Assembly (NCBI RefSeq): GCF_000701445.1
Contig: NZ_JNIX01000010.1
Coordinates: forward strand, 62,001 to 126,000
DNA length: 64,000 nucleotides
Direction: 5' to 3'
Origin: Brevundimonas bacteroides DSM 4726
GTDB lineage: Bacteria > Pseudomonadota > Alphaproteobacteria > Caulobacterales > Caulobacteraceae
The position numbers and the translations under genes were made by a program. The notes beneath the pieces were generated by a model. The model did no database searches, had not been told where the DNA came from, and saw only the letters and a list, made by a program, of their open reading frames with translations. This document shows positions 1 through 64,000 of the stretch, piece after piece; the first letter of the stretch is position 1; every line of letters begins with the position of its first letter.

Positions 1-419
1 GTCTGGACCTCGACCACGCCGATCTCCAGCCGCGCGCCGGTCAGATGAAACACCGCCAGGTGACGACCGTCCGGACTCCAGGGGCCCAGCACCATGCCTC
101 CGGCGGGATCCGCCACCAGAAGCTGCGGAGGACCGCCGTCGCGCAGGTCGATCCGCCACAGCCGGGTGATGGCCCAGAGGGAGCGCGGCCCCAGGTCATA
201 GCGGGGGGCCTGGTCATAGGCGGCGCGCCGCTCATAGACGGCCCAGCGTCCGTCGGGCGAGATCGAGGCCCGAACGATGGCCTCGGTCGAGACGATATCC
301 TCGACCCGGAGCGGTCGGGCCTGTGAGCCGGGGAGCCCGGCCTGGCCTTCGGCGGCGAGGACCGGGGTGGGCCAGGCAAGCGCCAGCGCCGCCAGGAGGC
401 GGATGATGAAACCGGTCAT
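1..419 (-). CDS. S9-type peptidase N-terminus, possible lasso-peptide isopeptidase (partial)
   Basis: The gene starts with the ATG at 417-419 on the minus strand and runs off the left edge, so only about 139 residues are visible. They show a signal peptide (about residues 1-23, ending in LAAE) followed by beta-propeller-like sequence with two SPDGR-type turns (SISPDGRWAVYERR near 55 and GPWSPDGRHLAVF near 118). This is the pattern of the N-terminal propeller of prolyl-oligopeptidase (S9) enzymes. The YERR...YD...DLG stretch reminds me of the Atxe2 lasso-peptide isopeptidases of Caulobacterales, which hydrolyse imported lasso peptides in the periplasm. The gene begins 9 bases after the stop of a signalling TonB receptor, itself behind fecR, which is the usual neighbourhood of those isopeptidases. 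The catalytic alpha/beta-hydrolase domain lies outside the window, so activity cannot be judged. Confidence 0.6.
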   Translation of the reverse strand, partial: MTGFIIRLLAALALAWPTPVLAAEGQAGLPGSQARPLRVEDIVSTEAIVRASISPDGRWAVYERRAAYDQAPRYDLGPRSLWAITRLWRIDLRDGGPPQLLVADPAGGMVLGPWSPDGRHLAVFHLTGARLEIGVVEVQ

Positions 420-428
420 GGTCCGGGC

Positions 429-3377
429 TCACCAGCGCCGGATCAGCTGCAGCGCCACCGTCCGTCCGACCAGACTGGCCTGGCCAGGATCGAAACCGAA
501 GCCGCTGGGGGCGTCGTAGAAGGGCGGATCGGCATCGAACAGATTGGTCACGGACAGGGCCGCGGTCAGGCCCTGGAAGCGTCCCGTCGCCGGCGACCAG
601 CGCAGCTGGGCGTCCCAGGTGTTCCAGGCGTCGATGCGCGCTCCCAGGCGGTCACGGTAGTCCGAAACATGGTTCCAGAAGAGCCCCAGGCTGAGCGCCT
701 CGCGCGACCAGACCCCGCCGGCGCGAGCCCGAAGGCTCACTGGGTAGCCGACGAGGTCGACCACGTCGCGGACCGGCGCGGCCGGAGTCGGTCGGGTGTC
801 GTAGTCGAGGATGAGGGAAGCCGAGCCGTCAAGCGCCAGGTCCCCGCCGCCGAGCGTCAGGGTGCGGCGCGCGGTCAGGTCGAGGCCGCGAACGCGCACC
901 TCGCCGGTGTTGACCCAGCGCCCATCGACGATCGCGCCATAGGTCGTCTCCGGATAGAGGCCGGCGAAGGGGAAGTCCGGACGCCCGACATAGGACCGGA
1001 CGAGCGCCAGGTCCGCGGGGCTGGTCCCCGGGCTGACGAGGCGCACGAAGGGGGCGAGCGTCGGGTCGGTCAGGACACCGGTGAGGTTTTCGGTCGCGGG
1101 TTGGGCGTTACGGTCGCTGAAGGTGGTCTCAAAGGCCCCCAGGCCGATCTCCAGGCCCGCGGGCCCGCGCCAGTCCAGCCCGAGCGTCCAGGTCTCGGCG
1201 GTCTCTGGCTCGAGGTCCGCGTTGCCGCCGTAGACGTAGAGGGCCAGAACCCGGGCCCCGTCTGTGCGCGGCAGGAAGGTCACCGAGGCCACCTCCGCGT
1301 CGCCGATCTGCGGCAGGGAGGGCGCCCGGAAGGAGGTTCCCCAGGAACCCCGCACGGTCAGGGTCTCGACCGGTTCCCACACCACGCCCAGCTTGGGATT
1401 GGCCGTCGAGCCGAAGTCGTCGTAGTCTTCCACCCGCCCGGCGAGCGAGACCTCCAGGCGGCGCAGTCCCGGCCTTCCCGGCCCTCCCGCGACCAGCGGA
1501 ATGCGGGCCTCGGCGAACACAGCCGCGATCGAGCGGCCGACCTCCGGGGTGCGGGTCTCGACCGGCGCGGGCGTCGAGGCGAAGGCGACGGTCGCCGTCT
1601 CGAAAGTCTCCTCGCGCCACTGCAGGCCGATGGCCAGATCGACGGTCCCGGATGGAAGGTTCAGGAGCGGGCCGGTCAGAAGCAGGTTGGCCGAACGGGC
1701 GGTGCTTCGGTCCTGCGCCCCGCTGAAGCCCTGGCCGATGAAATCCAGCACCGCCCGCCCGTTGGCACCGCCCGCGCCGAAGGGATTGAAGAAGCCATCC
1801 ACAGCCGCGCGATAGGTGGTCGCCGGATCGTCCGGCGTTGTGCCGAGCGCTTCGTTGAGGAAGCGGCTGTGCACCCGACCGGCGACGCGGCTCTGGCCCT
1901 CTTCTTGCGCAAAGGCGAGATAGCCGTCGAGCGCCCAGGCGTCACTCAGGGCCCAGTCAAACCCGGCGGTGAGACCCAGGCTCTCCGAACGGCCGCTCTG
2001 GCGGGTGTTGCCGAGGTCGCGATCGAACGCATAGCCGACGATATGGCTGGCCGCCCCGGTCGGGGACACGAAGAAGGGATTGGCGCGGGTGACCGCGAAC
2101 ACCCCGATCGCCGGCGCTCCCGTGAGGCTGTAGTCGCGGCGGTTGACCCGCACGTCGGCCGACAGGTCGAGACGCTCGCCGACCGCCTGGCGCACCCGGC
2201 CATAGAGGCTGTAGCGCTCGATCTCGGGCAGGAGGTCCTGCCCGAGGGTGGCGGACTGGAGATTGGCGACGCCTGCCGCAAAGTCCGCCGGCGTGGCCGC
2301 CACGCCCGAAGCGCCTGGCCTGATGGCGAACAGCGGTCGATAGGTCGAGGTCGCGGCGTCAAAGGCGATCAGATTGCCCGGCGCAGCGAACAGGTTGCGC
2401 CGGTCCGAGCCGCCGAAGGGCCGCAGGTCGCCGTCGGCCGTATAGGGCCGGTCGAGAGAACTCAGGCCGTCGACGCTCTGATACTCCAGCGCCGCATAGG
2501 CCGCTCCGCCCGACCAGCGCTGCCCGAACAGGTGGGAGACAAGGACATCCTCGACCCCGCCCTCAGCGGCCCCCAGGCGCAGGCGGCTCTCCTGGCCGTC
2601 GATCGAGGGCTTGAGGATGACGTTGACCACGCCCGCCACGGCATCGCTTCCGTAAAGCGCGCTGGCACCGTCAAGAAGCACGTCGACCCGCTCGACGGCC
2701 GCGGACGGCAGGGCCGAGACATCGCCGAACTCACCGCGGAAGCCGGTCCCTGCGACGCGTCGGCCGTTGACCAGAAGCAGGGTCGAGGCCGGTCCCAGGC
2801 CGCGCAGGTTGACGCCGGTCGCCACGGTCGCGTTGGAGCCCTGGCGGTCGGAGGCGGCAAGCTGGACGACGGGGGTGGCCGATCCGGCGTAGTTCTGCGG
2901 CAGGGCGGCCAGGGTCTCGGCGACGGTGGCGTATCCGCTCCGGTCGAGCGCATCGCGATCCAGCGCGAGCACCGGCGAGGCCAGCTCGCCCGAGGCCCGC
3001 AACAGGGTCCCGGTGACGACCACGGCCTCCAGCTCCACCGTCTCGCCGACATCGAGCGCCTCGGCAGGATCGTCCCGGCCGATCACGATCACGCCCGGAC
3101 GGGTCTGGGACCAGGCGAGCCCCGTCCCGGCCAGGAGGCGATCGAGCGCGGTGTCGGCATCCATTCGGCCCGAAAGCCCCGCCGTGGTCCGTCCTGCGAC
3201 GAGGTCGCCGGGGACCAGCATCTGGCGGTCGGCCTGGGCGGCATAGGCCGTCAGGGCCTCGCCCAGGGATCCGGGCGCGATGGCGAAGTCTCGCCCGTCC
3301 TGGGCGCAGGCCGATACACTGATGCCGGCGATCCCCATCGCCAGGGCCGATCCGGCCAGCAGACTCGAACGATACAT
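429..3377 (-). CDS. TonB-dependent receptor with STN signalling domain
   Basis: This 982-residue outer-membrane receptor has a signal peptide (about 1-25), an STN/secretin-TonB short N-terminal domain (about 30-100), a plug (about 115-265, with LRGLGPASTLLLVNGRR and the SALYGSDAVAGVVN segment) and a large beta-barrel ending in an aromatic residue (IRRW). The STN domain is known to contact FecR, and fecR lies directly upstream in the same direction, so this is a surface-signalling type receptor whose ligand induces its own operon. The start has a strong GGAGGAGAG ribosome-binding site 9 bases upstream. The plug is of the long, early-LRG type seen in peptide or oligosaccharide receptors rather than in classical siderophore receptors. 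With the putative isopeptidase downstream, a lasso peptide or other peptide ligand is an inference, not shown by the sequence. Confidence 0.93.
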   Translation of the reverse strand: MYRSSLLAGSALAMGIAGISVSACAQDGRDFAIAPGSLGEALTAYAAQADRQMLVPGDLVAGRTTAGLSGRMDADTALDRLLAGTGLAWSQTRPGVIVIGRDDPAEALDVGETVELEAVVVTGTLLRASGELASPVLALDRDALDRSGYATVAETLAALPQNYAGSATPVVQLAASDRQGSNATVATGVNLRGLGPASTLLLVNGRRVAGTGFRGEFGDVSALPSAAVERVDVLLDGASALYGSDAVAGVVNVILKPSIDGQESRLRLGAAEGGVEDVLVSHLFGQRWSGGAAYAALEYQSVDGLSSLDRPYTADGDLRPFGGSDRRNLFAAPGNLIAFDAATSTYRPLFAIRPGASGVAATPADFAAGVANLQSATLGQDLLPEIERYSLYGRVRQAVGERLDLSADVRVNRRDYSLTGAPAIGVFAVTRANPFFVSPTGAASHIVGYAFDRDLGNTRQSGRSESLGLTAGFDWALSDAWALDGYLAFAQEEGQSRVAGRVHSRFLNEALGTTPDDPATTYRAAVDGFFNPFGAGGANGRAVLDFIGQGFSGAQDRSTARSANLLLTGPLLNLPSGTVDLAIGLQWREETFETATVAFASTPAPVETRTPEVGRSIAAVFAEARIPLVAGGPGRPGLRRLEVSLAGRVEDYDDFGSTANPKLGVVWEPVETLTVRGSWGTSFRAPSLPQIGDAEVASVTFLPRTDGARVLALYVYGGNADLEPETAETWTLGLDWRGPAGLEIGLGAFETTFSDRNAQPATENLTGVLTDPTLAPFVRLVSPGTSPADLALVRSYVGRPDFPFAGLYPETTYGAIVDGRWVNTGEVRVRGLDLTARRTLTLGGGDLALDGSASLILDYDTRPTPAAPVRDVVDLVGYPVSLRARAGGVWSREALSLGLFWNHVSDYRDRLGARIDAWNTWDAQLRWSPATGRFQGLTAALSVTNLFDADPPFYDAPSGFGFDPGQASLVGRTVALQLIRRW

Positions 3378-3466
3378 AGGCGTGTCTCTCCTCCGCCGCC
3401 CCCGTGGCGACGAACAAGAGACGGTCGGGACCCCCGGTAACCCCGGAGCTCCGACGCAAAAAAGTT

Positions 3467-4438
3467 TCAGGGCGACGACAGGACGATGACGCCGTCGCCG
3501 CGCTCGCGGGCCTGAAGCCCATAGGCCTCGGCCACGGCGGCGGTGAAGGCCGCCCGGTCGCCGGCCCGGAAAACGCCGGTCACCGGCGTCCGGGCGAGCC
3601 CCGCGGCCTCCAGCACGACACCGCGTGGCAGATAGCGGTTGACCTCGACCACCGCCGCAGCGAGCGGCGTGTCGCGAAACACCAGCCGGCCTTCGGTCCA
3701 GCTCGTCTCGGCCTCTATGTCGGCCATGGCGGTCTCGATCGTCGAACCCGCCAGGCGGGCCCCCTCCCCCGCCTCAAGCCGTTCGACGGGTCCGGATCCC
3801 CCGCCCCGGACATCGACGACGCCCGAGACGAGGACAACCTCGACGTCCTCCAACCCCCGCCAGACCTCGAAGGCGGTGCCGACGGCCGTGACCGAAGCTT
3901 CACCCGCCCGGACCTCGAAAGGCCGCTGCCTGTCCGGCGCGACGTCAAAGAAGGCGCGGCCGGACACAAGCTCGACGTGTCGGCCATCGGCGGCATAGCG
4001 CACGCGCACGACCGAGGCCGTGTCGAGCCGCACCGAGGACCCGTCGGCGAGCTGCACCAGCCGCTGCTCGCCGATCCGGGTCTCGTACAGTCCGCGCCCG
4101 CTCCACCAGCTCCAGCCCGACCAGGCCAGAACGACAGCCACGCCGAGCCCGACGGCGAGCGTCCCCGGTCCGGTCCAGCCGAAAGCGATGGCGCGTTCGC
4201 GGCGCTTGCGGTTCAGCGCCTCGCTGACGGCCTGCTGGATATCGGCGTCGCCCGCGAGCGCCCCGGTCGCGGCCCAGACGGTCTCGACGCGGCGATAGGC
4301 GTCGGCGTTCACGGGGTCGGCGCGCCAGGCGAAGAAGCGCTCGAGCGCCTCCTCGCTCACAGACGGAGCGGACAGTGTCTGGTGCCACTGGGCCGCTTCG
4401 CGTTCCGCTGCCTCCATGCGGGCCTTGTCGCCGCTCAT
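3467..4438 (-). CDS. FecR-family anti-sigma factor / sigma regulator
   Basis: The 323-residue protein has the FecR layout: an N-terminal cytoplasmic DUF4880-like helical region (residues about 5-60, with AAQWH and FFAWRADPVNADAYRRVE), one transmembrane helix (about 105-122) and a periplasmic FecR domain (about 140-240, with LADGSSVRLDTAS and VGTAFEVW). A C-terminal STN-binding region completes it. The ATG at 4436-4438 is chosen because similarity begins there and an AGGAG lies upstream; a longer reading frame to 4633 encodes no FecR sequence. It should transduce the signal from the receptor at 429-3377 to an ECF sigma factor. Normally a fecI gene directly precedes fecR; none is recognisable in the 680 bases upstream, so the partner sigma factor must be encoded elsewhere. 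Confidence 0.9.
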   Translation of the reverse strand: MSGDKARMEAAEREAAQWHQTLSAPSVSEEALERFFAWRADPVNADAYRRVETVWAATGALAGDADIQQAVSEALNRKRRERAIAFGWTGPGTLAVGLGVAVVLAWSGWSWWSGRGLYETRIGEQRLVQLADGSSVRLDTASVVRVRYAADGRHVELVSGRAFFDVAPDRQRPFEVRAGEASVTAVGTAFEVWRGLEDVEVVLVSGVVDVRGGGSGPVERLEAGEGARLAGSTIETAMADIEAETSWTEGRLVFRDTPLAAAVVEVNRYLPRGVVLEAAGLARTPVTGVFRAGDRAAFTAAVAEAYGLQARERGDGVIVLSSP

Positions 4439-5121
4439 GAGCCCGTCCCCACTCCTGGATCGACCTGGCCGGATGCGCCCTGCGGGTGCGCCGCTTGGGG
4501 CGCTCGCCATGCGCAACCGCCCGTCGAGGCTGCCTCTGCGTCGACACCGGCCAGAGAAAGCCATCTCGCGCCGGTTGAGGCAAGCGTCACGGGACCGGGC
4601 GGCGTTCAGCCAGCCGGCGCCGTCGCGGACCAAACGGTCGCCTCCAAGACGGCGAACCGAGTTGATTCAGGCGGCCGCCGGAACGGGTCACAGGGACCCC
4701 AGCCATCACCCGCTCCCACCGACGTCGGGCATGCTTCGCCTCTTCAGGAAACCGAAAAAGCGGGTCGATCGGCGCCATTCGCTGCCTCGGTCTCACGACG
4801 GCGCCACACGACAGTCTGCATCGTCTCTGCGCCAGAAGCTGTCTTTCAATGACCTCCGAAAATACGACATTCAGACGGATGCCAGCAGCTGCTCTCCGGC
4901 CTGCCGCCATGGACCGCCTTCGACCCTTAGCGGACCTACCAGTCACGATCGGCGTCTGGAAGATGACTGATGAGCAGACGTCAGGCCTGAGGGGTTAGCA
5001 GCGAACATTCGAGTCCAAATGCGACGGCTCGCCGCTTCAGAGGCCGTGGCTCCGACGCTCATGATTGGTCGGAACGCTGTCTGATGATAGGGTACCTAAC
5101 GCAAGAAGCGGGGAAGCTCGC
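4439..5121. other. Gene-poor interval upstream of fecR, with degenerate intergenic repeat
   Basis: I see no convincing gene in these 683 bases. No sigma-70 region 2 or 4 sequence is readable on the minus strand, where fecI would be expected. Around 4829-4880 there is a segment with CGCCAGAAGC followed by GTCTTTC that also occurs near 18210, apparently a worn copy of a dispersed intergenic repeat. The last 60 bases should contain the promoter of the VOC gene that starts at 5122. Confidence 0.5.
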
Positions 5122-5550
5122 ATGAGCGTGACATTCGGCAGGACCACGCCGATCCTGCGCGTCGCTGACCAAGCGCGGGCTCTGGCTTATTACACGGACA
5201 TTCTCGGGTTTAGCCGCGAATGGGGAGATGAATACTCTTCCTCGGTGCGCCGTGGAGAGGCGACGATCATGCTAGCAACAGGCGATCAGGGTCAAGGCGA
5301 AGCTTGGCTCTATCTGGGGGTGGATGACGTCGATGCATTGCATGACGAGATTGCGCCCAAGGGCGCGATTGTCCGGACCGGTCCAGCAAACTACCCGTGG
5401 GGTGCCCGCGAGCTGCATGTTGAGGACACCGAGGGTAACGTGATCAGGTTTGGCTCGGACGCTACCGGAGAGCCGGACGGCGATTGGATCGACACCGATG
5501 GTGCCCGCTGGATTTACACATCCGAGTGCCGTTGGCAGCCAACGCACTAA
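5122..5550 (+). CDS. VOC-family protein, bleomycin-resistance-like
   Basis: This 142-residue protein is a single vicinal-oxygen-chelate fold unit of the glyoxalase/bleomycin-resistance type: TPILRVADQARALAYYTDIL near the N-terminus, GFSREW, a central EAWLYLGVDDVDALHDEI, and the C-terminal HVEDTEGNVIRFG motif that carries the usual acidic metal ligand. Such proteins either bind hydrophobic antibiotics as dimers or act as small metal-dependent enzymes; the sequence does not decide between these. The ATG at 5122 is preferred over an upstream in-frame start because GGGGAAG lies 6 bases before it and family similarity begins there. It stands alone, with repeats downstream, and its codon use is less GC-rich than its neighbours. 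Confidence 0.8.
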   Translation: MSVTFGRTTPILRVADQARALAYYTDILGFSREWGDEYSSSVRRGEATIMLATGDQGQGEAWLYLGVDDVDALHDEIAPKGAIVRTGPANYPWGARELHVEDTEGNVIRFGSDATGEPDGDWIDTDGARWIYTSECRWQPTH

Positions 5551-5604
5551 GGCGGCTGTCTACGTGGAGCCAGGTGCAGACCTCACAACAACATCCGACC
5601 AGCT

Positions 5605-5720
5605 TCCCAACGGCGGACATTCCGAACTGCCACTCAGCCAGAATCGGCGATTGGATACGAATGTCCGATTCGCGCCAACAGCGGACATTCTCACGGTGGC
5701 CAGAACCGGCCATTCAAATG
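5605..5720. repeat. Dispersed intergenic repeat cluster (GCGGACATTC core)
   Basis: The 351-base gap between the VOC gene and the next CDS holds the decamer GCGGACATTC twice in direct orientation (5613-5622 and 5681-5690), an inverted GAATGTCCG between them (5659-5667), and a weaker CCGGCCATTC at 5706-5715. Inverted copies could pair in single-stranded form. The same decamer recurs at 25801-25810 and degenerate versions occur in other gaps of the window. Short reading frames through it are artefacts. Nothing else is seen in the gap. Confidence 0.6.
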
Positions 5721-5901
5721 GGTGGGCTCTGTCGCCCCTGTCCAACCGGCAGCCTGTTTCTTGTTACGCACCGTTACGCGTCGAAACCGGTCAGACATCG
5801 AAGCCGGCCGTCCAAGGGTTAGAGCCCCATCAGCCGCAGGAGCCTCGGGCATGCTCCCCAGACAGTGACCCGCGCTGGCTCTGCAATCTGATGAGGCGCC
5901 G

Positions 5902-7479
5902 ATGAGAGCTCGACATGCAGCTACCGTGATTGTTGTCGCGGCCCTCCTCTCCAGCTGTGGTGGGGACGGTGCCGAACCAGAAGGCGCCCTGATCGGAGCA
6001 CCGTCTCCGGCACCGAACCCGTCGGTTCCATCTCCGCCGCCAACCTCATCGCCGCTGGCGTTCCTCAACCCGTTCCTGGCGGCCTCGACCTGGCCGATCT
6101 ACCACGCCAACACCTACGCGACCGCGACCGCCGCCACGGTCGGTCCGGGCGTCGCGGACCGGTCCCAGAGTATCGCGTCCCAGACGGCCAGCCCTGGCGG
6201 TTCGCCCTATGTCTCGCCCTGGACGGTGTTCGGCGAAGTCTATGCGGATGGTTCTCAGCCCGTTTTGACGACGCCCAACGATGGGGTCGCCAAGTATCTG
6301 ATCAGGGATGACACGTTCGAGGCGATCAGCTTTCTGCCGCTGGACCGGAACGTGGCGGACACCGACTGGGGCATTCTGATGCTGCGCGGCGGGACCGGGG
6401 TGGTCGCCGAACGCAGGACCAACCGCTTCATCGTGTTCGGCGACGCAGTCGCCGGCGATCCTCGATCCCGGCTCGAGATCAAGCGGCGCATCGACGTCAA
6501 TCGGACCGTCTATGGATCGCTGCTGTCGCACTTCTCCCTCGCGCCCGACGGCGTTCTCATCGCCCTGACCGACGCCGATCGCCTGATTGCCGTGAACCTG
6601 CAGACGGGGACCGTTCTGGCGAGTTTCGATCTGCCCACGGACAGCGGAGCCAGCTTCCAGAACTCCTTCCCGATCGACGAGACGGGCCGCCTCTTCGTCG
6701 CCGCTCAGAACAAGACCGTGGCCGTCGATTGGCGCAACGGCCGTTTCAGCCTGGCGTGGTCGGCGACCTACGACATGCGCGGCCCCGGCTGCGAGGACGT
6801 GCCGCTGGATCGTTCGAGGCTGGAGGAGATCCGTGCCGTTACCAATGGCGAGACCTGCACCGGCACCGGCACGACGCCGACCCTGCTGGGCGATCCAGTC
6901 TCCGGCATCATGGTGATCGTCGATGGTCATTCGCCCAGGAACAATCTCGTGGCCTTCTGGCGCGGTGAGCCGCCGGCGGACTGGCGGCCCTTGCCGGACC
7001 CCAACCGCCCGGGCCGTTTCCTGGACCGGCGCGTGGCCGGCGTCTTCGCCTTGCCGTACTCGACACCGGACGGGCTGGGCTTCACGGCGCAGAACTCGCC
7101 TGCGGCGCTGGGCAACGCCATCGTCGTGGCCCAGTGGGCGGGCTTCAACCCCAGGGCCGATGCGTTGAAGGGCGTGCAACGGGTCGACTGGAGGCCCGAA
7201 CAGCGCCGCTTCGAACTGGTGTGGGCCAACCCCAGCATCCTCTTCAATGGTGTCCCGACCATCGCCTGCGAACTGACAACGCCCTGTCAGACCTATGGGA
7301 TGGGCCGCTATGGTGATCGCTACGCCTACACCTCTCTGGATCTGGCGACGGGCGCCGAGACGGGCCGGGTCGCGCTGGGCGCTTCGGACGCGGTTCTCGA
7401 CCAGGGTAACAACCACTCGGTCGCCGCCGACGGCTCCATCGTCTACTCCGGCCGCACCCGCATGATCCGCGTTCGCTGA
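5902..7479 (+). CDS. Predicted lipoprotein, paralogue of the protein at 11160-12644
   Basis: The 525-residue product begins with a lipoprotein signal (hydrophobic stretch then LLSSC, Cys near residue 20) and a Pro/Ser-rich linker to about residue 50, so it should be anchored in a membrane facing the periplasm or surface. The rest is about 470 residues of beta-rich sequence with repeated DETGR / LDLATG style strands, suggestive of a propeller-like fold. I do not recognise a named family. Landmarks shared with the paralogue include STWPxYHxNxYA, SPWTVxxExYxxGSQ, TCTGTGTTPTL, TAQNSPAALGN and QWAGFNPxxxxxKGVQRVDW. The two conserved cysteine pairs may form disulfides. GAGG lies just before the ATG. 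An enzymatic role (for example a quinoprotein-like dehydrogenase fold) is possible but no catalytic motif is obvious. Confidence 0.85.
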   Translation: MRARHAATVIVVAALLSSCGGDGAEPEGALIGAPSPAPNPSVPSPPPTSSPLAFLNPFLAASTWPIYHANTYATATAATVGPGVADRSQSIASQTASPGGSPYVSPWTVFGEVYADGSQPVLTTPNDGVAKYLIRDDTFEAISFLPLDRNVADTDWGILMLRGGTGVVAERRTNRFIVFGDAVAGDPRSRLEIKRRIDVNRTVYGSLLSHFSLAPDGVLIALTDADRLIAVNLQTGTVLASFDLPTDSGASFQNSFPIDETGRLFVAAQNKTVAVDWRNGRFSLAWSATYDMRGPGCEDVPLDRSRLEEIRAVTNGETCTGTGTTPTLLGDPVSGIMVIVDGHSPRNNLVAFWRGEPPADWRPLPDPNRPGRFLDRRVAGVFALPYSTPDGLGFTAQNSPAALGNAIVVAQWAGFNPRADALKGVQRVDWRPEQRRFELVWANPSILFNGVPTIACELTTPCQTYGMGRYGDRYAYTSLDLATGAETGRVALGASDAVLDQGNNHSVAADGSIVYSGRTRMIRVR

Positions 7480-7527
7480 CCGCCGCTCGTATCCCGGCTC
7501 GCGCAGCCCCTCAGGGAAATGGGACCG

Positions 7528-8847
7528 TTAGCGCCGTTCCAGCAGAACCGTGGCCGTCAGCCCGCCGCCCGGCGTCGGCGTCAGCACAATGTCGCCGTTC
7601 ATCTGCCGGGCCAGAGTCTGCGCGATGGACAGCCCCAGACCCGCTCCCCCGGTTGCGCGGTTCCTGGACGGCTCGTGCCGGGCAAAGGGTTCAAAGGCGC
7701 GAGCGGCGAAGTCCGCGGGCAGACCCGGACCGTGATCGATCACCCGTATTTCGATCCGGTCGTCGGCTGCGGATCCGACGCCAAGAGACACGCCGCCTGC
7801 GTACTTCAGCGCATTGTCGATCAGGTTATCGAGGATGCGCCTGAGCGCCGCCGGCTCGGCCAGGCCGTAGGCGATCTCCAGCCGATCCGCGCCGACCGCC
7901 TGGCCGAGTTCCTGGCGCATGGTGACCAGGTCCTCGACGAAGCGGTGGAGGTTGACGACTTCGCGCCGCGGCTGTCGCGCTTCCCCTTGGGCGACCAGAA
8001 GGACGTCCTCGATCAATCCGGCCATCTCCGCGATGTCGGCGTCCGCCTTGGCCCGCTGCGCCTCGTCCTCGAGCCCCGCGACCCTGAGACGAAGCCGCGT
8101 GAGCAGGGTCTTGAGATCATGGGCGGCCGCAGCGAGCATGTTCAGACGTTCGGCCATGAGCCGGCGCAGCTCGGCCTGCATGCGGTTGAAGGCCACGGCG
8201 ACGCGCCGAACCTCTTCGGGCCCGCGTTCCGCCATCGCTGGAGCGCTCAGATCGGCGGCGAAAGAATCCGCCGCCTCTGACAGGGACTCCAGCTGCGCGG
8301 TCGCGAGGCGGATCAGGCGGGCGACGAAGATGGCCGACAGCGCCGCCATGCCGAAGGCGACGACAAGGAAGACAGTGGTCAGGCCGCGCCTGCGCTGGGA
8401 CACCCCCGGCGTGACATTGAGACGGCGCCCGTCGGCGAGTTCGACGGAAAACGCGTGCTGGCTGAGGACGGCGCCGCGCGGTCGCCACTCCCGGGCGACC
8501 TCGGGCCGTAGGACCAGGAACTCGCGGTCGGCGAGCGCCTGCCGGTAGCCTCGATACAGGGCTGGAGCCAGCCCTTCGTGCACCCGGTAACCGGCCGGAA
8601 TACCGTCGCTGATGAAGAAGCGGGTCTGATCGCCGTTCAGTCCAATGAGATAGGCGTCACGGATCGCGGGCGGGGACGCATCGAGCGCCTCGGCCGCAGC
8701 GGCGACGCGTGACGGCATGGGGGGACGCCACGCCCCGCTTTCCGGCTCTCGCATCCAGAGCACGGCGGCCAGACCGAGGCCCTGGATCACGACCAGACCG
8801 CCCACGATGCCGACCGTCAGACGCGCGCCAAGCCCGATGCGCATCAT
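7528..8847 (-). CDS. Two-component sensor histidine kinase, EnvZ-like architecture
   Basis: The 439-residue kinase has an N-terminal transmembrane helix (about 8-29), a periplasmic sensor segment of about 120 residues, a second transmembrane helix (about 155-178), HAMP (about 180-230), a HisKA domain with the phospho-acceptor His in AAAHDLKTLLTRLRLRV (near 245) and a HATPase domain with the N box (NLIDNALKYA), the G1 box (DHGPGLP) and GGAGLGLSIAQ. The motif HDLKTLL departs slightly from the usual HDLRTPL, lacking the Pro. It overlaps the upstream response-regulator gene by 4 bases (8844-8847), so the two are cotranscribed and translationally coupled. The stimulus is unknown. Confidence 0.93.
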   Translation of the reverse strand: MMRIGLGARLTVGIVGGLVVIQGLGLAAVLWMREPESGAWRPPMPSRVAAAAEALDASPPAIRDAYLIGLNGDQTRFFISDGIPAGYRVHEGLAPALYRGYRQALADREFLVLRPEVAREWRPRGAVLSQHAFSVELADGRRLNVTPGVSQRRRGLTTVFLVVAFGMAALSAIFVARLIRLATAQLESLSEAADSFAADLSAPAMAERGPEEVRRVAVAFNRMQAELRRLMAERLNMLAAAAHDLKTLLTRLRLRVAGLEDEAQRAKADADIAEMAGLIEDVLLVAQGEARQPRREVVNLHRFVEDLVTMRQELGQAVGADRLEIAYGLAEPAALRRILDNLIDNALKYAGGVSLGVGSAADDRIEIRVIDHGPGLPADFAARAFEPFARHEPSRNRATGGAGLGLSIAQTLARQMNGDIVLTPTPGGGLTATVLLERR

Positions 8848-9545
8848 GACGCTTCCGGCTGGACGGCAAAGAGATAGCCCGCGTTGCGGACGGTGCGGAT
8901 GAGCTGGGGACTGCGTGGGTCGTCGCGCAGCTTGCGGCGAAGCCGGGACACCTGAATGTCGATAGACCGGTCGAAGGCGTCGGCGGAGCGACCGTGCAGG
9001 GCGTCCATGATGTCATCCCGGCTCAGCACGCGCAGGGGATGGCGGGTCAGGACCGCCAGAAGATCAAACTCGCCCGAGGTCAGTTCGACGATCTCGCCTT
9101 CGGGCGAGGTCAGCGATCGAGCACCATAGTCTACACGCCAGCCGCCGAAGGAGGCCCCACGCTGGCGCGGAGCGGAGCGCGTCCGACGCAGCAGCGCGCG
9201 AGTGCGAGCGATCAGCTCCCGGGGTTCGAAGGGTTTGCTGAGATAGTCGTCGGCTCCGATCTCCAGGCCGATGACCCGGTCGAGCGGCTCTGCCCGCGCC
9301 GAGGTGATCAGGACCGGGACGTCGCTCTGCGCCCGGAGCCGGCGGCAGAGGCTCAGACCGTCCTCGCCCGGCATCATGATGTCGAGAATGACGAGGTCTG
9401 GCGCATCGATCGCCGCGATCCGCCAGAACCGTTCGGCGTCCTCCGCCGCCTCACAGACGTACCCCTCCTGAACCAGAAGGGCGCGGACCAGCGACCGGAT
9501 TTCCGGATCGTCTTCCACGATGATGATGCGCGAAGCAGCGGCCAT
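8844..9545 (-). CDS. OmpR-family response regulator
   Basis: The 233-residue protein has a receiver domain (about 5-118) with the acidic pair EDD, the phospho-acceptor Asp in LVILDIMMPGEDG, and the Lys of LSKPFEP. A winged-helix DNA-binding domain follows (about 135-230, with LTSGEFDLLAVLTRHP, FDRSIDIQVSRLRRKL and IRTVRNAGYLF). It is the partner of the kinase encoded immediately downstream, with a 4-base overlap. The ATG at 9543-9545 is chosen because the receiver starts there; the frame stays open a further 41 codons upstream but those encode no conserved sequence. The divergent small secreted protein at 9692 is a possible target, by position only. Confidence 0.93.
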   Translation of the reverse strand: MAAASRIIIVEDDPEIRSLVRALLVQEGYVCEAAEDAERFWRIAAIDAPDLVILDIMMPGEDGLSLCRRLRAQSDVPVLITSARAEPLDRVIGLEIGADDYLSKPFEPRELIARTRALLRRTRSAPRQRGASFGGWRVDYGARSLTSPEGEIVELTSGEFDLLAVLTRHPLRVLSRDDIMDALHGRSADAFDRSIDIQVSRLRRKLRDDPRSPQLIRTVRNAGYLFAVQPEAS

Positions 9546-9691
9546 GCGACTGGAATGACACCCCGCTCGGTCACGGCAAAGCCCCGGATACCTTCTGTTA
9601 CACGACGGCGCCCGCCCGAAATCCCCCTGGGACGTGGCCGTGGGAGGGTTCTGTCGTCGGGGTTTCACCGATCGCTCAAGGAGCCAACATC

Positions 9692-10198
9692 ATGACCCAC
9701 TCCCCCAGCCGCCGTCTGCTCGCGACCCTGACGGTCGTCGCCTCCGCCGCCGCGCTCGGCGCGGCGTTGCTTCCCGCCACGGCCGAGGCCCAGTCCCGCG
9801 AGCGGCAGCGCTTCTCGACCTTCCAGGGCCCCCGGGTCACCGCGGATCGCCAGGCCGACATCTTTCGCAGCCGCGGGTCGGCCTCGATTGAACGGTCGGG
9901 CCAGATCAATGGCCAGCCGTGGGCGAGCAGCCGGTACCGTTCCAGCGCCCGCACCGATGACGGTTATGTCTCCAGCACGTCGCGCACGGGCCGGTCCGGC
10001 GTGACGCAATCCTGGTCACGGGATGTGTCCGTCGACGACGGCTACTACAATCGCTCGGCATCCGGGCAGAGCTCGACCGGCCGCGGCTACGGCCGCGAGG
10101 TCACCGCCCTGGACACCGGCGACAGCGTGGTGGTGACCCGCGAGCTCACGACCAACGGGGGCGAGACCCGGTCCTCGAGCACCGTCCGTCCCTACTGA
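9692..10198 (+). CDS. Small secreted Ser/Arg/Gly-rich protein of unknown function
   Basis: The product is 168 residues with a clear Sec signal peptide (about 1-33, ending TAEAQS). The mature part is low-complexity, rich in Ser, Arg, Gly, Thr and Tyr, with repeated short units around SGRxSSxxR, and without cysteines. AAGGAGCC lies 8 bases before the ATG. It stands divergent from the two-component system at 7528-9545 and is followed by a strong inverted repeat, so it is probably a single-gene transcript. I do not recognise a family. Composition suggests an intrinsically disordered envelope protein. Confidence 0.7.
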   Translation: MTHSPSRRLLATLTVVASAAALGAALLPATAEAQSRERQRFSTFQGPRVTADRQADIFRSRGSASIERSGQINGQPWASSRYRSSARTDDGYVSSTSRTGRSGVTQSWSRDVSVDDGYYNRSASGQSSTGRGYGREVTALDTGDSVVVTRELTTNGGETRSSSTVRPY

Positions 10199-10206
10199 AC
10201 CGGTTC

Positions 10207-10280
10207 GACGAGCCGCCTCCTGAGGCTCGTCCGAGGACGCCCCGACCACCCACTGCCCCCCCCCGTTGGTCGGGGCGTCC
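10207..10280 (+). terminator. Two consecutive inverted repeats after the small secreted protein gene
   Basis: A first hairpin pairs GACGAGCC (10207-10214) with GGCTCGTC (10224-10231). A second, much stronger one pairs GGACGCCCCGACCA (10235-10248) with its perfect complement TGGTCGGGGCGTCC (10267-10280), a 14-base stem around an 18-base C-rich loop. No T-tract follows, so it may be an intrinsic-type terminator of the GC-rich kind or an RNA-stabilising structure. The EF-hand gene starts 19 bases later. Confidence 0.6.
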
Positions 10281-10298
10281 ATCCTCATTGGAGTTGAA

Positions 10299-10724
10299 AT
10301 GCGCCATTTGTCTCTTTCCCTGATCCTGGTCAGCCTGGCTGTTGTCACACCGGTCGTGGCCCAGGTGGCTGATGTCTTCGGCAGGCTCGATCTGGACGGC
10401 GACCAACGCCTGTCGCGGCGAGAGGTCGATGCGGGGCGCGATGCCCTGTTCCAGCGGCTGGACGGCAATAGCGATGGACGGATCGTCGTCGGTGAACTCC
10501 GGGCCCTGGCCGCAACCGCCCAACGATCGCCGGGTGAGCGCAGAGATCCTCGCCAAGCTCTGGCACGACTTCGAGTGGCCGATCGTGACGGCGATCGCGC
10601 CCTCGACGCGGCCGAGTTCCGCAGTCTGGGAGGCGATCGCTTTGGTCAGGCCGACCTCAATGGCGACGGCTGGCTTGATCCAGCGGAAGCCCAGGCCCTG
10701 CGCAATCTCCTCGATCGCCCCTGA
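10299..10724 (+). CDS. Secreted EF-hand calcium-binding protein
   Basis: The 141-residue protein has a signal peptide (about 1-21, ending VVAQ) and four EF-hand loops in two pairs: DLDGDQRLSRRE, DGNSDGRIVVGE, DRDGDRALDAAE and DLNGDGWLDPAE. Each has the D-x-D/N-x-D/S-G spacing and a final Glu, so all four could bind Ca2+. This resembles the short periplasmic EF-hand proteins (calmodulin-like, EF-hand_5 type) common in Caulobacterales. The ATG at 10299 has GGAG 8 bases upstream; an earlier in-frame start at 10266 would place charged residues before the signal. A role in calcium buffering or signalling is inferred. Confidence 0.88.
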   Translation: MRHLSLSLILVSLAVVTPVVAQVADVFGRLDLDGDQRLSRREVDAGRDALFQRLDGNSDGRIVVGELRALAATAQRSPGERRDPRQALARLRVADRDGDRALDAAEFRSLGGDRFGQADLNGDGWLDPAEAQALRNLLDRP

Positions 10725-10747
10725 CCCTAACCCGAGGACACTTCACC

Positions 10748-11139
10748 ATGATCTCTGCCATCGCCATTACCGCCGCGCTCGCGCTCTCCGGACCTGCCGG
10801 TCAGGATCGCGATTTCAATCCGCCTGGATATCGGGGGGGCCGGGGAACGAACTGGGAGAACCCGCCGGGCGCTCTTGGCGGCCCGGGCGCCTCCCGGATC
10901 GCGTCTTCGTCTATCACGGTCAGCGCTACGTCTTCACTCCGCGCGGCGCCTACCTCTTCAATCCCCAGCTGGGCTGGTATCACCCGACCTATGGATGGTG
11001 GACCCGCGCGCGCTGCTGGGCCGATCCGGACGGCAATCCGCCCGGACCCGTCGGCGGTCCAGGAACCAACTGGGAGAATCCTCCAGGCGTCCGGGGCGGG
11101 CCGGGACGATCACCCGATCGTTATGCCCGCTGCCGCTGA
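10748..11139 (+). pseudogene. Small secreted Gly/Pro/Trp-rich protein gene, split by a frameshift
   Basis: Reading from the ATG at 10748 gives a signal peptide then RGGRGTNWENPPGALGGPG. Near 10883-10889 (CCCGGGCGCC) the sense continues in another frame as RLPDRVFVYHGQRYVF and ends at 11139 after a second copy of the module (GGPGTNWENPPG, RGGPGRSPDRYARCR). The two ends are therefore a repeated GTNWENPPGxxGGPGxxPDR module around a Tyr/Trp-rich centre (LGWYHPTYGWW). One additional G at the CCCGGG run would restore a 131-residue protein, so this is either a sequencing/assembly error or a recent inactivation. Family not recognised. Confidence 0.65.
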
Positions 11140-11159
11140 TCGCTGCGCAGGAGCCTGCC

Positions 11160-12644
11160 ATGATCACCATCGACGCGCTGTTCCGCGGCCTGGCGCTCAG
11201 TCTGGGATTGGTGACCGCTGCGGGGCCACCGGTTCAGGATATGGAGCCGCCGCGCAACCCGGCCCTGGCGGACTCGACCTGGCCACTGTTTCACCGAAAC
11301 GGCTATGCCCAGGCGGCTGGCGCGCTCGACGCCATCGCGCCGGGCGACGCCATCCGGATCCAGCGTCTGGACAACCCGGAGGGCGGGACCTCGCCCTGGA
11401 CGGTGCTGGACGAACCCTACAGCAACGGCTCCCAAATGGCGCTGGGCAGCGTCCAGACCGGTGTCGTCAAATGGCTGCTCGACGGCGACCGCTTCGAACA
11501 GGTCAGCTACGTCCCGATCCCGCGGGGGCGGTTTGACTTCGACTGGTATGTCGCGCCGCTCGCGAACGGCGACATCATCACCACGAGCATCAGCCGCAAC
11601 AGTCTCTATGTCCTCCGCGACGCCCGCCCCGACTGTCCCCGCTGCCCTCTTGTGATCGACCGAGTCATCGAGGTGCCGCGCGAGGCCGGCCGCCTGACCA
11701 TCCACTTTTCGATCAGCTACGACGGTCACATCCTCATTCTCATGGAGGACAACCGCATCGCGGCAATCTCGCCGGCGAGCGGCCGCGTCGTCGCGACCGC
11801 CCCGATCGGGACGCGCCGCGATGCAGGCGGCTACGGCTACCACAATGCCTTCGCCTTGGATGAGACGGGCCGCATTTATATCTCCAACCAGCAGGGCGTG
11901 ACGGCGCTTGATTGGGACGGGGTCCGCTTCTCGACGGCTTGGGAGGCGGCATATGACTTCCGTGGTCCGGGTTGCCGAGAGCCTCGCCGGCAATCCCGGC
12001 TGCGCGAGCGTCTGCGCACCATTCGCGGCATGATCTGCACCGGCACCGGCACCACCCCGACCCTGATCGGAACGCGGGAGGACGGTCTGGTGGTCATGAC
12101 CGACGGTCACGCGCCCAACAACAACCTCGTCGGCTTCTGGCGGGACGATCCTCCCGATGACTGGCGAGGCCTCGCCGATCAGGATCGCAGGCTGGCGGGC
12201 CGCATCGCACTGCCGCTGTCGACGCCGGAGGGTGAGGGTTTCACGGCAGAGAACTCGCCTGCGGCGCTCGGAAACAGCATCTTCATCGCGCAGTGGGCGG
12301 GGTTCAACCCTGACTGCAGTCCGCCCAAGGGCGTCCAGCGCGTCGACTGGAACCCAACTGCCAGAGCGTTCGAGCTGGTCTGGGCGAACGCCAGCGTTCA
12401 CTTCAACGGGATCCCAACGGCGTCGTCAGCGACCAAGCTGGTCTATGGTTCCGGACGAGCCAACGGGTGCCAGCTGGCGTATCGCGGGCTCGACATCGAC
12501 ACCGGCGATTTGCGTCTCGATATCCCGCTGGAAACCTCGGACGCCTTCACCGACCAGGGCAATCAGCAAACCGTTGCTTCCGATGGTTCGGTCATCGTGG
12601 GCGTGCGCAGAGGGCAGATGCGTCTTAGCCGGACGCCCCGTTGA
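11160..12644 (+). CDS. Predicted exported protein, paralogue of the lipoprotein at 5902-7479
   Basis: The 494-residue product starts at the ATG at 11160, preceded by CAGGAG; the frame is open further upstream but that part is the shadow of the preceding gene. A signal peptide (about 1-22) without a lipobox indicates release into the periplasm rather than lipidation. The mature part aligns over its length with the protein at 5902 (STWPLFHRNGYAQA, SPWTVLDEPYSNGSQ, MICTGTGTTPTLIG, DGHAPNNNLVGFWR, TAENSPAALGN, QWAGFNP, KGVQRVDWNP). Cysteines at DCPRCP and the shared TCTGTG position may form disulfides. The function is unknown; the duplication across 3.7 kb with different anchoring suggests divergence of localisation. 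Confidence 0.85.
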   Translation: MITIDALFRGLALSLGLVTAAGPPVQDMEPPRNPALADSTWPLFHRNGYAQAAGALDAIAPGDAIRIQRLDNPEGGTSPWTVLDEPYSNGSQMALGSVQTGVVKWLLDGDRFEQVSYVPIPRGRFDFDWYVAPLANGDIITTSISRNSLYVLRDARPDCPRCPLVIDRVIEVPREAGRLTIHFSISYDGHILILMEDNRIAAISPASGRVVATAPIGTRRDAGGYGYHNAFALDETGRIYISNQQGVTALDWDGVRFSTAWEAAYDFRGPGCREPRRQSRLRERLRTIRGMICTGTGTTPTLIGTREDGLVVMTDGHAPNNNLVGFWRDDPPDDWRGLADQDRRLAGRIALPLSTPEGEGFTAENSPAALGNSIFIAQWAGFNPDCSPPKGVQRVDWNPTARAFELVWANASVHFNGIPTASSATKLVYGSGRANGCQLAYRGLDIDTGDLRLDIPLETSDAFTDQGNQQTVASDGSVIVGVRRGQMRLSRTPR

Positions 12645-12767
12645 CGGAGGGATGTGCGCACGGCTTTCAGCCCTGGACCGTCCGCTTCGCGCCACCAGCA
12701 GACATTGGCCTTCTGCTGAAAAGCCGACACTCCTCACCGTAAACCGGCGGCCGAACCTTCAAAGTCG

Positions 12768-14432
12768 CTAGGGCAGACCTGTCGCCTCGAAGAGGGCGAG
12801 TTGCCTTGGCGTGCGGCAAACGACCCTATCAGCATGCACATCGCAGAGATCGCCGGTGTAGGCGTCACGCACGATGGAGCCGTCTGCGAACATCCCGCCC
12901 GCCGGCACGTTCGCAAAGTCCGCATCTGCGGAGTGGGCCACCAATACGCGATCCGCGATTCCCTCTTCTTCGAGCGTCCGGGCGAAGACAAACGGGGCCC
13001 GCGAGAGCTCTACGTGCTTGCCTGCGCCGATCGCGGGATGTCGGTTGCGAAAACGCCCTAGTCTGCGCCAGTGCTCCAAGATGGCGGCACCCTCGCCCGT
13101 CTCGATGACTGACCAGTCCACCGGCGTCCTGAGTCTAGCGTCGCCGGTCGTTTCGGGCGCGACCAGCGGTCGGCTGAGCTCGTCTCCGTAGTAGATCTGG
13201 ACGGCGCCGGGGGCGAGCATCAGCTTGATCGCGTTCTCGAACGGATCGGTCCGCTCGGGGTCCAAGGGCTCCATATCGTCGTGCGAGGAGATGTAGTTCA
13301 GCATCGATCGGCCCGCGAAGTCACCTTCGAACGCGCGGGCGTACTGGTCGAACAGCTCGGGCATAGTGGCGCGGGCATGGGTGGGAAAGCCCATGTTGAT
13401 TAGCCCGTCGAAACCGTAGTTGAAGAAGTCGACCCTGCGGTCGCCGTAGTCGTAGGCCGCGCCAACGGACTTTTGAAAGTTGTTCAGACCGAAGTTGAAC
13501 ACCTCTCCGACCATGTAGAAGGGCTGGTCGTCGGCGAGCGCGCCGGGGTTGGCAGCCTTCCATTCGGCGTGGGCGCGCTCGGCCTCGGCTTTCAGCTCAG
13601 CCCAAACCTCGGGATCGACGTGCTTGGCCGTGTCTACCCGAAAGCCGTCGACGCCGTACTCGCGCACCCAGTCGGTCAGCCACTTGATGAGGTAGTAGCG
13701 CGGCGCGCGGGGGTGTCCGGTACGCGCGAAGAAGGCGTCCAGCTCAGCCAGCTCGCGCTCCAGCCGACCCTCGCGCCGCCAGGTCTCGATCAGAAACGGC
13801 GGCAGCTCGACCGTAGCGTCGCTCTCGGTGCGGATGTCCTGAAGCGCCGGCACGATCAAGCACGTCGCCGTGCCGGCATATGAGGCATAGTCGCACGCGG
13901 GCTCGGTCCGCACCCAATCTCGCGGCCAGGCCGGGTCGTCTTCGCCAATCGGCGGACCCGCGTGGTTGATGATCACATCGACGATGACGCGGATGTTCTG
14001 GGCATGGGCCTTCCGCACCAGTTCGGCGAAGTCGGCCTCGGTGCCGAAGGCTTCGTCGACCGCCGTCCAGTCCCGGGGCCAATAGCCGTGAAAGGCGTAG
14101 GACCTCCCGTACTCCTGAAAGGGCTGCCGCACCTGGCGGATGACCGGCGTGGTCCAGATCGCATCGACGCCCAAGTCGCGGAAATAGCCGTCGTCCAGCT
14201 TCTGGATGACGCCCCTCAGGTCCCCGCCTTCGAACGATCGTAGCGGGTCCCCGTCTCGCACCCGCCCATAGGCCGTATCGTTGCCTGGGTCGCCGTTGGC
14301 GAACCGATCGGTCATCAGAAAGTACACGGTGGCGTTGCGCCAGAAGGGCGTCGTCGTCGCCGCCGACGCTCCGGTCGCCCACCCCGCCGTCGCCAACGCC
14401 GCGACCAGGGCGAAAGTCTGAACGATCTTCAT
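12768..14432 (-). CDS. Periplasmic GH13 alpha-amylase
   Basis: The 554-residue enzyme has a signal peptide (about 1-25, ASAA) and a complete GH13 catalytic barrel. Conserved region I is VIVDVIINHAG, region II GFRVDTAKH (catalytic nucleophile Asp), region III MVGEVFNFG (acid/base Glu) and region IV YISSHDDM (transition-state Asp). It should hydrolyse alpha-1,4-glucans or maltodextrins in the periplasm, like MalS-type amylases. The start at 14430-14432 follows GGGGAGG at a good distance; the frame remains open upstream to 14474 without a signal-like sequence. No maltose transporter or TonB receptor is adjacent. A pair of cysteines in ACDYASYAGTATC and DLCDVHADRVVC may form disulfides. Confidence 0.93.
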   Translation of the reverse strand: MKIVQTFALVAALATAGWATGASAATTTPFWRNATVYFLMTDRFANGDPGNDTAYGRVRDGDPLRSFEGGDLRGVIQKLDDGYFRDLGVDAIWTTPVIRQVRQPFQEYGRSYAFHGYWPRDWTAVDEAFGTEADFAELVRKAHAQNIRVIVDVIINHAGPPIGEDDPAWPRDWVRTEPACDYASYAGTATCLIVPALQDIRTESDATVELPPFLIETWRREGRLERELAELDAFFARTGHPRAPRYYLIKWLTDWVREYGVDGFRVDTAKHVDPEVWAELKAEAERAHAEWKAANPGALADDQPFYMVGEVFNFGLNNFQKSVGAAYDYGDRRVDFFNYGFDGLINMGFPTHARATMPELFDQYARAFEGDFAGRSMLNYISSHDDMEPLDPERTDPFENAIKLMLAPGAVQIYYGDELSRPLVAPETTGDARLRTPVDWSVIETGEGAAILEHWRRLGRFRNRHPAIGAGKHVELSRAPFVFARTLEEEGIADRVLVAHSADADFANVPAGGMFADGSIVRDAYTGDLCDVHADRVVCRTPRQLALFEATGLP

Positions 14433-14462
14433 CCGGCCCCTCCCCGGAGGACCGTCGCACGG

Positions 14463-14480
14463 GTTGCAAAACATCGCAAC
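14463..14480. promoter_or_regulatory. Candidate operator GTTGC-N8-GCAAC upstream of the amylase gene
   Basis: The divergent promoter region between the amylase gene and the acyltransferase gene contains GTTGCAAAACATCGCAAC, a dyad with 5-base perfect arms and TTGCAA / CGCAA half-sites. This is the style of LacI-family operators that control maltose or sucrose genes in alphaproteobacteria. No LacI regulator is encoded nearby, so the assignment rests on the symmetry and position alone. Confidence 0.3.
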
Positions 14481-14548
14481 ACACCGGCCTATGCTCGACC
14501 GCGAGGCTGGATAAGTCCAGCAAACGCTGAATTCGCCTCGGAGTTACC

Positions 14549-15706
14549 GTGCAGGAATTGATGCAAAAAACTGCAAAAGATGTCAGTCTGGCGAATGGAG
14601 AGATGGTGCCCCTCACATCCCTGCGGGGGATCGCGGCACTGGGCGTGGTGGTGTTCCACATCGATGTCTGCCTGTTCTATCGCGATATGGGGACCCTGCT
14701 GCCCAAGGTGTCGAGCGGCCTGATCGCCAACGGCTATCTCTGGGTCGACTTCTTCTTCATCCTCAGCGGGTTCGTGATCCATCACGCCTATGCGGAGCGC
14801 CTTGGAGCGGGGTTCCGCTGGCGGACGGCGGCGCGCTACTACCGCGCCCGGTTCTTCCGCATCTATCCGCTGCATCTCGTCCTGACCCTGCTGCTTGTCG
14901 CAGGCGCCGTCGCGGCGGGCGCGGCTTGGCCGAGCCTTCGGGACGGAAGCTGGGACGCCTTCTTCAAGCCCGCGGCGCTGCCGGCCAACCTCCTGATGCT
15001 CCATGCGATGGCGCCGGGCGCCGGCCTGACGTGGAACATCGTGTCCTGGTCGATCGCGGCGGAGTGGTGGGTCTACGCCGTCGCCCCCCTGCTGATCCCG
15101 ATCATCGCGTCCCGAGGCCTTGTCGCCAGCGCGATTTGCATCGCCGCCGGCGGCCTGGTGCTGATCAGTCTCTATCTCGCCGTCGGCCGCCAGACGCTCG
15201 ACATCACCTTCGACTACGGCGTGGTCCGATGCCTCGGCGGCTTCCTCATCGGTCTGGGGTTGTATCGTCTCTGGCGGTCCCTCCCCCGGCTGTCACCCGC
15301 CGTCGCCGACGGTTTCGCGTTGTCGGCTCTGGCCGGCATCCTCATGGTGATGCACCTGGACGCCAACGACCTGCTGGTCGTGCCGCTCTTCGCGCTGCTG
15401 GTGTTCGTCGGCGCGAGCGCGAGGGGACGGCTCAACCGTGCGCTCGCCTCGGCTGTCCCGCACTACCTCGGACGCATCTCCTATTCGATCTACCTCGTCC
15501 ACGGGCTGGTGTTCATGCTGTTTTGGTTCGGCGCACCCGCCTCGGGGCTCCGCTTCCAAACCCCTCAGGCCGCGTGGACATTCGCGCTCGTGTTCCTGGT
15601 CGTCACCCTCGCCGGAGCTGCACTCACCCACCGCTTCATCGAGCGGCCCGCTCAAAGCCTGGGGCATGGGTCAACCAGGAGTGGGCAGACATCCTCGTCG
15701 GTCTGA
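14549..15706 (+). CDS. Acyltransferase family 3 membrane protein (OafA/YrhL type)
   Basis: The 385-residue protein has the acyltransferase-3 layout: the early motif LTSLRGIAALGVVVFHID (residues about 23-40) with the conserved Arg and His, WVDFFFILSGFVIHHAYAER, RARFFRIYPLHLVL, then about eight further transmembrane helices and a final short cytoplasmic tail. These enzymes transfer O-acetyl or other acyl groups to surface or secreted glycans in the inner membrane. The GTG at 14549 has CGGAG 7 bases upstream; an ATG four codons later is an alternative. It has no biosynthetic partner next to it, so the glycan acceptor is unknown. Confidence 0.9.
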   Translation: MQELMQKTAKDVSLANGEMVPLTSLRGIAALGVVVFHIDVCLFYRDMGTLLPKVSSGLIANGYLWVDFFFILSGFVIHHAYAERLGAGFRWRTAARYYRARFFRIYPLHLVLTLLLVAGAVAAGAAWPSLRDGSWDAFFKPAALPANLLMLHAMAPGAGLTWNIVSWSIAAEWWVYAVAPLLIPIIASRGLVASAICIAAGGLVLISLYLAVGRQTLDITFDYGVVRCLGGFLIGLGLYRLWRSLPRLSPAVADGFALSALAGILMVMHLDANDLLVVPLFALLVFVGASARGRLNRALASAVPHYLGRISYSIYLVHGLVFMLFWFGAPASGLRFQTPQAAWTFALVFLVVTLAGAALTHRFIERPAQSLGHGSTRSGQTSSSV

Positions 15707-15722
15707 CGAGGACTGGAGCGTC

Positions 15723-16454
15723 TCAAGCCGGGCCGACATGAGACGGTCGGTGTGGCGAGACCCCGCCGTTCGCCTCCGCCGTCTTGAGCTGTTTGAAATC
15801 TGCCAGCCGTTTCCCGTCTTCGTCGCGAAAAGTTGCTCCGGTCGGCGCCATGGAGGTGATGCGATCGAGCCGGAAACAGCGGAAGTTATTCGCCAGCTCG
15901 CACCAGGCTGCCAGGAGCCAGACCGGGCCGAAGAAGTTGACAGACAGCGGACGTATGGTGCGGGTCGTACGCGCGCCGCTGAGCGCCTCATAGTCGATCA
16001 CCAGAACGCGCCGGCGCTGGGCGGCGCGCTTGAGCTCGAGCAAATCCACCCTGGGCGATTGGCGCTCCACCCATTTCGGCGCCCATAGGACATCCTGATC
16101 GACCCCGGCCTGACCTGCGTCCGACAGAACGGCGCGTATCTTCGCCAGCGCCGAGGCCGCCTGTCCCGCCAGGGCCGCGTCGCTCCAGGTCGCCAGAACC
16201 CGGGCACCGAGCGCCAGCGCCTCGGCTTCCTCGGCCGTCAGGTTGAGTGGGGGAAGATGATAGCCGGCCTCCAGCATGTAACCCACGCCAGCCTCACCGC
16301 GCACCGGAACGCCGGTCGCGGCCAGGGCGTCGATGTCCCGGTAGATGGTCCGCACGGAGACTTCCAGCGTCTCCGCCAGCGTCTCGGCCGTGTTGATCGG
16401 ACGCGCCCTCAGCAGTTCGAGCAAGGCGAGCAGGCGATCGGCGCGGCGTGTCAT
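15723..16454 (-). CDS. HTH/WYL-domain transcriptional regulator (YafY family)
   Basis: The 243-residue protein has a DeoR-like helix-turn-helix at the N-terminus (about 1-60, ETLEVSVRTIYRDIDALAATGVP) followed by a WYL ligand-sensing domain (about 130-215, with VLVIDYEA, RTIRPLSVNFFGPVWLLAAWCEL and FRCFRLDRI). WYL regulators usually bind a nucleic-acid or small ligand and repress or activate neighbours. It diverges from the TfoX/VOC pair across only 31 bases containing a perfect palindrome at 16455-16474, so it almost certainly controls itself and that operon. The same regulator/VOC arrangement is common in alphaproteobacteria. Confidence 0.9.
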   Translation of the reverse strand: MTRRADRLLALLELLRARPINTAETLAETLEVSVRTIYRDIDALAATGVPVRGEAGVGYMLEAGYHLPPLNLTAEEAEALALGARVLATWSDAALAGQAASALAKIRAVLSDAGQAGVDQDVLWAPKWVERQSPRVDLLELKRAAQRRRVLVIDYEALSGARTTRTIRPLSVNFFGPVWLLAAWCELANNFRCFRLDRITSMAPTGATFRDEDGKRLADFKQLKTAEANGGVSPHRPSHVGPA

Positions 16455-16474
16455 CCTGACATCACGATGTCAGG
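16455..16474. promoter_or_regulatory. Perfect palindromic operator between WYL regulator and tfoX-like gene
   Basis: CCTGACATCACGATGTCAGG is a perfect inverted repeat of two 9-base arms separated by 2 bases. It begins immediately upstream of the WYL regulator start codon and ends 11 bases before the start of the divergent TfoX-like gene, where it overlaps the CAGGAG ribosome-binding site. Binding there would block initiation in both directions. Confidence 0.7.
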
Positions 16475-16485
16475 AGAGGCTGTGT

Positions 16486-16884
16486 ATGGCTAGTGTTGAT
16501 CAACCGAGGGCGAGGCTGGCAGTGGAGCACGATCCAAGAGCGTTGCAGCGCGTCCTCGAGGCGGCGAGCCCGCCCGATCTTGACCTCATGTTTCGCCCGA
16601 TGTTCGGCGGGATCATCGGCTATGCCGCCGGAAAAGCCTTCGCGTCTCTCTCGAACCGGGGTCTCGCGCTCAAGATGAGCGGCGCGGATCACGTGGCTCT
16701 AAGCGTGGTGCCGGGCGTCGCGCCGCTCCGGTATGAACCGGACGATCCTCCGAGCAAGAGCTACCTTTTGGTGCCGGACGCGATGCTGTCCGACGCCGAT
16801 GACCTCCGCCCATGGATCGCGCGCAGCGCCGCAGGTCTCAAACCCTCGACCCGGAAGCCCCGCAAGAAAGCCGCAAAGGACTGA
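16486..16884 (+). CDS. TfoX N-terminal domain protein
   Basis: The 132-residue protein is a stand-alone TfoX N-terminal-type domain: FRPMFGGIIGYAAGKAFASLSNRGLALKM carries the characteristic MFGG...G..FA......LYLK-like pattern, followed by LRYEPDDPPSKSYLLVPDAML and a basic C-terminal tail (KPRKKAAKD). Full TfoX/Sxy proteins regulate competence in gammaproteobacteria, but short N-domain proteins are widespread and of unknown role. The ATG at 16486 follows CAGGAG. It is followed 2 bases after its stop by the VOC gene, so the two form an operon under the palindrome at 16455. Confidence 0.8.
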   Translation: MASVDQPRARLAVEHDPRALQRVLEAASPPDLDLMFRPMFGGIIGYAAGKAFASLSNRGLALKMSGADHVALSVVPGVAPLRYEPDDPPSKSYLLVPDAMLSDADDLRPWIARSAAGLKPSTRKPRKKAAKD

Positions 16885-16886
16885 GG

Positions 16887-17222
16887 ATGTCTCGCATCAG
16901 CTTCGTCGAACTGCCCACCTCCGACCTGTCGTCGACCCGCTCCTTCTACGCCGACGCATTCGGAATGGCCTTCACCGACTTCGGCCCGAGCTATTCGTGC
17001 ACCCTGACGGGCGATGTGGACCTGGGCCTGCAGGCCGACGCCAGTGAAGCCACCTCCACGCCCTTGGCCGTCATCACGGTCGATGATCTAGAGGCCGCCC
17101 TAGACGCGGTCGGCAAGGCGGGCGGGGTCGTGACCAAACCCATCTTCGCCTTTCCTGGGGGCCGCCGCTTTCATTTTCGGGATCCGAGCGGCAACGAGCT
17201 CGCCGCCCTTAAGGCGGACTAA
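16887..17222 (+). CDS. VOC-family (glyoxalase-like) protein
   Basis: This 111-residue protein is a single VOC unit: SFVELPTSDLSSTRSFYADAF, LAVITVDDLEAALDAVGKAGG, and the C-terminal RRFHFRDPSGNELAAL where the Glu is the usual metal ligand. It belongs to the short lactoylglutathione-lyase-like group often encoded beside WYL regulators. Substrate is not predictable. AAAGGACTGAGG precedes the ATG and also contains the TfoX stop, so translation is probably coupled. Confidence 0.85.
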   Translation: MSRISFVELPTSDLSSTRSFYADAFGMAFTDFGPSYSCTLTGDVDLGLQADASEATSTPLAVITVDDLEAALDAVGKAGGVVTKPIFAFPGGRRFHFRDPSGNELAALKAD

Positions 17223-17290
17223 TGGCGGCTCGCATCCTCTTTGTCCTGGCCGCTTTAGCTTTCACCGGCTGCGGCCTTGCGCGCCCATGA
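17222..17290 (+). CDS. Tiny lipoprotein-like ORF overlapping the VOC stop codon
   Basis: The sequence TAATG joins the VOC stop to an ATG that opens a 22-codon frame. The peptide MAARILFVLAALAFTGCGLA looks like a complete lipoprotein signal: two-residue N-region with Arg, hydrophobic core, lipobox FTGC, then four residues. Peptides of this type (entericidin-like) are easily missed. The 1-base overlap implies reinitiation after the VOC gene. It could equally be the front of a decayed lipoprotein, since the following region is degenerate. Confidence 0.4.
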   Translation: MAARILFVLAALAFTGCGLARP

Positions 17291-17335
17291 ACAATTCCTC
17301 GTCATGCCCCTGTAGAGAGCGTTGCTTCCCCGTCG

Positions 17336-17626
17336 ATGACCCCAGATCCCCTGTCACCGATGCATCGCTGTGCGCTGAGAGCGCGCGTTGAAGCTGGACT
17401 GACGTTGGTCACGGCTCTCCATGACCTCTCCGTCCTGGTGTCGTCGTGCGACGCCGGACTGATGCTGGCCGATGGCAGGGTCGCGATGTCGTTGGACGAA
17501 AACACGCTTCGACACGCCGCGATGGATCCTGCGAGCTTTGAGCTGCAGACGATCACCCTTCTGCGAAGAGGGGCAGACGAGCCGGGAAAGCGCCGTCTTC
17601 CGGCTGATACGCCGAAAGCTGATTAG
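17336..17626 (+). pseudogene. Relic of an ABC-transporter ATPase (C-terminal part)
   Basis: The readable 96 residues contain ARVEAGLTLVTALHDLSVL and GLMLADGRVAMS, which match the end of an ABC ATPase of the iron/heme/cobalamin importer type: the beta strand before the H-loop, the H-loop His (LHDLS) and the switch region, then the LLxxGRV strand. There is no Walker A, signature or Walker B upstream, so it cannot be a working ATPase. It lies between the TfoX/VOC operon and a hypothetical lipoprotein in a stretch of weak coding character. The initiation codon of this frame has no convincing ribosome-binding site. Confidence 0.45.
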
Positions 17627-17649
17627 GGAATTCAACTTCAAGCGGAGTG

Positions 17650-18159
17650 ATGGACATGAGAGCGATGATGATGGCGAGGGGATTGGCGGCGTTGGTCGTC
17701 GCTGCCACCATGTCGGCGTGCGCGAGCGCAGCTCCGCCGCTGGTGAGAGACCAGCAACGCACAGCGTTTGTATTCGCCACGGTCGGTCAGTCGGAGTGGT
17801 GCCCTGCCGGAAACGTGACGGTGGACCTGGAGACGGGGGACTACGCGTTCACAGCGCCGGCGCCACGCACCGTTTGTCAGAACCCACGCCTTGAACGACC
17901 TGTGGTGGAAGGACGGTTATCGGCCTCTCAGATCGGCCCGCTCCGACAATCGTTTGACCGAGCGAGCGAGCAGGGCCTCAACGCCTGCCAAAGCGGTCGG
18001 CGGCCAAGCGATGTCGTGATCAGCAATGGAGGACTCCATGTGCTGGTCCTCAACAACGGGCGGGCTACAAACGCGGCGCCGTCTGAACTTTCATGTTGGA
18101 GCGAGGCCGCTTGGGAATTGCACCGCTTGCTAGACGCGACGTTTCCTTCCGGTCGCTAA
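17650..18159 (+). CDS. Hypothetical lipoprotein
   Basis: The product is about 169 residues with a lipoprotein signal (LVVAATMSAC, Cys near residue 24). The mature part has four further cysteines (EWCPAG, RTVCQN, LNACQS, LSCWSE) that could form two disulfides. I recognise no family. Several ATG codons cluster at the start (17650, 17656, 17665); AGCGGAG lies just before 17650. The preceding ABC relic and following repeat region suggest an unstable neighbourhood. Confidence 0.65.
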   Translation: MDMRAMMMARGLAALVVAATMSACASAAPPLVRDQQRTAFVFATVGQSEWCPAGNVTVDLETGDYAFTAPAPRTVCQNPRLERPVVEGRLSASQIGPLRQSFDRASEQGLNACQSGRRPSDVVISNGGLHVLVLNNGRATNAAPSELSCWSEAAWELHRLLDATFPSGR

Positions 18160-18199
18160 GGGTCACTTCGGCGTCGCGAGCTTGGTCTTCACAAAGTCA

Positions 18200-18325
18200 G
18201 TCTGTTCCGCGCCAGAAGCGGTCTTTCGCTGGCTGCCGAAAAGGCGGCATTTGGACGGGGTCCCAAGGTCTGCTTGCAGGCCGGAAACCGATAGCCGTTG
18301 TCGACCCATTGCGGACAATGGGAGT
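18200..18325. repeat. Degenerate intergenic repeat
   Basis: CGCCAGAAGCGGTCTTTC at about 18211-18228, followed by CCGAAAAGGCGGCATTTGGACGG, resembles the segment at 4829-4880 (CGCCAGAAGCTGTCTTTC ... CCGAAAATACGACATTC). A TGCGGACAATGGGAGTC element follows near 18308. These are worn members of the family whose clean core GCGGACATTC occurs at 5613, 5681 and 25801. The element fills the gap between two convergent genes. Confidence 0.45.
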
Positions 18326-18337
18326 CTGCTCGCAGGC

Positions 18338-18877
18338 CTAGTCGCTGACCGTGAAGCCCGTAATCGGGGTTCCCGGGGGCAGGTCCTCAATCTGCTGATG
18401 CAATTGACCGGCGATACTAATCTTCGCCACAGCGAGGGTCTTGGCGAGATTCTTCGCTGCAAACTTCCCCCCAATGGCTGGCGAAACAGCCCAATCAAAG
18501 CATTCTCCTGATCCTAGGATCAGCCCGCGCCTTATAGCTGCCTGAACCCACACATCGCCGAGGAGCTCATCTCGATAGTCGTCGTCTTCTATGGCCTGCA
18601 AAAAGGCCGTTTGGTCCCGAGCGACGACCCGGACAGTGCCCTCAAGCATATCCAACATCACGATCCCATCCGACGTCTCGAAGAACAGGTCGCCAAATGC
18701 ACCTACGAAGGCGACGCTTGCCTGTGGCGGTGCAAGCCATTCCCAGGTCGCCAATGCCCTTTCAACATCCGGTGCCGGCATGGCGATGACGAGCGATGGG
18801 TAGCGTCGCCTAACAGCCTCGGCTAGCGGAACAGCTTTCTGCAATGCCGTTGGATCCCCGAATAGTCGCTTGAACAT
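18338..18877 (-). CDS. DUF1851 / T6SS Tdi1-immunity-domain-like protein
   Basis: The 179-residue protein has, from about residue 60 on, the DUF1851 pattern: FGDLFFETSDGIVMLDMLEG, DDYRDELLGDVWVQAAIRRG and the closing CFDWAVSPAIGGKFAAKN followed by a helical end. This domain forms the C-terminal part of Tdi1, an immunity protein against the Agrobacterium type VI DNase effector, and also occurs in many stand-alone proteins that act as immunity or housekeeping factors. No toxin or T6SS gene is present here. The ATG at 18875-18877 is used; one four codons further upstream is possible. It lies directly downstream of the integrase gene on the same strand. Confidence 0.7.
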   Translation of the reverse strand: MFKRLFGDPTALQKAVPLAEAVRRRYPSLVIAMPAPDVERALATWEWLAPPQASVAFVGAFGDLFFETSDGIVMLDMLEGTVRVVARDQTAFLQAIEDDDYRDELLGDVWVQAAIRRGLILGSGECFDWAVSPAIGGKFAAKNLAKTLAVAKISIAGQLHQQIEDLPPGTPITGFTVSD

Positions 18878-18983
18878 GGCATTACACAATGAACCTGACG
18901 CGCTCAGCGAAAAATGGTTCGAAGTCTGAAATCCACCCCTGAGAGACCTTCGGTGGGTCCGCTTTGCGCAGACCCACCTAGCG

Positions 18984-19616
18984 TCAAAGGTCGATCTGTT
19001 CGGAGATCTCTAGCGCGTCGTCGACCTCGATGCCGAGGTACCTGACCGTGCTCTCCAGTTTTCCGTGGCCGAGAAGCAGCTGGCAGGCGCGTAGATTGCC
19101 CGTCTTCTTGTAGATCAAAGCCACCTTGGTTCGTCTGAGGCTGTGAGTGCCGTAGGCGCTTGGGTTGAGGTCGATGGTGCGGACCCATCGATCGACAAGA
19201 CGGGCGTATTGCCTCGTGCCAATGTGCTGGCCGGCGCGGCTGCGGCTTGGGAACAGCCAGTCGTTCGACAGTCCTCCTCGTACCTCGAGCCAGTGCGCGA
19301 GCGCATCTCGCGCCGGCTCCGTGATCTCAAATGGCACCGGTCGCCCTGTCTTCTGTTGGACGACCGTTGAACGCTGCCGAACCACGCCAGCTTGGGCGAC
19401 GTCAGCGATCCTCAGTTTGACGAGATCACAGCCCCTGAGCTTCGCGTCCAAGGCCACATTGAACATCGCCAGGTCACGTACCGCTCCGACCGATTTCAAA
19501 TGCTGCCGGATGGCCCAGATATGCTTCGGCTTCAGCGGTGCTTTAGCACCGGTCATGCGACCAGCGTTCCAGGGTTTACGGGGCGTGCGGAATAGATCGG
19601 GCTGGCCCATGGCCAC
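18984..19616 (-). CDS. Small tyrosine recombinase / integrase
   Basis: The 210-residue protein is essentially a catalytic domain without the usual N-terminal arm-binding and core-binding domains. Visible catalytic residues are the first Arg in DAKLRGCDLVKLR, the HxxR box in THSLRRTK, the His of LLGHGKLESTVRYLG and the Tyr nucleophile in that last motif. The family is common in alphaproteobacterial plasmids and islands and is shorter than XerC/D by about 90 residues. No att-site repeats or tRNA are recognisable beside it, and the only clear cargo candidate is the DUF1851 gene downstream. It may be a domesticated or orphan recombinase. Confidence 0.88.
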   Translation of the reverse strand: MAMGQPDLFRTPRKPWNAGRMTGAKAPLKPKHIWAIRQHLKSVGAVRDLAMFNVALDAKLRGCDLVKLRIADVAQAGVVRQRSTVVQQKTGRPVPFEITEPARDALAHWLEVRGGLSNDWLFPSRSRAGQHIGTRQYARLVDRWVRTIDLNPSAYGTHSLRRTKVALIYKKTGNLRACQLLLGHGKLESTVRYLGIEVDDALEISEQIDL

Positions 19617-19761
19617 CTCCTACGATCGAGACCCCACGCCAAAGCTACACCCATCGGGGCGACAGTGCGCCGACATCGATCATTCGTTAGCCGCCAACCA
19701 TCGGACATTGGCGCCAACGCAGTGTTCACCCCTATCTCCGCTAGCTTGTGAGCCACGCAGC

Positions 19762-20166
19762 CTAGTTGCGTCGCATCTCGGGGCCGCCGACGGATCTACG
19801 GTCGCCCTGACGGCCTCCGCCGTTAAGCATCATGAGCTCAAGCCGGATTTCGATCAGCCGCTGTTCGACACAACCGATCATGAAGGCGAAGACCGCGACA
19901 GCCAGGCCAGCAGCCATGGTCGCCACCGCGACCCAGGGAGTATCGTCAACCAGCAGCTCTGCGGCGACCACCGTCACGATCAAGATGCCCAGGGTCATGC
20001 CGGTCGCGATCGCCCCGCCCTTTTGCAGCATCGATCGCCGAGGGGCGGTCGAGTTGACCCGGCTTCCGGGCCTTCGGCGATCGCGGCCTCGGCGCCGCTC
20101 CGGAGGAGTGATCGTTGCTGGTGCGTGAGGGTCGTTATCGGCCATGAGTTGGGCCTCCAGCGCCAT
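19762..20166 (-). CDS. Small inner-membrane protein, unknown
   Basis: The 134-residue protein has a highly basic N-terminal half (RRRGRDRRRPGSR) and two transmembrane helices (about 50-70 and 78-100), followed by a short soluble tail. AGGATAG precedes the ATG at a normal distance. It follows the TadG-like gene by 9 bases on the same strand and may share its transcript. I recognise no family; the 19617-19761 gap behind it contains a degenerate CGGACATTGG repeat. Confidence 0.6.
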   Translation of the reverse strand: MALEAQLMADNDPHAPATITPPERRRGRDRRRPGSRVNSTAPRRSMLQKGGAIATGMTLGILIVTVVAAELLVDDTPWVAVATMAAGLAVAVFAFMIGCVEQRLIEIRLELMMLNGGGRQGDRRSVGGPEMRRN

Positions 20167-20175
20167 GGGTCTATC

Positions 20176-21408
20176 CTATTGAATGAGGCGGGCGCCGCCC
20201 GACCTTGGTCCAACACCGTCAGGCACCGGCACGTCGCTGGCCCCGTAGTTGGCGTTGATGATCAGCGAGGGAGACCCCTTGAGCTGGATGGAACGGGCCA
20301 CAATCACCGTCCAGGCGCTCTCGCGGGCCACGTCCGCCTTGCCGTCCACAAGCAGAAGCGCCTGGGGCACGTAGATCACGCCCAGAAGGCGGTCGACGTT
20401 TTCACTGGTGATGATGAAGTCCTGTGTATTGTCTCTCGTCGCGGCCATCACCAAGCCCGCGTAAGGACCCGTTTTCCTTCCATCCAGGTTCACGAGCGCC
20501 CTATCCTGGAAGTCGAACTTTGATGCTTTATCGAAGAAGAGAACGACATCGACACCCGTTAATCGGGCGTCTTCTTTGACCTGAAGGTGCCCATCTCGGA
20601 ACCAATGTTCGCCGGGCGCCAAAGTCAGTTCGGCGCTGCCGGAAATTTGAATTCCGCCGCAATGTACGCCAGCCGGGAGGCGTATGACGCCCGATGACGC
20701 AGAAAGACTTTGGGACGATCCAGAACAGCTCCTGCGCTCGTCCAGCGCGAGGTCGGCGAAGGGGTCGGGAATATCCGCCGCCCCGGTCCCGGGTGAAGGG
20801 CTGATCTGTCCTCGCGCGGAGGTCACCGCCTGCACCATCGCAGCTTCGATGCGCCCCCCCTCCACAAGAACGTCCCGATTGGAATGAACCATGCAGGCTG
20901 GCGCACGCAGCCGACTGCTATCTTTGACGTTGATAACCTTGTCTGCCTGCTTCGATGTGGCAAGCACGCAAAGCGGTGTCATGCCGACCGATACGGCGCG
21001 CGATACGGCCCCGAACTTCCAGCCGCCGGGCGGCAGCAGGTTGACGAAGAAGGACGGGGCGACGACGTCCATGCTGACCTGCATGACTCTTTGAGAACCC
21101 TGTTGGACGATCTGCACGACCGGAGTGACCGAGGGCTTTTTCGTCCACTCCTCCAAGTGAGCGTCGATCATTGCCTCGACCCGGGAGATCGCGACATCGT
21201 CGCTGATGGCCAAAGCAAGGTGAGACGCACCCGCAAGGGCGGCGGCATCGGCGATATCCTGAACGCGCTCACGGTCGGACACCACGCGCTGCAAGTCCAC
21301 CGCCCCGGCGACAAGGACGGTCAGGGTGGGCAAGGCCAGCGCGGTGATAAGGGCGACGTGGCCGCGCTCGTCGGTCCAGCACCGTCGCACGAAATCCAGG
21401 ACCTGCAT
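20176..21408 (-). CDS. TadG-like pilus assembly protein
   Basis: The 410-residue protein opens with the TadE/TadG signature: a short cytoplasmic start, DERGHVALITALALPTLTVLVAGAVDL as transmembrane helix with the conserved Glu, and VQDIADAAALAGASHLA, the region in which Tad minor pseudopilins and TadG line up. The long periplasmic part (about 60-400) is beta-rich, has four cysteines and resembles the adhesin-like C-terminal region of TadG proteins. No other tad/cpa genes are in the window, so it is an orphan copy. It is directly followed and preceded by genes of signal transduction, the receiver protein at 21411 being 2 bases upstream. Confidence 0.75.
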   Translation of the reverse strand: MQVLDFVRRCWTDERGHVALITALALPTLTVLVAGAVDLQRVVSDRERVQDIADAAALAGASHLALAISDDVAISRVEAMIDAHLEEWTKKPSVTPVVQIVQQGSQRVMQVSMDVVAPSFFVNLLPPGGWKFGAVSRAVSVGMTPLCVLATSKQADKVINVKDSSRLRAPACMVHSNRDVLVEGGRIEAAMVQAVTSARGQISPSPGTGAADIPDPFADLALDERRSCSGSSQSLSASSGVIRLPAGVHCGGIQISGSAELTLAPGEHWFRDGHLQVKEDARLTGVDVVLFFDKASKFDFQDRALVNLDGRKTGPYAGLVMAATRDNTQDFIITSENVDRLLGVIYVPQALLLVDGKADVARESAWTVIVARSIQLKGSPSLIINANYGASDVPVPDGVGPRSGGARLIQ

Positions 21409-21410
21409 GA

Positions 21411-21863
21411 TTAGGCAGCCGTCTTGGTTGCCGACGCCCGACCTAGCCGCAGCGAAGCCTCAGCGCGCGCGGCCCGGAGGGTGAACTTGATCTGGTAGCC
21501 GAGCAGGCGCCAGTTCAAAGGTTTGGTCACGAAGCCCGTCGCGCCTGCATCAAACGCGCGATCGATCGCGCTCACGTCTTCCCGGCCAGTTTCGACGATG
21601 ACAGGCAGATGGGCGAAACTATGGTCGGATCGGATGCAGCCAAGCAGCTCAAAACCATCCATCCGAGGCATGAGCAGATCGGTCAGAACCAGGTCATAGG
21701 TCTGACGGTGCAGGGCTTCGAGCGCGTTCACGCCGTCAGCCGCAACGTCGACCTCAACCGTGGAAGTAGACAGATTAACTTGCGCAAACTCGCGCAGGAT
21801 TGGGTCGTCGTCCACGAACAGCAGGCGCGCATGCTCCGTGAGGACATAGAAGAAAGTCGACAT
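21411..21863 (-). CDS. Single-domain response regulator (receiver only)
   Basis: The 150-residue protein is a receiver domain with an acidic pocket (FVDDDP), the phospho-acceptor Asp in LVLTDLLMPRMDG, a Thr/Ser-type switch at VIVETGRED and the Lys of VTKPLNW. A short helical C-terminal extension (RAARAEASLRLGRA) has no DNA-binding domain. It is divergent from the large hybrid kinase gene and 2 bases upstream of the TadG-like gene, so it probably relays or sinks phosphate for that kinase and may control surface attachment. The start at 21861-21863 follows AGGAAGAG. Confidence 0.88.
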   Translation of the reverse strand: MSTFFYVLTEHARLLFVDDDPILREFAQVNLSTSTVEVDVAADGVNALEALHRQTYDLVLTDLLMPRMDGFELLGCIRSDHSFAHLPVIVETGREDVSAIDRAFDAGATGFVTKPLNWRLLGYQIKFTLRAARAEASLRLGRASATKTAA

Positions 21864-21979
21864 ACTCTTCCTCCGGAGGCCAGCCCGCCTCCTCAGTCCC
21901 CCGACTGACGTCTTTGCTTAAGTCGCTGGTCATTAACGCGAGGTATAAGGAATATCATATCAACGTTACGGCTAAGCTT

Positions 21980-24900
21980 GTGTACTATACTCGACACAAC
22001 GGGACGGGGCTGGCTCGAAAACTGGCGGTCGCCCTGATAATCGCGTTGTCGATTTCGACAGTGGTGACCTCCGGGCTTACGGCTTGGCTCGACCTTCGCC
22101 GGCAAGCGCGGCTGCAAACCGAAGGGCTTTCACAGACAACGAAGGTTGTGGCTTCTCTGGCGGCGGACGCTGTGGCCCGACAAGACCGAGCAGAGGCCTT
22201 CGTCGCCATCAGGTCGATCGGTCAGATGACGGACGTGCATTACGCCCGCGTTGAATCGATTCACGGCCTGCTCGCGGAGACCGGCAGCGGAACGCGGCTG
22301 CTCTCTGATGCGCAAGTGATCGGGGATGTCGGCCAGCCGTCTCTATGGCGCGTGCTGCGAAGCGGCTCGATTCAGGCTTCGGCGCCGGTAATCCACGAAG
22401 GTCGTCGGGTCGGGTCGGTCACGCTCTACAGCCGCGCGCCTGACCTGGGGGGGCGCGTGCTCTCCACGGTTTGGATCGCTCTGCTCGGCGCGCTTGCAGC
22501 CGGGGCCGTCGGTCTGGTTCTCGCCTTGCGCCTGGCAGGCCGGACGATCCGTCCCGTGCTGGCGCTCGCGGGCGTCGTCCGCGAAGTCCACGAGACGGGA
22601 AACTTCCATCGGACTGTCGACGTGCGGGCTGACGGAGAGGTGGCGGAACTCATCACGGGGTTCGATACGCTGTTGACCTCCATCCGCCAGCGGGACGCCG
22701 TCATCGCGCAGCAGGTGGAGGGTCTTGAATCCGAGGTCGCGGCGCGCACGGAGGATCTGGTCATCGCGCGCGACGCAGCCGAGCAGGCCAATGCGGCGAA
22801 GTCGGACTTTCTGGCTGTCATGAGTCACGAGATCCGAACACCGCTGAACGGCATCCTGGCGCTCAGCGAGATGCTCGCCCATTCGGACCTTCCGCAGCGA
22901 CAGCAGCGCTACGCTGGAGTGATCGCAAAGTCCGGACAGTCGCTTCTCAGCATCATCAACGACATCCTCGACTTCTCTAAAGTCGAGGCCGGCAAGATGG
23001 ACCTGGAGGCCGTCGAGGTGGACCTTCTGGAGGTCGCTGAGGACGTCGCCAGCCTGTTCGCCGCGAAGGCGCGCGAGAAGCGTCTGGACCTCGCCGTTTA
23101 TGTCGATCCGACCCTTTGGAAGGTGCTGGGCGATCCGGTCCGCCTGCGTCAGATCATCGGCAATCTCGTGAACAACGCCATCAAGTTCACCGAGATCGGC
23201 GGGGTGAGCATCGAAGTGGAAGCGCATCGGGGCGACGTGCGAATAGCCGTCCGCGACACCGGCCCCGGCATTCCGGCCGACCGATTGCCCGCGCTGTTCG
23301 ACGCTTTCACTCAGGCGGACCAGACCACCACGCGCAAGCATGGGGGCACCGGGCTGGGCCTGGCCATCTGCGACCGGTTGGTGCGGTCCATGGGCGGACG
23401 GTGGGAGCTGGAGAGTACAGTCGGTGCCGGATCGACCTTCGCCTTTCGGGCTCCGCTTCAGCCGGTCGGAGACGCCGTCGGCCTGCCGGCCGGACCTGCG
23501 TCGCTCTGCATCCGTGATCTGGTGGGCCAGACCGGCGAAGCGCTGCGCCGGTACGTTGAGGCGACGGGGACGGTGGTCGACGACGCGGCGACGGCGGGCT
23601 TTACGCGGCCGAACTCAGCCCAGCCTGCCCTCTCAGTGATCGTCTGTGGCGATGAGGACGAAGCTGCGGACATGCGTCGCTCGACGAGCGACCTTTGTGT
23701 CCTAGTCAAGCCGCTGCGCCGAGCGGAGGTCTTCTTGGTCCTCGAACAGATGGGCCGTGGCGAAGCGCCCCGTCTCGAGGACACGACAGCGGTCGATGCG
23801 TCGTTGCAGACCTTCCCCGGAGCGCGAGTTCTGGTGGTGGACGACTCGGAGGTCAATCGTGAGGTTGCGACGGAGGCGCTATCACGGCTGGGCGTCGCCG
23901 TGGACACAGCCGAGGACGGCTTCAGGGCTATCGAACGCCTGCGGGCCAAGACCTACGACATGGTTCTCATGGACGGATCCATGCCGGAGCTCGACGGCTT
24001 TGAGGCGACACGACGCGTTCGGACCGAGGAACGCGAGACCGGACGCGCTCGAACTCCGATTGTCGCCCTGACGGCGCACGTGGTCGGGGCTGGAGCCCAG
24101 GCCTGGCGCGATTGCGACATGGACGGGGTGATCCACAAACCGTTCACATTGCGGGATCTGACGCGCGAGTTAGCGAGGCACTGCAGCACGTTCGGCACGA
24201 GCGCCCCGACACCTGTGTCCGGGTCATCCGTCGCCACGCTTGACGCCGGTCTGCTAGATCCGGTTGTCCGAGGCGAACTGACGGCGATGATGGCCTCGGG
24301 CCGGACGGAGTTCGTTCAGCGCATTCACCACCTGTATGCGGAAAATGCGCCGGCCCGGCTCGCCGAAGTCGAGACGGCCAGCCGCGAGCGGGACCTCTCA
24401 GCGGCCGCTCGCGCAGCCCACGCCCTGCGGTCCATGAGCCTCAGCCTAGGCGCTTCCGCAGTGGCAGTGGCCGCCCAGGCGGTCGAGCTGGCGGCCCAAG
24501 GCGGAGATTTGGCGCCGTCGCTGGTCGAAAAACTGGCGGTTCTGGTGCCGAAGACGCTGCAGCTGTTCGATCAAGAGATCGCGCCTGCGACGCCGCCGAG
24601 AACGATTGCAGAAGAGTTGGAACAGGCGATCGGCGATGGGGAGCTGACTCTGGCTTATCAGAGACTTGTCGATCGGACGGGCCTCTCGACTGGGAAGGCA
24701 GAAGCGCTCGTCCGCTGGACCGGAGCTGACGGCGGTCGATCTCCCGCGGAGTTCATTCCGCGGCTTGAGGCGGAAGGAGGGATCGAGCGGCTCACCGATT
24801 GGGTTCTGACCAAGGCGCTCCAAGACACCGCCGAGATGGACCTCCGTGTGGCGGTCAACGTATCGGCGTCGGAATTCCAGCGTGCGGGCTTTGCTGATCG

Positions 24901-25339
24901 TGTGGAACGGGCCCTGAAGGCCACAGCCGTTCGACCGGATCAACTGGAGATCGAAGTCACCGAGACCGCTCTCTTGGACGTCGCGGCGGCCTCGCGCACG
25001 CTTTCGGAACTGCAGGGGCGGGGCGTCTCAGTCGCGCTCGATGACTTCGGCTCCGGGTTCACCAGTCTCCACGCCTTGCGCGAGCTCCCGTTCAATACCC
25101 TGAAGATCGACCAGAGCTTCATCGAGCGCTGCTGCTCCGACACCGCCTCTGCGGCCATTCTCCACGCCGTCATCGGCGTTGGCCGGGCGCTCGGAATGAC
25201 CGTCGTCTGCGAAGGCGTGGAAACAGCCGCTCAGGCGGAGTTCCTGCGCGTCGCCGGCGCACATCTCATGCAGGGTTATCACTTTCACCGGCCGGTTCCC
25301 CTCGCCGACCTCCAAGCCTCACTTGCAAAGGCCGCGTAG
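21980..25339 (+). CDS. Hybrid histidine kinase with REC, HPt and EAL domains
   Basis: A protein of about 1119 residues with, in order: a transmembrane helix (about 15-35), a periplasmic or membrane-proximal sensor, a second helix (about 160-185), HAMP (to about 240), a coiled coil, HisKA with His in VMSHEIRTPLNG (near 283), HATPase (N box NLVNNAIKF, GGTGLGLAI), a degenerate receiver-like segment (about 510-600), a full receiver with phospho-acceptor Asp in VLMDGSMPELDG (near 664), an HPt with His in ARAAHALRSMSLSLG (near 813) and a C-terminal EAL domain. The EAL domain keeps EALVRW, NVSASEF, EVTETAL, DDFGSG, KIDQSFI and CEGVET, so c-di-GMP hydrolysis is likely. The start is uncertain: the GTG at 21980 is used, and a TTG at 21914 lies in AT-rich, promoter-like DNA. 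Confidence 0.88.
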   Translation: MYYTRHNGTGLARKLAVALIIALSISTVVTSGLTAWLDLRRQARLQTEGLSQTTKVVASLAADAVARQDRAEAFVAIRSIGQMTDVHYARVESIHGLLAETGSGTRLLSDAQVIGDVGQPSLWRVLRSGSIQASAPVIHEGRRVGSVTLYSRAPDLGGRVLSTVWIALLGALAAGAVGLVLALRLAGRTIRPVLALAGVVREVHETGNFHRTVDVRADGEVAELITGFDTLLTSIRQRDAVIAQQVEGLESEVAARTEDLVIARDAAEQANAAKSDFLAVMSHEIRTPLNGILALSEMLAHSDLPQRQQRYAGVIAKSGQSLLSIINDILDFSKVEAGKMDLEAVEVDLLEVAEDVASLFAAKAREKRLDLAVYVDPTLWKVLGDPVRLRQIIGNLVNNAIKFTEIGGVSIEVEAHRGDVRIAVRDTGPGIPADRLPALFDAFTQADQTTTRKHGGTGLGLAICDRLVRSMGGRWELESTVGAGSTFAFRAPLQPVGDAVGLPAGPASLCIRDLVGQTGEALRRYVEATGTVVDDAATAGFTRPNSAQPALSVIVCGDEDEAADMRRSTSDLCVLVKPLRRAEVFLVLEQMGRGEAPRLEDTTAVDASLQTFPGARVLVVDDSEVNREVATEALSRLGVAVDTAEDGFRAIERLRAKTYDMVLMDGSMPELDGFEATRRVRTEERETGRARTPIVALTAHVVGAGAQAWRDCDMDGVIHKPFTLRDLTRELARHCSTFGTSAPTPVSGSSVATLDAGLLDPVVRGELTAMMASGRTEFVQRIHHLYAENAPARLAEVETASRERDLSAAARAAHALRSMSLSLGASAVAVAAQAVELAAQGGDLAPSLVEKLAVLVPKTLQLFDQEIAPATPPRTIAEELEQAIGDGELTLAYQRLVDRTGLSTGKAEALVRWTGADGGRSPAEFIPRLEAEGGIERLTDWVLTKALQDTAEMDLRVAVNVSASEFQRAGFADRVERALKATAVRPDQLEIEVTETALLDVAAASRTLSELQGRGVSVALDDFGSGFTSLHALRELPFNTLKIDQSFIERCCSDTASAAILHAVIGVGRALGMTVVCEGVETAAQAEFLRVAGAHLMQGYHFHRPVPLADLQASLAKAA

Positions 25340-25344
25340 CGTTT

Positions 25345-25722
25345 ATGGCAGTCATTCTCATCGCCGACGACGATCCGATCGTCCGGGCGACGCTTTCCGA
25401 ATACCTGGGCCAGGCCGGACATGCCGTGATCGAGGCCGCCGACGGAGACCAGGCGCTGTCCAAGCTGGATCAGACCGTGGATCTGTTGATCCTCGATATG
25501 CTCATGCCCAACAAGGATGGCTTGGAAACCATCCTGCAGCTGCGACGCTCCGGCAACACGATTCCGATCCTCGCCGTCTCCAGCGGCGGCAAGATGGACC
25601 GCTCTACATTGTTGAGACCCGCCGAGGTATTCGGCGCTAACGCCAGCATGCCCAAGCCCATTCTTCGCGCAGCGCTCCTCACGAAGGTGACGGAGCTGCT
25701 GTCGGAGGGCACACCCCCATGA
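25345..25722 (+). CDS. Single-domain response regulator
   Basis: The 125-residue receiver has ADDDP, the phospho-acceptor Asp in LLILDMLMPNKDG and the Lys of MPKPIL. It starts 5 bases after the stop of the hybrid kinase, so it is cotranscribed and probably accepts phosphate from the kinase's HPt domain. There is no output domain; it would act by protein contact, like CheY or DivK types. The switch residues (AVSSGGKM) lack the usual Thr at this point but have Ser. Confidence 0.88.
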   Translation: MAVILIADDDPIVRATLSEYLGQAGHAVIEAADGDQALSKLDQTVDLLILDMLMPNKDGLETILQLRRSGNTIPILAVSSGGKMDRSTLLRPAEVFGANASMPKPILRAALLTKVTELLSEGTPP

Positions 25723-26040
25723 GCACCCTGCACCTCGGCGTGAGATTTTGTGCTTCGTTGCCCAAGAGCGGACGTCGTCGACGGCCGCTCAGAGCCAGGA
25801 GCGGACATTCTGGAAGAGAGGCCGTCGGCCTCGAGTCGCATCCGGGTCCGGCCTCGATGGCCGGTCGACGGTCCGAACCAGGCTGGCATCACTCTCTCAT
25901 TGCCCGGCGAGAGATCAGACGGTTCAGGCGTGAGAACAGCGAGTCCTACTCAGCCGGCTAACGACGAGCCCGAGGACACTATGTGCGGTCGACTCGGCCC
26001 TGTGGTGCCCGTGCGCGTTCCGGATTGTTCCCGTCGGGCG
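25723..26040. repeat. Gene-free gap containing the GCGGACATTC repeat
   Basis: No gene is supported in these 318 bases. The perfect decamer GCGGACATTC is at 25801-25810, preceded by a related GAGCGGACGTC near 25765 and a GCCAGGA spacer. The rest is unstructured GC-rich sequence between convergent transcripts. Confidence 0.5.
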
Positions 26041-26208
26041 CTAGAGCGGCTCGATCCAGGTCATCCAGATCACGATCGCGACCATAAGGCAGGCATCGCT
26101 TAGCAGCAGCATGATGGCCAGGGCCTTGCGATCCTGACGCCGTTCTGTCTCGTCGCGCGGCGGCGTCGAGGTCCAGAAGCGCAGGAGGATGGTCCAGAGC
26201 GTCTTCAA
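26041..26208 (-). CDS. Small membrane protein (55 aa), candidate
   Basis: A 55-residue frame from a TTG whose last bases overlap the stop of the next small gene (TTGA). GGAG lies 8 bases before the TTG. The peptide has a basic/acidic middle (PPRDETERRQDRKA) and a transmembrane helix near the C-terminus (MLLLSDACLMVAIVIWM). No family is recognised. The overlap with the upstream small membrane ORF, good ribosome-binding site and hydrophobic helix argue for a real gene; an in-frame extension upstream looks non-coding. Confidence 0.45.
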   Translation of the reverse strand: MKTLWTILLRFWTSTPPRDETERRQDRKALAIMLLLSDACLMVAIVIWMTWIEPL

Positions 26209-26309
26209 GACTGGCTCCAAGCCCAAACGCCAAGGAGGATCGCCTGAGCCGCCACCGCCGCGAACGCCAGGGCTATCAGCACGCATTCGACACGGTCGCC
26301 CGTTCTCAT
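26205..26309 (-). CDS. Very small membrane protein (34 aa), candidate
   Basis: The ATG at 26307-26309 has GGGAGGTGGG directly upstream. The 34-residue product is a short polar start (MRTGDRVEC) followed by one transmembrane helix (VLIALAFAAVAAQAILLGVWAW). Its stop overlaps the start of the 55-residue membrane ORF by 4 bases, forming a two-gene unit. Both may act together as a small membrane complex; function unknown. Confidence 0.45.
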   Translation of the reverse strand: MRTGDRVECVLIALAFAAVAAQAILLGVWAWSQS

Positions 26310-26412
26310 GGCCCCACCTCCCTCTATGGCCCGCCGACAGATTGCCCCGACTGTTCCTGAAGCACCATACCGCCCTGGAGCGATGTACCTTGAGCGCTGC
26401 CGGGCGGGTCCG

Positions 26413-26982
26413 TCACGAGCGACAGAGGCGACGTTGGCGGTCGTAGCGGTCCCAAAGGGCAACCACGCCTTGGCGGACCAGGGCGCAGTTCACCTCTACA
26501 CCGGTGGCCGTCCAGCAGATTGCGGTGACCCGGTCGAAGCTGGAGCCCGTTCGCTCGCACTGTAAGGTCGCGCCTGTCGCCAGCCTTTGTAGCGCCAAAG
26601 CGGCCTGTTCGGCGCTGGCTGCCGGGCATGGATGCCCCAGCGAACACCCGCCGTCGCGTTCGCGCGCCGCTATGGCGTGCAGCCGGACCCTGGTCCCATC
26701 CCGGCACCGCAGGCTGTCGCCGTCTGTCACCGCGGCGACGGGACAAAGAAAAACCTCGGTCGGGCTCCCACCGGACCTGGCAGAAGGCTCGGTAGGACGT
26801 GAGCCGGTCTCCCTCGCCGCTGGTTCGATGGCCTCAAGAGTCGGGCCAGGGCGATCGGTCAAAACCGGCCACGCCAGCGTGGTGGCAAAGGCGACGGCGA
26901 AAACGGCCGCAACGAGGACGCCGAAGGTCCCGGCGGAGCGGGAGCGCATCTTGGACCAAGGACCCGGGCGCACAGGCGACAT
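26413..26982 (-). CDS. Membrane-anchored thermonuclease-like (SNase) protein
   Basis: The roughly 189-residue protein has a hydrophobic anchor near the N-terminus (GVLVAAVFAVAFATTLAWPVL), a Pro/Ser-rich linker and an SNase-like domain (about 85-185) with VTDGDSLRCRDGTRVRLHAI, then EQAALALQRLATGATLQCE and VNCALVRQGVVALWDRY. In active SNases an Arg, Glu and Arg form the catalytic set; here RVRLHAIAARERDG supplies Arg and Glu candidates but the first Asp/Arg pattern is altered, so activity is uncertain. Six cysteines suggest a disulfide-stabilised, periplasmic domain. The start is uncertain: ATG codons at 27009, 26982 and 26949 all lack a clear ribosome-binding site. Confidence 0.7.
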   Translation of the reverse strand: MSPVRPGPWSKMRSRSAGTFGVLVAAVFAVAFATTLAWPVLTDRPGPTLEAIEPAARETGSRPTEPSARSGGSPTEVFLCPVAAVTDGDSLRCRDGTRVRLHAIAARERDGGCSLGHPCPAASAEQAALALQRLATGATLQCERTGSSFDRVTAICWTATGVEVNCALVRQGVVALWDRYDRQRRLCRS

Positions 26983-27102
26983 GGCGCCAGTGTAACGCCA
27001 AAGTTGCATTCAATCCATGACCGACCCCGGCCGCGTCGACGGCTTGCGTGGGGCCCGTGCCCCGGAGTAAGGCGCAGTGCACTCACGACGCGAGGCGGGG
27101 TT

Positions 27103-27636
27103 ATGTCCGGCAGACGCGAAGATCTGGTCTCTGAAACGATCCCCGTAATCGAGCCGGGGTCGGGCCGTCCGCCGACAGCTGAGGCAATCCTGGCCTCACA
27201 GGATGGGACGGGCCGTACGCGTCGCCCTCAAAGGATCCCCGGCCAGAATAAGAGGCTCGCCCAGAAGGCCCGGACCCGCCAGGTCGTCGAGGCTGCGGCC
27301 ATGGCGCTGTTCAGCCAGGAGCCCTACGAACAGGTGACCGTGCGCCGGGTTGCGGCGGCCGCAGGCGTAACGAGTGGGGCCCTGTTTCACCAGTTCGCGA
27401 CCAAGGCCGATCTCTGGCGCGCGGTCATGGGGACGGTGCCGCCCCTCGATCATCCCGCACGACGATCCGTCGGCGAGATCGAGGCGGCGCTTCGAGCTTT
27501 GGTGGCGGCCTGCCGCGACGGCGATCCCAACGCCCTGGCTCGCGCGCTAGCCAAGGCAGAGGCTATTCTGGCCAAGCTGCCGTCGGACAATGCAGTGGCG
27601 GCTCATCGACGCCGGTCGGCAAGACACGACGGTTGA
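27103..27636 (+). CDS. TetR-family transcriptional regulator
   Basis: The 177-residue protein has a TetR helix-turn-helix in its middle (about 60-105): TRQVVEAAAMALFSQEPYEQVTVRRVAAAAGVTSGALFHQFATKADLWRAV is the family signature. It differs from typical TetR proteins by a long, proline-rich N-terminal extension of about 50 residues and a short, truncated ligand-binding part (about 70 residues). The ATG at 27103 follows GAGGCGGGG. A short C-terminal domain of this kind occurs in phage- or plasmid-type TetR proteins. Targets cannot be assigned; neighbours are the nuclease-like gene (divergent) and the PglD-like gene. Confidence 0.85.
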   Translation: MSGRREDLVSETIPVIEPGSGRPPTAEAILASQDGTGRTRRPQRIPGQNKRLAQKARTRQVVEAAAMALFSQEPYEQVTVRRVAAAAGVTSGALFHQFATKADLWRAVMGTVPPLDHPARRSVGEIEAALRALVAACRDGDPNALARALAKAEAILAKLPSDNAVAAHRRRSARHDG

Positions 27637-27817
27637 TAGACCGGAGCCGTTCGGCCCCAGGTCGTGCCAGGTCCCGCGCCGCATTCGCAGTCCGCTCCGG
27701 CGAACACGCGGAACCGCACTGGCGCGGACTGGGCACGAGGCCGACGATCTGATGTGCTGATCTGGCACTTGTTGCCGGGAATCGCCCCAGGATGCGCCGC
27801 GAGCCGGAGACAAAGGA

Positions 27818-28432
27818 ATGAAGACGCTGGCGATCATCGGCCAGGGCGGCCACGCCCGGGTCCTTGCCGATGCGGCGGAAGGGGCGGGATGGGCGGCCAT
27901 CGTCCTGATCGGCGACACCCCGGAAGACCCCGCACCCTGGCCATGTGCCGGCTCGCTCAATGAACTTTTGCACGGCGTTGTGGAGGCCGATGCCTGCCTC
28001 GTCGGGATCGGCGACAATTCCACCCGGCTCGGGATCCATCGCTGTCTGGCCCGCGAGGCCTGGTCGACGCCTCGGCTCCTGCACCCCCGGGCCGGCACCA
28101 GCCCCCGCGCCCGCCTCGGTGCCGGCTCAGTCGTTCTGGCGGGTGCTTGGGCCGGTGTCGGCACCACGATCGGAGAGGCGGTGATCCTCAATACGGGCGC
28201 GACCGTGGATCACGACTGCGTGCTGGGCGACGGCGTTCATGTTTCGCCGGGCGCCCATCTCGCCGGGGGCGTCCGGGTCGGCGAGTGCAGCTGGATCGGC
28301 ATCGGTGCGGTCGTCCGCCAGGGCATCACCATCGGCCGCGACGCGGTCGTCGGTGCCGGGGCCGTGGTCGTCGCCGACGTGCCCGACGGCATCACCGTCG
28401 TCGGAAACCCCGCTCGTCCGCTGGAGCGCTGA
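27818..28432 (+). CDS. PglD/NeuD-type sugar O/N-acetyltransferase
   Basis: The 204-residue protein has an N-terminal Rossmann-like half (about 1-80, LAIIGQGGHARVLADA) and a C-terminal left-handed beta-helix of hexapeptide repeats (about 90-200, LGAGSVVLAGAWAGVG, VILNTGATVDHDCVLGDGVHVSPGAHL, GAGAVVVADVPDGITVVGNPAR). The His of the VDHDCVLG motif is the catalytic base in PglD. These enzymes acetylate an amino sugar nucleotide, usually after an aminotransferase such as the one encoded 3 bases downstream. No nucleotide-sugar dehydratase or glycosyltransferase is nearby. Confidence 0.9.
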   Translation: MKTLAIIGQGGHARVLADAAEGAGWAAIVLIGDTPEDPAPWPCAGSLNELLHGVVEADACLVGIGDNSTRLGIHRCLAREAWSTPRLLHPRAGTSPRARLGAGSVVLAGAWAGVGTTIGEAVILNTGATVDHDCVLGDGVHVSPGAHLAGGVRVGECSWIGIGAVVRQGITIGRDAVVGAGAVVVADVPDGITVVGNPARPLER

Positions 28433-28435
28433 GCC

Positions 28436-29611
28436 GTGCTGAACACTCCCTTCGCCCCCTGGCCGAGCTATAGCCCCGAGGAGGTCAAGGCCGTCTCCGA
28501 GGTGCTGGCGTCGAACCGGGTCAACTACTGGACCGGCGACCTCTGCCGCACCTTTGAGCGGCGCTTCGCGGAGTGGGCCGGAACGACCCACGCCATCGCG
28601 CTCATGAACGGCACCGTGGCGCTCGACGCCGCCTTGTTCGCGCTCGGCGTCGGCCCGGGAGACGAGGTGATCGTCACTCCGCGCACCTTCATGGCCTCGG
28701 CGTCCTGCGTGGCCATGGCCGGGGCGACGCCGGTCTTCGCCGACGTGGATCCGGACACGCAAGGGCTGTCGGCTGAGACCATAGCCGCGGTCCTGACGCA
28801 CCGGACCAAGGCGGTCATCCCGGTCCACCTGGGCGGCGCGCCCTGCGACATGGACCCGATCATGGCGCTGGCCGACCGGCACGGTCTCAAGGTCATCGAA
28901 GACTGCGCCCAGGCGCACGGTGCCCGCTACAAGGGTCGAAGCGTCGGCTCGATCGGCCACGTCGGGGCGTGGTCCTTCTGTCAGGACAAGATCATGACGA
29001 CGGGGGGCGAAGGTGGAATGGTCACCACCTCGGACCCGGCCCTGTGGTCGGCCATGTGGTCCTGGAAGGATCACGGCAAGAGCTGGGAGGGGGTCTATGA
29101 GCGCGCTCATCTGCCGTGGCCCGGGCTGGTGCACGACACCTTCGGACTGAACGGTCGCATGATCGAGATGCAAGCTGCCGTCGGGCTGATCCAGCTGGAG
29201 CGCATGGCCGACTGGACCGCGCGGCGGACGACCCTGGCCGCTCGTCTGACGGAGGCCTTCGCAGACCACGACCTGTTCCGCCTGCCCAGTATCCCGAACG
29301 ACCTGGTCCACGCCTGGTACCGCTTCTACGCCTTCGTGCGGCCGGAGCGGCTGGCCCCCGGCTGGACGCGCGAGCGGATCATCGAGGCGATCGTTGCGCG
29401 CGGGGTGCCGTGCTTCCACGGCTCGGCCCCAGAGATCTATCTGGAGCGGGCCTTTGACGGCACGGCGTCGCGTCCCGCCGAGCGCCTGCCTGTGGCCAAG
29501 GCTCTGGGCGAGACATCGATCGCCCTTCTTGTCCATCCGACCATCACGGACGATCAGATTGATCGGGCGGTCGAGGCCATCGACGCGGTGGCGCGCGAGG
29601 CCTCGGCCTAG
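28436..29611 (+). CDS. DegT/DnrJ/EryC1/StrS-family sugar aminotransferase
   Basis: The 391-residue PLP enzyme shows the family features: GTTHAIALMNGTVALDAALFALGVGPGDEVI near the N-terminus, PVFADVDPDTQGL, IEDCAQAHGARYKG, and the Schiff-base Lys in SFCQDKIMTTGGEGGM (near residue 185). It ends with the conserved helical C-terminal part. It probably transaminates a 4-keto sugar nucleotide that the upstream PglD-like protein then acetylates, giving a diacetamido-type sugar. The start is a GTG 3 bases after the upstream stop. The stop codon TAG is shared with the left end of the IS at 29611: TA belongs to the target duplication and G is the first base of the element. Confidence 0.92.
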   Translation: MLNTPFAPWPSYSPEEVKAVSEVLASNRVNYWTGDLCRTFERRFAEWAGTTHAIALMNGTVALDAALFALGVGPGDEVIVTPRTFMASASCVAMAGATPVFADVDPDTQGLSAETIAAVLTHRTKAVIPVHLGGAPCDMDPIMALADRHGLKVIEDCAQAHGARYKGRSVGSIGHVGAWSFCQDKIMTTGGEGGMVTTSDPALWSAMWSWKDHGKSWEGVYERAHLPWPGLVHDTFGLNGRMIEMQAAVGLIQLERMADWTARRTTLAARLTEAFADHDLFRLPSIPNDLVHAWYRFYAFVRPERLAPGWTRERIIEAIVARGVPCFHGSAPEIYLERAFDGTASRPAERLPVAKALGETSIALLVHPTITDDQIDRAVEAIDAVAREASA

Positions 29612-30439
29612 GGTCATGACCCATTGATGTGAGGTGCAGGATCTATTTCAGGCCCCTGAAGAGTCTGGATCATGGGTGGCTTGTTTTGGCTGACAGCCGA
29701 GCAGATGGCTCGGCTGGAACCCTATTTCCCGAATAGCCACGGCAGGCCCACGGTCGATGATCGCCGCGTCTTGAGCGGGATCATCTTCGTCAATCGTAAT
29801 GGCCTGCGTTGGCGGGACGCGCCGGCGGCCTGAGGTCCCCCCAAGACGCTCTACAATCGCTGGAAGCGGTGGAGCGACGCGGGCGTCTTCTTTCGAATGA
29901 TGGAGGGCCTGGCAGGTGGCAACGCCGAACAGCGCACCGTGATGATCGACGCGACCTAGCTGAAGGTACACCGCACGGCTTCGAGCCTGCGGGCAATAAA
30001 GGGGGTCTCCGGCGGCTGATCGGACGTACCAAAGGCGGCATGAACACAAAGCTGCACGCCGTAACCGACGCCAACGGACGGCCGATCAGCCTGTTCATGA
30101 CGGTAGGCCAGGTCAGCGACTATATCAGTGCCGCCGCCCTGCTGGACAGCCTGCCCAAGGCACAATGGTTGCGGGGCGACCGGGGCTATGATGCGGACTG
30201 GTTCAGGGAGGCCCTGCGGGCCAAGGGCATCACACCCCGCATCACTGGCCGCAAATCCAGAACCGGTCCCGTCCGCTACGACGAGCGCCGCTACAAACGC
30301 CATAACCGGATAGAGATCATGTTCGGGCGGTTCAAAGACTGGCGACGCGTGGCAACACGGTACGACCGATGACCGACCGTCTTCCTCTCCGCCGCAACCC
30401 TCGCCGCTACCGTGCTCTTCTGGCTATGAGTCCTGACCC
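29611..30439 (+). mobile_element. IS5-family element (IS427-like), 829 bp, decayed
   Basis: The element is bounded by imperfect terminal inverted repeats: GGGTCATGACCCATT at the left and, read inwards from the right, GGGTCAGGACTCATA (12 of 15 match). It is flanked by a direct TA duplication (29609-29610 and 30440-30441), as expected for the IS427 group of IS5. Length and transposase agree with that group. The transposase is broken, so it cannot move by itself. Confidence 0.88.
29672..30429 (+). pseudogene. IS5-family transposase, inactivated
   Basis: The reading starts at ATG 29672 (GGLFWLTAEQMARLEPYF, RPTVDDRRVLSGIIFVNRNGLRWRDAP). A TGA interrupts it at 29831 where Tyr is normal, a TAG at about 29957 replaces the residue after MIDAT, a frameshift near 30000 joins to the frame with RRLIGRTKGGMNTKLHAVTDANGRP, and a TGA at 30370 replaces the Cys of the end motif YDRCPTVF. 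The remaining sequence still shows the DDE-type layout: RGDRGYDADWFREAL, and the Y-(2)-R-(3)-E-like RRYKRHNRIEIMFGRFKDWRR. Three stops and one frameshift indicate an old insertion. Confidence 0.88.
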
Positions 30440-30497
30440 TAACGCTGGACGAAGAGCACCCGGCGCGATGCCCTTGATCCAAGGCGGCGGTCAAGCC

Positions 30498-31706
30498 CTA
30501 TAGAATTAGCAGCGCGCGAAAATCGTTGACGTTGGTGCGGGTTGGCCCGGTGACGATCTGATCGCCCAAGGCCTCGAACAGCGTCAGGGCGTCGTTGTTC
30601 TGAAGTGTCCGCGCGAGGTCGAGCCCCAGCCGTCGCGCTCGTTCGAAACTGTCGGGTCGCAAAATGGCCCCCGCTGCGGGACCGGATCCGTCGATGCCGT
30701 CGGTATCGGCGGCTATGCCCCACAGTCCAGAACCGCCCCCCGCACACTCCATCGCGGCGGCGAGGAACTCGGTGTTGCGGCCCCCGCGCCCCGAGCCGCG
30801 CACGGTGACGGTCGTTTCGCCGCCGGAAAGGACAAGGGCTGGTCGATGGTCGCCAGGGAGCTCGAAGGCCATCCTGGCGTGGTCACGGCCGACATCGCGC
30901 GCCTCGCCCTCGACCGACGCTCCAAGGTCGATGACGTTCAGGCCCGCTTCCTCCGCCATGGCTCTGGCGACGCCGAGGGCCTGCGACGCCGTGACCACCA
31001 CATGGACCGGCCCTTCCGGGGTGGCGTCCCTCACCACGCGGGATCCCTCAGGCAACAGGTCCAGGATCCCTGGAGACAGCAGCACATCCGGAGGCGCCAA
31101 TGTCGGGCCGCTGCCGACCCGGCGCGGGTCGTCGCCGGGAACATCGGACACGACGACCGTGACGACTCGGGCCGGGGTCGCCGCGCGGGCAAGCCCCCCG
31201 CCCTTGAGGCGCGACAGGCGCACCCTGGCGGCGTTCATCTGGTCGATGGGAACCCCGACCTTCAACAGGCTCCGGTTCAATGCGATCTCGTCGTCGAGCG
31301 TGAGGCCAGACACTGGCGCGGCGAGCAGCGCCGACGCCCCGCCCGAGACCAGGGCGACCAGCAGGTCATTGGCCGCCAGAGCGTCCGCCATCGCCAGCAT
31401 GCGCTCTCCAGCGGCCAGAGACGAGGCGTCCGGCACGGGATGGGCGGCGATGAGGGACTGGAAAGTCGAAAGCGGCAGATCGTGACCCGGCGGCGTGACG
31501 ACGAGACCATCCATCTGACCCGGTTTCAGCCACCAGGGAGGCGCGTCTTCGATCGCGGACGCCATGCTGGCCGCCGCCTTGCCCGCCGCCAACACGCGAA
31601 TCCGCCCCTCGGTTCTGGGGATCAAGCCGGGGATCATGGAAAAATCGGAGGCGGCGGCGATGGCCGCTGAAAACAACGACCGCAGGAAACCTTCAGGATC
31701 GTCCAA
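30498..31706 (-). CDS. Glycerate 2-kinase (type II, MOFRL family)
   Basis: The roughly 402-residue protein has the GckA/TtuD layout: an N-terminal domain with RIRVLAAGKAAASMA and LVALVSGGASALLAAP, and a C-terminal MOFRL domain with LVLSGGETTVTVRGSGRGGRNTEF, IAADTDGIDGSGPAAGA and VTGPTRTNVNDF. It phosphorylates D-glycerate to 2-phosphoglycerate. In a uronate locus this could salvage glycerate made from aldarate breakdown or tartronate semialdehyde. A GTG at 31724 is possible, but the TTG at 31706 is preferred since GGGAGG lies 6 bases before it. It follows the TonB-receptor gene behind a hairpin. Confidence 0.9.
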   Translation of the reverse strand: MDDPEGFLRSLFSAAIAAASDFSMIPGLIPRTEGRIRVLAAGKAAASMASAIEDAPPWWLKPGQMDGLVVTPPGHDLPLSTFQSLIAAHPVPDASSLAAGERMLAMADALAANDLLVALVSGGASALLAAPVSGLTLDDEIALNRSLLKVGVPIDQMNAARVRLSRLKGGGLARAATPARVVTVVVSDVPGDDPRRVGSGPTLAPPDVLLSPGILDLLPEGSRVVRDATPEGPVHVVVTASQALGVARAMAEEAGLNVIDLGASVEGEARDVGRDHARMAFELPGDHRPALVLSGGETTVTVRGSGRGGRNTEFLAAAMECAGGGSGLWGIAADTDGIDGSGPAAGAILRPDSFERARRLGLDLARTLQNNDALTLFEALGDQIVTGPTRTNVNDFRALLIL

Positions 31707-31741
31707 CCGCCGCCTCCCAGTCACTCCGGCTCAGGAGAGGT

Positions 31742-31767
31742 CGGGAGGCCGGGCTGAAGGCCTCCCG
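31742..31767 (-). terminator. Hairpin between TonB receptor and glycerate kinase genes
   Basis: CGGGAGGCC (31742-31750) pairs perfectly with GGCCTCCCG (31759-31767) around an 8-base loop. It lies just after the receptor stop (31778) in the direction of transcription and before the kinase start. No T-run follows; it may attenuate transcription into the kinase or stabilise the receptor mRNA. Confidence 0.55.
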
Positions 31768-31777
31768 TGCCGGATGG

Positions 31778-34405
31778 TCAGAAGGTCGCGCGCACCCCCA
31801 CCTGATAGGTGGAGCCGAAATCCTGCACGCGCTCGAACAGGCTCTGACGACCGCCGACATAATAGCGCGTATCCTTCTCGCCCGTCAGGTTCACGCCGTC
31901 GACATAGAGCTGGACTTGTTCGGTGACGTTCCAGCGCAGATTGATGTCGATCTGTGTGAAGGGGGCTCGGTAGCGGTCCTCGATCACGCTGTCGCCGATG
32001 CCCTGGAGCACTTCGCCGCGGTGGTTCCCGGCCACGCGCATGGAGAAGATGTCGTTCTCCCAGCCCAGCGACAGGTTGGCCGTGATATCGGCCTGGCCGG
32101 GGAAGGCGAAGGTCTCGCCGGGGCGAACGCTGGTCTCGGCCTCGCTATCGGCCAGCGTCAGGTTGCCCTCGACGAACAGTCCCGAGAGAACGCCCGGAAG
32201 CTGCACGAAGGACTGGGAATAGGAAAACTCGACCCCGGTGACGGTCGCGTCACCGCCATTGATGACGGTCTCGATGCCCGCAAAGTTGGTCGAGGTGCCG
32301 GTCGGCAGCACGATTGGCGTCTGGGTGATGTCGCGGGTGGTCAGTTCCAGAAAGAAGTCGCTGATCTCCTTGTGGAACACCGCGACCTGGAACACGGCCT
32401 GACTGGACGGGTAGAAGGCCACAGAGGCGTCGAACTGGTCGGCGATCAGGGCGTCCAGGAACGGATTGCCCGCCTCCAGCCGCCGGGTGTTGGCCGCATT
32501 GGTCGGATCGAAGCGGATGGCCTGGCTGTTGCGGGCGTCCTCAAAATCCGGCCGCTTGAGACCGCGGCCATAGGATGCACGCACCACCATGTCGTCACGC
32601 GGCTCCCACCGGATCAGGGCGCTGGGCAGCCAGTCGGTGTAGTCCTTCTCGTAGGTCCCGAGATTGACCGCCGTCAGCGGTTGGCCTGCGGCGTTCAGGC
32701 CGTTGTCGTCGCTCTCGAAGAAGAAGCCCTGGCTCGAGAACTCGGTCTGCTCAACGCGGACGCCGCCAATCAGGGTCAGGCTGGGCGACAGGCTCCAGTT
32801 GCCCATGACGTAGGCGGCCGTCACATCCTCGCCGAGACGATAGTCGGAGGCGACCGTATTGTCCTGACGCTGAAAACGCGGGTTCAGCAGCAGGGCGTCA
32901 CGGGCACGCACGGCCAGGTCGCGCAGGGTGTTGAGTTCGACGAACGGGCCGAAGTCGTTCCTGAAGTTGGAGTCCGGCGTGAACGTCGGCAGGGTGGCGT
33001 AGCTGCCTGTCACACCCGCCGTGCGCGGATCACCGTTGAACTCTGACTTGTCGGCCTCCTTGTCGCGGGAGCGGAACTTGGCCCCGAACTGCAGATAGCC
33101 GTCTTCGCCGAAGGCCGCGAATGGCGCACGGATGTTGAACCGGCCCGAGGTGATCTCGTCGGTGCGTTCTTCCTCGATGAAGAGCAGGTTGACGAAGGTG
33201 TAGGCGGCCGGGTTCGTCGGATCGGGGCGCGTGCCCGACTCCCGTTCGATGTCCACGGTCAGGTCTTCGCGGCCGTAGGTGGCGACCGCCCGGATGTCGT
33301 CGATCTCGAAACGGGGACGCAGGCCGTCTTCCTGGGACCAGCGTGAGCGGGAGAGGTCGATCTGATAGTCGAGCTCCCAGTCGTTCTCGAAACGGTGCTC
33401 ACCCCCACCGGAAATCGAGAACAGCCGGTCCTCGGTCGGCTGGAAGAAGACCTGATAGCGGTTGCGAACATCATTGAAGCTGCCGGAGCTGTCGGTGATC
33501 GTCAGCACCTCGTTGCCCGTCGACCGTTCCGTCTGCCAGAGTTGCTGCACACGGGTGTCGTCGTCGTTCAGCTGGGTGAACTGACCGCGCAGATACAGCT
33601 CCATGCCGTCACGCGGCCGGTATTCCAGATTGAAGGTGCCGCCGAAGCGTTCGCGCTCGCCGATCTCGAAACGCTGGTTCAGCTCGTCAGGGTAGAGGAA
33701 ATCCGTGCCGCCGCGATTGATCAGACGAAGGCCCTGCTCGTTGCGCAGGTCCGTGCCGTTGATGAAACGGTTGGAATAATTGCCCGCAATGGCCAGACCC
33801 AGGTCGCCGTCCATCAGGCGCCGCGCAACGCTGCCGGCGACCTCTGGGCCCCACTCGTCGGCGTACTCCTGATAGTTGCCCTCGGCTCGGAAGGTGTAGA
33901 AGTCGCCGGGCTGATCGAAGGCGGACTGGCTCTGCAACTCGACCGCGCCGCCGATGGTGTCGCCATCCATATCGGGCGTGTAGGTCTTGGACACCACGAT
34001 CCGGCCCAGCAGGTCGGACGGGATCACATCCAGCGCCACCGTGCTGGAGCCGGCTTCGGAGGTGCCGACGCGCACGCCGTTGACCGTCACCTGGGTGAAG
34101 GACGATGGGAGGCCCCGGATCGAAACCGTGCGGCCCTCGCCCTCGTTGCGCTCGATGTTGACGCCCGGCAGGCGCTGCAGGGCTTCGGCGGTGTTCTGGT
34201 CGCCGAACTGTCCGACCGAGTCGGCCGAGACCACATTGGTCAGATTGTCGGCGCGCCGTTCGTCGGCGCGAGCCGAGGCGATGGCCCCGCGCTGTCCGGT
34301 GACGATGATGTCCTCGACTTGCTGGGCAGCCTCCTGGGCCCATGCTCCTCCGGCCAAGCCAGACACGGCGGTGATGATTGCGAGTGCTGAGACCCCTCGG
34401 CGCAT
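31778..34405 (-). CDS. TonB-dependent receptor, probable oligosaccharide uptake
   Basis: The 875-residue receptor has a signal peptide (about 1-24, GAWAQE), a TonB box-like VEDIIVTGQRG, a plug (LTNVVSADSVGQFGDQNTAEALQRLPGVNIERNEGEGRTVSIRGL) and a 22-strand-type barrel ending in VGVRATF. The plug of this form (DNTAEALQRLPGV, NEGEGR) is typical of the carbohydrate-importing TonB receptors of Caulobacterales and Xanthomonadales. There is no STN domain, so control is probably transcriptional through the operators at 34486-34557. The start at 34403-34405 follows GGGAGG at a normal distance. It diverges from the exported enolase-superfamily genes and should supply them with substrate. Confidence 0.93.
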   Translation of the reverse strand: MRRGVSALAIITAVSGLAGGAWAQEAAQQVEDIIVTGQRGAIASARADERRADNLTNVVSADSVGQFGDQNTAEALQRLPGVNIERNEGEGRTVSIRGLPSSFTQVTVNGVRVGTSEAGSSTVALDVIPSDLLGRIVVSKTYTPDMDGDTIGGAVELQSQSAFDQPGDFYTFRAEGNYQEYADEWGPEVAGSVARRLMDGDLGLAIAGNYSNRFINGTDLRNEQGLRLINRGGTDFLYPDELNQRFEIGERERFGGTFNLEYRPRDGMELYLRGQFTQLNDDDTRVQQLWQTERSTGNEVLTITDSSGSFNDVRNRYQVFFQPTEDRLFSISGGGEHRFENDWELDYQIDLSRSRWSQEDGLRPRFEIDDIRAVATYGREDLTVDIERESGTRPDPTNPAAYTFVNLLFIEEERTDEITSGRFNIRAPFAAFGEDGYLQFGAKFRSRDKEADKSEFNGDPRTAGVTGSYATLPTFTPDSNFRNDFGPFVELNTLRDLAVRARDALLLNPRFQRQDNTVASDYRLGEDVTAAYVMGNWSLSPSLTLIGGVRVEQTEFSSQGFFFESDDNGLNAAGQPLTAVNLGTYEKDYTDWLPSALIRWEPRDDMVVRASYGRGLKRPDFEDARNSQAIRFDPTNAANTRRLEAGNPFLDALIADQFDASVAFYPSSQAVFQVAVFHKEISDFFLELTTRDITQTPIVLPTGTSTNFAGIETVINGGDATVTGVEFSYSQSFVQLPGVLSGLFVEGNLTLADSEAETSVRPGETFAFPGQADITANLSLGWENDIFSMRVAGNHRGEVLQGIGDSVIEDRYRAPFTQIDINLRWNVTEQVQLYVDGVNLTGEKDTRYYVGGRQSLFERVQDFGSTYQVGVRATF

Positions 34406-34485
34406 GGCCGTCCTCCCATTGACGTTGACGCCGCTTCTGGATCGGCTTGACAACACCGTTACATGCGGACTGTCCGGATGTCAAA

Positions 34486-34557
34486 ATCGTCCTGACCAAT
34501 TATCCCCGTACGCCTGACCGGCCATAGCGGGTTGCGCAGATTGGTCAGACCGGTTTA
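34486..34557. promoter_or_regulatory. Two GntR-type operator-like sites in the divergent receptor/enolase promoter region
   Basis: On the minus strand 34503-34486 reads ATAATTGGTCAGGACGAT; on the plus strand 34538-34557 reads AGATTGGTCAGACCGGTTTA. Both share ATTGGTCAG with a partly palindromic TGGTC-N-GACC core, as bound by FadR-subfamily GntR regulators of uronate genes. A further GGCCGGTCAGGCG-like partial site lies at 34511-34525 on the minus strand. The same word occurs at 42967-42986 beside the gntR gene, which makes that regulator the best candidate. Confidence 0.55.
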
Positions 34558-34579
34558 GGGTTTCTGAGGGAGTATGCTG

Positions 34580-35842
34580 ATGATCACCAGCCGTCGAAAC
34601 GCTCTGATGGCCGGCGCGCTGGGCCTGTTCGGCGCGGCCGGACCGGCCGCCGCGCGCAGCGTTCACCCGCCCCGCCCTGACGCCGAGGGGCTCCTCCGTT
34701 TTCCCGCCGATCCCCGGCCGCCGATCGATCTCGGCGAAGTCGCGGCTGAACCGATCACCCTTCGCGCCCTTGAGTTGTGGCGGACGCCGCAGGAGGGCAC
34801 CCTTCTGGTCCGCGCGGTCTCGGCCGACGGGGTCGAGGGCGTCGTCCGCGCCTCGACCAAGGCGGAGGAGACGCTCGATTTTTTTCGCCTTTTCGTCATG
34901 CCCAAGTTCATCGGCGAGGACATGCGCGACCTCTATCGCATTCTCGAGCGAGGCTATCGGGACGACTATGAGTATGCCTCGGTGCCGTGGTGGAGCGCCA
35001 TGGGTCAGGCGGAGGTCGCCGTTTGGGACCTGATCGGCAAGACGGTCGGCAAGCCGTGCCACGCCCTTATGGGCCCCAAGCTCAGGAACGAGATCGCGGT
35101 CTATCTGTCGTCCAACCAACGCGGAACCCGGCCCGAGGAAGAGGTCGATCACCTGCGCCGCCGCGTTGAAGAGACCGGGTGTCAGGCCATCAAGATCAAG
35201 GTCGGCCGCCGCATGGGGCGCAACACCGACATGTACGAGGGCCGGTCCGAGGCGATGGTCCGGGCCGCGCGCGAGGCGTTCGGCGACGGCATGACGATCT
35301 ATGCGGACGCCAACGGTGCCTACGACGCCCCGACGGCGCTGGAGATGTGCCGGATGCTACAGAGCTATGGCGTGGCCATGTTCGAGGAGCCCTGCCCCTT
35401 CGAGGCGTTCGAGATGGTCAAGCAGGTCACCGAACGCACCGACCTGCTGATCGCGGGCGGTGAGAACGACTGCGCCTTCGAGAAGTGGGCCTGGTACTGT
35501 GACAACCGGGCCTATGACGTGCTGCAGCCCGACCCGATGTACAACGGCGGCATGATGCGCTGCGTGGCCGTGCAGCAGATGAGCGAGGCGGCGGGCCTGC
35601 TCTACAATCCGCATTTCCCCCGGAACAACGCCGACACCGCGCCCCTGCTACACCTCTGCGCGGTCGCGCCCAACCTGTACGGCTTTCAGGAATATCGGTC
35701 GCGCCCCGACACGCTCGACTTCGCCCATTCGCCCCAGATGGCACCGCGCGGAGGGATGCTGCCGGTGTCGGACGCGCCGGGTTTCGGCATCGATTACGAC
35801 CCGTCGATCTGGTCCACCGCCACAAGGATCCTGCCACAATGA
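34580..35842 (+). CDS. Tat-exported enolase-superfamily (mandelate-racemase-like) enzyme 1
   Basis: About 420 residues. The N-terminus MITSRRNALMAGALGLFGAA is a twin-arginine signal ending in PAAARS, so the folded enzyme should be exported. The mature part has the enolase-superfamily capping domain and a barrel with the full mandelate-racemase set: KIKVG (Lys-x-Lys), YADANGAYD (metal Asp), FEEPCPF (metal Glu), GGEND (metal Glu), VLQPDPMYNGGM (Asp of the dyad) and NPHFP (His). Activity as a dehydratase, epimerase or cycloisomerase of a sugar acid is plausible. Two ATGs are possible, 34574 and 34580; GAGGGAG fits 34580 better. It overlaps the next, paralogous gene by 4 bases. Exported members of this superfamily are unusual. 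Confidence 0.88.
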   Translation: MITSRRNALMAGALGLFGAAGPAAARSVHPPRPDAEGLLRFPADPRPPIDLGEVAAEPITLRALELWRTPQEGTLLVRAVSADGVEGVVRASTKAEETLDFFRLFVMPKFIGEDMRDLYRILERGYRDDYEYASVPWWSAMGQAEVAVWDLIGKTVGKPCHALMGPKLRNEIAVYLSSNQRGTRPEEEVDHLRRRVEETGCQAIKIKVGRRMGRNTDMYEGRSEAMVRAAREAFGDGMTIYADANGAYDAPTALEMCRMLQSYGVAMFEEPCPFEAFEMVKQVTERTDLLIAGGENDCAFEKWAWYCDNRAYDVLQPDPMYNGGMMRCVAVQQMSEAAGLLYNPHFPRNNADTAPLLHLCAVAPNLYGFQEYRSRPDTLDFAHSPQMAPRGGMLPVSDAPGFGIDYDPSIWSTATRILPQ

Positions 35843-37074
35843 GACTGGATCGACGCGCGATGATGGCCGGGCTGGGAGCCACGGCGCTCGCCGGATCGGC
35901 CGGTGCCCAGGTCGCCGTCCGCCGACCGGACGGCCTGCTGGCCTTCCCCGACTACCCTGCCGATCAGGTCGACTTCCGTCGCTGGCTGGACCGACCGGTC
36001 GTCCTGCGGTCGGCCGAAATGCTGAAGGTCGACGGCCGCCACGAGTTCGTGCGTGTCGTGTCCGAAGACGGCGTCGAGGGCGTGGTCAAGGCCAACAGCC
36101 GCATGGCCGAGGTCTCCAGCCTGTTCCACCTGGTGGTCAAGCCGCGCCTGCTGGGCCAGGACATGCGCGACATCGAGCGGCTGATCCGCGAACTCTACAC
36201 CCGCGAATACAAGTTCGCCTCCCTGCCCTTCTGGACCGCCGTCGGCCATCTGGAACTTGCGATCTGGGACATGATGGGAAAGACGGCGGGCGTGCGCTGC
36301 GTCGACTTCATGGGGCCAGTGCAGAGGACGGAGATCCCGATCTACATATCTTCGCTCCGTCGAAACACCACGCCCGAAGAAGAGGTCGCCTGGCTGGCCG
36401 AAGAGGTCGAGACCACCGGTGCACGTGGCGTCAAGATCAAGGTCGGCGGTCGCATGAGCCGCAACGAAGACGCCAGCCCAGGTCGATCGGAGGGCGTGGT
36501 GCGAGCCGTGCGACAGGCCTTCGGCGACGACTTCACCATCTATGCCGACGCCAACGGCAGCTATGACGCCCCGGCCGCGATCGAACTTTGCCGAATGCTG
36601 GAAGACCAAGGCGTGGCCATACTGGAAGAGCCCTGCCCCTTCGAGGACGTGGAGATGACGCGCCAAGTCGTCGAGCGCACCACCATCCCCATCGCCGGTG
36701 GCGAGCAGGACAACTCGATGGAACGCTGGCGCTGGCTGATCGAGAACCAGGCGCTAGACGTGCTTCAGCCAGACTTCATGTACAACGGCGGTATGGTGCG
36801 GACGCTGGAGGTGCAGCGTATGGCGGCCGCCGCCGGGATCGGCGTCGCCCCTCACTATCCGCGCAGCGGTTCGGAGACGGTCGAACTGCTGCACTTCGCC
36901 GCCTATGCGCCGAACCTCCATGGGCTCCAGGAATATCGCGGCGAGGGCCGCGACCTGGATTTCGCCCATGCGCCCCGGCTGGTGCCCCGCAACGGCGTCA
37001 TCCACCTGCCCGAGGGTCAGGGTTTCGGCGTGACCTTCGACCCTGACCTGTGGCCTTCCGCGGAGCGAATGTGA
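35839..37074 (+). CDS. Tat-exported enolase-superfamily (mandelate-racemase-like) enzyme 2
   Basis: 411 residues, paralogous to the preceding protein over its whole length. The N-terminus MRLDRRAMMAGLGATALAGS is again a twin-arginine signal, cleaved near GSAGAQ. Active-site motifs are conserved: KIKVGGRM, YADANGSYD, LEEPCPF, GGEQD, VLQPDFMYNGGM and APHYPRSG, so metal ligands and the Lys and His bases are present. Differences lie mostly in the loop before the barrel (DKYKFASLPFW-type region) and near RRNTTPEEE, suggesting related but different substrates or the two faces of one reaction. Its stop overlaps the GH28 start by one base (TGATG), linking the pair to polygalacturonide breakdown. Confidence 0.88.
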   Translation: MRLDRRAMMAGLGATALAGSAGAQVAVRRPDGLLAFPDYPADQVDFRRWLDRPVVLRSAEMLKVDGRHEFVRVVSEDGVEGVVKANSRMAEVSSLFHLVVKPRLLGQDMRDIERLIRELYTREYKFASLPFWTAVGHLELAIWDMMGKTAGVRCVDFMGPVQRTEIPIYISSLRRNTTPEEEVAWLAEEVETTGARGVKIKVGGRMSRNEDASPGRSEGVVRAVRQAFGDDFTIYADANGSYDAPAAIELCRMLEDQGVAILEEPCPFEDVEMTRQVVERTTIPIAGGEQDNSMERWRWLIENQALDVLQPDFMYNGGMVRTLEVQRMAAAAGIGVAPHYPRSGSETVELLHFAAYAPNLHGLQEYRGEGRDLDFAHAPRLVPRNGVIHLPEGQGFGVTFDPDLWPSAERM

Positions 37075-38429
37075 TGCATCTCACCCTGTTGTCCGGCGGC
37101 GTCTGCGCCGTCGCCCTGATGCTGGCCGCCGGATCGGTCGAGGCCCAGGAGGCGCGGCCCGCGATCTGCGACGTGACGGCCTATGGCGCGGTCGCGGACG
37201 ACGAGACGCTCGACGACGCGGGCATCGCCGCCGCCATCGCCGCCTGCGCGCCGTCCGGCGGCACGGTGATCCTGCCGCGAGGCGTATTCCTGACTGGCGG
37301 CGTCCAGCTGGCGTCCAACATCACCTTCCACTTGAATGGCGGGGCGGTGTTGAAGGGGTCGAGCGACTTGTCCGACTACACCCCCTTGCTGGGCCTGGGC
37401 GGAGCGGAGCTGGAGCGTACGGAGGGCGACACCAACCGAGGCGTGCTCTCGGCCGTGGGCGTGGAAAACGTCACACTGTCCGGCACTGGCGTGATCGATG
37501 GGACCGGCGCGGCCTTCTGGAGCGATCTGGTCAATCGGCCCGACTTCGCCGTCGGCTTCGCGGACTGCCGCAATGTGCGGATGCGCGATGTCACCGTGAT
37601 CGATCCGGCCAAGTACAACATCCGTTTCAACAACTGCGACAACGTCGTCGTGGACGGTGTGACGGTGAACGCGCCGATGCTGTCGCCCAACTCCGACGGC
37701 ATCCAGATCCGCGACTCGGCCGATGTGCGGATCTCGAACTGCCAGATCTCGACCGGCGACGACGCCATCGTGCTGAAGGCGCATGAGCGAAACGTGGAGC
37801 GGGTGACCGTCACCAACTGTCGCATCACGTCGGACGACGCGGCGTTCAAGTTCGGCACGGGGTCGGAGACCGTCACACGCGATGTGACCGTGTCCAACGT
37901 GGTGGTGACCGGTAGTCGCTACGGCGTCGCCCTGTTCATGCAGGACGGCGGAACTTATGAGAATGCCCGCTTCACCGACATGATCATCGAGACCGGCGGG
38001 CGACATCGACGCGAGTATCCGATCTATGTCGACATCGACACGCGGTTCGGCGACGGGGCGTTCGGGACGATTCACAACATCACCTTCGACGGCCTGGACA
38101 TCCGCACCCGCGGCAACATCCTGATCGGCGGGCAGGAGGCCGCGCCGGTCACGGGCGTCACCCTGTCGAACATCCGCATGACAGTGGCGGACGCGGTCGA
38201 TCTGGCGGCCACCGCCGGGAAGCCGAGGGGCAACCGGCTGCAGGCGCAGCGGACGGGCGCGGCGGACTTTTCAGGCGAAGTCGGTCACATTGTGCTGGGG
38301 AACACGGTCGGCGCGGCGGTGCGAGACGTCACCATCATGGGCGCTACGGAGGCGGATCGGCGGCCTGTGCTGGTCGCGCGTGGCAGCACAGGCCTGACCG
38401 CCGACGGGGATTTCAGCGCGCCTCGCTGA
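37074..38429 (+). CDS. Secreted GH28 polygalacturonase-like protein
   Basis: The 451-residue protein has a signal peptide (about 1-25, GSVEAQE) and a right-handed beta-helix. GH28 hallmarks are present: FGAVADDETLDD-like start, GGTVILPRGVFLTGG, LSPNSDGIQI (the N-x-D motif) and STGDDAIVLKA (the DD pair). The third motif, usually GHG-S-I-G, is replaced by SDDAAFKFGTGSE, and the RIK motif by a different sequence near EYPIYVD. The catalytic Asps are thus kept while the substrate-binding His and Lys motifs are altered, as in divergent exo-acting GH28 enzymes. It should act on galacturonan or rhamnogalacturonan fragments in the periplasm or outside. The ATG overlaps the upstream stop. Confidence 0.83.
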   Translation: MHLTLLSGGVCAVALMLAAGSVEAQEARPAICDVTAYGAVADDETLDDAGIAAAIAACAPSGGTVILPRGVFLTGGVQLASNITFHLNGGAVLKGSSDLSDYTPLLGLGGAELERTEGDTNRGVLSAVGVENVTLSGTGVIDGTGAAFWSDLVNRPDFAVGFADCRNVRMRDVTVIDPAKYNIRFNNCDNVVVDGVTVNAPMLSPNSDGIQIRDSADVRISNCQISTGDDAIVLKAHERNVERVTVTNCRITSDDAAFKFGTGSETVTRDVTVSNVVVTGSRYGVALFMQDGGTYENARFTDMIIETGGRHRREYPIYVDIDTRFGDGAFGTIHNITFDGLDIRTRGNILIGGQEAAPVTGVTLSNIRMTVADAVDLAATAGKPRGNRLQAQRTGAADFSGEVGHIVLGNTVGAAVRDVTIMGATEADRRPVLVARGSTGLTADGDFSAPR

Positions 38430-38496
38430 GCGGGGAATTCGGCAACGGTCATCCGACGATCCTGGAGACTGTCCAAGCCGAGTTTGGAACCAACGG

Positions 38497-39894
38497 CTAT
38501 GTCTGTTCGAACCCTGGCTCCAGCCGCTGTTCCGCCGCCGCGCTCACCCGAGCGTGCTCGGCCTGGTCCAGACGATAGCCCCACATGACCAAGGCCGAGA
38601 CCGCGACACCGATCAGAGGCACCACCGTCATGATGGCCTTGATGCCGTCGGCGGTGGCGGGCGTTACCTCGGTGCCGTCAACATAGCCGATGGCGAACAG
38701 CAGCCAGCCGAACAGAAAGCCGTTGACTCCCAGCGCCAACTGCTTGGCGAAGCTGGCCAGGCCAAACACCTTGGCGTCGTGGCGCTGGCCGGTAACATAG
38801 GCGTTGTACTCGACCGTGTCGGGCAGCATGGCCCAGAACAGGACCTGATAGCCGACGTTGGCGGCCGAGACGGCGGTCAGCAGGCCGGCCGCGATCACCG
38901 GATCGCGTGACGGGATCAGCCAGAAGGCGGCGTATGCGGCCGCGCTCCACAGGTTGGCGAACAGCCAGGCGTCGCGCTTGGACCGCCTGCGCGCCACCCA
39001 GGCCCAAAAGGGGCTGAAGGCCAGCTGCGCGACCAGGGCCAGCGGCACCAGCACGGCCTTCAGATCGGGCCTCTCCAGCGTGTGATTGACGTAATAGGTC
39101 AGGGCCTTGTTCGTCATGGTGAAAGCGAGCGACGAGACGATGATGCAGGCGAAGACCCGCATCAGCGGCCCGTTCAGCACCAGCATCCGTCCCACGGTTC
39201 GCGCGTCGTCGGCCGCGCCTGACAGGGAAAAGCCTTTAGGGTTGGACTCGACCTCGCGCGGCGGTTCGCGGGTCTCGGCGAAGCACAGCCAGAAGATCGG
39301 CAGGGACAACAGCCCCACCGTGCCTGCGGCGGCGACATAGGCGAAGGGATTGCCCTCTCCGCCCGCGCGGGCCACCAGCGTCGGCATCAGATAGGTCACC
39401 GCCGCCCCGCCCGAGAAGGCGAAGAACATGCGCCAGCCCGCCAGGCTAGCACGCTCGTCGGCGTCGCCCGAGATTCGCGCCGAAAGCGACGAATAGGGGA
39501 TCGACACCACCGAATAGGCGGTGCGCATCAGCACCTGGCTGAGCAGGGCATAGAGGAACAGACCCGACTGTTCGGCGAACAGACCGCCGGATGGGACGAG
39601 GAAGCAGAAGGCGAAGGCGACGGCCACCGCCGGGCTGGCGAACACCAGATAGGGCCGATAGCTCCCCCATCGCGTGCGTGTCCGGTCGGCGATGGCCCCG
39701 ATGACGGAATCGGCGAACCCGTCCCACAGGCTGGCGACCAGGAAGACGGTGCCGGCCAGCCGCGCGTCCAGACCCAGCACGTCCGTGTAGAACGGCATGA
39801 GCAGAAGGTTCAGCGTCTGCCAGTACAGATTGAAGCCGAAGTCGCCGACAGCCCAGCCGAGCTTACGGCGAAGTGGCAGGGGCGCGACGGTCAC
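38497..39894 (-). CDS. GPH-family (MelB-like) glycoside/hexuronide:cation symporter
   Basis: The 465-residue inner-membrane protein has twelve predicted helices and the glycoside-pentoside-hexuronide family features: KLGWAVGDFGFNLYWQTLNLLLMPFYTDVLGL at the start with the conserved Asp, ADRTRTRWGSYRPYLVF (cytoplasmic loop 2-3 motif) and FWAMLPDTVEYNAYVTGQRHDAKVFGLASF. Members carry melibiose, xylosides or glucuronides with Na+ or H+. It overlaps the GH2 glucuronidase gene by 4 bases (39891-39894), so a glucuronide is the likely substrate, as for E. coli uidB next to uidA. Confidence 0.9.
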   Translation of the reverse strand: MTVAPLPLRRKLGWAVGDFGFNLYWQTLNLLLMPFYTDVLGLDARLAGTVFLVASLWDGFADSVIGAIADRTRTRWGSYRPYLVFASPAVAVAFAFCFLVPSGGLFAEQSGLFLYALLSQVLMRTAYSVVSIPYSSLSARISGDADERASLAGWRMFFAFSGGAAVTYLMPTLVARAGGEGNPFAYVAAAGTVGLLSLPIFWLCFAETREPPREVESNPKGFSLSGAADDARTVGRMLVLNGPLMRVFACIIVSSLAFTMTNKALTYYVNHTLERPDLKAVLVPLALVAQLAFSPFWAWVARRRSKRDAWLFANLWSAAAYAAFWLIPSRDPVIAAGLLTAVSAANVGYQVLFWAMLPDTVEYNAYVTGQRHDAKVFGLASFAKQLALGVNGFLFGWLLFAIGYVDGTEVTPATADGIKAIMTVVPLIGVAVSALVMWGYRLDQAEHARVSAAAEQRLEPGFEQT

Positions 39895-41630
39895 GGCCGG
39901 CCCTTCCAGAGATCGCGCAGGACGAAGGCCGCGCGTTTGGGCTGACGGTCGCGGGTAAAGACGCCCTTCAGGTTCAACACGACGCGGCGGAAATGTTGGG
40001 CCGTTCGGAAGTCGGCGAAGTTCCAGACATGGCCGCCGATGCAGGCGGGATGGCGCTCCAGCTCGGCCCAGAAGGCGGTGATCAGGTCAGCCTGGTATTC
40101 CTCGGTGAACAGCTGGGGCGAGGTCGAATGCTGGCCGGCCAGCGCGTCGGCACCGAACTCGGCCACAAACACCGGCTTGCCGTGCCGGGTGACGGCGTCA
40201 AGGTCGGCGCGCAGCAGTTCGACGGCCCGCTCGATCTGGCCCGGAGCCTGGTACCAGCCGAAGTAGCGGTTGATCGAGACGACGTCGGCCTGGTCGAAGG
40301 CCGGGTCGTCCAGCCCGGCATAGCCGACATTGGCGTGGGTGAGGGGCCGGGTCGGGTCGAGCGCGCGGGCGTCTTCGAACAGGACCTTCCAGTAGGGGCC
40401 GGACCGGCTACGGTACTCCGGCTCGTTGAGATAGCCCGGCTCATTGGCGAGCGACCAGGCGATAACGCTGGGGCGGTGGCCGTCCCGATCGATCAAAGCC
40501 CGGACCGCTGCCTGATGCTGGACCAGCGTGGCGTCCGTTACCCGGCGGAAGTCGAGGTTTACCGAGAAGACCTCGTCGATGACCAGCACGCCCCGCGCGT
40601 CGGCGAAATCGAGGAACGCCTCGCTGTAGGGATAGTGGGAGGTGCGGACCGAATTCGCCCCAATCCAGTCGAGCAGGCCGAAGTCCTTGACCAGTTGAGG
40701 CAGGTCGAGCCCGCGCCCGCGGATAGGCCCATCCTCGTGTTTGCCAAAGCCCTTCAGGGTGACGGGTTGGCCGTTCAGAAGCAGCTCATGGCCACACACC
40801 TCGACGTCGCGGAAGCCGGTGCGAAGCTCGACCCGATCGGCGACGACGCCCAGCGCATCCAGCCGCTCGACGGCGACGTCGTAGAGGGCCGGGTCGGCGG
40901 GCGACCAGGGGCGGACGTCGGGGACACGCAGGATCACCGGCTCGCCCGCGAAGCCCTCGGCCTCCTGTCCCGCGACGGAGATGCGGATGTGCGATCCGGC
41001 CGGGGCCTCGACGGTGGCGGTCAGCCTGCCGTCGGCCGAGGCCCGCAGCTTGACCGCCTCAATGCCGCCGACCGGCGTCGCCGTCAGCCAGACCGGACGA
41101 TTCAGCCCGCCATAGGGAAAGAAGTCGAACCGCACGGCCGGGCGGTACTCGTCACGCAGCCGCCCCTCGGCGACATACTGCTCCATGCCGACGCCGGGGG
41201 TCGGTCCTTCCAGCGCCAGCCGGTTGTCGACGCGGGCGACGATCCGGACCGTCCGGCAGGCGACCAGCCGTTCGCTCTCGACCTCGAACGGCAGGAAGGC
41301 GGGACCGCTTTCGCCCGCGAACTCGCCGTCGACGAACACACGCGCGGCGAAATCAGCGCTGTCGCACCTCAGCCGGATGCGCCGCCCCTCGAACGACGGC
41401 GGCACGAAGACGTCGGTCTGGAGCCAGGCCGCGCCCAGGTAGTCCATGAACCCCGCCTCGGCGAGCTGCTCATTCCAGGAGCCCGGCACGGCGATCGGAT
41501 GGGTGTCGGCGGGGATCGATCCGGCGCACCAACCCTCGGCCTCGCCGACATCGTCCGGATCGAACCGGATGCGCCAGATGCCGCTCAGGTCGATGAAATC
41601 GCGAAAGGAGTTCCGTTGCGGCCGGATCAC
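39891..41630 (-). CDS. GH2 beta-glucuronidase (cytoplasmic)
   Basis: The 579-residue protein has the GH2 order: jelly-roll sugar-binding domain (about 15-170), immunoglobulin-like domain (about 175-265) and TIM barrel (about 270-575). The acid/base Glu is in IAWSLANEPG and the nucleophile Glu in VFVAEFGAD. The C-terminal LNLKGVFTRDRQPK contains the Asn-x-Lys pair which, in E. coli UidA (NKKG), recognises the glucuronate carboxylate, so this is a beta-glucuronidase and not a galactosidase. There is no signal peptide, so it works on imported glucuronides together with the symporter encoded downstream. The start is a GTG 1 base after the manD stop. Confidence 0.9.
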   Translation of the reverse strand: MIRPQRNSFRDFIDLSGIWRIRFDPDDVGEAEGWCAGSIPADTHPIAVPGSWNEQLAEAGFMDYLGAAWLQTDVFVPPSFEGRRIRLRCDSADFAARVFVDGEFAGESGPAFLPFEVESERLVACRTVRIVARVDNRLALEGPTPGVGMEQYVAEGRLRDEYRPAVRFDFFPYGGLNRPVWLTATPVGGIEAVKLRASADGRLTATVEAPAGSHIRISVAGQEAEGFAGEPVILRVPDVRPWSPADPALYDVAVERLDALGVVADRVELRTGFRDVEVCGHELLLNGQPVTLKGFGKHEDGPIRGRGLDLPQLVKDFGLLDWIGANSVRTSHYPYSEAFLDFADARGVLVIDEVFSVNLDFRRVTDATLVQHQAAVRALIDRDGHRPSVIAWSLANEPGYLNEPEYRSRSGPYWKVLFEDARALDPTRPLTHANVGYAGLDDPAFDQADVVSINRYFGWYQAPGQIERAVELLRADLDAVTRHGKPVFVAEFGADALAGQHSTSPQLFTEEYQADLITAFWAELERHPACIGGHVWNFADFRTAQHFRRVVLNLKGVFTRDRQPKRAAFVLRDLWKGRP

Positions 41631-41631
41631 C

Positions 41632-42912
41632 CTACCAGTTCCACATGGAGCCGTCGGTCAGGCGCGCAATGGGCAACTGGCGCGGCTCGTAAGGGTATTT
41701 GGCCGCCAGATCCTCGTCGATATCGACGCCGTGGCCGGGCCGGTCGCCGGGGATCAGGAAGCCGGCCTCGAAGCGATAGTCGTGCGGGAAGACCGCTTCG
41801 GTCGCTTCAGTGTGGCGCATATATTCCTGAATGCCGAAGTTGGGCACCCAGGCGTCGAAATGCAGCGCCGTGCCCATGGTAACCGGAGACAGGTCGGTCG
41901 CTCCATGACACCCCGTCCGCACGCCCCAGACGCCCGCGAAGTCCGCGATCCGGCGCAGATGGGTCAGGCCGCCCGCCCCGACAATGGTGGCGCGGATGTA
42001 GTCGATCAGCTGCTCCTGGATCAGGTCCTTGCAGTCCCAGATCGTGTTGAATACCTCACCGACAGCCAGAGGTGTCGTCGTGTGCTGCCGGATCAGGCGG
42101 AACGCCTCCTGGTTCTCGGCCGGAGTGGCGTCCTCCAGCCAGAACAGGTCGTAGGGCTCTAGCGACTTGCCCAGCCGCGCGGCCTCCTGCGGCGTCATCC
42201 GGTGATGGCCGTCGTGGAGCAGGCGCGGCTCGGGCCCGTAAGAGTGGCGCAGCCGCTCGAACAGCTTAGGCACATGGGTCAGGTAGCGCCGCGTGTCCCA
42301 CACCGTCTCGGTCGGCAGGGAGGCGTCGGCCGGCTCGTAGTGCATCTCGCCGCGTCCAACACCATAAGCGTTGGTCAGGCCGGGGACCCCGGCCTGGGCG
42401 CGGATAGCCTGATAACCCAGGTCGATGTAGCGGCCGACGGCATCCACCGTTTCCTCGATGTCGGCCCCGTTGGCGTGGCCATAGACCATGACCCGGTCGC
42501 GCGACTTGCCGCCCAACAATTCGTGCAGCGGCGCGCCCAGGGCCTTGCCCTTGATGTCCCACAGGGCGACGTCTACGGCCGCGATGGCCCGCATCGTCAC
42601 CGGCCCCCGCCGCCAGTAGGAGCCCCGATACAATAGCTGCCAGGTATCCTCGATCCGGCGCGCATCCCGCCCGATCAGCAGAGGACAGACATGCTCGTTC
42701 AGATAGGCGACGACCGCCAACTCGCGCCCGTTCAGGGTGGCGTCGCCGATGCCATAGACCCCCTGATCCGTCTCGATTTTCAGGGTAACGAAGTTGCGGC
42801 CAGGCGAGGTCACAAGGACCCGGGCCGCGGTGATGACCAGGGGCGATGCAACACCGACCCGACCGGACCTGTCGGCCCCCAGGTTGCGGGCGTCTCCATC
42901 GGCGGCGGGCAT
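41632..42912 (-). CDS. manD: D-mannonate dehydratase (ManD, enolase superfamily)
   Basis: The 426-residue enzyme dehydrates D-mannonate to 2-keto-3-deoxygluconate in glucuronate breakdown. Family marks are VMVYGHANG (Tyr), [10 protein letters not shown] (Arg), [11 protein letters not shown] (metal Asp and the His), [11 protein letters not shown] (metal Glu), [12 protein letters not shown] (metal Glu), [15 protein letters not shown] and the closing SMWNW. The ATG at 42910-42912 is preferred because CAGGA lies 8 bases before it; a TTG ten codons earlier is in the same frame. It heads a minus-strand operon with the beta-glucuronidase and symporter genes and diverges from gntR, from which the operator at 42967-42986 separates it. 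In a few ManD-like proteins the activity is low or on gluconate. Confidence 0.92.
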
Positions 42913-42966
42913 GCGAAAATCCTGTGCTAGAACTTCGGACAACCTAGGTGGCTGATTTTGGATTGT

Positions 42967-42986
42967 CCAGATTGGTCAGGCCAGAT
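42967..42986. promoter_or_regulatory. GntR-type operator-like site between manD and gntR
   Basis: CCAGATTGGTCAGGCCAGAT shares AGATTGGTCAG with the site at 34538-34557 and ATTGGTCAGG with the inverted site at 34486-34503. It forms an imperfect dyad (TGGTC / GGCCA). It lies 12 bases before the gntR start and 54 bases before manD, where repressor binding would cover both promoters. Confidence 0.55.
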
Positions 42987-42998
42987 AGAAGGGTGGTC

Positions 42999-43757
42999 AT
43001 GTCCGCCAAGTCAGAGAGCAAAAGGCTTTACGAACAGGTCGCCGAAGCCCTGGCGGCGCGCATCGCGGCCGGCGAGCCCAAGGTCGGCGAGCGCCTGCCC
43101 TCCGAACGCGATCTGGCACAGACCTTCGGCGTGTCGCGTCCCACGGTGCGCGAGGCCGTGATCGCGCTGGAACTCGACGGCCTGGTCGAGGTCAAGATGG
43201 GCTCCGGCGTCTACGTCCGCGCCAAACGACCAACCGGCGGCAAGGCCGGAGAGACCGACATCGGGCCGTTTGAACTGCTGGAAGCGCGGCGCGCCGTCGA
43301 GGGCGAGGCCTGCGCGATGGCGGCGCTTCGCATGACCTCCGAGACCATCGCCCAGCTACGCGCCCTGGTCGACGAGATGGAGGATGAGAACGCCCGCGAC
43401 GTGGTCATGAGCGAAGACGCCGACCGACGCTTTCACATGGTCATCGTCGAGGCGACTCAGAACAGCGCCATGATCCAGGCCGTGCGTGGCCTGTGGGACG
43501 CGCGCAGCCGCTCGCCCCAGCACCAGTTCCTGTCGCAGAAGGTCCGCGCAGCCGGGGTGAAACCGCGCATCAATGAGCACGCCGCCATCGTCGAGGCGCT
43601 GAACATGCGCGATCCGGCCGCCGCCCGCGCCGCCATGCGCGACCACCTGACCCGGGTGATCGAGTCCCTGCTGGAGGCCACCGAGACCGAGGCGATGGAA
43701 GAGGCGCGCGCCCGCATCGCCGAACAGCGCCAGCGCTACGCGGCGACGACCCACTGA
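42999..43757 (+). CDS. GntR-family regulator, FadR subfamily (uronate regulator)
   Basis: The 252-residue protein has an N-terminal winged helix (about 5-75, VAEALAARIAAGEPKVGERLPSERDLAQTFGVSRPTVREAVIALELDGLVEVKMGSGVYV, the standard GntR pattern) and a C-terminal FCD helical ligand-binding domain (about 85-235) with the metal-type His residues in DADRRFHMVIVEATQN and NEHAAIVEA. It resembles ExuR/UxuR/KdgR-type repressors, which are released by uronates or KDG. It is the first gene of the nine-gene uronate operon and overlaps uxaC by one base (TGATG). It probably represses its own operon, the divergent manD operon and the genes at 34 kb. Confidence 0.92.
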   Translation: MSAKSESKRLYEQVAEALAARIAAGEPKVGERLPSERDLAQTFGVSRPTVREAVIALELDGLVEVKMGSGVYVRAKRPTGGKAGETDIGPFELLEARRAVEGEACAMAALRMTSETIAQLRALVDEMEDENARDVVMSEDADRRFHMVIVEATQNSAMIQAVRGLWDARSRSPQHQFLSQKVRAAGVKPRINEHAAIVEALNMRDPAAARAAMRDHLTRVIESLLEATETEAMEEARARIAEQRQRYAATTH

Positions 43758-45172
43758 TGCCTCAGCCGCTTACCCTGCACCCCGACCGACTGTTCCCGGC
43801 CGATCCCGATACCCGCGCGGTGGCGCGTCGCCTCTACGCCGAGATCAAGCACCTGCCGATCGTCAGTCCGCACGGCCACACCGATCCCTCCTGGTTCGCG
43901 CTGAACGAGCCGTGGAAGAACCCCGCCGAGCTGCTGATCACGCCCGACCATTACGTCTTTCGGATGCTCTACAGTCAGGGCGTGCCGCTGGAAGATCTGG
44001 GGGTCCCCCGCGCCGACGGCGGGCCGGTCGAGACCGATCCGCGCGCGATCTGGCGCCGCTTCGCCGAGCGGTACCACCTGTTCCGGGGCACGCCGTCGCG
44101 CATCTGGCACGACTGGGTCCATGCCGAGGTCTTCGGCCTGGGTGTGCGACTATCGGCCGAGACGGCGGACCACTATTACGACGTCATCGACGCGGCTCTG
44201 AAGACCGAGGCCTTCCGGCCGCGCGCCCTGTTCGAACACTACGGCATAGAGGTCATCGCCACGACCGAGGGGCCGCTGGACGACCTCGGGCATCACCGTG
44301 CGATCCGCGACAGCGGCTGGACGGGCAAGGTCGTCACCGCCTACCGCCCGGACCCGGTGATGGACCCGGACTTCGAGGGCTTCCATGACAACCTCGTTCG
44401 CTTCGGCGCCCTGACCGGCGAGGACGTCGGCAGCTGGCAGGGCTATCTGGCCGCGCACCGCAAGCGTCGCGCCTTCTTCGCCGCGCACGGCGCGACCTCG
44501 ACCGACCACGGCCATCCGACCGCCTTCACCGCCGACCTGCCGCAAGCCGAGGCGGCCGCCCTGTACGAGCGCGTCGCCACCAGCCCCGTCTCGGCCGCCG
44601 ACGCCGAGCTGTTCCGGGGCCAGATGCTGACCGAAATGGCGCGGATGAGCCTGGACGACGGGCTGGTCATGCAGATCCACCCGGGCAGCTTCCGCAATCA
44701 CAACGGCACGGTGTTCGCCCGCTTCGGGCGGGACAAGGGTGCCGATATTCCGACCCGCACCGACTACGTGTCGGCCCTGAAGCCGTTGCTGGACGCCGTG
44801 GGGTCAGAGCCCGGCCTGACCATCATCCTCTTCACGCTGGACGAGACGTCCTACAGCCGCGAACTGGCCCCGCTGGCGGGCCACTATCCGGCGCTCAGGC
44901 TCGGCCCGCCCTGGTGGTTCCACGACGCGCCCGAGGGCATGCGGCGGTTCCGGGAGCAAGCGACGGAGACGGCGGGCTTCTACAACACCGTCGGCTTCAA
45001 CGACGACACCCGCGCCTTCCTGTCGATCCCGGCACGTCACGACGTCGCCCGGCGCATGGACGCGGGATTTCTGGCCAGGCTGGTCGTCGAACATCGCCTT
45101 GAGGAAGACGAAGCGCATGAGGTCGCCCGCGCCCTGACCTACGACCTGGTGAAGGCGGCCTACCGACTGTGA
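43757..45172 (+). CDS. uxaC: Uronate isomerase (UxaC)
   Basis: The 471-residue enzyme interconverts D-glucuronate with D-fructuronate and D-galacturonate with D-tagaturonate. It has the amidohydrolase-fold start SPHGHTDPSWF (metal His-x-His), IWHDWVHAEVFGL, IATTEGPLDDLGHH, MQIHPGSFRNHN, TLDETSYSRELAPLAGHYPALRLGPPWWFHDAPEG and the final NTVGFNDDTRAFLSIPARHDVARR. Length is normal for the family. It is coupled to gntR and, by a 4-base overlap, to the TRAP transporter gene. Both uronate branches seem served, since uxuB/manD and uxaA are all present. Confidence 0.95.
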   Translation: MPQPLTLHPDRLFPADPDTRAVARRLYAEIKHLPIVSPHGHTDPSWFALNEPWKNPAELLITPDHYVFRMLYSQGVPLEDLGVPRADGGPVETDPRAIWRRFAERYHLFRGTPSRIWHDWVHAEVFGLGVRLSAETADHYYDVIDAALKTEAFRPRALFEHYGIEVIATTEGPLDDLGHHRAIRDSGWTGKVVTAYRPDPVMDPDFEGFHDNLVRFGALTGEDVGSWQGYLAAHRKRRAFFAAHGATSTDHGHPTAFTADLPQAEAAALYERVATSPVSAADAELFRGQMLTEMARMSLDDGLVMQIHPGSFRNHNGTVFARFGRDKGADIPTRTDYVSALKPLLDAVGSEPGLTIILFTLDETSYSRELAPLAGHYPALRLGPPWWFHDAPEGMRRFREQATETAGFYNTVGFNDDTRAFLSIPARHDVARRMDAGFLARLVVEHRLEEDEAHEVARALTYDLVKAAYRL

Positions 45173-46152
45173 CCGCCACCCGCCGCGCCCTGATCGCTGC
45201 CGCCCTGTCCGTCCCCGCGGTCGGGTGTGTGCAGGAGATCGGAGAGCGGCCTCTGCGCGTCGCGGACACCCATCCGGTGGGCTATCCGACCGTCGCGGCG
45301 GTCGATCACTTCGGGCGTTTGATCTCTGAGCGCACCGACGGGCGGCTGCGGCTACGCAACTACGCCGGGGGCCAGCTGGGCGAGGAAAAGGACACGCTGG
45401 AGATCACCGTCTTCGGCGGGCTGGACATCAATCGGGTCAATCTGGCGCCGCTTAATCCGATCGAACCCATGACGCTCGTGCCGTCCCTGCCTTTCCTGTT
45501 CCAGTCGACGGATCACATGCGCCGGTCGCTGGACGGAGCCCCGGGCCGGACGATCCTCGGAGCGCTGGAGCGCCACGGTCTGATCGGCCTCGCCTTCTAC
45601 GATTCCGGCGAGCGCAGCTTCTACAACACCCGCGGCCCAATCCGGACGCCGGCGGACATGCGGGGCCTCAAGCTGAGGGTCCAGACCTCGGACCTCTATG
45701 TGGCCCTGGTCCAGGCGCTGGGGGCCAGCCCCATCCCCATGTCCTATGGCGAGGTGTTCCAGGGGCTGGTTCAGGGCGTCGTGGACGGCGCCGAGAACAA
45801 CTGGCCCTCCTTTCAGGACAGCCGCCATTTCGAGGTCGCCCGCTACTACAGCCTGACGCGGCACGTCATGGCACCCGAGGTTCTGGTCGCGTCGGGGCGG
45901 ACCTGGGCCAAACTGACCTCGATCGATCGCGACATCATTCGCGCCGCCGCGACCGAGAGCGTGCCCTTCATGCGCGACCTGTGGGAGACGCGAGAGCAGA
46001 CAGCACGACAGGTCGTGGTCGAGGCGGGCGTCCAGATTGTCGACGACCTGGACCGCTCGGCCTTCGAGGCGGCGATGCGGCCGGTCTGGGACCGCTTCGT
46101 TACCTCCGACACCCAGCGCACTCTGGTCGAGCAGATCCAGGGCATGGCATGA
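45169..46152 (+). CDS. TRAP transporter substrate-binding protein (DctP family)
   Basis: The 327-residue protein has an N-terminal signal with RR and a lipobox-like SVPAVGC, so it is probably a lipoprotein or Tat-exported receptor. The mature DctP domain shows RVADTHPVGYPTVAAVDHFGRLI, the Arg that binds the substrate carboxylate in MRGLKLRVQ, and VDGAENNWPSF. TRAP receptors of this group bind sugar acids such as glucuronate or galacturonate, which fits the operon. The start is a GTG overlapping the uxaC stop (GTGA). A product specificity of glucuronate versus galacturonate cannot be read from the sequence. Confidence 0.92.
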   Translation: MTATRRALIAAALSVPAVGCVQEIGERPLRVADTHPVGYPTVAAVDHFGRLISERTDGRLRLRNYAGGQLGEEKDTLEITVFGGLDINRVNLAPLNPIEPMTLVPSLPFLFQSTDHMRRSLDGAPGRTILGALERHGLIGLAFYDSGERSFYNTRGPIRTPADMRGLKLRVQTSDLYVALVQALGASPIPMSYGEVFQGLVQGVVDGAENNWPSFQDSRHFEVARYYSLTRHVMAPEVLVASGRTWAKLTSIDRDIIRAAATESVPFMRDLWETREQTARQVVVEAGVQIVDDLDRSAFEAAMRPVWDRFVTSDTQRTLVEQIQGMA

Positions 46153-46649
46153 TGCTGGCCGGTCTCGCCTTCGTCTCCCGCTGGATCAGCCGCGGCACGC
46201 TCGCCTTTGCCGCCCTGGGCCTGATCGTCATGACCGGCATCATCGGCTGGTCGGTTTTCGCCCGCTATGTGCTCAGCGACGCGCCCGCCTGGGGAGAGCA
46301 GGCAGCCCTGCTGCTCATGGTATGGTTCGTGCTCCTGGCGGCTGCTGTGGGCGTGCGCGAGCAGTTCCACCTGGGCATGACCGCCGCGACCGATGCCATG
46401 CCTAAGGCGCTGCGACGGGTCAGCCGGATCGTGGCGCTGCTGTGCATCGCAGGCTTCGGCGCGGCTATGGGGGTCTGGGGCGGAGAGCTGGTGGCCCGCA
46501 CCTGGGCCTTCGACATCCCGACGCTGGGCGTGCCGCGCGGGGCAGCCTATCTGCCCCTGCCCATCGCCGGGTGGCTCAGCGTCCTGTTCGCGGCCGAGCA
46601 CCTGATCACCGAGGCCCGCGGCCGGAAAGTGGAGCCGCTGTGGAGCTGA
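46149..46649 (+). CDS. TRAP transporter small permease (DctQ)
   Basis: The 166-residue membrane protein has four predicted helices and the DctQ pattern VFARYVLSDAPAWGEQAALLLMVWFVLLAAAVGVREQFHLG in helices 2 and 3. It forms the integral-membrane complex with the large subunit. The ATG at 46149 overlaps the dctP stop (ATGA). Its own stop lies inside the start of the large-permease gene. Confidence 0.93.
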   Translation: MMLAGLAFVSRWISRGTLAFAALGLIVMTGIIGWSVFARYVLSDAPAWGEQAALLLMVWFVLLAAAVGVREQFHLGMTAATDAMPKALRRVSRIVALLCIAGFGAAMGVWGGELVARTWAFDIPTLGVPRGAAYLPLPIAGWLSVLFAAEHLITEARGRKVEPLWS

Positions 46650-47920
46650 TCCTTCTCCTCGGGCTGCTCGCCCTGTTGCTCATCCTCGGCGTGCCGGTGG
46701 CCTTTGCGCTCGGCCTGTCGTCGCTGGCAACCTTCATCTTCATGGACATCGCCCCGGTCGTGGCATTCCAGAGGATCGCGACGGGCGTCAATGTCTTCGC
46801 CCTGATGGCCATTCCGTTCTTCGTCTTCGCCGGCGACCTTATGCAGCAGGCCGGCATCGCCGAGCGTCTGGTGCGGGTCGCCGACGCCGCCATGGGTCGG
46901 ATGCGCGGCGGCCTGGGCGTCGTCGACGTCGGGGCTTCCATGATGTTCGGCGGCGTATCCGGCTCCGCCGTGGCCTCGGTGTCGGCGCTGGGGTCGACGC
47001 TAATCCCGATGATGAAGTCCAAGGGCTACGACGCGGACTACGCGGTCAACGTAACCTCGACTTCGGCCATCCTCGGCATCCTGATTCCGCCGTCGCACAA
47101 CATGATCATCTATGCGGCAGCCGCGGGTGTGTCGGTTTCGGTCGCGGACCTGTTCCTGGCGGGGGTCGTGCCCGGCATCGTGACCGGCGTTCTGCTAGCG
47201 CTCGTCGCATGGTTCGTGGCGCTTAGGCGCGGGTATCCCAAGGGCGAGTTCCCGGGCTGGCCCGCCTTTGCCCGCGCCTTCGCCGCAGCCATTCCCGGCC
47301 TGCTGACCGCCGTCATCATCTTCGGCGGCGTGCTGGGCGGGGTCTTCACCCCGACTGAGAGCTCGGCCGTGGCGGTGATCTACACCCTCGTCATCGCCCT
47401 GATCGTATATCGCACCCTGGGCTTCCGGGGATTCGCTACGGCGGCCCAGAACGCGGTGAAGACCACAGCCATGGTCATGCTGATCATCGGCTCGGCCGCC
47501 GCCTTCGGCTGGCTGCTGGCCCTGCTGGAGGCTCCCGAGCAGCTGGCGACCTTGCTTCAGACCCTGACCGAAAATCCGATCCTGATCCTCTTGCTGATCA
47601 ACCTGATCCTGCTGGTTCTGGGCACCTTCATGGACATGGCGCCCCTGATCGTCATCACCAGCCCGATATTCCTGCCCGTCGCCATGGCCACCGGCATGGA
47701 CCCGGTCCAGTTCGGGATCATGCTGATGCTGAACCTCGGCATCGGCCTGGTCACGCCGCCCGTGGGATCGGTGCTGTTCGTCGGCTGCGCGGTCGGCAAG
47801 ATCAAGGTCGAGGAGGCGGTCCGGACCATCTGGCCCTTTTACCTCGCGCTCTTCGTCGCCCTCATGGCCATCACCTTCGTACCGGCCCTCACCCTGACCC
47901 TGCCGGGGCTGGCCGGATGA
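46640..47920 (+). CDS. TRAP transporter large permease (DctM)
   Basis: The 426-residue protein has about twelve hydrophobic helices and the DctM signatures AIPFFVFAGDLMQQAGIAERLVRVADA, MMFGGVSGSAVASVSALGSTLIPMM, SAILGILIPPSHNMIIYA, GGVFTPTESSAVAVIYTL and LNLGIGLVTPPVGSVLFVGCAVGKI. It is the channel-forming, Na+-driven subunit of the tripartite sugar-acid importer. The GTG at 46640 gives a 10-base overlap with dctQ. Its stop overlaps the uxuB start by 4 bases. Confidence 0.94.
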   Translation: MELILLLGLLALLLILGVPVAFALGLSSLATFIFMDIAPVVAFQRIATGVNVFALMAIPFFVFAGDLMQQAGIAERLVRVADAAMGRMRGGLGVVDVGASMMFGGVSGSAVASVSALGSTLIPMMKSKGYDADYAVNVTSTSAILGILIPPSHNMIIYAAAAGVSVSVADLFLAGVVPGIVTGVLLALVAWFVALRRGYPKGEFPGWPAFARAFAAAIPGLLTAVIIFGGVLGGVFTPTESSAVAVIYTLVIALIVYRTLGFRGFATAAQNAVKTTAMVMLIIGSAAAFGWLLALLEAPEQLATLLQTLTENPILILLLINLILLVLGTFMDMAPLIVITSPIFLPVAMATGMDPVQFGIMLMLNLGIGLVTPPVGSVLFVGCAVGKIKVEEAVRTIWPFYLALFVALMAITFVPALTLTLPGLAG

Positions 47921-49392
47921 TCCGCCTGTCGCCTGAGACGCTGGACCGGCTGCCCGCAGAGGTGACGCGGCCCGCCTATGACCGCACCACGATCCGAACC
48001 GGCGTCGTTCATCTCGGCATTGGTGCCTTCCACCGCGCGCATCAGGCCGATGTCTTTGATCGCGCCCTCGCGGCCGGAGACCCGCGTTGGGGCGTTCTGG
48101 GCGCGTCACTGCGGTCGCCAGGGGTGCGCGACCAGCTGGTACCACAGGGGGGACTCTACAGCTTGGTGGTGCGCGACGGGGAGCGCCTCGAGACCCGCAT
48201 CGTCGGTGCCGTCCGCCAGGTCCTGGTCGCGCCGGAGCGTCCGTCCGCCGTGGTCGCGGCCCTGGCCGCCCCTGAGACGCACCTCGTCACCCTGACCGTC
48301 ACGGAGAAGGGGTATCGACTGGACCCGGCCTCCGGTGCCCTGATCGAGAGCGATCCGGAGGTGGCCGCCGACCTCTCCTCGCTGGCGGCCCCGCGCACGG
48401 CACCGGGGTTCCTGGCGGCCGGTCTCGCCCAGCGTCGCGCGCGCGGGCTTGGCCCCCTGACGGTCATCAGCTGCGATAACCTTCCGCACAACGGGGCGCG
48501 GGTGCGGGACGCCGTCCTGGCCGTCGCCCGCCGTCACGATCCGGACCTGGCCGACTGGATCGAGGGGACGTGCGCCTTTCCCCAGACCATGATCGACCGC
48601 ATCGTCCCCGCCACGACGCCACAGGATCGTCGCGAGCTCGCGGCGCGGCTCGGCGTCGACGATCACGGCGTGATCAAGACCGAGCCTTTTACCCAGTGGG
48701 TGATCGAGGATCGCTTTGCTGGTCCTCGCCCAGATTTCGAGGGCCTGGGCGTCCAGATTACCTCGGCTGTCGGTCCGTATGAGGACGCCAAGTTGCGGCT
48801 CCTGAACGGGGCCCATTCGGCCATGGCCTATCTGGGTGGTCTGGCCGGTCTGGGATTCGTGCATCAGGTCGCGGCTGATCCGGTGTTCTCTGTTTTCGTC
48901 GAGCGGCTTTGGGACGAGGCGGCGGCGACCCTCGACCCGCCGGCGGGGCTGGACCTGTCCGTCTATCGCCGCGCGCTCAAGGCGCGCTTCGCCAACGCGG
49001 CCCTCGAGCACCGCACCCATCAGATCGCAATGGACGGATCCCAGAAGCTGCCGCAGCGGCTGCTGGCGGGCGCGGTGACCCGGCTGGATCGCGGCCTACC
49101 GATCGCGGCCCTGGCCCTGGCCGTCGCCGCCTGGATGCGCTGGCAGGACGGCGTGGACGAGACCGGAGCGGCCCATGTGGTCGATGATCCCCTGGCGGCG
49201 GAGACGGCTCGCCTGGTCGCCCACACGCCCGATCCACTGGAGCGCGCCGCCGCCCTGCTGTCCTTGGAGGCGGTCTTTCCGAGGCGACTGGCCACGGACC
49301 CGCGGTTCACCGTGCCGGTGATCGCTGCCTATGTCCGCCTGTCTCAGAGCGGGGCCCGCGCCGCAGCCTCGTTCGTCGGAAGCCTCTCATGA
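47917..49392 (+). CDS. uxuB: Mannitol-dehydrogenase-family uronate reductase (UxuB-like)
   Basis: The 491-residue NAD-dependent enzyme reduces D-fructuronate to D-mannonate. It shows VVHLGIGAFHRAHQADVFD (nucleotide-binding start), TVTEKGY, VISCDNLPHNG, CAFPQTMIDRIVPATT, TEPFTQWVIEDRFAGPRP and YEDAKLRLLNGAHSAMAYLG, where Lys of the DAKLRLLN motif is the catalytic base in this family. There is no separate tagaturonate reductase (UxaB) in the window, although an altronate dehydratase follows, so this protein may handle both ketouronates or the altronate branch may use an enzyme elsewhere. It overlaps both neighbours by 4 bases. Confidence 0.9.
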   Translation: MIRLSPETLDRLPAEVTRPAYDRTTIRTGVVHLGIGAFHRAHQADVFDRALAAGDPRWGVLGASLRSPGVRDQLVPQGGLYSLVVRDGERLETRIVGAVRQVLVAPERPSAVVAALAAPETHLVTLTVTEKGYRLDPASGALIESDPEVAADLSSLAAPRTAPGFLAAGLAQRRARGLGPLTVISCDNLPHNGARVRDAVLAVARRHDPDLADWIEGTCAFPQTMIDRIVPATTPQDRRELAARLGVDDHGVIKTEPFTQWVIEDRFAGPRPDFEGLGVQITSAVGPYEDAKLRLLNGAHSAMAYLGGLAGLGFVHQVAADPVFSVFVERLWDEAAATLDPPAGLDLSVYRRALKARFANAALEHRTHQIAMDGSQKLPQRLLAGAVTRLDRGLPIAALALAVAAWMRWQDGVDETGAAHVVDDPLAAETARLVAHTPDPLERAAALLSLEAVFPRRLATDPRFTVPVIAAYVRLSQSGARAAASFVGSLS

Positions 49393-50879
49393 GCCTGCTG
49401 CGTCTGCATCGTGACGACGACGTGGCTGTGGTCCTGACCGACTTCGCAGCGGGAACCCTCGTCGACGGCTTGGCGATGGGCACCGCCGTCGCCGCAGGAC
49501 ACAAGGTCGCCGTCCGGGCCGTCGCCAAGGGGTTGTCCATCCGTCGCTATGGCCAAGTCATCGGCGAGGCCTCTGCCGACATCGCGCCCGGCGAGTGGGT
49601 CCACACCCACAATCTGGCCATGACCGAGGCCGACCGCGCCGCCGAAATCGGTGCCGACCGTCACCCCCTTCCCGCCCCATCCCAGCCCGCCACCTGGTCC
49701 GGCTATCGCCGCGTGGACGGCCGCTGGGGTACGCGCAACACAATCGCCGTCCTGACCAGCGTCAACTGCTCGGCCACTGTCGCGCGCCGCGTAGCCGACG
49801 CCTTCCCGACCGACGTCCTGCCTGAGGGTGTCGACAATGTGGTGGCCTACACCCACGCCGGGGGCTGCGGCGGGGCCTCGGACGGCGAAGACGTCCGGCT
49901 GCTGCAACGGACGCTGGCGGGCTATGCGCGCCATCCCAACGTCGCTGGCGTTCTGATCGTCGGCCTGGGCTGCGAGGCCAATCAAATTCCGGCCTGGCTG
50001 GCCAACGAGGGGCTGTCACCCGGCCCCGCGCTGCGCACCCTGTCGATCCAGGAGGCAGGCGGAACCCTGAAGGCCATCGAGGCGGGACGAGCGATCGTCA
50101 AGGAGCTGATCGCGCTCGCGGCCAGGGCTCGACGCGAGCCCGCCCCCGCGTCGGGTCTGGTGGTCGGACTGCAGTGCGGAGGCTCGGACGGCTGGTCCGG
50201 CGTCACCGCCAATCCGGCGCTGGGCCGTGCGGTGGACCGGCTGATCGCGCATGGCGGCTCGGCCATGCTGTCCGAGACCCCGGAAATCTGGGGAGCTGAA
50301 CATCTGCTGCTGCGGCGCGCCGACCCGGAGACGGCAGAGCGCCTGATGGACCGTCTGAACTGGTGGCGCGAGCATGCCGAGGTCAACCGCATGGAGCTCA
50401 ACAACAACCCCTCGCCCGGCAACCTCAAGGGCGGGCTGACGACCATTCTGGAGAAGTCGCTGGGCGCCGTCGCCAAGGCCGGAACGGCACCACTGGAGGA
50501 CGTCATCGGCTATGGCCAGCCTCTCCGAAAGCCCGGCCTGACCTTCATGGACAGCCCCGGATACGACCCTTGTTCGGCAACGGGCCAGATCGCCTCGGGG
50601 GCCAATCTGATCGCCTTTACCACTGGCCGGGGGTCTGTGTTCGGATCCAAGCCCGCGCCCTGCCTGAAGATCGCGTCGAACGCGCGGCTGGCGGGCTGGA
50701 TGTCCGAGGACGTCGACGTCGACGCGTCCGCGGTGCTGGACGGCGAGAGCCTGGACGCGGTCGGCGAGCGCATCTTCGACCGGCTGCTGTCGCTGGCGTC
50801 CGGAGAGCCGTCGGCGTCCGAGGCGCTCGGCATCGGCGACGCCGAGTTCGTGCCGTGGCAGCGGGGGGCCTACCTGTGA
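49389..50879 (+). CDS. uxaA: Altronate dehydratase family protein (UxaA)
   Basis: The 496-residue protein has an N-terminal SAF domain (about 1-95, VGEASADIAPGEWVHTHN-type end) and a C-terminal domain with GYRRVDGRWGTRNTIAVLTSVNCSA, AYTHAGGCGG, GLGCEANQIP, GLQCGGSDGWSG, NPSPGNLKGGLTTILEKSLG and FMDSPGYDPCSATGQIASGANLIAFTTGRGS. The conserved cysteines and these motifs match D-altronate dehydratase, which yields 2-keto-3-deoxygluconate from altronate using Fe or Mn. Its presence beside manD indicates that both glucuronate- and galacturonate-derived intermediates are used. The sequence also fits galactarate dehydratase relatives, so specificity is inferred. Confidence 0.9.
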   Translation: MSLLRLHRDDDVAVVLTDFAAGTLVDGLAMGTAVAAGHKVAVRAVAKGLSIRRYGQVIGEASADIAPGEWVHTHNLAMTEADRAAEIGADRHPLPAPSQPATWSGYRRVDGRWGTRNTIAVLTSVNCSATVARRVADAFPTDVLPEGVDNVVAYTHAGGCGGASDGEDVRLLQRTLAGYARHPNVAGVLIVGLGCEANQIPAWLANEGLSPGPALRTLSIQEAGGTLKAIEAGRAIVKELIALAARARREPAPASGLVVGLQCGGSDGWSGVTANPALGRAVDRLIAHGGSAMLSETPEIWGAEHLLLRRADPETAERLMDRLNWWREHAEVNRMELNNNPSPGNLKGGLTTILEKSLGAVAKAGTAPLEDVIGYGQPLRKPGLTFMDSPGYDPCSATGQIASGANLIAFTTGRGSVFGSKPAPCLKIASNARLAGWMSEDVDVDASAVLDGESLDAVGERIFDRLLSLASGEPSASEALGIGDAEFVPWQRGAYL

Positions 50880-52135
50880 TCCGCGCCACGCTCGCAGCCC
50901 TCGTCCTCTTGCTGTTACCGGTCCCAGCGTCGGCCACATCGGCCCGCCTGGCCGAGATCGAGGCGGCGATCCGCGACGTCGGCGCCCACGCCGCCCGCGT
51001 CCTGATCGACGAGACCGGCAAGGGGCGCGCGGACTATGATCTGCTGGCGGGAGAGTGGGTCGAGTACGAGCCGCACTGGCACACGGGCCAGACGGCGCTC
51101 GGCCTGATCGAGGCCTGGCGGGTGACGGGCGAGCCGGAGTTCCTGGCCGCCGCCCGCCGCGCCGGCGACTGGTGGATCTCCACCGAGTTCCAGCCGCCCC
51201 ATCCCCTGGCCGGTCTGGTCAACGCCGCCCACGGCGACCGGCTGGGCACGCTGATCAACTTCACGACCGTGTCGGACGGCACGCCGGGCCTCTTCGCTCT
51301 GAGCCGCGCCACGGGCGATCCGAAATACGCCGACACCGCCACTCGCTCGGGCGGCTGGCTGTTCGAGAACACCGCCGTGCCGGGCCATCCGGGCCTGTTC
51401 TACAACATCATAGAGCCGGACACGGGCGAGCTCTGGACCGACCGCTCGCCGCACCATCCAGACGCCAACCCCGCCTCCGTCACCCAGGTGGCCCGGCCTA
51501 ACATCGAGGGCTATCTGGCCCGCGACATGTGCCGCCACACGGGCGATCAGGCCTGGTGCGACCGGTTCCTCGCCCACGCCCGCACCGTCGTCGAACGACA
51601 GGACGACACCGGCCTGTGGATGGCGTTCGAGCCCAACGATCCGGACAGCGGCCGGGTCCACCCGCGCTTCAACATCTGGAACGCCGAAGCCCTGCTGGAG
51701 GCCTATGCGCTCAGCCACGACCCGGTCTTTCTTCAGGCGGCGCTGAAGACCGGTCGGGCGATGGCGCGGTATCAGGACCGCTGGGGCGGCTTTGCGTACG
51801 ACCTGAATGTCGATGGCAGTTCGCGGCCGGGCTCCCTCACAGGTTCGGCCACGGCGTTTTCAGGAATCCTGTGGCTCAGGCTGCGAGACTACGGGGTCGG
51901 CGAGGAGTTCGACGCCAATATCGAGCGGTCCCTGAACTGGCTGCTGGCCAACCGCTTCGACGTCGACCATCCCGACCCCAACCTGGCCGGGGCCATCCTG
52001 GAGACCCGGGCCCGCACGGTGGACGGACGGGTTCGGCTGGTGGTGCGCGACATCGCCGGCGCCTTTGGCCTGCGGTTCCTCGCCATGAGCTGGCGCGATC
52101 TACAGGGTCAGGACGTCAACGAGACCCTGCCATGA
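50876..52135 (+). CDS. Secreted alpha/alpha-barrel protein, candidate polysaccharide-degrading enzyme
   Basis: The 419-residue product has a Sec signal peptide (about 1-21, PASATS) and then repeated helical pairs with sequences such as HWHTGQTALGLIEAWRVTGEPEFLAAARRAGDWW, GLFALSRATGDPKYADTATRSGGWL and ALLEAYALSHDPVFLQAALKTGRAMARY. This is the pattern of an (alpha/alpha)6 toroid as in GH88, GH105 and related enzymes and epimerases. Acidic residues that could be catalytic are in GEWVEYEPHWH, IIEPDTGELWTD and FEPNDPDSG. I cannot assign a family. Its place between uxaA and an exported glucuronidase suggests that it removes an (unsaturated) uronic acid from oligosaccharides. The GTG overlaps the uxaA stop (GTGA). 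Confidence 0.75.
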   Translation: MIRATLAALVLLLLPVPASATSARLAEIEAAIRDVGAHAARVLIDETGKGRADYDLLAGEWVEYEPHWHTGQTALGLIEAWRVTGEPEFLAAARRAGDWWISTEFQPPHPLAGLVNAAHGDRLGTLINFTTVSDGTPGLFALSRATGDPKYADTATRSGGWLFENTAVPGHPGLFYNIIEPDTGELWTDRSPHHPDANPASVTQVARPNIEGYLARDMCRHTGDQAWCDRFLAHARTVVERQDDTGLWMAFEPNDPDSGRVHPRFNIWNAEALLEAYALSHDPVFLQAALKTGRAMARYQDRWGGFAYDLNVDGSSRPGSLTGSATAFSGILWLRLRDYGVGEEFDANIERSLNWLLANRFDVDHPDPNLAGAILETRARTVDGRVRLVVRDIAGAFGLRFLAMSWRDLQGQDVNETLP

Positions 52136-53982
52136 CGATGATCGACCGCCGCCGCCTGATCTCGGCCGGAGCCCTGACGGGCATGGCCGCCGCGACCTCG
52201 CCCATGGCGGCAGCCCAGGAAGTCCCACCCTGGCCGACGCCGTCCCTGATCGGAGCCCTGCCGAACCGGTCGCGCGTGTCGCTGGACGGACAGTGGAAAC
52301 TGATCCTCGACCCCTTCGACGTCTCCGGCCGCAAGCCTGGCGTGCGCCGAAACTTCTGGGAGGATCGTCCAACGACGGATGACGGCCCGCTGGTCGAATA
52401 CGAATGGACCTCCAGCGACGAGATCGCCGTGCCCGGCGACTGGAACACCCAGAGGCCGGAGCTCTTCCACTATGAAGGCCCCGCCTACCATCGCCGGGAC
52501 ATCGAGGGCCCGTCGCCCGACGGCCGCCGGCGGTTCCTGGTGTTCGAGGCCGTCAACTATCGCGGTCGGGTGTGGCTGAACGGCGAAGCGATCGCCGAGC
52601 ACGAGGGCGGCTTCACCCCCTTCGAGGTCGAGGTCACCGACCGGCTGAGACCCGGCCCCAACAGCCTGGTCGTGCGCGCCGACAGCCGCCATGGCCCCGT
52701 GACCCTGCCCGCGCTGGATTTCGACTGGAAGAATCACGGCGGCATCACCCGGTCGGTCTGGCTGGTCGATCTGCCTCGGACCTTCGTCCGCGACGTCTTC
52801 GTGAGGCTGCAGGACAGGCGCATCGTCGTCGACATCGAACTGGACGGACCGGAAGCGGCGGGTGCCGTGGTGCGGTTCACGGTCGCCAACCATGGTCTGG
52901 CCGTCGAGGCCATGACCGGGCCGGACGGGCGGGCGCGGCTCTCGGTGGCGGTGCCGCGACGGCTACGGCCGTGGTCGCCGGAGACGCCGCACCTGCACGC
53001 GGTGACCGTCGAGGCCGTCGGCGACCGCTGGTCCGACCGCGTGGGCTTCCGCACGATCGAGGCGCGCGGCCGCGAGATCCTGCTGAACGGTCGCCCGCGC
53101 TTCCTCAAGGGCATCGCCATGCACGAGGAGCGGATCGGGGCCGAAGGCGGGCGTGTCCGGACCGAGGCCGAGGCGCGGGCGCTCCTGGCCGAGGTCAAGG
53201 CCCTGGGCTGCGACTTCGTGCGCCTGGCCCACTATCCGCACGGCGAGGCCACACTGCGGCTGGCCGACGAGATGGGACTGATCGTCTGGTCCGAGATCCC
53301 GGTCTATTGGGAGGACGTCGCCTACAATTCGTCGGCCACCCTCGGCCTGGGTCGCCGGATGATGGCGGAAATGATCACAAGGGATCGCAACCGTTGCTCG
53401 GTTGGCTTCTGGTCCGTGGCCAATGAGACGCCCCAGACCCCGGAACGCCTGGTCTTCCTCAGGAGCGTCATCGAAGACGTGCGACGGCTGGATCCTACCC
53501 GGCTGGTGACCGCCGCTCTGAACAAGAACGTGGATGTCGGCGGGGTACGCGACGGCGAAACCCGGCTGGTGGTCGCCGACGAATTGGGACGCGACCTCGA
53601 TGTCGTGGCCATGAACCAGTACGAAGGCTGGTACGGGCAGCGCACCCCGGCGGAGATCCACCAGGTCACGTTCGGCACGACCTGGGACAAGCCTCTGCTG
53701 ATGTCCGAGTTCGGCGCCGACGCGTTGCACGGTCACCGCGGTGCGCGCGAAAGCCGCTGGACCGAGGAGCACCAGGCCTGGCTCTATGAGGAAACGCTCA
53801 AGGCCATCGCGGCGTCAGGCGCCTTCGCCGGTGTCACGCCCTGGCTTTTGAAGGACTTCCGCTCGCCCCGGCGCTGGCATGGACGGTTTCAGAGAGGGTG
53901 GAACCGCAAGGGCGTGATCGACGAGCACGGCCGTCGCAAGCTGTCGTTCGATACATTGAGAGCGTTCAACGAGGCCCTGTAG
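52132..53982 (+). CDS. Tat-exported GH2 beta-glucuronidase-like enzyme
   Basis: The 616-residue protein begins MTMIDRRRLISAGALTGMAA, a twin-arginine signal cleaved near AAAQE. Three GH2 domains follow: sugar-binding (about 45-210), immunoglobulin-like (about 215-305) and TIM barrel (about 310-610). The acid/base Glu is in FWSVANETPQ and the nucleophile in LLMSEFGADAL. The Asn-x-Lys glucuronate-recognition pair appears in RGWNRKGVIDEHGRRK. It is related to, but clearly distinct from, the cytoplasmic GH2 at 39891-41630, so the locus can cut glucuronides on both sides of the inner membrane. It is the last gene of the nine-gene operon. Confidence 0.88.
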   Translation: MTMIDRRRLISAGALTGMAAATSPMAAAQEVPPWPTPSLIGALPNRSRVSLDGQWKLILDPFDVSGRKPGVRRNFWEDRPTTDDGPLVEYEWTSSDEIAVPGDWNTQRPELFHYEGPAYHRRDIEGPSPDGRRRFLVFEAVNYRGRVWLNGEAIAEHEGGFTPFEVEVTDRLRPGPNSLVVRADSRHGPVTLPALDFDWKNHGGITRSVWLVDLPRTFVRDVFVRLQDRRIVVDIELDGPEAAGAVVRFTVANHGLAVEAMTGPDGRARLSVAVPRRLRPWSPETPHLHAVTVEAVGDRWSDRVGFRTIEARGREILLNGRPRFLKGIAMHEERIGAEGGRVRTEAEARALLAEVKALGCDFVRLAHYPHGEATLRLADEMGLIVWSEIPVYWEDVAYNSSATLGLGRRMMAEMITRDRNRCSVGFWSVANETPQTPERLVFLRSVIEDVRRLDPTRLVTAALNKNVDVGGVRDGETRLVVADELGRDLDVVAMNQYEGWYGQRTPAEIHQVTFGTTWDKPLLMSEFGADALHGHRGARESRWTEEHQAWLYEETLKAIAASGAFAGVTPWLLKDFRSPRRWHGRFQRGWNRKGVIDEHGRRKLSFDTLRAFNEAL

Positions 53983-54140
53983 AGCGGCGTCGGACCGGCG
54001 TCGTCAACGCCAGCCTCCGCCAGAGGAAATCCGCCGGATCCGGACACTGGGGACGTCTGCGGCGCGTTCCCGTCGTTGGGCCAGCCCGGGTGCCTGAACC
54101 CAGGCCATCTTGCGCTCTACCGCAGATCTCCGGCCGCTGT

Positions 54141-55280
54141 TCAGGTCTGCATGATCCAGTCGCGGAACGCCAAACCAGAGTCGGTTGTCGCCGCTTGGCG
54201 CGGACCGTCGGGACACAGCGTGGCTTGGCGGGGCGAAAGGTCGAAGCGGCGGCGGAAATCGCGACTGAAGCTGGTCTCGCTGGGAAAGCCCAGCTCGCGC
54301 GCCACCTCCGCCACGCGCCGGTTGGTCCCGCCCGGCGCGGTCAGGCGGCGATAGGCCTCGTCCAGCCTCTGGCCCCGGATCCAGGCTTGGACTCCGCCCA
54401 GCGGCTCGAACAGGCGATAGAGGGTCGAACGCGACAGGCCGAAGTCGCGGCACAGGCTCTCGGCTGACAAGTCGGGTCGCGCCACATGGGCGCGGACGTG
54501 GCGCTGGAGGGCGCTGAGGGTGGCGGCGGGTCGGTGGGCGCGGGCGGCCTCGGCGGCCGCGACCGAAGGGCCGAAGCAGGAGGCGACCATGGCCGCGACG
54601 CCGGGGCCCAGGGCCTGGGCTTCCACTTCCGTCATGGAGGCGGCATGGTCGGAAAGATCGCGCAGCAGGCGGCGCAGCACGCCCGCCCCGACGCTGTCCG
54701 GCGCCAGGGTCGCTCCATGCAGGTCGTCGGGCGCGCCCAACAGCGGTTCCAGCACCGGGCGAGGCATGATGAGGGTCAGGTTGGAGAAGGCGTCCGCCTG
54801 GGTCCGGATCGGCCGGGTCATGTCCAGAATGCGCACGGACCCGACCGGCCAGTCGCCCTCGACCGCCCCCTCGCGCACGACGCTGCGACCCTGGATCAGG
54901 GTCTGGACGACGTAGTGTTCCACGCCGCTGGCCGCGATCTTTCGCCGGTCGCGAACGAAGGCATTGCCGGTGGACCAGAAGCCGCCCAGCACCAGCTGGC
55001 CCAGCTTCCAGGAGGTCATGCCGCAATCGAAGGCGGTCGTATCCGCGACCTCCATGTCGAACACCGCCGAGACCGCCTCGCGCCAGTTTTCGAAGCGGTC
55101 GCGGGGGTCGAGCGCCGCGTCGATGCGGACGGATGCCGGCGTCGTCGGGGCGGTCACCGCGAGCACCTTCGCGACGCGAACCTTGCCGTGCGTCTCAAAG
55201 CGTTTGCCCTGCGTCTCAAATCCCGACCCGGCGGTTGTCTGTTCCAAGCGCCACCGTAAATCTGATGCGTCCGGTTGCAA
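54141..55280 (-). CDS. AraC-family transcriptional regulator
   Basis: The product is 341-379 residues depending on the start. Its N-terminal part (DPRDRFENWREAVSAVFDMEV) is the AraC-binding-like (PF14525-type) domain, and the C-terminal 100 residues hold two helix-turn-helix motifs (LSAESLCRDFGLSRSTLYRLFEP and RRVAEVARELGFPSETSFSRDFRRRF). It diverges from the autotransporter gene. A perfect palindrome CGGTTGCAACCG (55272-55283) lies at the most upstream possible start (TTG at 55280). If the true start is a GTG at 55166 or 55157, that palindrome would be in the promoter and could be an operator. I do not know the ligand; it may have no link to the uronate operon, which ends about 160 bases away in convergent orientation. 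Confidence 0.87.
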   Translation of the reverse strand: MQPDASDLRWRLEQTTAGSGFETQGKRFETHGKVRVAKVLAVTAPTTPASVRIDAALDPRDRFENWREAVSAVFDMEVADTTAFDCGMTSWKLGQLVLGGFWSTGNAFVRDRRKIAASGVEHYVVQTLIQGRSVVREGAVEGDWPVGSVRILDMTRPIRTQADAFSNLTLIMPRPVLEPLLGAPDDLHGATLAPDSVGAGVLRRLLRDLSDHAASMTEVEAQALGPGVAAMVASCFGPSVAAAEAARAHRPAATLSALQRHVRAHVARPDLSAESLCRDFGLSRSTLYRLFEPLGGVQAWIRGQRLDEAYRRLTAPGGTNRRVAEVARELGFPSETSFSRDFRRRFDLSPRQATLCPDGPRQAATTDSGLAFRDWIMQT

Positions 55281-55326
55281 CCGTCCGCATGGCTAGGGCG
55301 AGGCCGGCTGCGATGAGGCGGGAAGG

Positions 55327-58300
55327 ATGGCCGGCGGGAAGCTGCGGAGAGAATGGCTGCTGGCGATCTTTTCTGTCGCCACAGCTTTGGTGGCCTTGGG
55401 CGCGGCTCCCCCAGCGGCACAGGCTCAGGCTCTGTTCCCGGGCGGGTGTCCCAATCACTACTCCGAGAACATCAGCTACACTTTTGCTGCAGGATCGTCC
55501 GGGACTTTCACGGACAGCGGGGGAACGACCTGTCGCGGCATTCAGCAGCCCGGCAACTGGCGCTATCGCTACACCTATACCGTCACCTCGACGCTCCAGA
55601 ACGCCAGCTTCACGATCAATTCGCCGCATGAGAGCGGCATCACCATATCGGCGCCGGGCGTGTATGAGGTCTTCACCAGCTTTCCGGGGACCGAAGGCGA
55701 CTACGCCGCAATCTCGAGCTACGGGTCATCCACGGCAACTCCGATCGATTCAGAAACCGCCGAAACACTCCACACCCCGGCGCTCGGCCTCAGTTACTCA
55801 ACAACTGCCACCGGACCCAACCCGTCCGGTACCGTGTCGGTGACTATCGCGCACGGAACGGTGGACGTTCCTGGGAGTCGCATCGCCTTCCAGCCTTCGC
55901 CGTATGGCGAAAACCACACAAACACCTATGTTTCAGGCTCGGGCGTCCTCCGCTTTGGCACCTCACCTGTCCGGGCTGCAGCCGGCCAGACCTACAATCT
56001 CCTGGTCCCGTTCATCACACAGACCGGCCAAACCTACACATTCGCGCCCGGTCCCCACCCGTCAGGATCAGTTTCGAATGTCAGTTGCAACATCGGAACC
56101 GCGACGCTGGACACGGCCACCAACCGGATCACCGTGACGGGTCAAGCGGACCGCGCCCAGGTCGTCTGTACCGTGAGCTTCGCCCAGCAGCCCGCCATCA
56201 CCGGCATCTCCCCCGGGACGGGCCCCGCGGCGGGCGGCACGGTGGTGACCATCACGGGAACCAACTTCACCGGCGTGACCGACGTGCGCTTCGGCGGCGT
56301 CTCGGCCACCTCGTTCACGATCAACAGCGCGACCCAGATCATCGCCACGGCCCCGGCCGGAACGGGCACGGTCGGGGTCTCGGCCCGTGTAAACGCCCTG
56401 GCCAACACCGACACGGCCGCGGACGACTTCACCTACGTTGGCGCGCCCCTACCGCCCCCTCCGCCGCCCCCCCCGCCTCCGACGGCGGGGTCGATCTCGG
56501 CGGAGGTGGCGTTCAACTCTGCGGGTCAGGCCATCGGACTGGACGTCGGCGGCGATGTGACGGGGGTCGAGGTGGCGTCGGGTCCGGCGAACGGCACGGC
56601 CTCGATCTCGGGGACGACCCTGACCTATCGGCCCAACACCGGCTTCTTCGGGGCCGACAGCCTGACCTATGTGGCCACCGGACCGGGCGGGTCCTCGAGC
56701 CCGGCGACGGTGTCGATCACGGTCGCGGCCCCGCCGCCGCCCGTCGTCACCCCGCCCCCGCCCGTGGTCCAGCCGCCGGGATCGCCCAACGACCCGTTCA
56801 GCCTGGTGCTGGGCGATACCGGGAGCGGCGTCATCACCGGATTTCGCGTCACCGGCGCCCCTTCGAACGGCGACGCCACCATCGAGGAAGAGCCCATCGC
56901 CGCCGATCCGGCCAAGGACGGGGCCCAGGCCGCGCCCGGCCGACGCTTCCGCCTGGTCTATCGGCCCCGCGCGACCTTCATGGGCGAGGACCGGGTGACG
57001 CTGGTCGGGTTCGGCCCCGGCGGAACCTCGGAGCCGGCCACCTTCGTCTTTCGCGTCACGGGCAAGGCGCCCGATCTGGAAGGGCGGCTGGCGTCCAATG
57101 CCACGCTTCGCCTGTCGCCCACGGCGGGGCTGACCGGCGGGCCGTTCAACGCGATCCGGGTGACCCAGGCTCCGGCGTTCGGCGCCGTCAGCGTCCAGGG
57201 ACTGAACCTGGTCTTCACGCCCGCCCTGACCGACAGCGGCGCCGTGACCATCGGCTATGTCATCGACCTGCCGTTCGGGACTTCGGCCCCCGGCGTGGCG
57301 CGTGTCGTCACCGACCTGGCCCCCATTCCCGCCGCCCTGACGGCCCAGACCGAGGCCGGCCGGCCGGTGACGCTGGAATTGACCACGGGCGCGCGGGGCG
57401 GACCCTTCATCGGGGCGGCGGTCGTGTCGGTGACACCCTCGACCGCGGGGACCGCCGTGGTGACGCCGGGCGGCACGGCGACGGCGCGGACCTTTGGCAT
57501 GACCTTCACCTCGGCGGGGCGCTACACCGGCCCGGTCGAGGTGGGCTTCAGCCTGACCAACGCGGCCGCGACCGGTCAGGGCACGGCCACGATCACCGTC
57601 GCCCCGCGCCCGGACCCGACGCTGGACCCCGAGGTGCGCGGCACCCTGGACGCCCAGTTCGACGCGGCACGGCGTCTGTCCGAGACCCAGATCGACAACT
57701 TCACCCGGCGACTGGAGGGCGTGCGCGACGGCGTCAACGCCAGCCAAAGCAATGTCGGCGTCAACCTGGGCTTTGCCCGGTCGAACCCTGGCACCCGCCG
57801 CAGCGGCGGGCTGTTCGGTCAGGAACCGGTCGATGAGGCCGAGCGCGAGCGCGCCTTCCTGAACCGCGTGGTCATCGGCGACGGCCCAGGGGCCAGGCCC
57901 GAGCTGGCCCGGGCGGACCGCCGCGACACAGCCCCGCCCCAGGGCGGCGCCGGCGACGCCGGCCCCGGCCCCATCGGCGTCTGGGCCTCGGGCACAGTCG
58001 ACTGGGGCCGCCGTGACGCCACGACCGGGCGCCGCGACTTCCGCATCACCACCACGGGCCTCAGCGCCGGGCTGGACGTGAAGCTGAGCGATCATCTGAT
58101 CGTGGGCGGGGGCGTCGGCTGGGGCGAGGACCGGACCGAGGTCGGGTCTGGCGAAAGTCGATCTGAGGCCGAGGCCCTGACGCTGGCCGCCTATGGCAGC
58201 TGGCGGCCCCGGCGGGGTCTGTTCCTGGACGGGGCGCTGGGCCGCACCACGCTGGACCTTCAGATGCGGCGTCAGGTGACGACGACCGGGGCCCTGGGCG

Positions 58301-58797
58301 TCGGCCAGCGCGACGCCACGGTGGACTGGGCCTCCCTCGGGGCCGGGATCGAGCACAGGACCGGGCGGCGCGACCTGCACGCCTATGGCCGCCTCCAGAC
58401 CCAGAGCTTCGACTTCGACGCCTTCGTCGAAACCGGAGCCGGACCGCAGGCCCTGCGCTACGAGGCCGAAGGCTTCGACCGCACTTCCGCCATCCTGGGG
58501 CTGCGCGCGTCATGGCGGATTCAGATGGGTCGCAGCGTGCTGACGCCCGGCGGCCGGATCGAATGGCGACACGCTTTCGACGGCGATGTGGTCCAGGGCG
58601 TGCGCTATGCCGACTGGGCCGACAGCCCGCTGTATCTCCTGAACGTCGACGCGGTCGCCGCCGAGAGCGCGGTCGTGGAGGCGACTGTCGGGTGGCGGTC
58701 TGAGGATGGCCTGAGGCTCGACCTCGGCTACCGCCTCCAGGCCGCGTCGCGGTTCACTCTCCACGGGCTAGAGATCAGGGCAAGCACTCGATTCTAG
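55327..58797 (+). CDS. Large autotransporter with IPT/TIG domain and proline-rich hinge
   Basis: The 1156-residue protein has a long signal peptide (about 1-37), a passenger part with a low-complexity, Ser/Thr-rich region (about 38-285), an IPT/TIG domain (about 290-378, ITGISPGTGPAAGGTVVTITG), a poly-proline hinge (about 379-392), three or four Ig-like/cadherin-like repeats (Ala/Gly/Thr-rich, e.g. GFFGADSLTYVATGPGG), a helical linker (LDAQFDAARRLSETQIDNFTRRLEGV) and a C-terminal autotransporter beta-barrel (about 885-1156) ending in ASTRF. It is type V secreted, with an adhesin-like passenger. The first 300 codons have visibly lower GC than the rest, so the passenger tip may be of different origin. 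The start at 55327 has AAGGATG-like context and GGCGGGAAGG upstream. Confidence 0.88.
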   Translation: MAGGKLRREWLLAIFSVATALVALGAAPPAAQAQALFPGGCPNHYSENISYTFAAGSSGTFTDSGGTTCRGIQQPGNWRYRYTYTVTSTLQNASFTINSPHESGITISAPGVYEVFTSFPGTEGDYAAISSYGSSTATPIDSETAETLHTPALGLSYSTTATGPNPSGTVSVTIAHGTVDVPGSRIAFQPSPYGENHTNTYVSGSGVLRFGTSPVRAAAGQTYNLLVPFITQTGQTYTFAPGPHPSGSVSNVSCNIGTATLDTATNRITVTGQADRAQVVCTVSFAQQPAITGISPGTGPAAGGTVVTITGTNFTGVTDVRFGGVSATSFTINSATQIIATAPAGTGTVGVSARVNALANTDTAADDFTYVGAPLPPPPPPPPPPTAGSISAEVAFNSAGQAIGLDVGGDVTGVEVASGPANGTASISGTTLTYRPNTGFFGADSLTYVATGPGGSSSPATVSITVAAPPPPVVTPPPPVVQPPGSPNDPFSLVLGDTGSGVITGFRVTGAPSNGDATIEEEPIAADPAKDGAQAAPGRRFRLVYRPRATFMGEDRVTLVGFGPGGTSEPATFVFRVTGKAPDLEGRLASNATLRLSPTAGLTGGPFNAIRVTQAPAFGAVSVQGLNLVFTPALTDSGAVTIGYVIDLPFGTSAPGVARVVTDLAPIPAALTAQTEAGRPVTLELTTGARGGPFIGAAVVSVTPSTAGTAVVTPGGTATARTFGMTFTSAGRYTGPVEVGFSLTNAAATGQGTATITVAPRPDPTLDPEVRGTLDAQFDAARRLSETQIDNFTRRLEGVRDGVNASQSNVGVNLGFARSNPGTRRSGGLFGQEPVDEAERERAFLNRVVIGDGPGARPELARADRRDTAPPQGGAGDAGPGPIGVWASGTVDWGRRDATTGRRDFRITTTGLSAGLDVKLSDHLIVGGGVGWGEDRTEVGSGESRSEAEALTLAAYGSWRPRRGLFLDGALGRTTLDLQMRRQVTTTGALGVGQRDATVDWASLGAGIEHRTGRRDLHAYGRLQTQSFDFDAFVETGAGPQALRYEAEGFDRTSAILGLRASWRIQMGRSVLTPGGRIEWRHAFDGDVVQGVRYADWADSPLYLLNVDAVAAESAVVEATVGWRSEDGLRLDLGYRLQAASRFTLHGLEIRASTRF

Positions 58798-59045
58798 ACA
58801 TAGAGTTTGAGGCTACAAGGTAGGGCCTGTCACCGTCCACGCCGCCTTCCGGAGACGAGTTCGTGTTGGACTGACAGCACCGCCAGTGACCCACAGAGAT
58901 TAGCCACTCTGGGCTGAGGCCAGAAGGGCATCCGCTCGGCAATGATTGCAACAGGTATGCCCCGAGCGATCGCTTCCTGGTCAGGGGGGACGTGAGAAGC
59001 GATGAGAACAGAGGCCACTCGGCGGTTGCGGCGTCACCCAGCTGT

Positions 59046-59519
59046 TTAGTTCTTGGATAGGGCCCCGTACTTATCGACGAGTTTCCAGATGTATTCCAAC
59101 ATGACTCTCATTTGGCCATCGTCGATTCTAGAGTCGAGCATCATTTTCATCGTGGATAGAACATGATGAAAGCTGTTCGGCAGCCACACTGGACTAAGCT
59201 CTACTGCATCAGCCATTTTAGAGATGGCGTGGAGCGCTTCGGGTATCGCCTTGGATCGTAGCGGCCCACAGAACCCGAGCATTTCATTAACTCGCCGCCG
59301 GATCTCGACCAGGTTTTCCAGGCTGGGCGGCGTTGAACCGTCGCCCACAAGCCCCTCGAGCCGATCAAGCCACTGCTTGAGCATCTCGATAGAGCCGTCG
59401 GCCATCGCGAACACTCCGGCATCCGCGCGTGAGACTGCCTCTGAGACCCTCATACCCCCCGGGGCGCGGCACTTGCGCTCGAGTGAGGTCGTGACCTGAA
59501 GGAATCTAACCTGGCTCAT
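59046..59519 (-). CDS. cheE: CheE-like conserved protein at end of che operon
   Basis: The 157-residue helical protein has no domain I can name. Its last position in the che operon, 4-base overlap with the CheY-like gene, and size correspond to CheE of the Caulobacter crescentus che cluster (order ...cheD-cheU-cheY-cheE). The central part (SLENLVEIRRRVNEMLGFCGPLRSKAIPEALHAISKMADAVEL) is amphipathic helix. No promoter is visible between it and cheY. The gene symbol is by position and is uncertain. Confidence 0.7.
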   Translation of the reverse strand: MSQVRFLQVTTSLERKCRAPGGMRVSEAVSRADAGVFAMADGSIEMLKQWLDRLEGLVGDGSTPPSLENLVEIRRRVNEMLGFCGPLRSKAIPEALHAISKMADAVELSPVWLPNSFHHVLSTMKMMLDSRIDDGQMRVMLEYIWKLVDKYGALSKN

Positions 59520-60121
59520 AGGGAAATCTTTTGCGGTTTGAAGACAGCGTTAATCTCATCCTGGCTGAGGTTCGGCTCCCGGGCGAAGCCGACTTCGATC
59601 TCCTGGTCGGTGGTCCGCCGCCCAGGAGAGCCCGGCGGCGGCCCCTCGAATTTCCATCGACGATCAGGGCCGACATAGCCCGGGCTCTCGACGAACTGGC
59701 GGCCGCCGGCTGCAACCCATAGGATACGGCGCATCAACACTGCGGGCGATGTCGGCTTGGCGACAACAAAGCTGGCACCGCAGCTTCGCGCCGAGTTGAC
59801 CACACCGCCATTGGCCTGTCCCGAGGTGATGATGAACGGGACATAGCGATTGGGGTCTAGGGTGCTGCGCCTTAGCCAGCGAACCAGATCGAAGCCGCTT
59901 TCGTCGGCCAGGTCTGCATCGGCGATAACCATGTCGAAGGCAGTACGCGCGAGGTGGTCCTTCGCTTCGGCTGCGGTGTGCACACGGACCGTCTGCTCTA
60001 CGCCAAACCCCTTCAGCATGGCTGCAAGGATATCAAGGCCTTGGTTAGTCGGATCGACGCACAGGACCTTGACGTCCTTCAGATTGATGCGGGCGTCGCT
60101 GCGCGATGTCATGCTAGCCAT
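59516..60121 (-). CDS. CheY-like receiver with Arg-rich C-terminal tail (Cle-like)
   Basis: The 201-residue protein is a receiver (about 17-140) with a degenerate acidic pocket (VLCVDPTNQ rather than a D-D pair), the phospho-acceptor-position Asp in MVIADADLADESG, the switch FIITSGQA and the Lys of VAKPTSP. A C-terminal extension follows with GPDRRWKFEGPPPGSPGRR. In Caulobacter, CheY-like Cle proteins (CleA is encoded at this place in the che cluster) carry an Arg-rich stretch of this sort that binds c-di-GMP and moves the protein to the flagellar motor or pilus. The start may also be the ATG three codons later. It overlaps the cheU-like and cheE-like genes. Confidence 0.85.
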   Translation of the reverse strand: MASMTSRSDARINLKDVKVLCVDPTNQGLDILAAMLKGFGVEQTVRVHTAAEAKDHLARTAFDMVIADADLADESGFDLVRWLRRSTLDPNRYVPFIITSGQANGGVVNSARSCGASFVVAKPTSPAVLMRRILWVAAGGRQFVESPGYVGPDRRWKFEGPPPGSPGRRTTDQEIEVGFAREPNLSQDEINAVFKPQKISL

Positions 60122-60450
60122 AGCTCGCAGACCTCGCCGGCTTCGGCGGTCACGTTCACTTCCCCGGTCAGACGCTGCTGGAGACCAGCAAGAGTGATAA
60201 GACGCGTGAACCTATTGACCTCGTCCGGGGATAGCGTTGCGCCGTCATCGGTCGCCGCCGACAACCTTAGAAGCAGAGCACTGATCTCCTTCAGATGCTG
60301 AGTCATGGCATCGAGACTTTGCAGCGTCACCGCGTGCTCCGCCGGGACGGTCAGACCAATCGATTCAAGCCGCTCGGATGCGTCGGCCCAGTCCGAGACT
60401 TCGGCACCCAATCTGGCAAAGACCAAGGCCAGGTTTTGTCTGTCGATCAT
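60109..60450 (-). CDS. cheU: CheU-like small conserved chemotaxis-operon protein
   Basis: The 113-residue protein is mostly helical (LALVFARLGAEVSDWADASERLE, LDAMTQHLKEISALLLRLSAAT). It has no recognisable catalytic motif. Position between cheD and the Cle-like CheY matches cheU of the Caulobacter che cluster. Its stop overlaps the start of the next gene by about 13 bases, and it starts 11 bases after cheD. Function is unknown. Confidence 0.7.
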   Translation of the reverse strand: MIDRQNLALVFARLGAEVSDWADASERLESIGLTVPAEHAVTLQSLDAMTQHLKEISALLLRLSAATDDGATLSPDEVNRFTRLITLAGLQQRLTGEVNVTAEAGEVCELWLA

Positions 60451-60461
60451 GACTGTGAACC

Positions 60462-61031
60462 TCAGGAGAACAGTTCCAGCTCTCCGGTGGACTGGGCGGC
60501 GGGAGCGGGCTTGACGAGGACTTGCTCTCGGACGACCACGGCGGGGTCTTGAACACGCTGCTGTTTCACCCTGCCCAGCGCTGGCCAGAAGTGGATACGG
60601 CGAGCCTGGTCGCCGCCCAGGGATTCCGCCACAATGGGGATATCCTCATCGGAGAGGAAACGGCGCACGAAGGCTGCGTTCTTCCCGCCCACGTCCATCA
60701 GGCCGGCAGTCATGCGCGCGCCCCCGAACACCTTGGCTTCCAGCCGGTCCCTCTTGGCCCCGAGCTGCAGCAGGCCGTTGATGAGAAGCTCCATCGCCTG
60801 CACGCCGTAGCGGCGGTCCTCTGCACCGCTGCCTGGGGCTTCTGGCAGCAGGAAGTGGTTCATGCCGCCGACACCCAGAGATGGGTCCCGCACGCAGGCA
60901 GACACGCACGATCCTAGGATCGTGGAAAACACGATCTCAGGTCGATCTGTCACTTCGAAGCTACCCTGCACGACGTGCACACGGTGCTCCGAGGGCGTCA
61001 GGTCGCCAATGCGGGACGTTGCAAGCATCAC
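60462..61031 (-). CDS. cheD: Chemoreceptor glutamine deamidase CheD
   Basis: The 189-residue protein has the CheD fold markers: STILGSCVSACVRDP with the catalytic Cys, GGMNHFLLPE with the catalytic His, RYGVQAMELLINGLLQLGAKRDRLEAKVFGGARM and NAAFVRRFLSDEDIPIVAESLGG. It deamidates Gln residues on methyl-accepting chemotaxis proteins. It overlaps the upstream cheY by 4 bases. A short acidic C-terminal tail is a possible site of CheC-type contact, but no cheC is in the window. Confidence 0.93.
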   Translation of the reverse strand: MMLATSRIGDLTPSEHRVHVVQGSFEVTDRPEIVFSTILGSCVSACVRDPSLGVGGMNHFLLPEAPGSGAEDRRYGVQAMELLINGLLQLGAKRDRLEAKVFGGARMTAGLMDVGGKNAAFVRRFLSDEDIPIVAESLGGDQARRIHFWPALGRVKQQRVQDPAVVVREQVLVKPAPAAQSTGELELFS

Positions 61032-61417
61032 GTTAGCGGCCCGAAGACTTGTTCGATCTTTTCTCTCAGGGTCGCGACTGTGAACGGCTTGACCAGATAG
61101 TTGTTGACCCCGAACTGTTGCGCCCGTTGCAACAGCGCCGTGTCGGCCCGGCCGGTGAGCATGATGAAGGCGATCGCCTTCAGCTGGGGGGCGATCCGGA
61201 CAGCGCGCAACAAACCAAGCCCGTCCAGATTGGGCATGTTGAAGTCGGAAATGATGAGGTTGCGCCGGTTTGATAAAAGCACGTTCAACGCGGCCTCGCC
61301 ATCGACCGCGTCCTCGATGTCAGTCACGCCGATGTCCTTCAATCCGGCGCGGACCAAGGCGCGGATCGTCTGCTGATCGTCGACGATCAAAACCTTGAGG
61401 TCGCTTGCTGCGGGCAT
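61028..61417 (-). CDS. cheY: Chemotaxis response regulator CheY
   Basis: The 129-residue single receiver has an acidic pair in LIVDDQQTI, the phospho-acceptor Asp in LIISDFNMPNLDG, the Thr switch in FIMLTGRAD and the Lys in LVKPFTV. It is a full CheY-type protein that should bind the flagellar motor when phosphorylated by CheA. The ATG at 61415-61417 follows GGAAGGAG. In Caulobacter the homologue at this place is CheYII. It lies 16 bases downstream of cheB and overlaps cheD. Confidence 0.92.
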   Translation of the reverse strand: MPAASDLKVLIVDDQQTIRALVRAGLKDIGVTDIEDAVDGEAALNVLLSNRRNLIISDFNMPNLDGLGLLRAVRIAPQLKAIAFIMLTGRADTALLQRAQQFGVNNYLVKPFTVATLREKIEQVFGPLT

Positions 61418-61433
61418 GAAACTCCTTCCTATT

Positions 61434-62459
61434 CTACCGCGCCGCGGCTCTAAGGATCGCGGGGCCGATCCGTTCGAGCGGCAACTGCTGGTCAATCGCG
61501 CCCATGTCGGCCGCCGCTTTCGGCATGCCGTAGACGATGCTCGTCGCCTCATCCTGCCCCAGCGTCTTCGCGCCCTGCTGCCGCATGGCCAGGAGTCCTG
61601 CCGCCCCGTCGCGGCCCATGCCGGTCAGGATGGCCCCGACCGCGTGCCGTGGCCCGGCCTTGGCGACCGAGGCGAAAAGCGCGTCGACAGATGGCCTGTG
61701 CCCGCTGACGGGGCCATCGGTATCCAGACGGCAGATGATTTTGTCTCCTGAGCGCACCACGCGCAGATGCGTCAGTCCGCCTGGGGCCAGATAGATCTTG
61801 CCGGCGGCCAGGGGGGCGCCGTCGCTCGCCTCCTCGACCGATGGAGCACAGACCCGGTCCAGCCGAGCGGCGAAGCTCTTGGTGAAGTTGGCTGGCATGT
61901 GCTGGGTCACAACCGTTGGCGGGCACCCGGCCGGAAAGGATTGCAGGACGGTCAGCAGGGCTTCCACGCCTCCGGTCGACGCCCCCAGTGCGACAACCTC
62001 GGCCGTTGGCACATAGGACCCGCCTGCCTCGTGACGCGAGACGGGCGCGCGATCTCCAAGGGGCCGCACACGCGCCGAGGCGGCAATGCGGATCTTTTCG
62101 ACGATCTGCTCAAACTCCCCGCTGCTGCCACCCACCGGCTTGCCGACGCAGTCCACGGCACCAAGTTCCATCGCCTGAAGCGTCGCCTCGGCACCCTTTT
62201 GGGTCAGCGTCGAGACCATGATGACCGGCGTCGGACGCAGCCGCATGAGCCGTTCCAGGAACTCCAGCCCGTTCATGTTCGGCATCTCGACGTCGAGTGT
62301 CACGACATCAGGATTCAAAGCCTTGATGGCTTCGCGCGCCTCCAACGGGTCGCCAGCCTCGCCGACCACTTCGATGGAGACGTCCTCGGCCAGCTGACGG
62401 CGGATCAACGCCCGCATTGTTGGCGAGTCGTCGACGATCAGCACGCGGGTCCTACCCAT
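61434..62459 (-). CDS. cheB: Chemotaxis methylesterase CheB
   Basis: The 341-residue protein has an N-terminal receiver (about 1-120, [10 protein letters not shown], phospho-acceptor Asp in [13 protein letters not shown]) and a C-terminal esterase domain (about 150-340) with the catalytic Ser in ALGASTGG, His in [11 protein letters not shown] and Asp in [10 protein letters not shown]. It demethylates and deamidates chemoreceptors under CheA control. It overlaps cheR by 8 bases. Confidence 0.95.
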
Positions 62460-63315
62460 GCCGCGCCTCGCGACGATACGCGGTCAGAGAGTCCGGGATC
62501 AGGCCTCGCGCCTCGGCACGTTCCGAATGGCCGATGTAAAGATGTCCCCCATCGTTCAGTGCATCGCTGAACCTTTGGAACAGTCGATCCTGAGTGGGTG
62601 CATCGAAGTAGATGGCCACGTTGCGGCAGAAAATGATGTCAAACCGGTTCTTCATGGGCCAGTCGCCCAAGAGGTTCAGCACCCTGAACGAAACCAGAGC
62701 CTTGACGTCCGACGAGATTTCGAACCCGTCACCCTGGCGGCGCACATGCTTGCGCAGGATTGTCGGCGGAATCGGCTCGACGTCACCCTGTGAATAGACA
62801 CCGGTAGCAGCGCGATTCACGATGACAGGGTCGATGTCTGATGCGAGAATCTTCACATCAAGCCTTGCAGCCTCCGGCAAGGCTTCGAGAACGGTCATGG
62901 CGATCGAGTAGGGCTCGTGACCGGCGGAGCATCCTGCTGACCACAGGCGCACCCTGCCCCCAGCCCGAGCAGTGCGCGCCAACTGGTCCATCTTGACCTC
63001 GGCAAGGTGCTCGAAGTGGTGCGGTTCACGGTAGAACCGTGTGACGTTCGTTGTGAGGGCGCTGAGGAAAGCGCTGCGTTCCTCCACGCTCTGGGGATCA
63101 GCCACCATCGCCAGATAGGACGAGAAATCCTTGATCTGTCGCTCACGCAGGCGTTTGGCCAAGCGCGAATAGACCAGGCTCGCCTTGGCCTCGACCAGAT
63201 GTATGCCCGACAGATCGTAGAGCATCGCTGCGACGCAGGAGAAGTCGTGCCAGGTGAAGACGAACTCGCCGGCGACGGCGATGTCGTCGGCTTTTTGACG
63301 TGCCAGTGCAGTCAT
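62452..63315 (-). CDS. cheR: Chemotaxis methyltransferase CheR
   Basis: The 287-residue SAM-dependent enzyme has an N-terminal helical domain (about 15-75, [32 protein letters not shown]) and a Rossmann methyltransferase domain with [32 protein letters not shown] (SAM-binding), [10 protein letters not shown] and [16 protein letters not shown]. It methylates Glu residues of chemoreceptors. It overlaps cheW by 4 bases and cheB by 8. Confidence 0.95.
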
Positions 63316-63770
63316 GCGGCTTCCGCGACGGTTTCGGGCAGGATTCCGTCAAGCGCGATGAGGCTGATCATGCCCGTGTCCTGAGCGATCACGCCCTTCA
63401 CAAAGGAGCGAACGGTATCGCAGGCGACGTCCGGGGTCGGCTGTATCCGATCATCGGAGACCGTCAGGATGTCCGACACGGCCTCGACGAGCAGCCCGAC
63501 CGTCTTGTTGCTGATGCGGGCGACAATGATGACGTGCCGTGCTGATGGTTCACTGGGGCCGAGGCCCAGTCTGGCACCGAGGTCGACGATTGGCAGGACT
63601 GTGCCGCGAAGATTGATGACGCCTTTGACATAGCTCGGCGACTGCGGGATCGCGGTGGCTGGGGCCCATCCGCGTATCTCCAGAACCGATCGAATATCTA
63701 CGCAGAACTCCTGCCCGCCGAGGTGGAAGGCGATGAGTTCGCGGGGATCGACGCTGGGGGAGAGGCTCAT
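63312..63770 (-). CDS. cheW: Chemotaxis coupling protein CheW
   Basis: The 152-residue protein is a single CheW domain ([63 protein letters not shown]). It links chemoreceptors to CheA in the signalling array. It begins 3 bases after the cheA stop, and overlaps cheR by 4 bases. Confidence 0.95.
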
Positions 63771-63773
63771 GTC

Positions 63774-64000
63774 TCAGCTCGCTTTGTCGAGAAGTGTGGG
63801 GCGAGTGGCGGTCTGGCGACGCAAGGCGATGACTCCGTCGACGTCGACGATCAGCGCCACTCGGCCGTCGCCCAGAATGGTGGCCGCGGCGATGCCGGGC
63901 ACCTGGTCGTAGTTCTGCTCAAGGCTTTTGATCACGACCTGACGCTGGCCTTGGATCGAGTCGACGCGGAGCGCGGCCAGGCCGCCCAGTTCGCTTTCGA
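63774..64000 (-). CDS. cheA: Chemotaxis histidine kinase CheA, C-terminal end (partial)
   Basis: Only the last 75 residues are in the window: VDSIQGQRQVVIKSLEQNYDQVPGIAAATILGDGRVALIVDVDGV. This is the end of the CheA P5 regulatory domain, which binds CheW and receptors. The rest, including the P1 phospho-acceptor and the kinase domain, lies beyond the right edge. Stop codon is at 63774-63776 on the minus strand, 3 bases before the cheW start. Confidence 0.9.
   Translation of the reverse strand, partial: ESELGGLAALRVDSIQGQRQVVIKSLEQNYDQVPGIAAATILGDGRVALIVDVDGVIALRRQTATRPTLLDKAS

Follow-up and report, generated by a model that had tools for sequence, protein, structure and literature searches.

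How function can be assigned to enzymes is often taught with the enolase superfamily as the textbook model. Its acid-sugar enzymes, the ManD, GalD and L-talarate-galactarate dehydratase families among them, are generally treated as cytoplasmic. An open-access literature search of titles and abstract openings returned no exported enolase-superfamily enzyme among the matches listed. Uronate dehydratases that feed GH105 or GH88 enzymes have been published, and they come from unrelated families (PMC8511951, PMC12269599). Here, we analyzed a 64,000-nucleotide stretch of the Brevundimonas bacteroides DSM 4726 genome (the window) containing two adjacent genes for enolase-superfamily enzymes, E1 and E2, which probably carry out an undescribed step outside the inner membrane, because both are export-tagged and seemingly controlled together with uronic-acid genes.

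E1, E2 and their closest relatives

E1 (420 aa; 34580..35842, forward strand) starts at an ATG at 34580, seven bases past a GAGGGAG sequence, and stops at 35842; a start at the alternative ATG at 34574 would lengthen the protein by two residues. E2 (411 aa; 35839..37074, forward strand) begins at an ATG at 35839 that overlaps the E1 stop (ATGA), and its own stop at 37074 overlaps the ATG of a GH28-like gene at the same position (TGATG). A sequence-only reading of this DNA had proposed two complete mandelate-racemase (MR)-type enzymes coupled to each other and to a GH28 gene. The overlaps bear out the coupling, and a profile search confirmed completeness, with both domains above the Pfam cut-offs in E1 (MR_MLE_C 164.7 bits, MR_MLE_N 23.7 bits) and E2 (178.1 and 27.4 bits).

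In the MR subgroup, whose chemistry is the Mg-dependent removal of a proton beside a carboxylate, residue roles are assigned to metal ligands, a KxK motif and a His-Asp dyad. All of these, including the three acidic ligands, are in place in both proteins (K199, K201, D237, N239, E263/E264, E289, D312, H339 and E365 in E2 numbering), and the intact ligands and Lys/His bases of the sequence-only reading hold across 135 sequences, where nine of the ten columns for catalytic residues or ligands do not vary and the tenth (E263) is kept in 134. Nineteen other fixed positions of this alignment distinguish E1 from E2. Since several of them adjoin catalytic residues along the chain (241 close to D237/N239, 313 by D312, 337 and 340 flanking H339) or sit in the N-terminal domain (84-92), a single chemistry with two pockets would fit the pair.

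Affiliation with a known dehydratase family, which the sequence-only reading had named as one outcome that would speak against it, was not found in the curated models. ManD, GalD and L-talarate-galactarate dehydratase share the MR-subgroup fold and the acid-sugar context, and a true ManD lies within the E1/E2 locus, but the pair reaches at most 124.3 bits to such models. Against the NCBIfam dehydratase equivalogs (GalD, ManD, TalGalacDh, RhamD, AraD, glucarate), whose listed cut-offs run from 311 to 829 bits, E2 scored 124.3 bits versus a cut-off of 500, 123.1 versus 311 and 118.5 versus 750, and E1 scored 116.7 versus 750 and 115.7 versus 311. All scores fall below the curated cut-offs, and membership was rejected. 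The nearest solved relatives by sequence are PDB 3tcs, 3u4f, 3t9p and 3t8q, deposited as racemase or mandelate racemase family proteins with no function stated, for which an open-access literature search returned unrelated papers only. They share the domain layout of E1 and E2, and 3tcs aligns to E1 with 195.9 bits and to E2 with 205.5 bits, but the alignment starts only past the signal region. PDB 4ggb/4hpn, which we take to be D-galactarolactone cycloisomerase, also belongs to the MR subgroup, and its name is carried by many E1/E2 homologues in source records; 4ggb, however, scores just 62.7 bits to E1 and 83.4 bits to E2, compared to about 200 for 3tcs.

Export signals and distribution of the family

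The N-termini of E1 and E2, MITSRRNALMAGALGLFGAAGPAAARS and MRLDRRAMMAGLGATALAGSAGAQ, each carry a twin-arginine signal, as had been read from the sequence. The features of a Tat substrate, namely the RR pair, a hydrophobic stretch and an AxA end, scored with a simple script and by eye rather than with SignalP, are all present, and TatC is encoded in the genome. Such a signal is the rule among close relatives, not the exception that the sequence-only reading had considered: by script, RR and a hydrophobic stretch occur in 118 of 133 homologues of at least 395 aa, and they are kept in many rows of Pseudomonadota, Bacteroidota, Planctomycetota, Acidobacteriota and Verrucomicrobiota. In the loci that were fetched, 65 of 96 enolase rows have an RR signal, compared to 97 of 958 other genes, a set scored leniently on starts and including false ORFs. 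Thus, these MR-type enzymes are very likely exported, as predicted from their N-termini.

Two further expectations, that Tat-tagged members form their own clade and always occur in pairs, were not borne out in full. On a quick tree, the RR label changes 16 times (shuffled mean 30.6), and all eight Chloroflexota rows are unsignalled, as is the nearest outside row (G033), so a single clean origin of the signal is not supported. At an E-value of 1e-60, one copy is found in 11 of 17 genomes, two in five and three in one (genomes picked by hand, KxR-type relatives left out), and obligate pairing was rejected.

The uronate locus and its GH28-like partner

The proposed uronate setting includes two genes whose products exceed their NCBIfam cut-offs, ManD (41632..42942, reverse strand; NF043051 715.1 bits, cut-off 550; true start inside the listed ORF) and the glucuronate isomerase UxaC (43757..45172, forward; 570.6 bits, cut-off 387). 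Divergent from E1 is a TonB-dependent receptor of the Xanthomonas/Caulobacter type (31778..34456, reverse; TIGR01782 565.8 bits, cut-off 310), whose true start is probably inside the listed ORF. Next to it is a DUF4147/MOFRL glycerate kinase-like gene (30498..31724, reverse; below NCBIfam cut-offs), which also occurs in loci L006, L012 and L098. Between the GH28-like gene and ManD are a GPH-family symporter (38497..39894, reverse; TIGR00792 299.8 bits, cut-off 231.35) and a β-glucuronidase-like GH2 gene lacking a signal (39891..41630, reverse; PRK10150 473.3 bits, below the cut-off of 544; best PDB match 370.2 bits), with an N-x-K motif at 553.

Three further genes match NCBIfam models below the cut-offs: an ExuR-like GntR/FCD regulator (42948..43757, forward; FCD and GntR above Pfam cut-offs, ExuR model 157.8 bits, cut-off 396), whose true start probably lies downstream of the listed GTG, a UxuB-like member of the fructuronate reductase family (47917..49392, forward; 393.2 bits, cut-off 603) and a UxaA/GarD-like member of the altronate/galactarate dehydratase family (49389..50879, forward; TIGR03248 347.4 bits, cut-off 730.85). 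A TRAP transporter (45169..47920, forward) comprises DctP and DctM, both above their cut-offs (NF037995 228.1 bits and TIGR00786 427.1 bits), and a DctQ-like middle component that is an open frame only. Taken plainly, the listed ORFs of 50363-53982 are wrong, as long ORFs masked two genes: an exported protein with weak GH88/GH127-type similarity (50876..52135, forward), which overlaps the preceding stop (GTGA) and is 49% identical to a G150 gene beside UxaA and a Tat-GH2, and a Tat-signal, β-glucuronidase-like GH2 (52132..53982, forward) with an N-x-K motif at 591.

A palindrome search revealed two operator-like sites of the TTGGTCNGACCAA type between the receptor and E1 (34487..34553, no strand) and one between ManD and the GntR gene (42972..42984, no strand). 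The palindrome common to the enolase and ManD/UxaC promoters occurs in 12 of 13 zones, a value reached by none of 294 shuffled palindromes. These common sites back the suggested tie of the enolases to the uronate genes, and E1/E2 and the uronic-acid genes seem to be controlled together.

The GH28-like protein (37074..38429, forward; Pfam GH28 93.4 bits) is an exported β-helix protein and the sole GH28 match found in the genome. GH28 polygalacturonases are recognized by the motifs NxD, DD, GHG and RIK; in a motif alignment, the first two are kept and GHG and RIK are lost, and the name polygalacturonase is therefore not warranted. Of 81 neighborhoods, 12, from several phyla, have a family enolase and a GH28-like gene as immediate neighbors, with overlapping ends in nine (one of them convergent). 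Anywhere in the locus, GH28-like genes occur in 16 of the 81, including all nine from Alphaproteobacteria. By hand tally, 21 of 29 over-cut-off GH28 matches lie at most 10 kb from an enolase in the 17 genomes, which were mostly chosen for having such neighbors.

Candidate reactions and known uronate dehydratases

E1 and E2 likely work on uronate-containing glycans or products thereof. A step ahead of import, as proposed from the sequence alone, is possible. The scheme that follows is the one we favor, tentatively and at somewhat less than an even chance for the whole. The enzymes would fold in the cytoplasm and be exported by Tat within a hexuronate-responsive glycan-uptake system. In the periplasm, they would meet uronic-acid oligosaccharides that the TonB receptor has taken in and that have been shortened by two enzymes, the Tat-GH2 and the GH28-like protein. 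The metal site of E1 or E2 would hold the uronyl carboxylate while a base, either the lysine of the KxK motif or the His-Asp dyad, takes the proton beside it, at C5 of the uronyl ring; the enolate would then expel the C4 group, either water or, in a lyase-like reaction, a sugar (4,5-elimination). Before GPH or TRAP import, the product would be opened by further enzymes of the periplasm, of which the GH88-like protein may be one.

Relatives of the exported GH88-like protein occur in seven of the 17 genomes, in each on the enolase contig within 16 kb. The L097 relative exceeds the Pfam GH88 cut-off (37.5 versus 26.6 bits), the window's protein falls below it (21.1 versus 26.6 bits), and the L096 relative passes the GH47 cut-off, not that of GH88. 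In our alignment, D154 pairs with the Asp motif of GH88, but 12 of 120 sequences have Asn at this position, and a PDB sequence search with the window's protein gave no match under E 0.1. KduI, the usual next enzyme of such a route, acts on 5-keto-4-deoxyuronate. The canonical unsaturated-uronide route is weakened here, because searches of the B. bacteroides genome for PF07470 (GH88/GH105; E 0.001) and for KduI were empty. PF07470 is over its cut-off in eight of the 17 genomes, with enolase-contig linkage only in G156 among the five with strong matches, and KduI is present in five. The missing KduI and clear GH88/GH105 count against elimination in this organism. Separately, three plasmid-borne relatives with 30-34% identity were examined, and two of them have genes for a GMC oxidoreductase and/or an aldehyde dehydrogenase alongside, a context that suggests small-molecule acids and likewise counts against elimination.

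Small acids are also the substrates in a rather unlikely alternative, in which a dehydrogenase turns free uronate into an aldarolactone or aldonate in the periplasm and the enolases dehydrate or cycloisomerize it before TRAP or dicarboxylate import. The cycloisomerase names of many homologues and the TRAP transporter of the window agree with it, as do neighbors in other loci: the surroundings of the E2-type gene in L007 include an NHL propeller, an SDF symporter and a GSDH gene whose start is signal-like; L054 retains the propeller and symporter; a propeller gene (MRJP/SGL for the L051 copy) lies 3' of the enolase in three Spirosoma loci; and L030 and L036 contain molybdopterin aldehyde oxidoreductase-type genes, as does L040 according to the clustering. 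However, KdgD (5-keto-4-deoxyglucarate dehydratase), needed after aldarates, exceeds its cut-off of 373.95 bits in none of the 17 genomes (G159 is short by about 1 bit, at 372.9, and the best B. bacteroides match has 114), and the aldarate route is weakened because KdgD is missing. GSDH was dropped as a partner, as all 17 genomes have it, yet it lies within 10 kb of the enolase only in G150. Moreover, no oxidoreductase gene adjoins E1/E2 in the window, whose catabolic genes use unoxidised uronates.

Proton transfer without elimination is quite unlikely. In mandelate racemase, the two bases, the lysine of KxK and the His-Asp dyad, lie on opposite faces, and the invariance of both partners of a 1,1-proton transfer would suit periplasmic uronyl C5-epimerases that interconvert, e.g., L-iduronyl and D-glucuronyl ends and make them cleavable by the two GH2 enzymes, one Tat-tagged and one unsignalled, both β-glucuronidase-like and with the N-x-K motif. 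KduI and GH88 would not be required, but the GH28-like partner is left unexplained, and dehydratases are common among MR-subgroup members that have both bases. Less probable still is that the N-terminal extensions do not export and that E1 and E2 are ordinary cytoplasmic acid-sugar dehydratases with no assigned specificity. The unsignalled Chloroflexota rows and G033 imply that the fold itself is able to work in the cytoplasm; against this stand the signals kept across five phyla, the genomic TatC and the signal-like starts of the GH28-like, GH2 and GH88-like neighbors.

The 4,5-elimination proposed for E1/E2 resembles two known reactions. The ulvan oligosaccharide dehydratase P29_PDnc converts saturated uronyl ends into 4,5-unsaturated ends for GH105, as the proposed step would, but the paper describing it (PMC8511951) predicts its relatives alongside PL37 and does not use the word enolase in its main text. 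At E 0.001, the B. bacteroides genome yields no match to GH88/GH105, the partner of that route. Similarly, the GH154 glucuronate dehydratase BcGDH dehydrates uronyl ends ahead of GH88, but by a proposed tyrosine-based mechanism, with no mention of enolase in the available part of the paper (PMC12269599). An unlikely reading is that E1/E2 form a new class of uronide lyase or oligosaccharide dehydratase on the enolase fold, a third unrelated solution beside P29_PDnc and GH154. Such exported enzymes would hold the carboxylate on the metal, rely on a lysine as base and cleave or dehydrate at C4 of a uronyl residue, and the exported GH88-like family would serve them alone as the hydrolase of the next step. 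More broadly, a mostly Tat-tagged, multi-phylum group, often found with exported glycosidases, would shift enolase-superfamily acid-sugar chemistry to the periplasm, add one step to the breakdown of uronic-acid glycans and give two undescribed partner families, GH28-like and GH88-like, a testable role beside these known systems.

Predicted export signal and its distribution

E1 (34580–35842) and E2 (35839–37074), the adjoining Tat-signal enzymes of the MR subgroup of the enolase superfamily, are both assigned to MR_MLE_N/MR_MLE_C by Pfam. Each N-terminus carries RR and a hydrophobic stretch ending in AxA, and TatC is encoded in the same genome, G000. The sequence-only reading had their coordinates and motifs right: both MR-type genes are intact and overlap, E2 then overlapping a GH28-like gene, and the active-site residues are complete in both proteins.

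The homologue set comprised 150 proteins from two protein searches (the best 120 listed of 254 and of 909 passing E 1e-30, out of 8000 candidates scored in each). Among the matches listed, a simple script (not SignalP) called RR plus a hydrophobic stretch in 118 of the 133 homologues of at least 395 aa, RK or KR in one and neither in 14. In thirteen of these, the start seems to have been set within the signal or downstream of it; the fourteenth, P0120, carries RRR and fails the script's hydrophobicity rule. Family rows from the fetched loci gave RR in 65/96, RK/KR in 8/96 and none in 23/96, including all eight Chloroflexota rows, against a background of 97/958 other genes; these calls are heuristic, and gene starts in MAGs are uncertain. 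A predicted export signal is common in the E1/E2 clade, and the signal-less majority that the sequence-only reading had envisaged as speaking against export was found in neither set.

A quick tree built from 102 rows after trimming of the N-termini places 82 of them, including E1 and E2, in one group (SH-aLRT 100) that excludes G033, the nearest signal-less row. The RR label changes 16 times, versus a shuffled mean of 30.6. As called, the trait is clustered, yet it arose or disappeared on more than one occasion or was in part miscalled; the suggestion that Tat-signal members form their own clade survives as clustering and not as a single change. The family member from L071, whose contig title (Bordetella parapertussis MAG) is possibly a mislabel, sits on a long branch.

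E1 and E2 are paralogues: each belongs to its own supported group within one nine-row alphaproteobacterial group, and 19 positions are fixed differently between 48 E1-type and 43 E2-type sequences, with identical catalytic residues. The idea that they always occur in pairs does not hold: at E 1e-60, 11 of 17 picked genomes have one member, five have two and one has three.

From 161 matches, 80 loci representing about ten phyla were kept. Within the window's taxonomic family, 9/149 genomes match at E 1e-40, with an E1/E2-level match only in G000 (682 bits; next G033, 284 bits); within its class, 6/385 match at E 1e-90, those other than G000 at 312 bits or less. The 20 other genomes listed from the same genus all lack a match. 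A close relative in a Brevundimonas MAG (L006) shares the window's arrangement.

Neighbourhood and the GH28-like partner

Genes in the fetched loci were called by script and clustered, loci shortened by contig ends being scored as misses. Across 81 neighbourhoods with a family member, neighbours include GH28-like genes (16), GH2 (18), TonB receptors (11) and UxaC (8); for the nine alphaproteobacterial neighbourhoods, the counts are 9, 7, 6 and 6, respectively. An enolase of KxK or KxR type adjoins a GH28-like gene in 12/81, with overlapping ends in nine of the 12. The 17 genomes, mostly picked for such neighbours, contain 29 GH28 matches above cut-off, of which 21, by hand tally, are no more than 10 kb from an enolase; the gene after E2 is the sole GH28 found in G000. 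Enolase-linked GH28-like proteins are of two types; in an alignment, NxD and DD motifs are kept in 19/19, GHG and RIK in 0/19.

Other lineages show different company. Ten loci, mostly Bacteroidota (L020, L023, L037, L057, L061, L064, L066, L070, L080, L085), have a second enolase with KxR replacing KxK, most with a signal-like start carrying RK, KR or RR. Near the enolases of L020, L037, L057, L061, L064 and L085 lies an ADP-ribosylglycohydrolase-type gene cluster (Pfam on the L037 copy), several of these genes starting Tat-like. L039 (4190–6940), L044 and L050 have GH2-enolase-GH2 beside Gfo/Idh/MocA-type (Tat-like start in L039) and 3-keto-disaccharide hydrolase-type genes. Signal-less Chloroflexota relatives (L021, L031, L033, L047) cluster with MFS transporter and xylose-isomerase-like genes in common, and with an FAD oxidoreductase gene in three of the four.

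Operator-like sites and downstream uronate genes

A palindrome, TTGGTCAGACC, was spotted by eye between the receptor and E1. TTGGTCNGACCAA, allowing up to three mismatches, was tested in 13 hand-set promoter zones from the window and six loci and found in 12, or in 8/9 when zones from the window and from its near relative L006 are set aside; shuffled palindromes reached a mean of 0.68 zones and a maximum of three in 294 trials. Considered one by one, both L010 zones (p 0.19, 0.33) and the L012 ManD zone (p 0.22) are no better than random windows, and the remaining ten give p 0.006 to 0.03. Single sites carry little meaning, because the looser TTGGTCNGACC matches 93 times across the window at up to two mismatches, versus 66.8 expected. 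The evidence is position plus conservation, and the putative operator zones tie receptor, E1 and GH28-like genes to ManD, GntR and UxaC.

Downstream of the GntR gene follow UxaC, TRAP, UxuB-like, UxaA-like, a predicted exported GH88-like protein (50876–52135, overlapping the preceding gene) and a GH2 with predicted Tat signal (52132–53982, overlapping the exported-protein gene). Mechanical ORF calling masks these last two (50876–53982) behind longer false ORFs. At E 1e-10, 389 proteins are related to the GH88-like protein, and the source names of some are glycoside hydrolase family 88 or rhamnogalacturonyl hydrolase; relatives occur in 7/17 genomes. The window's copy scores below cut-off for GH88 (21.1 bits vs 26.6) and GH127 (23.2 vs 24.9); one relative passes GH88 (L097, 37.5 bits) and another GH47 (L096, 26.6 vs 22.9). 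hhalign against seven GH88 sequences gave 92.6%, with low identity. Both GH2 proteins of the window have N-x-K and two glutamate motifs. Elsewhere in the window lie an autotransporter with TIG and Ig-like domains (55327–58797, downstream of the uronate locus) and a large hybrid histidine kinase (21914–25339) whose C-terminus resembles a cyclic-di-GMP phosphodiesterase.

Candidate chemistry

Enolase-superfamily enzymes use metal assistance to abstract a proton from the carbon next to a carboxylate, and the invariant residues of E1 and E2 say that this is their probable chemistry too. On a uronyl ring, the carbon losing its proton would be C5, with the beta leaving group at C4. Eliminating that group would amount to a dehydratase or lyase reaction; abstraction at C5 without elimination would be epimerisation, a role we consider improbable for the pair. 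Action on small acids is somewhat less doubtful: what speaks for it is the presence, in other lineages, of oxidoreductase, propeller and dicarboxylate-transporter genes nearby, together with two of the three plasmid contexts, whereas KdgD exceeds its cut-off in 0/17 genomes, one falling short by about a bit. That E1 and E2 are not exported seems very improbable.

Elimination at a uronyl end is the reading we tentatively prefer. Against it, G000 has no GH88/GH105 match at E 0.001, no KduI was found there, and strong GH88 genes and enolases lie on different contigs in 4/5 genomes. Counted for it are the exported glycosidases, the GH88-like protein and eliminations in other families, for which two publications (PMC8511951, PMC12269599) provide precedents.
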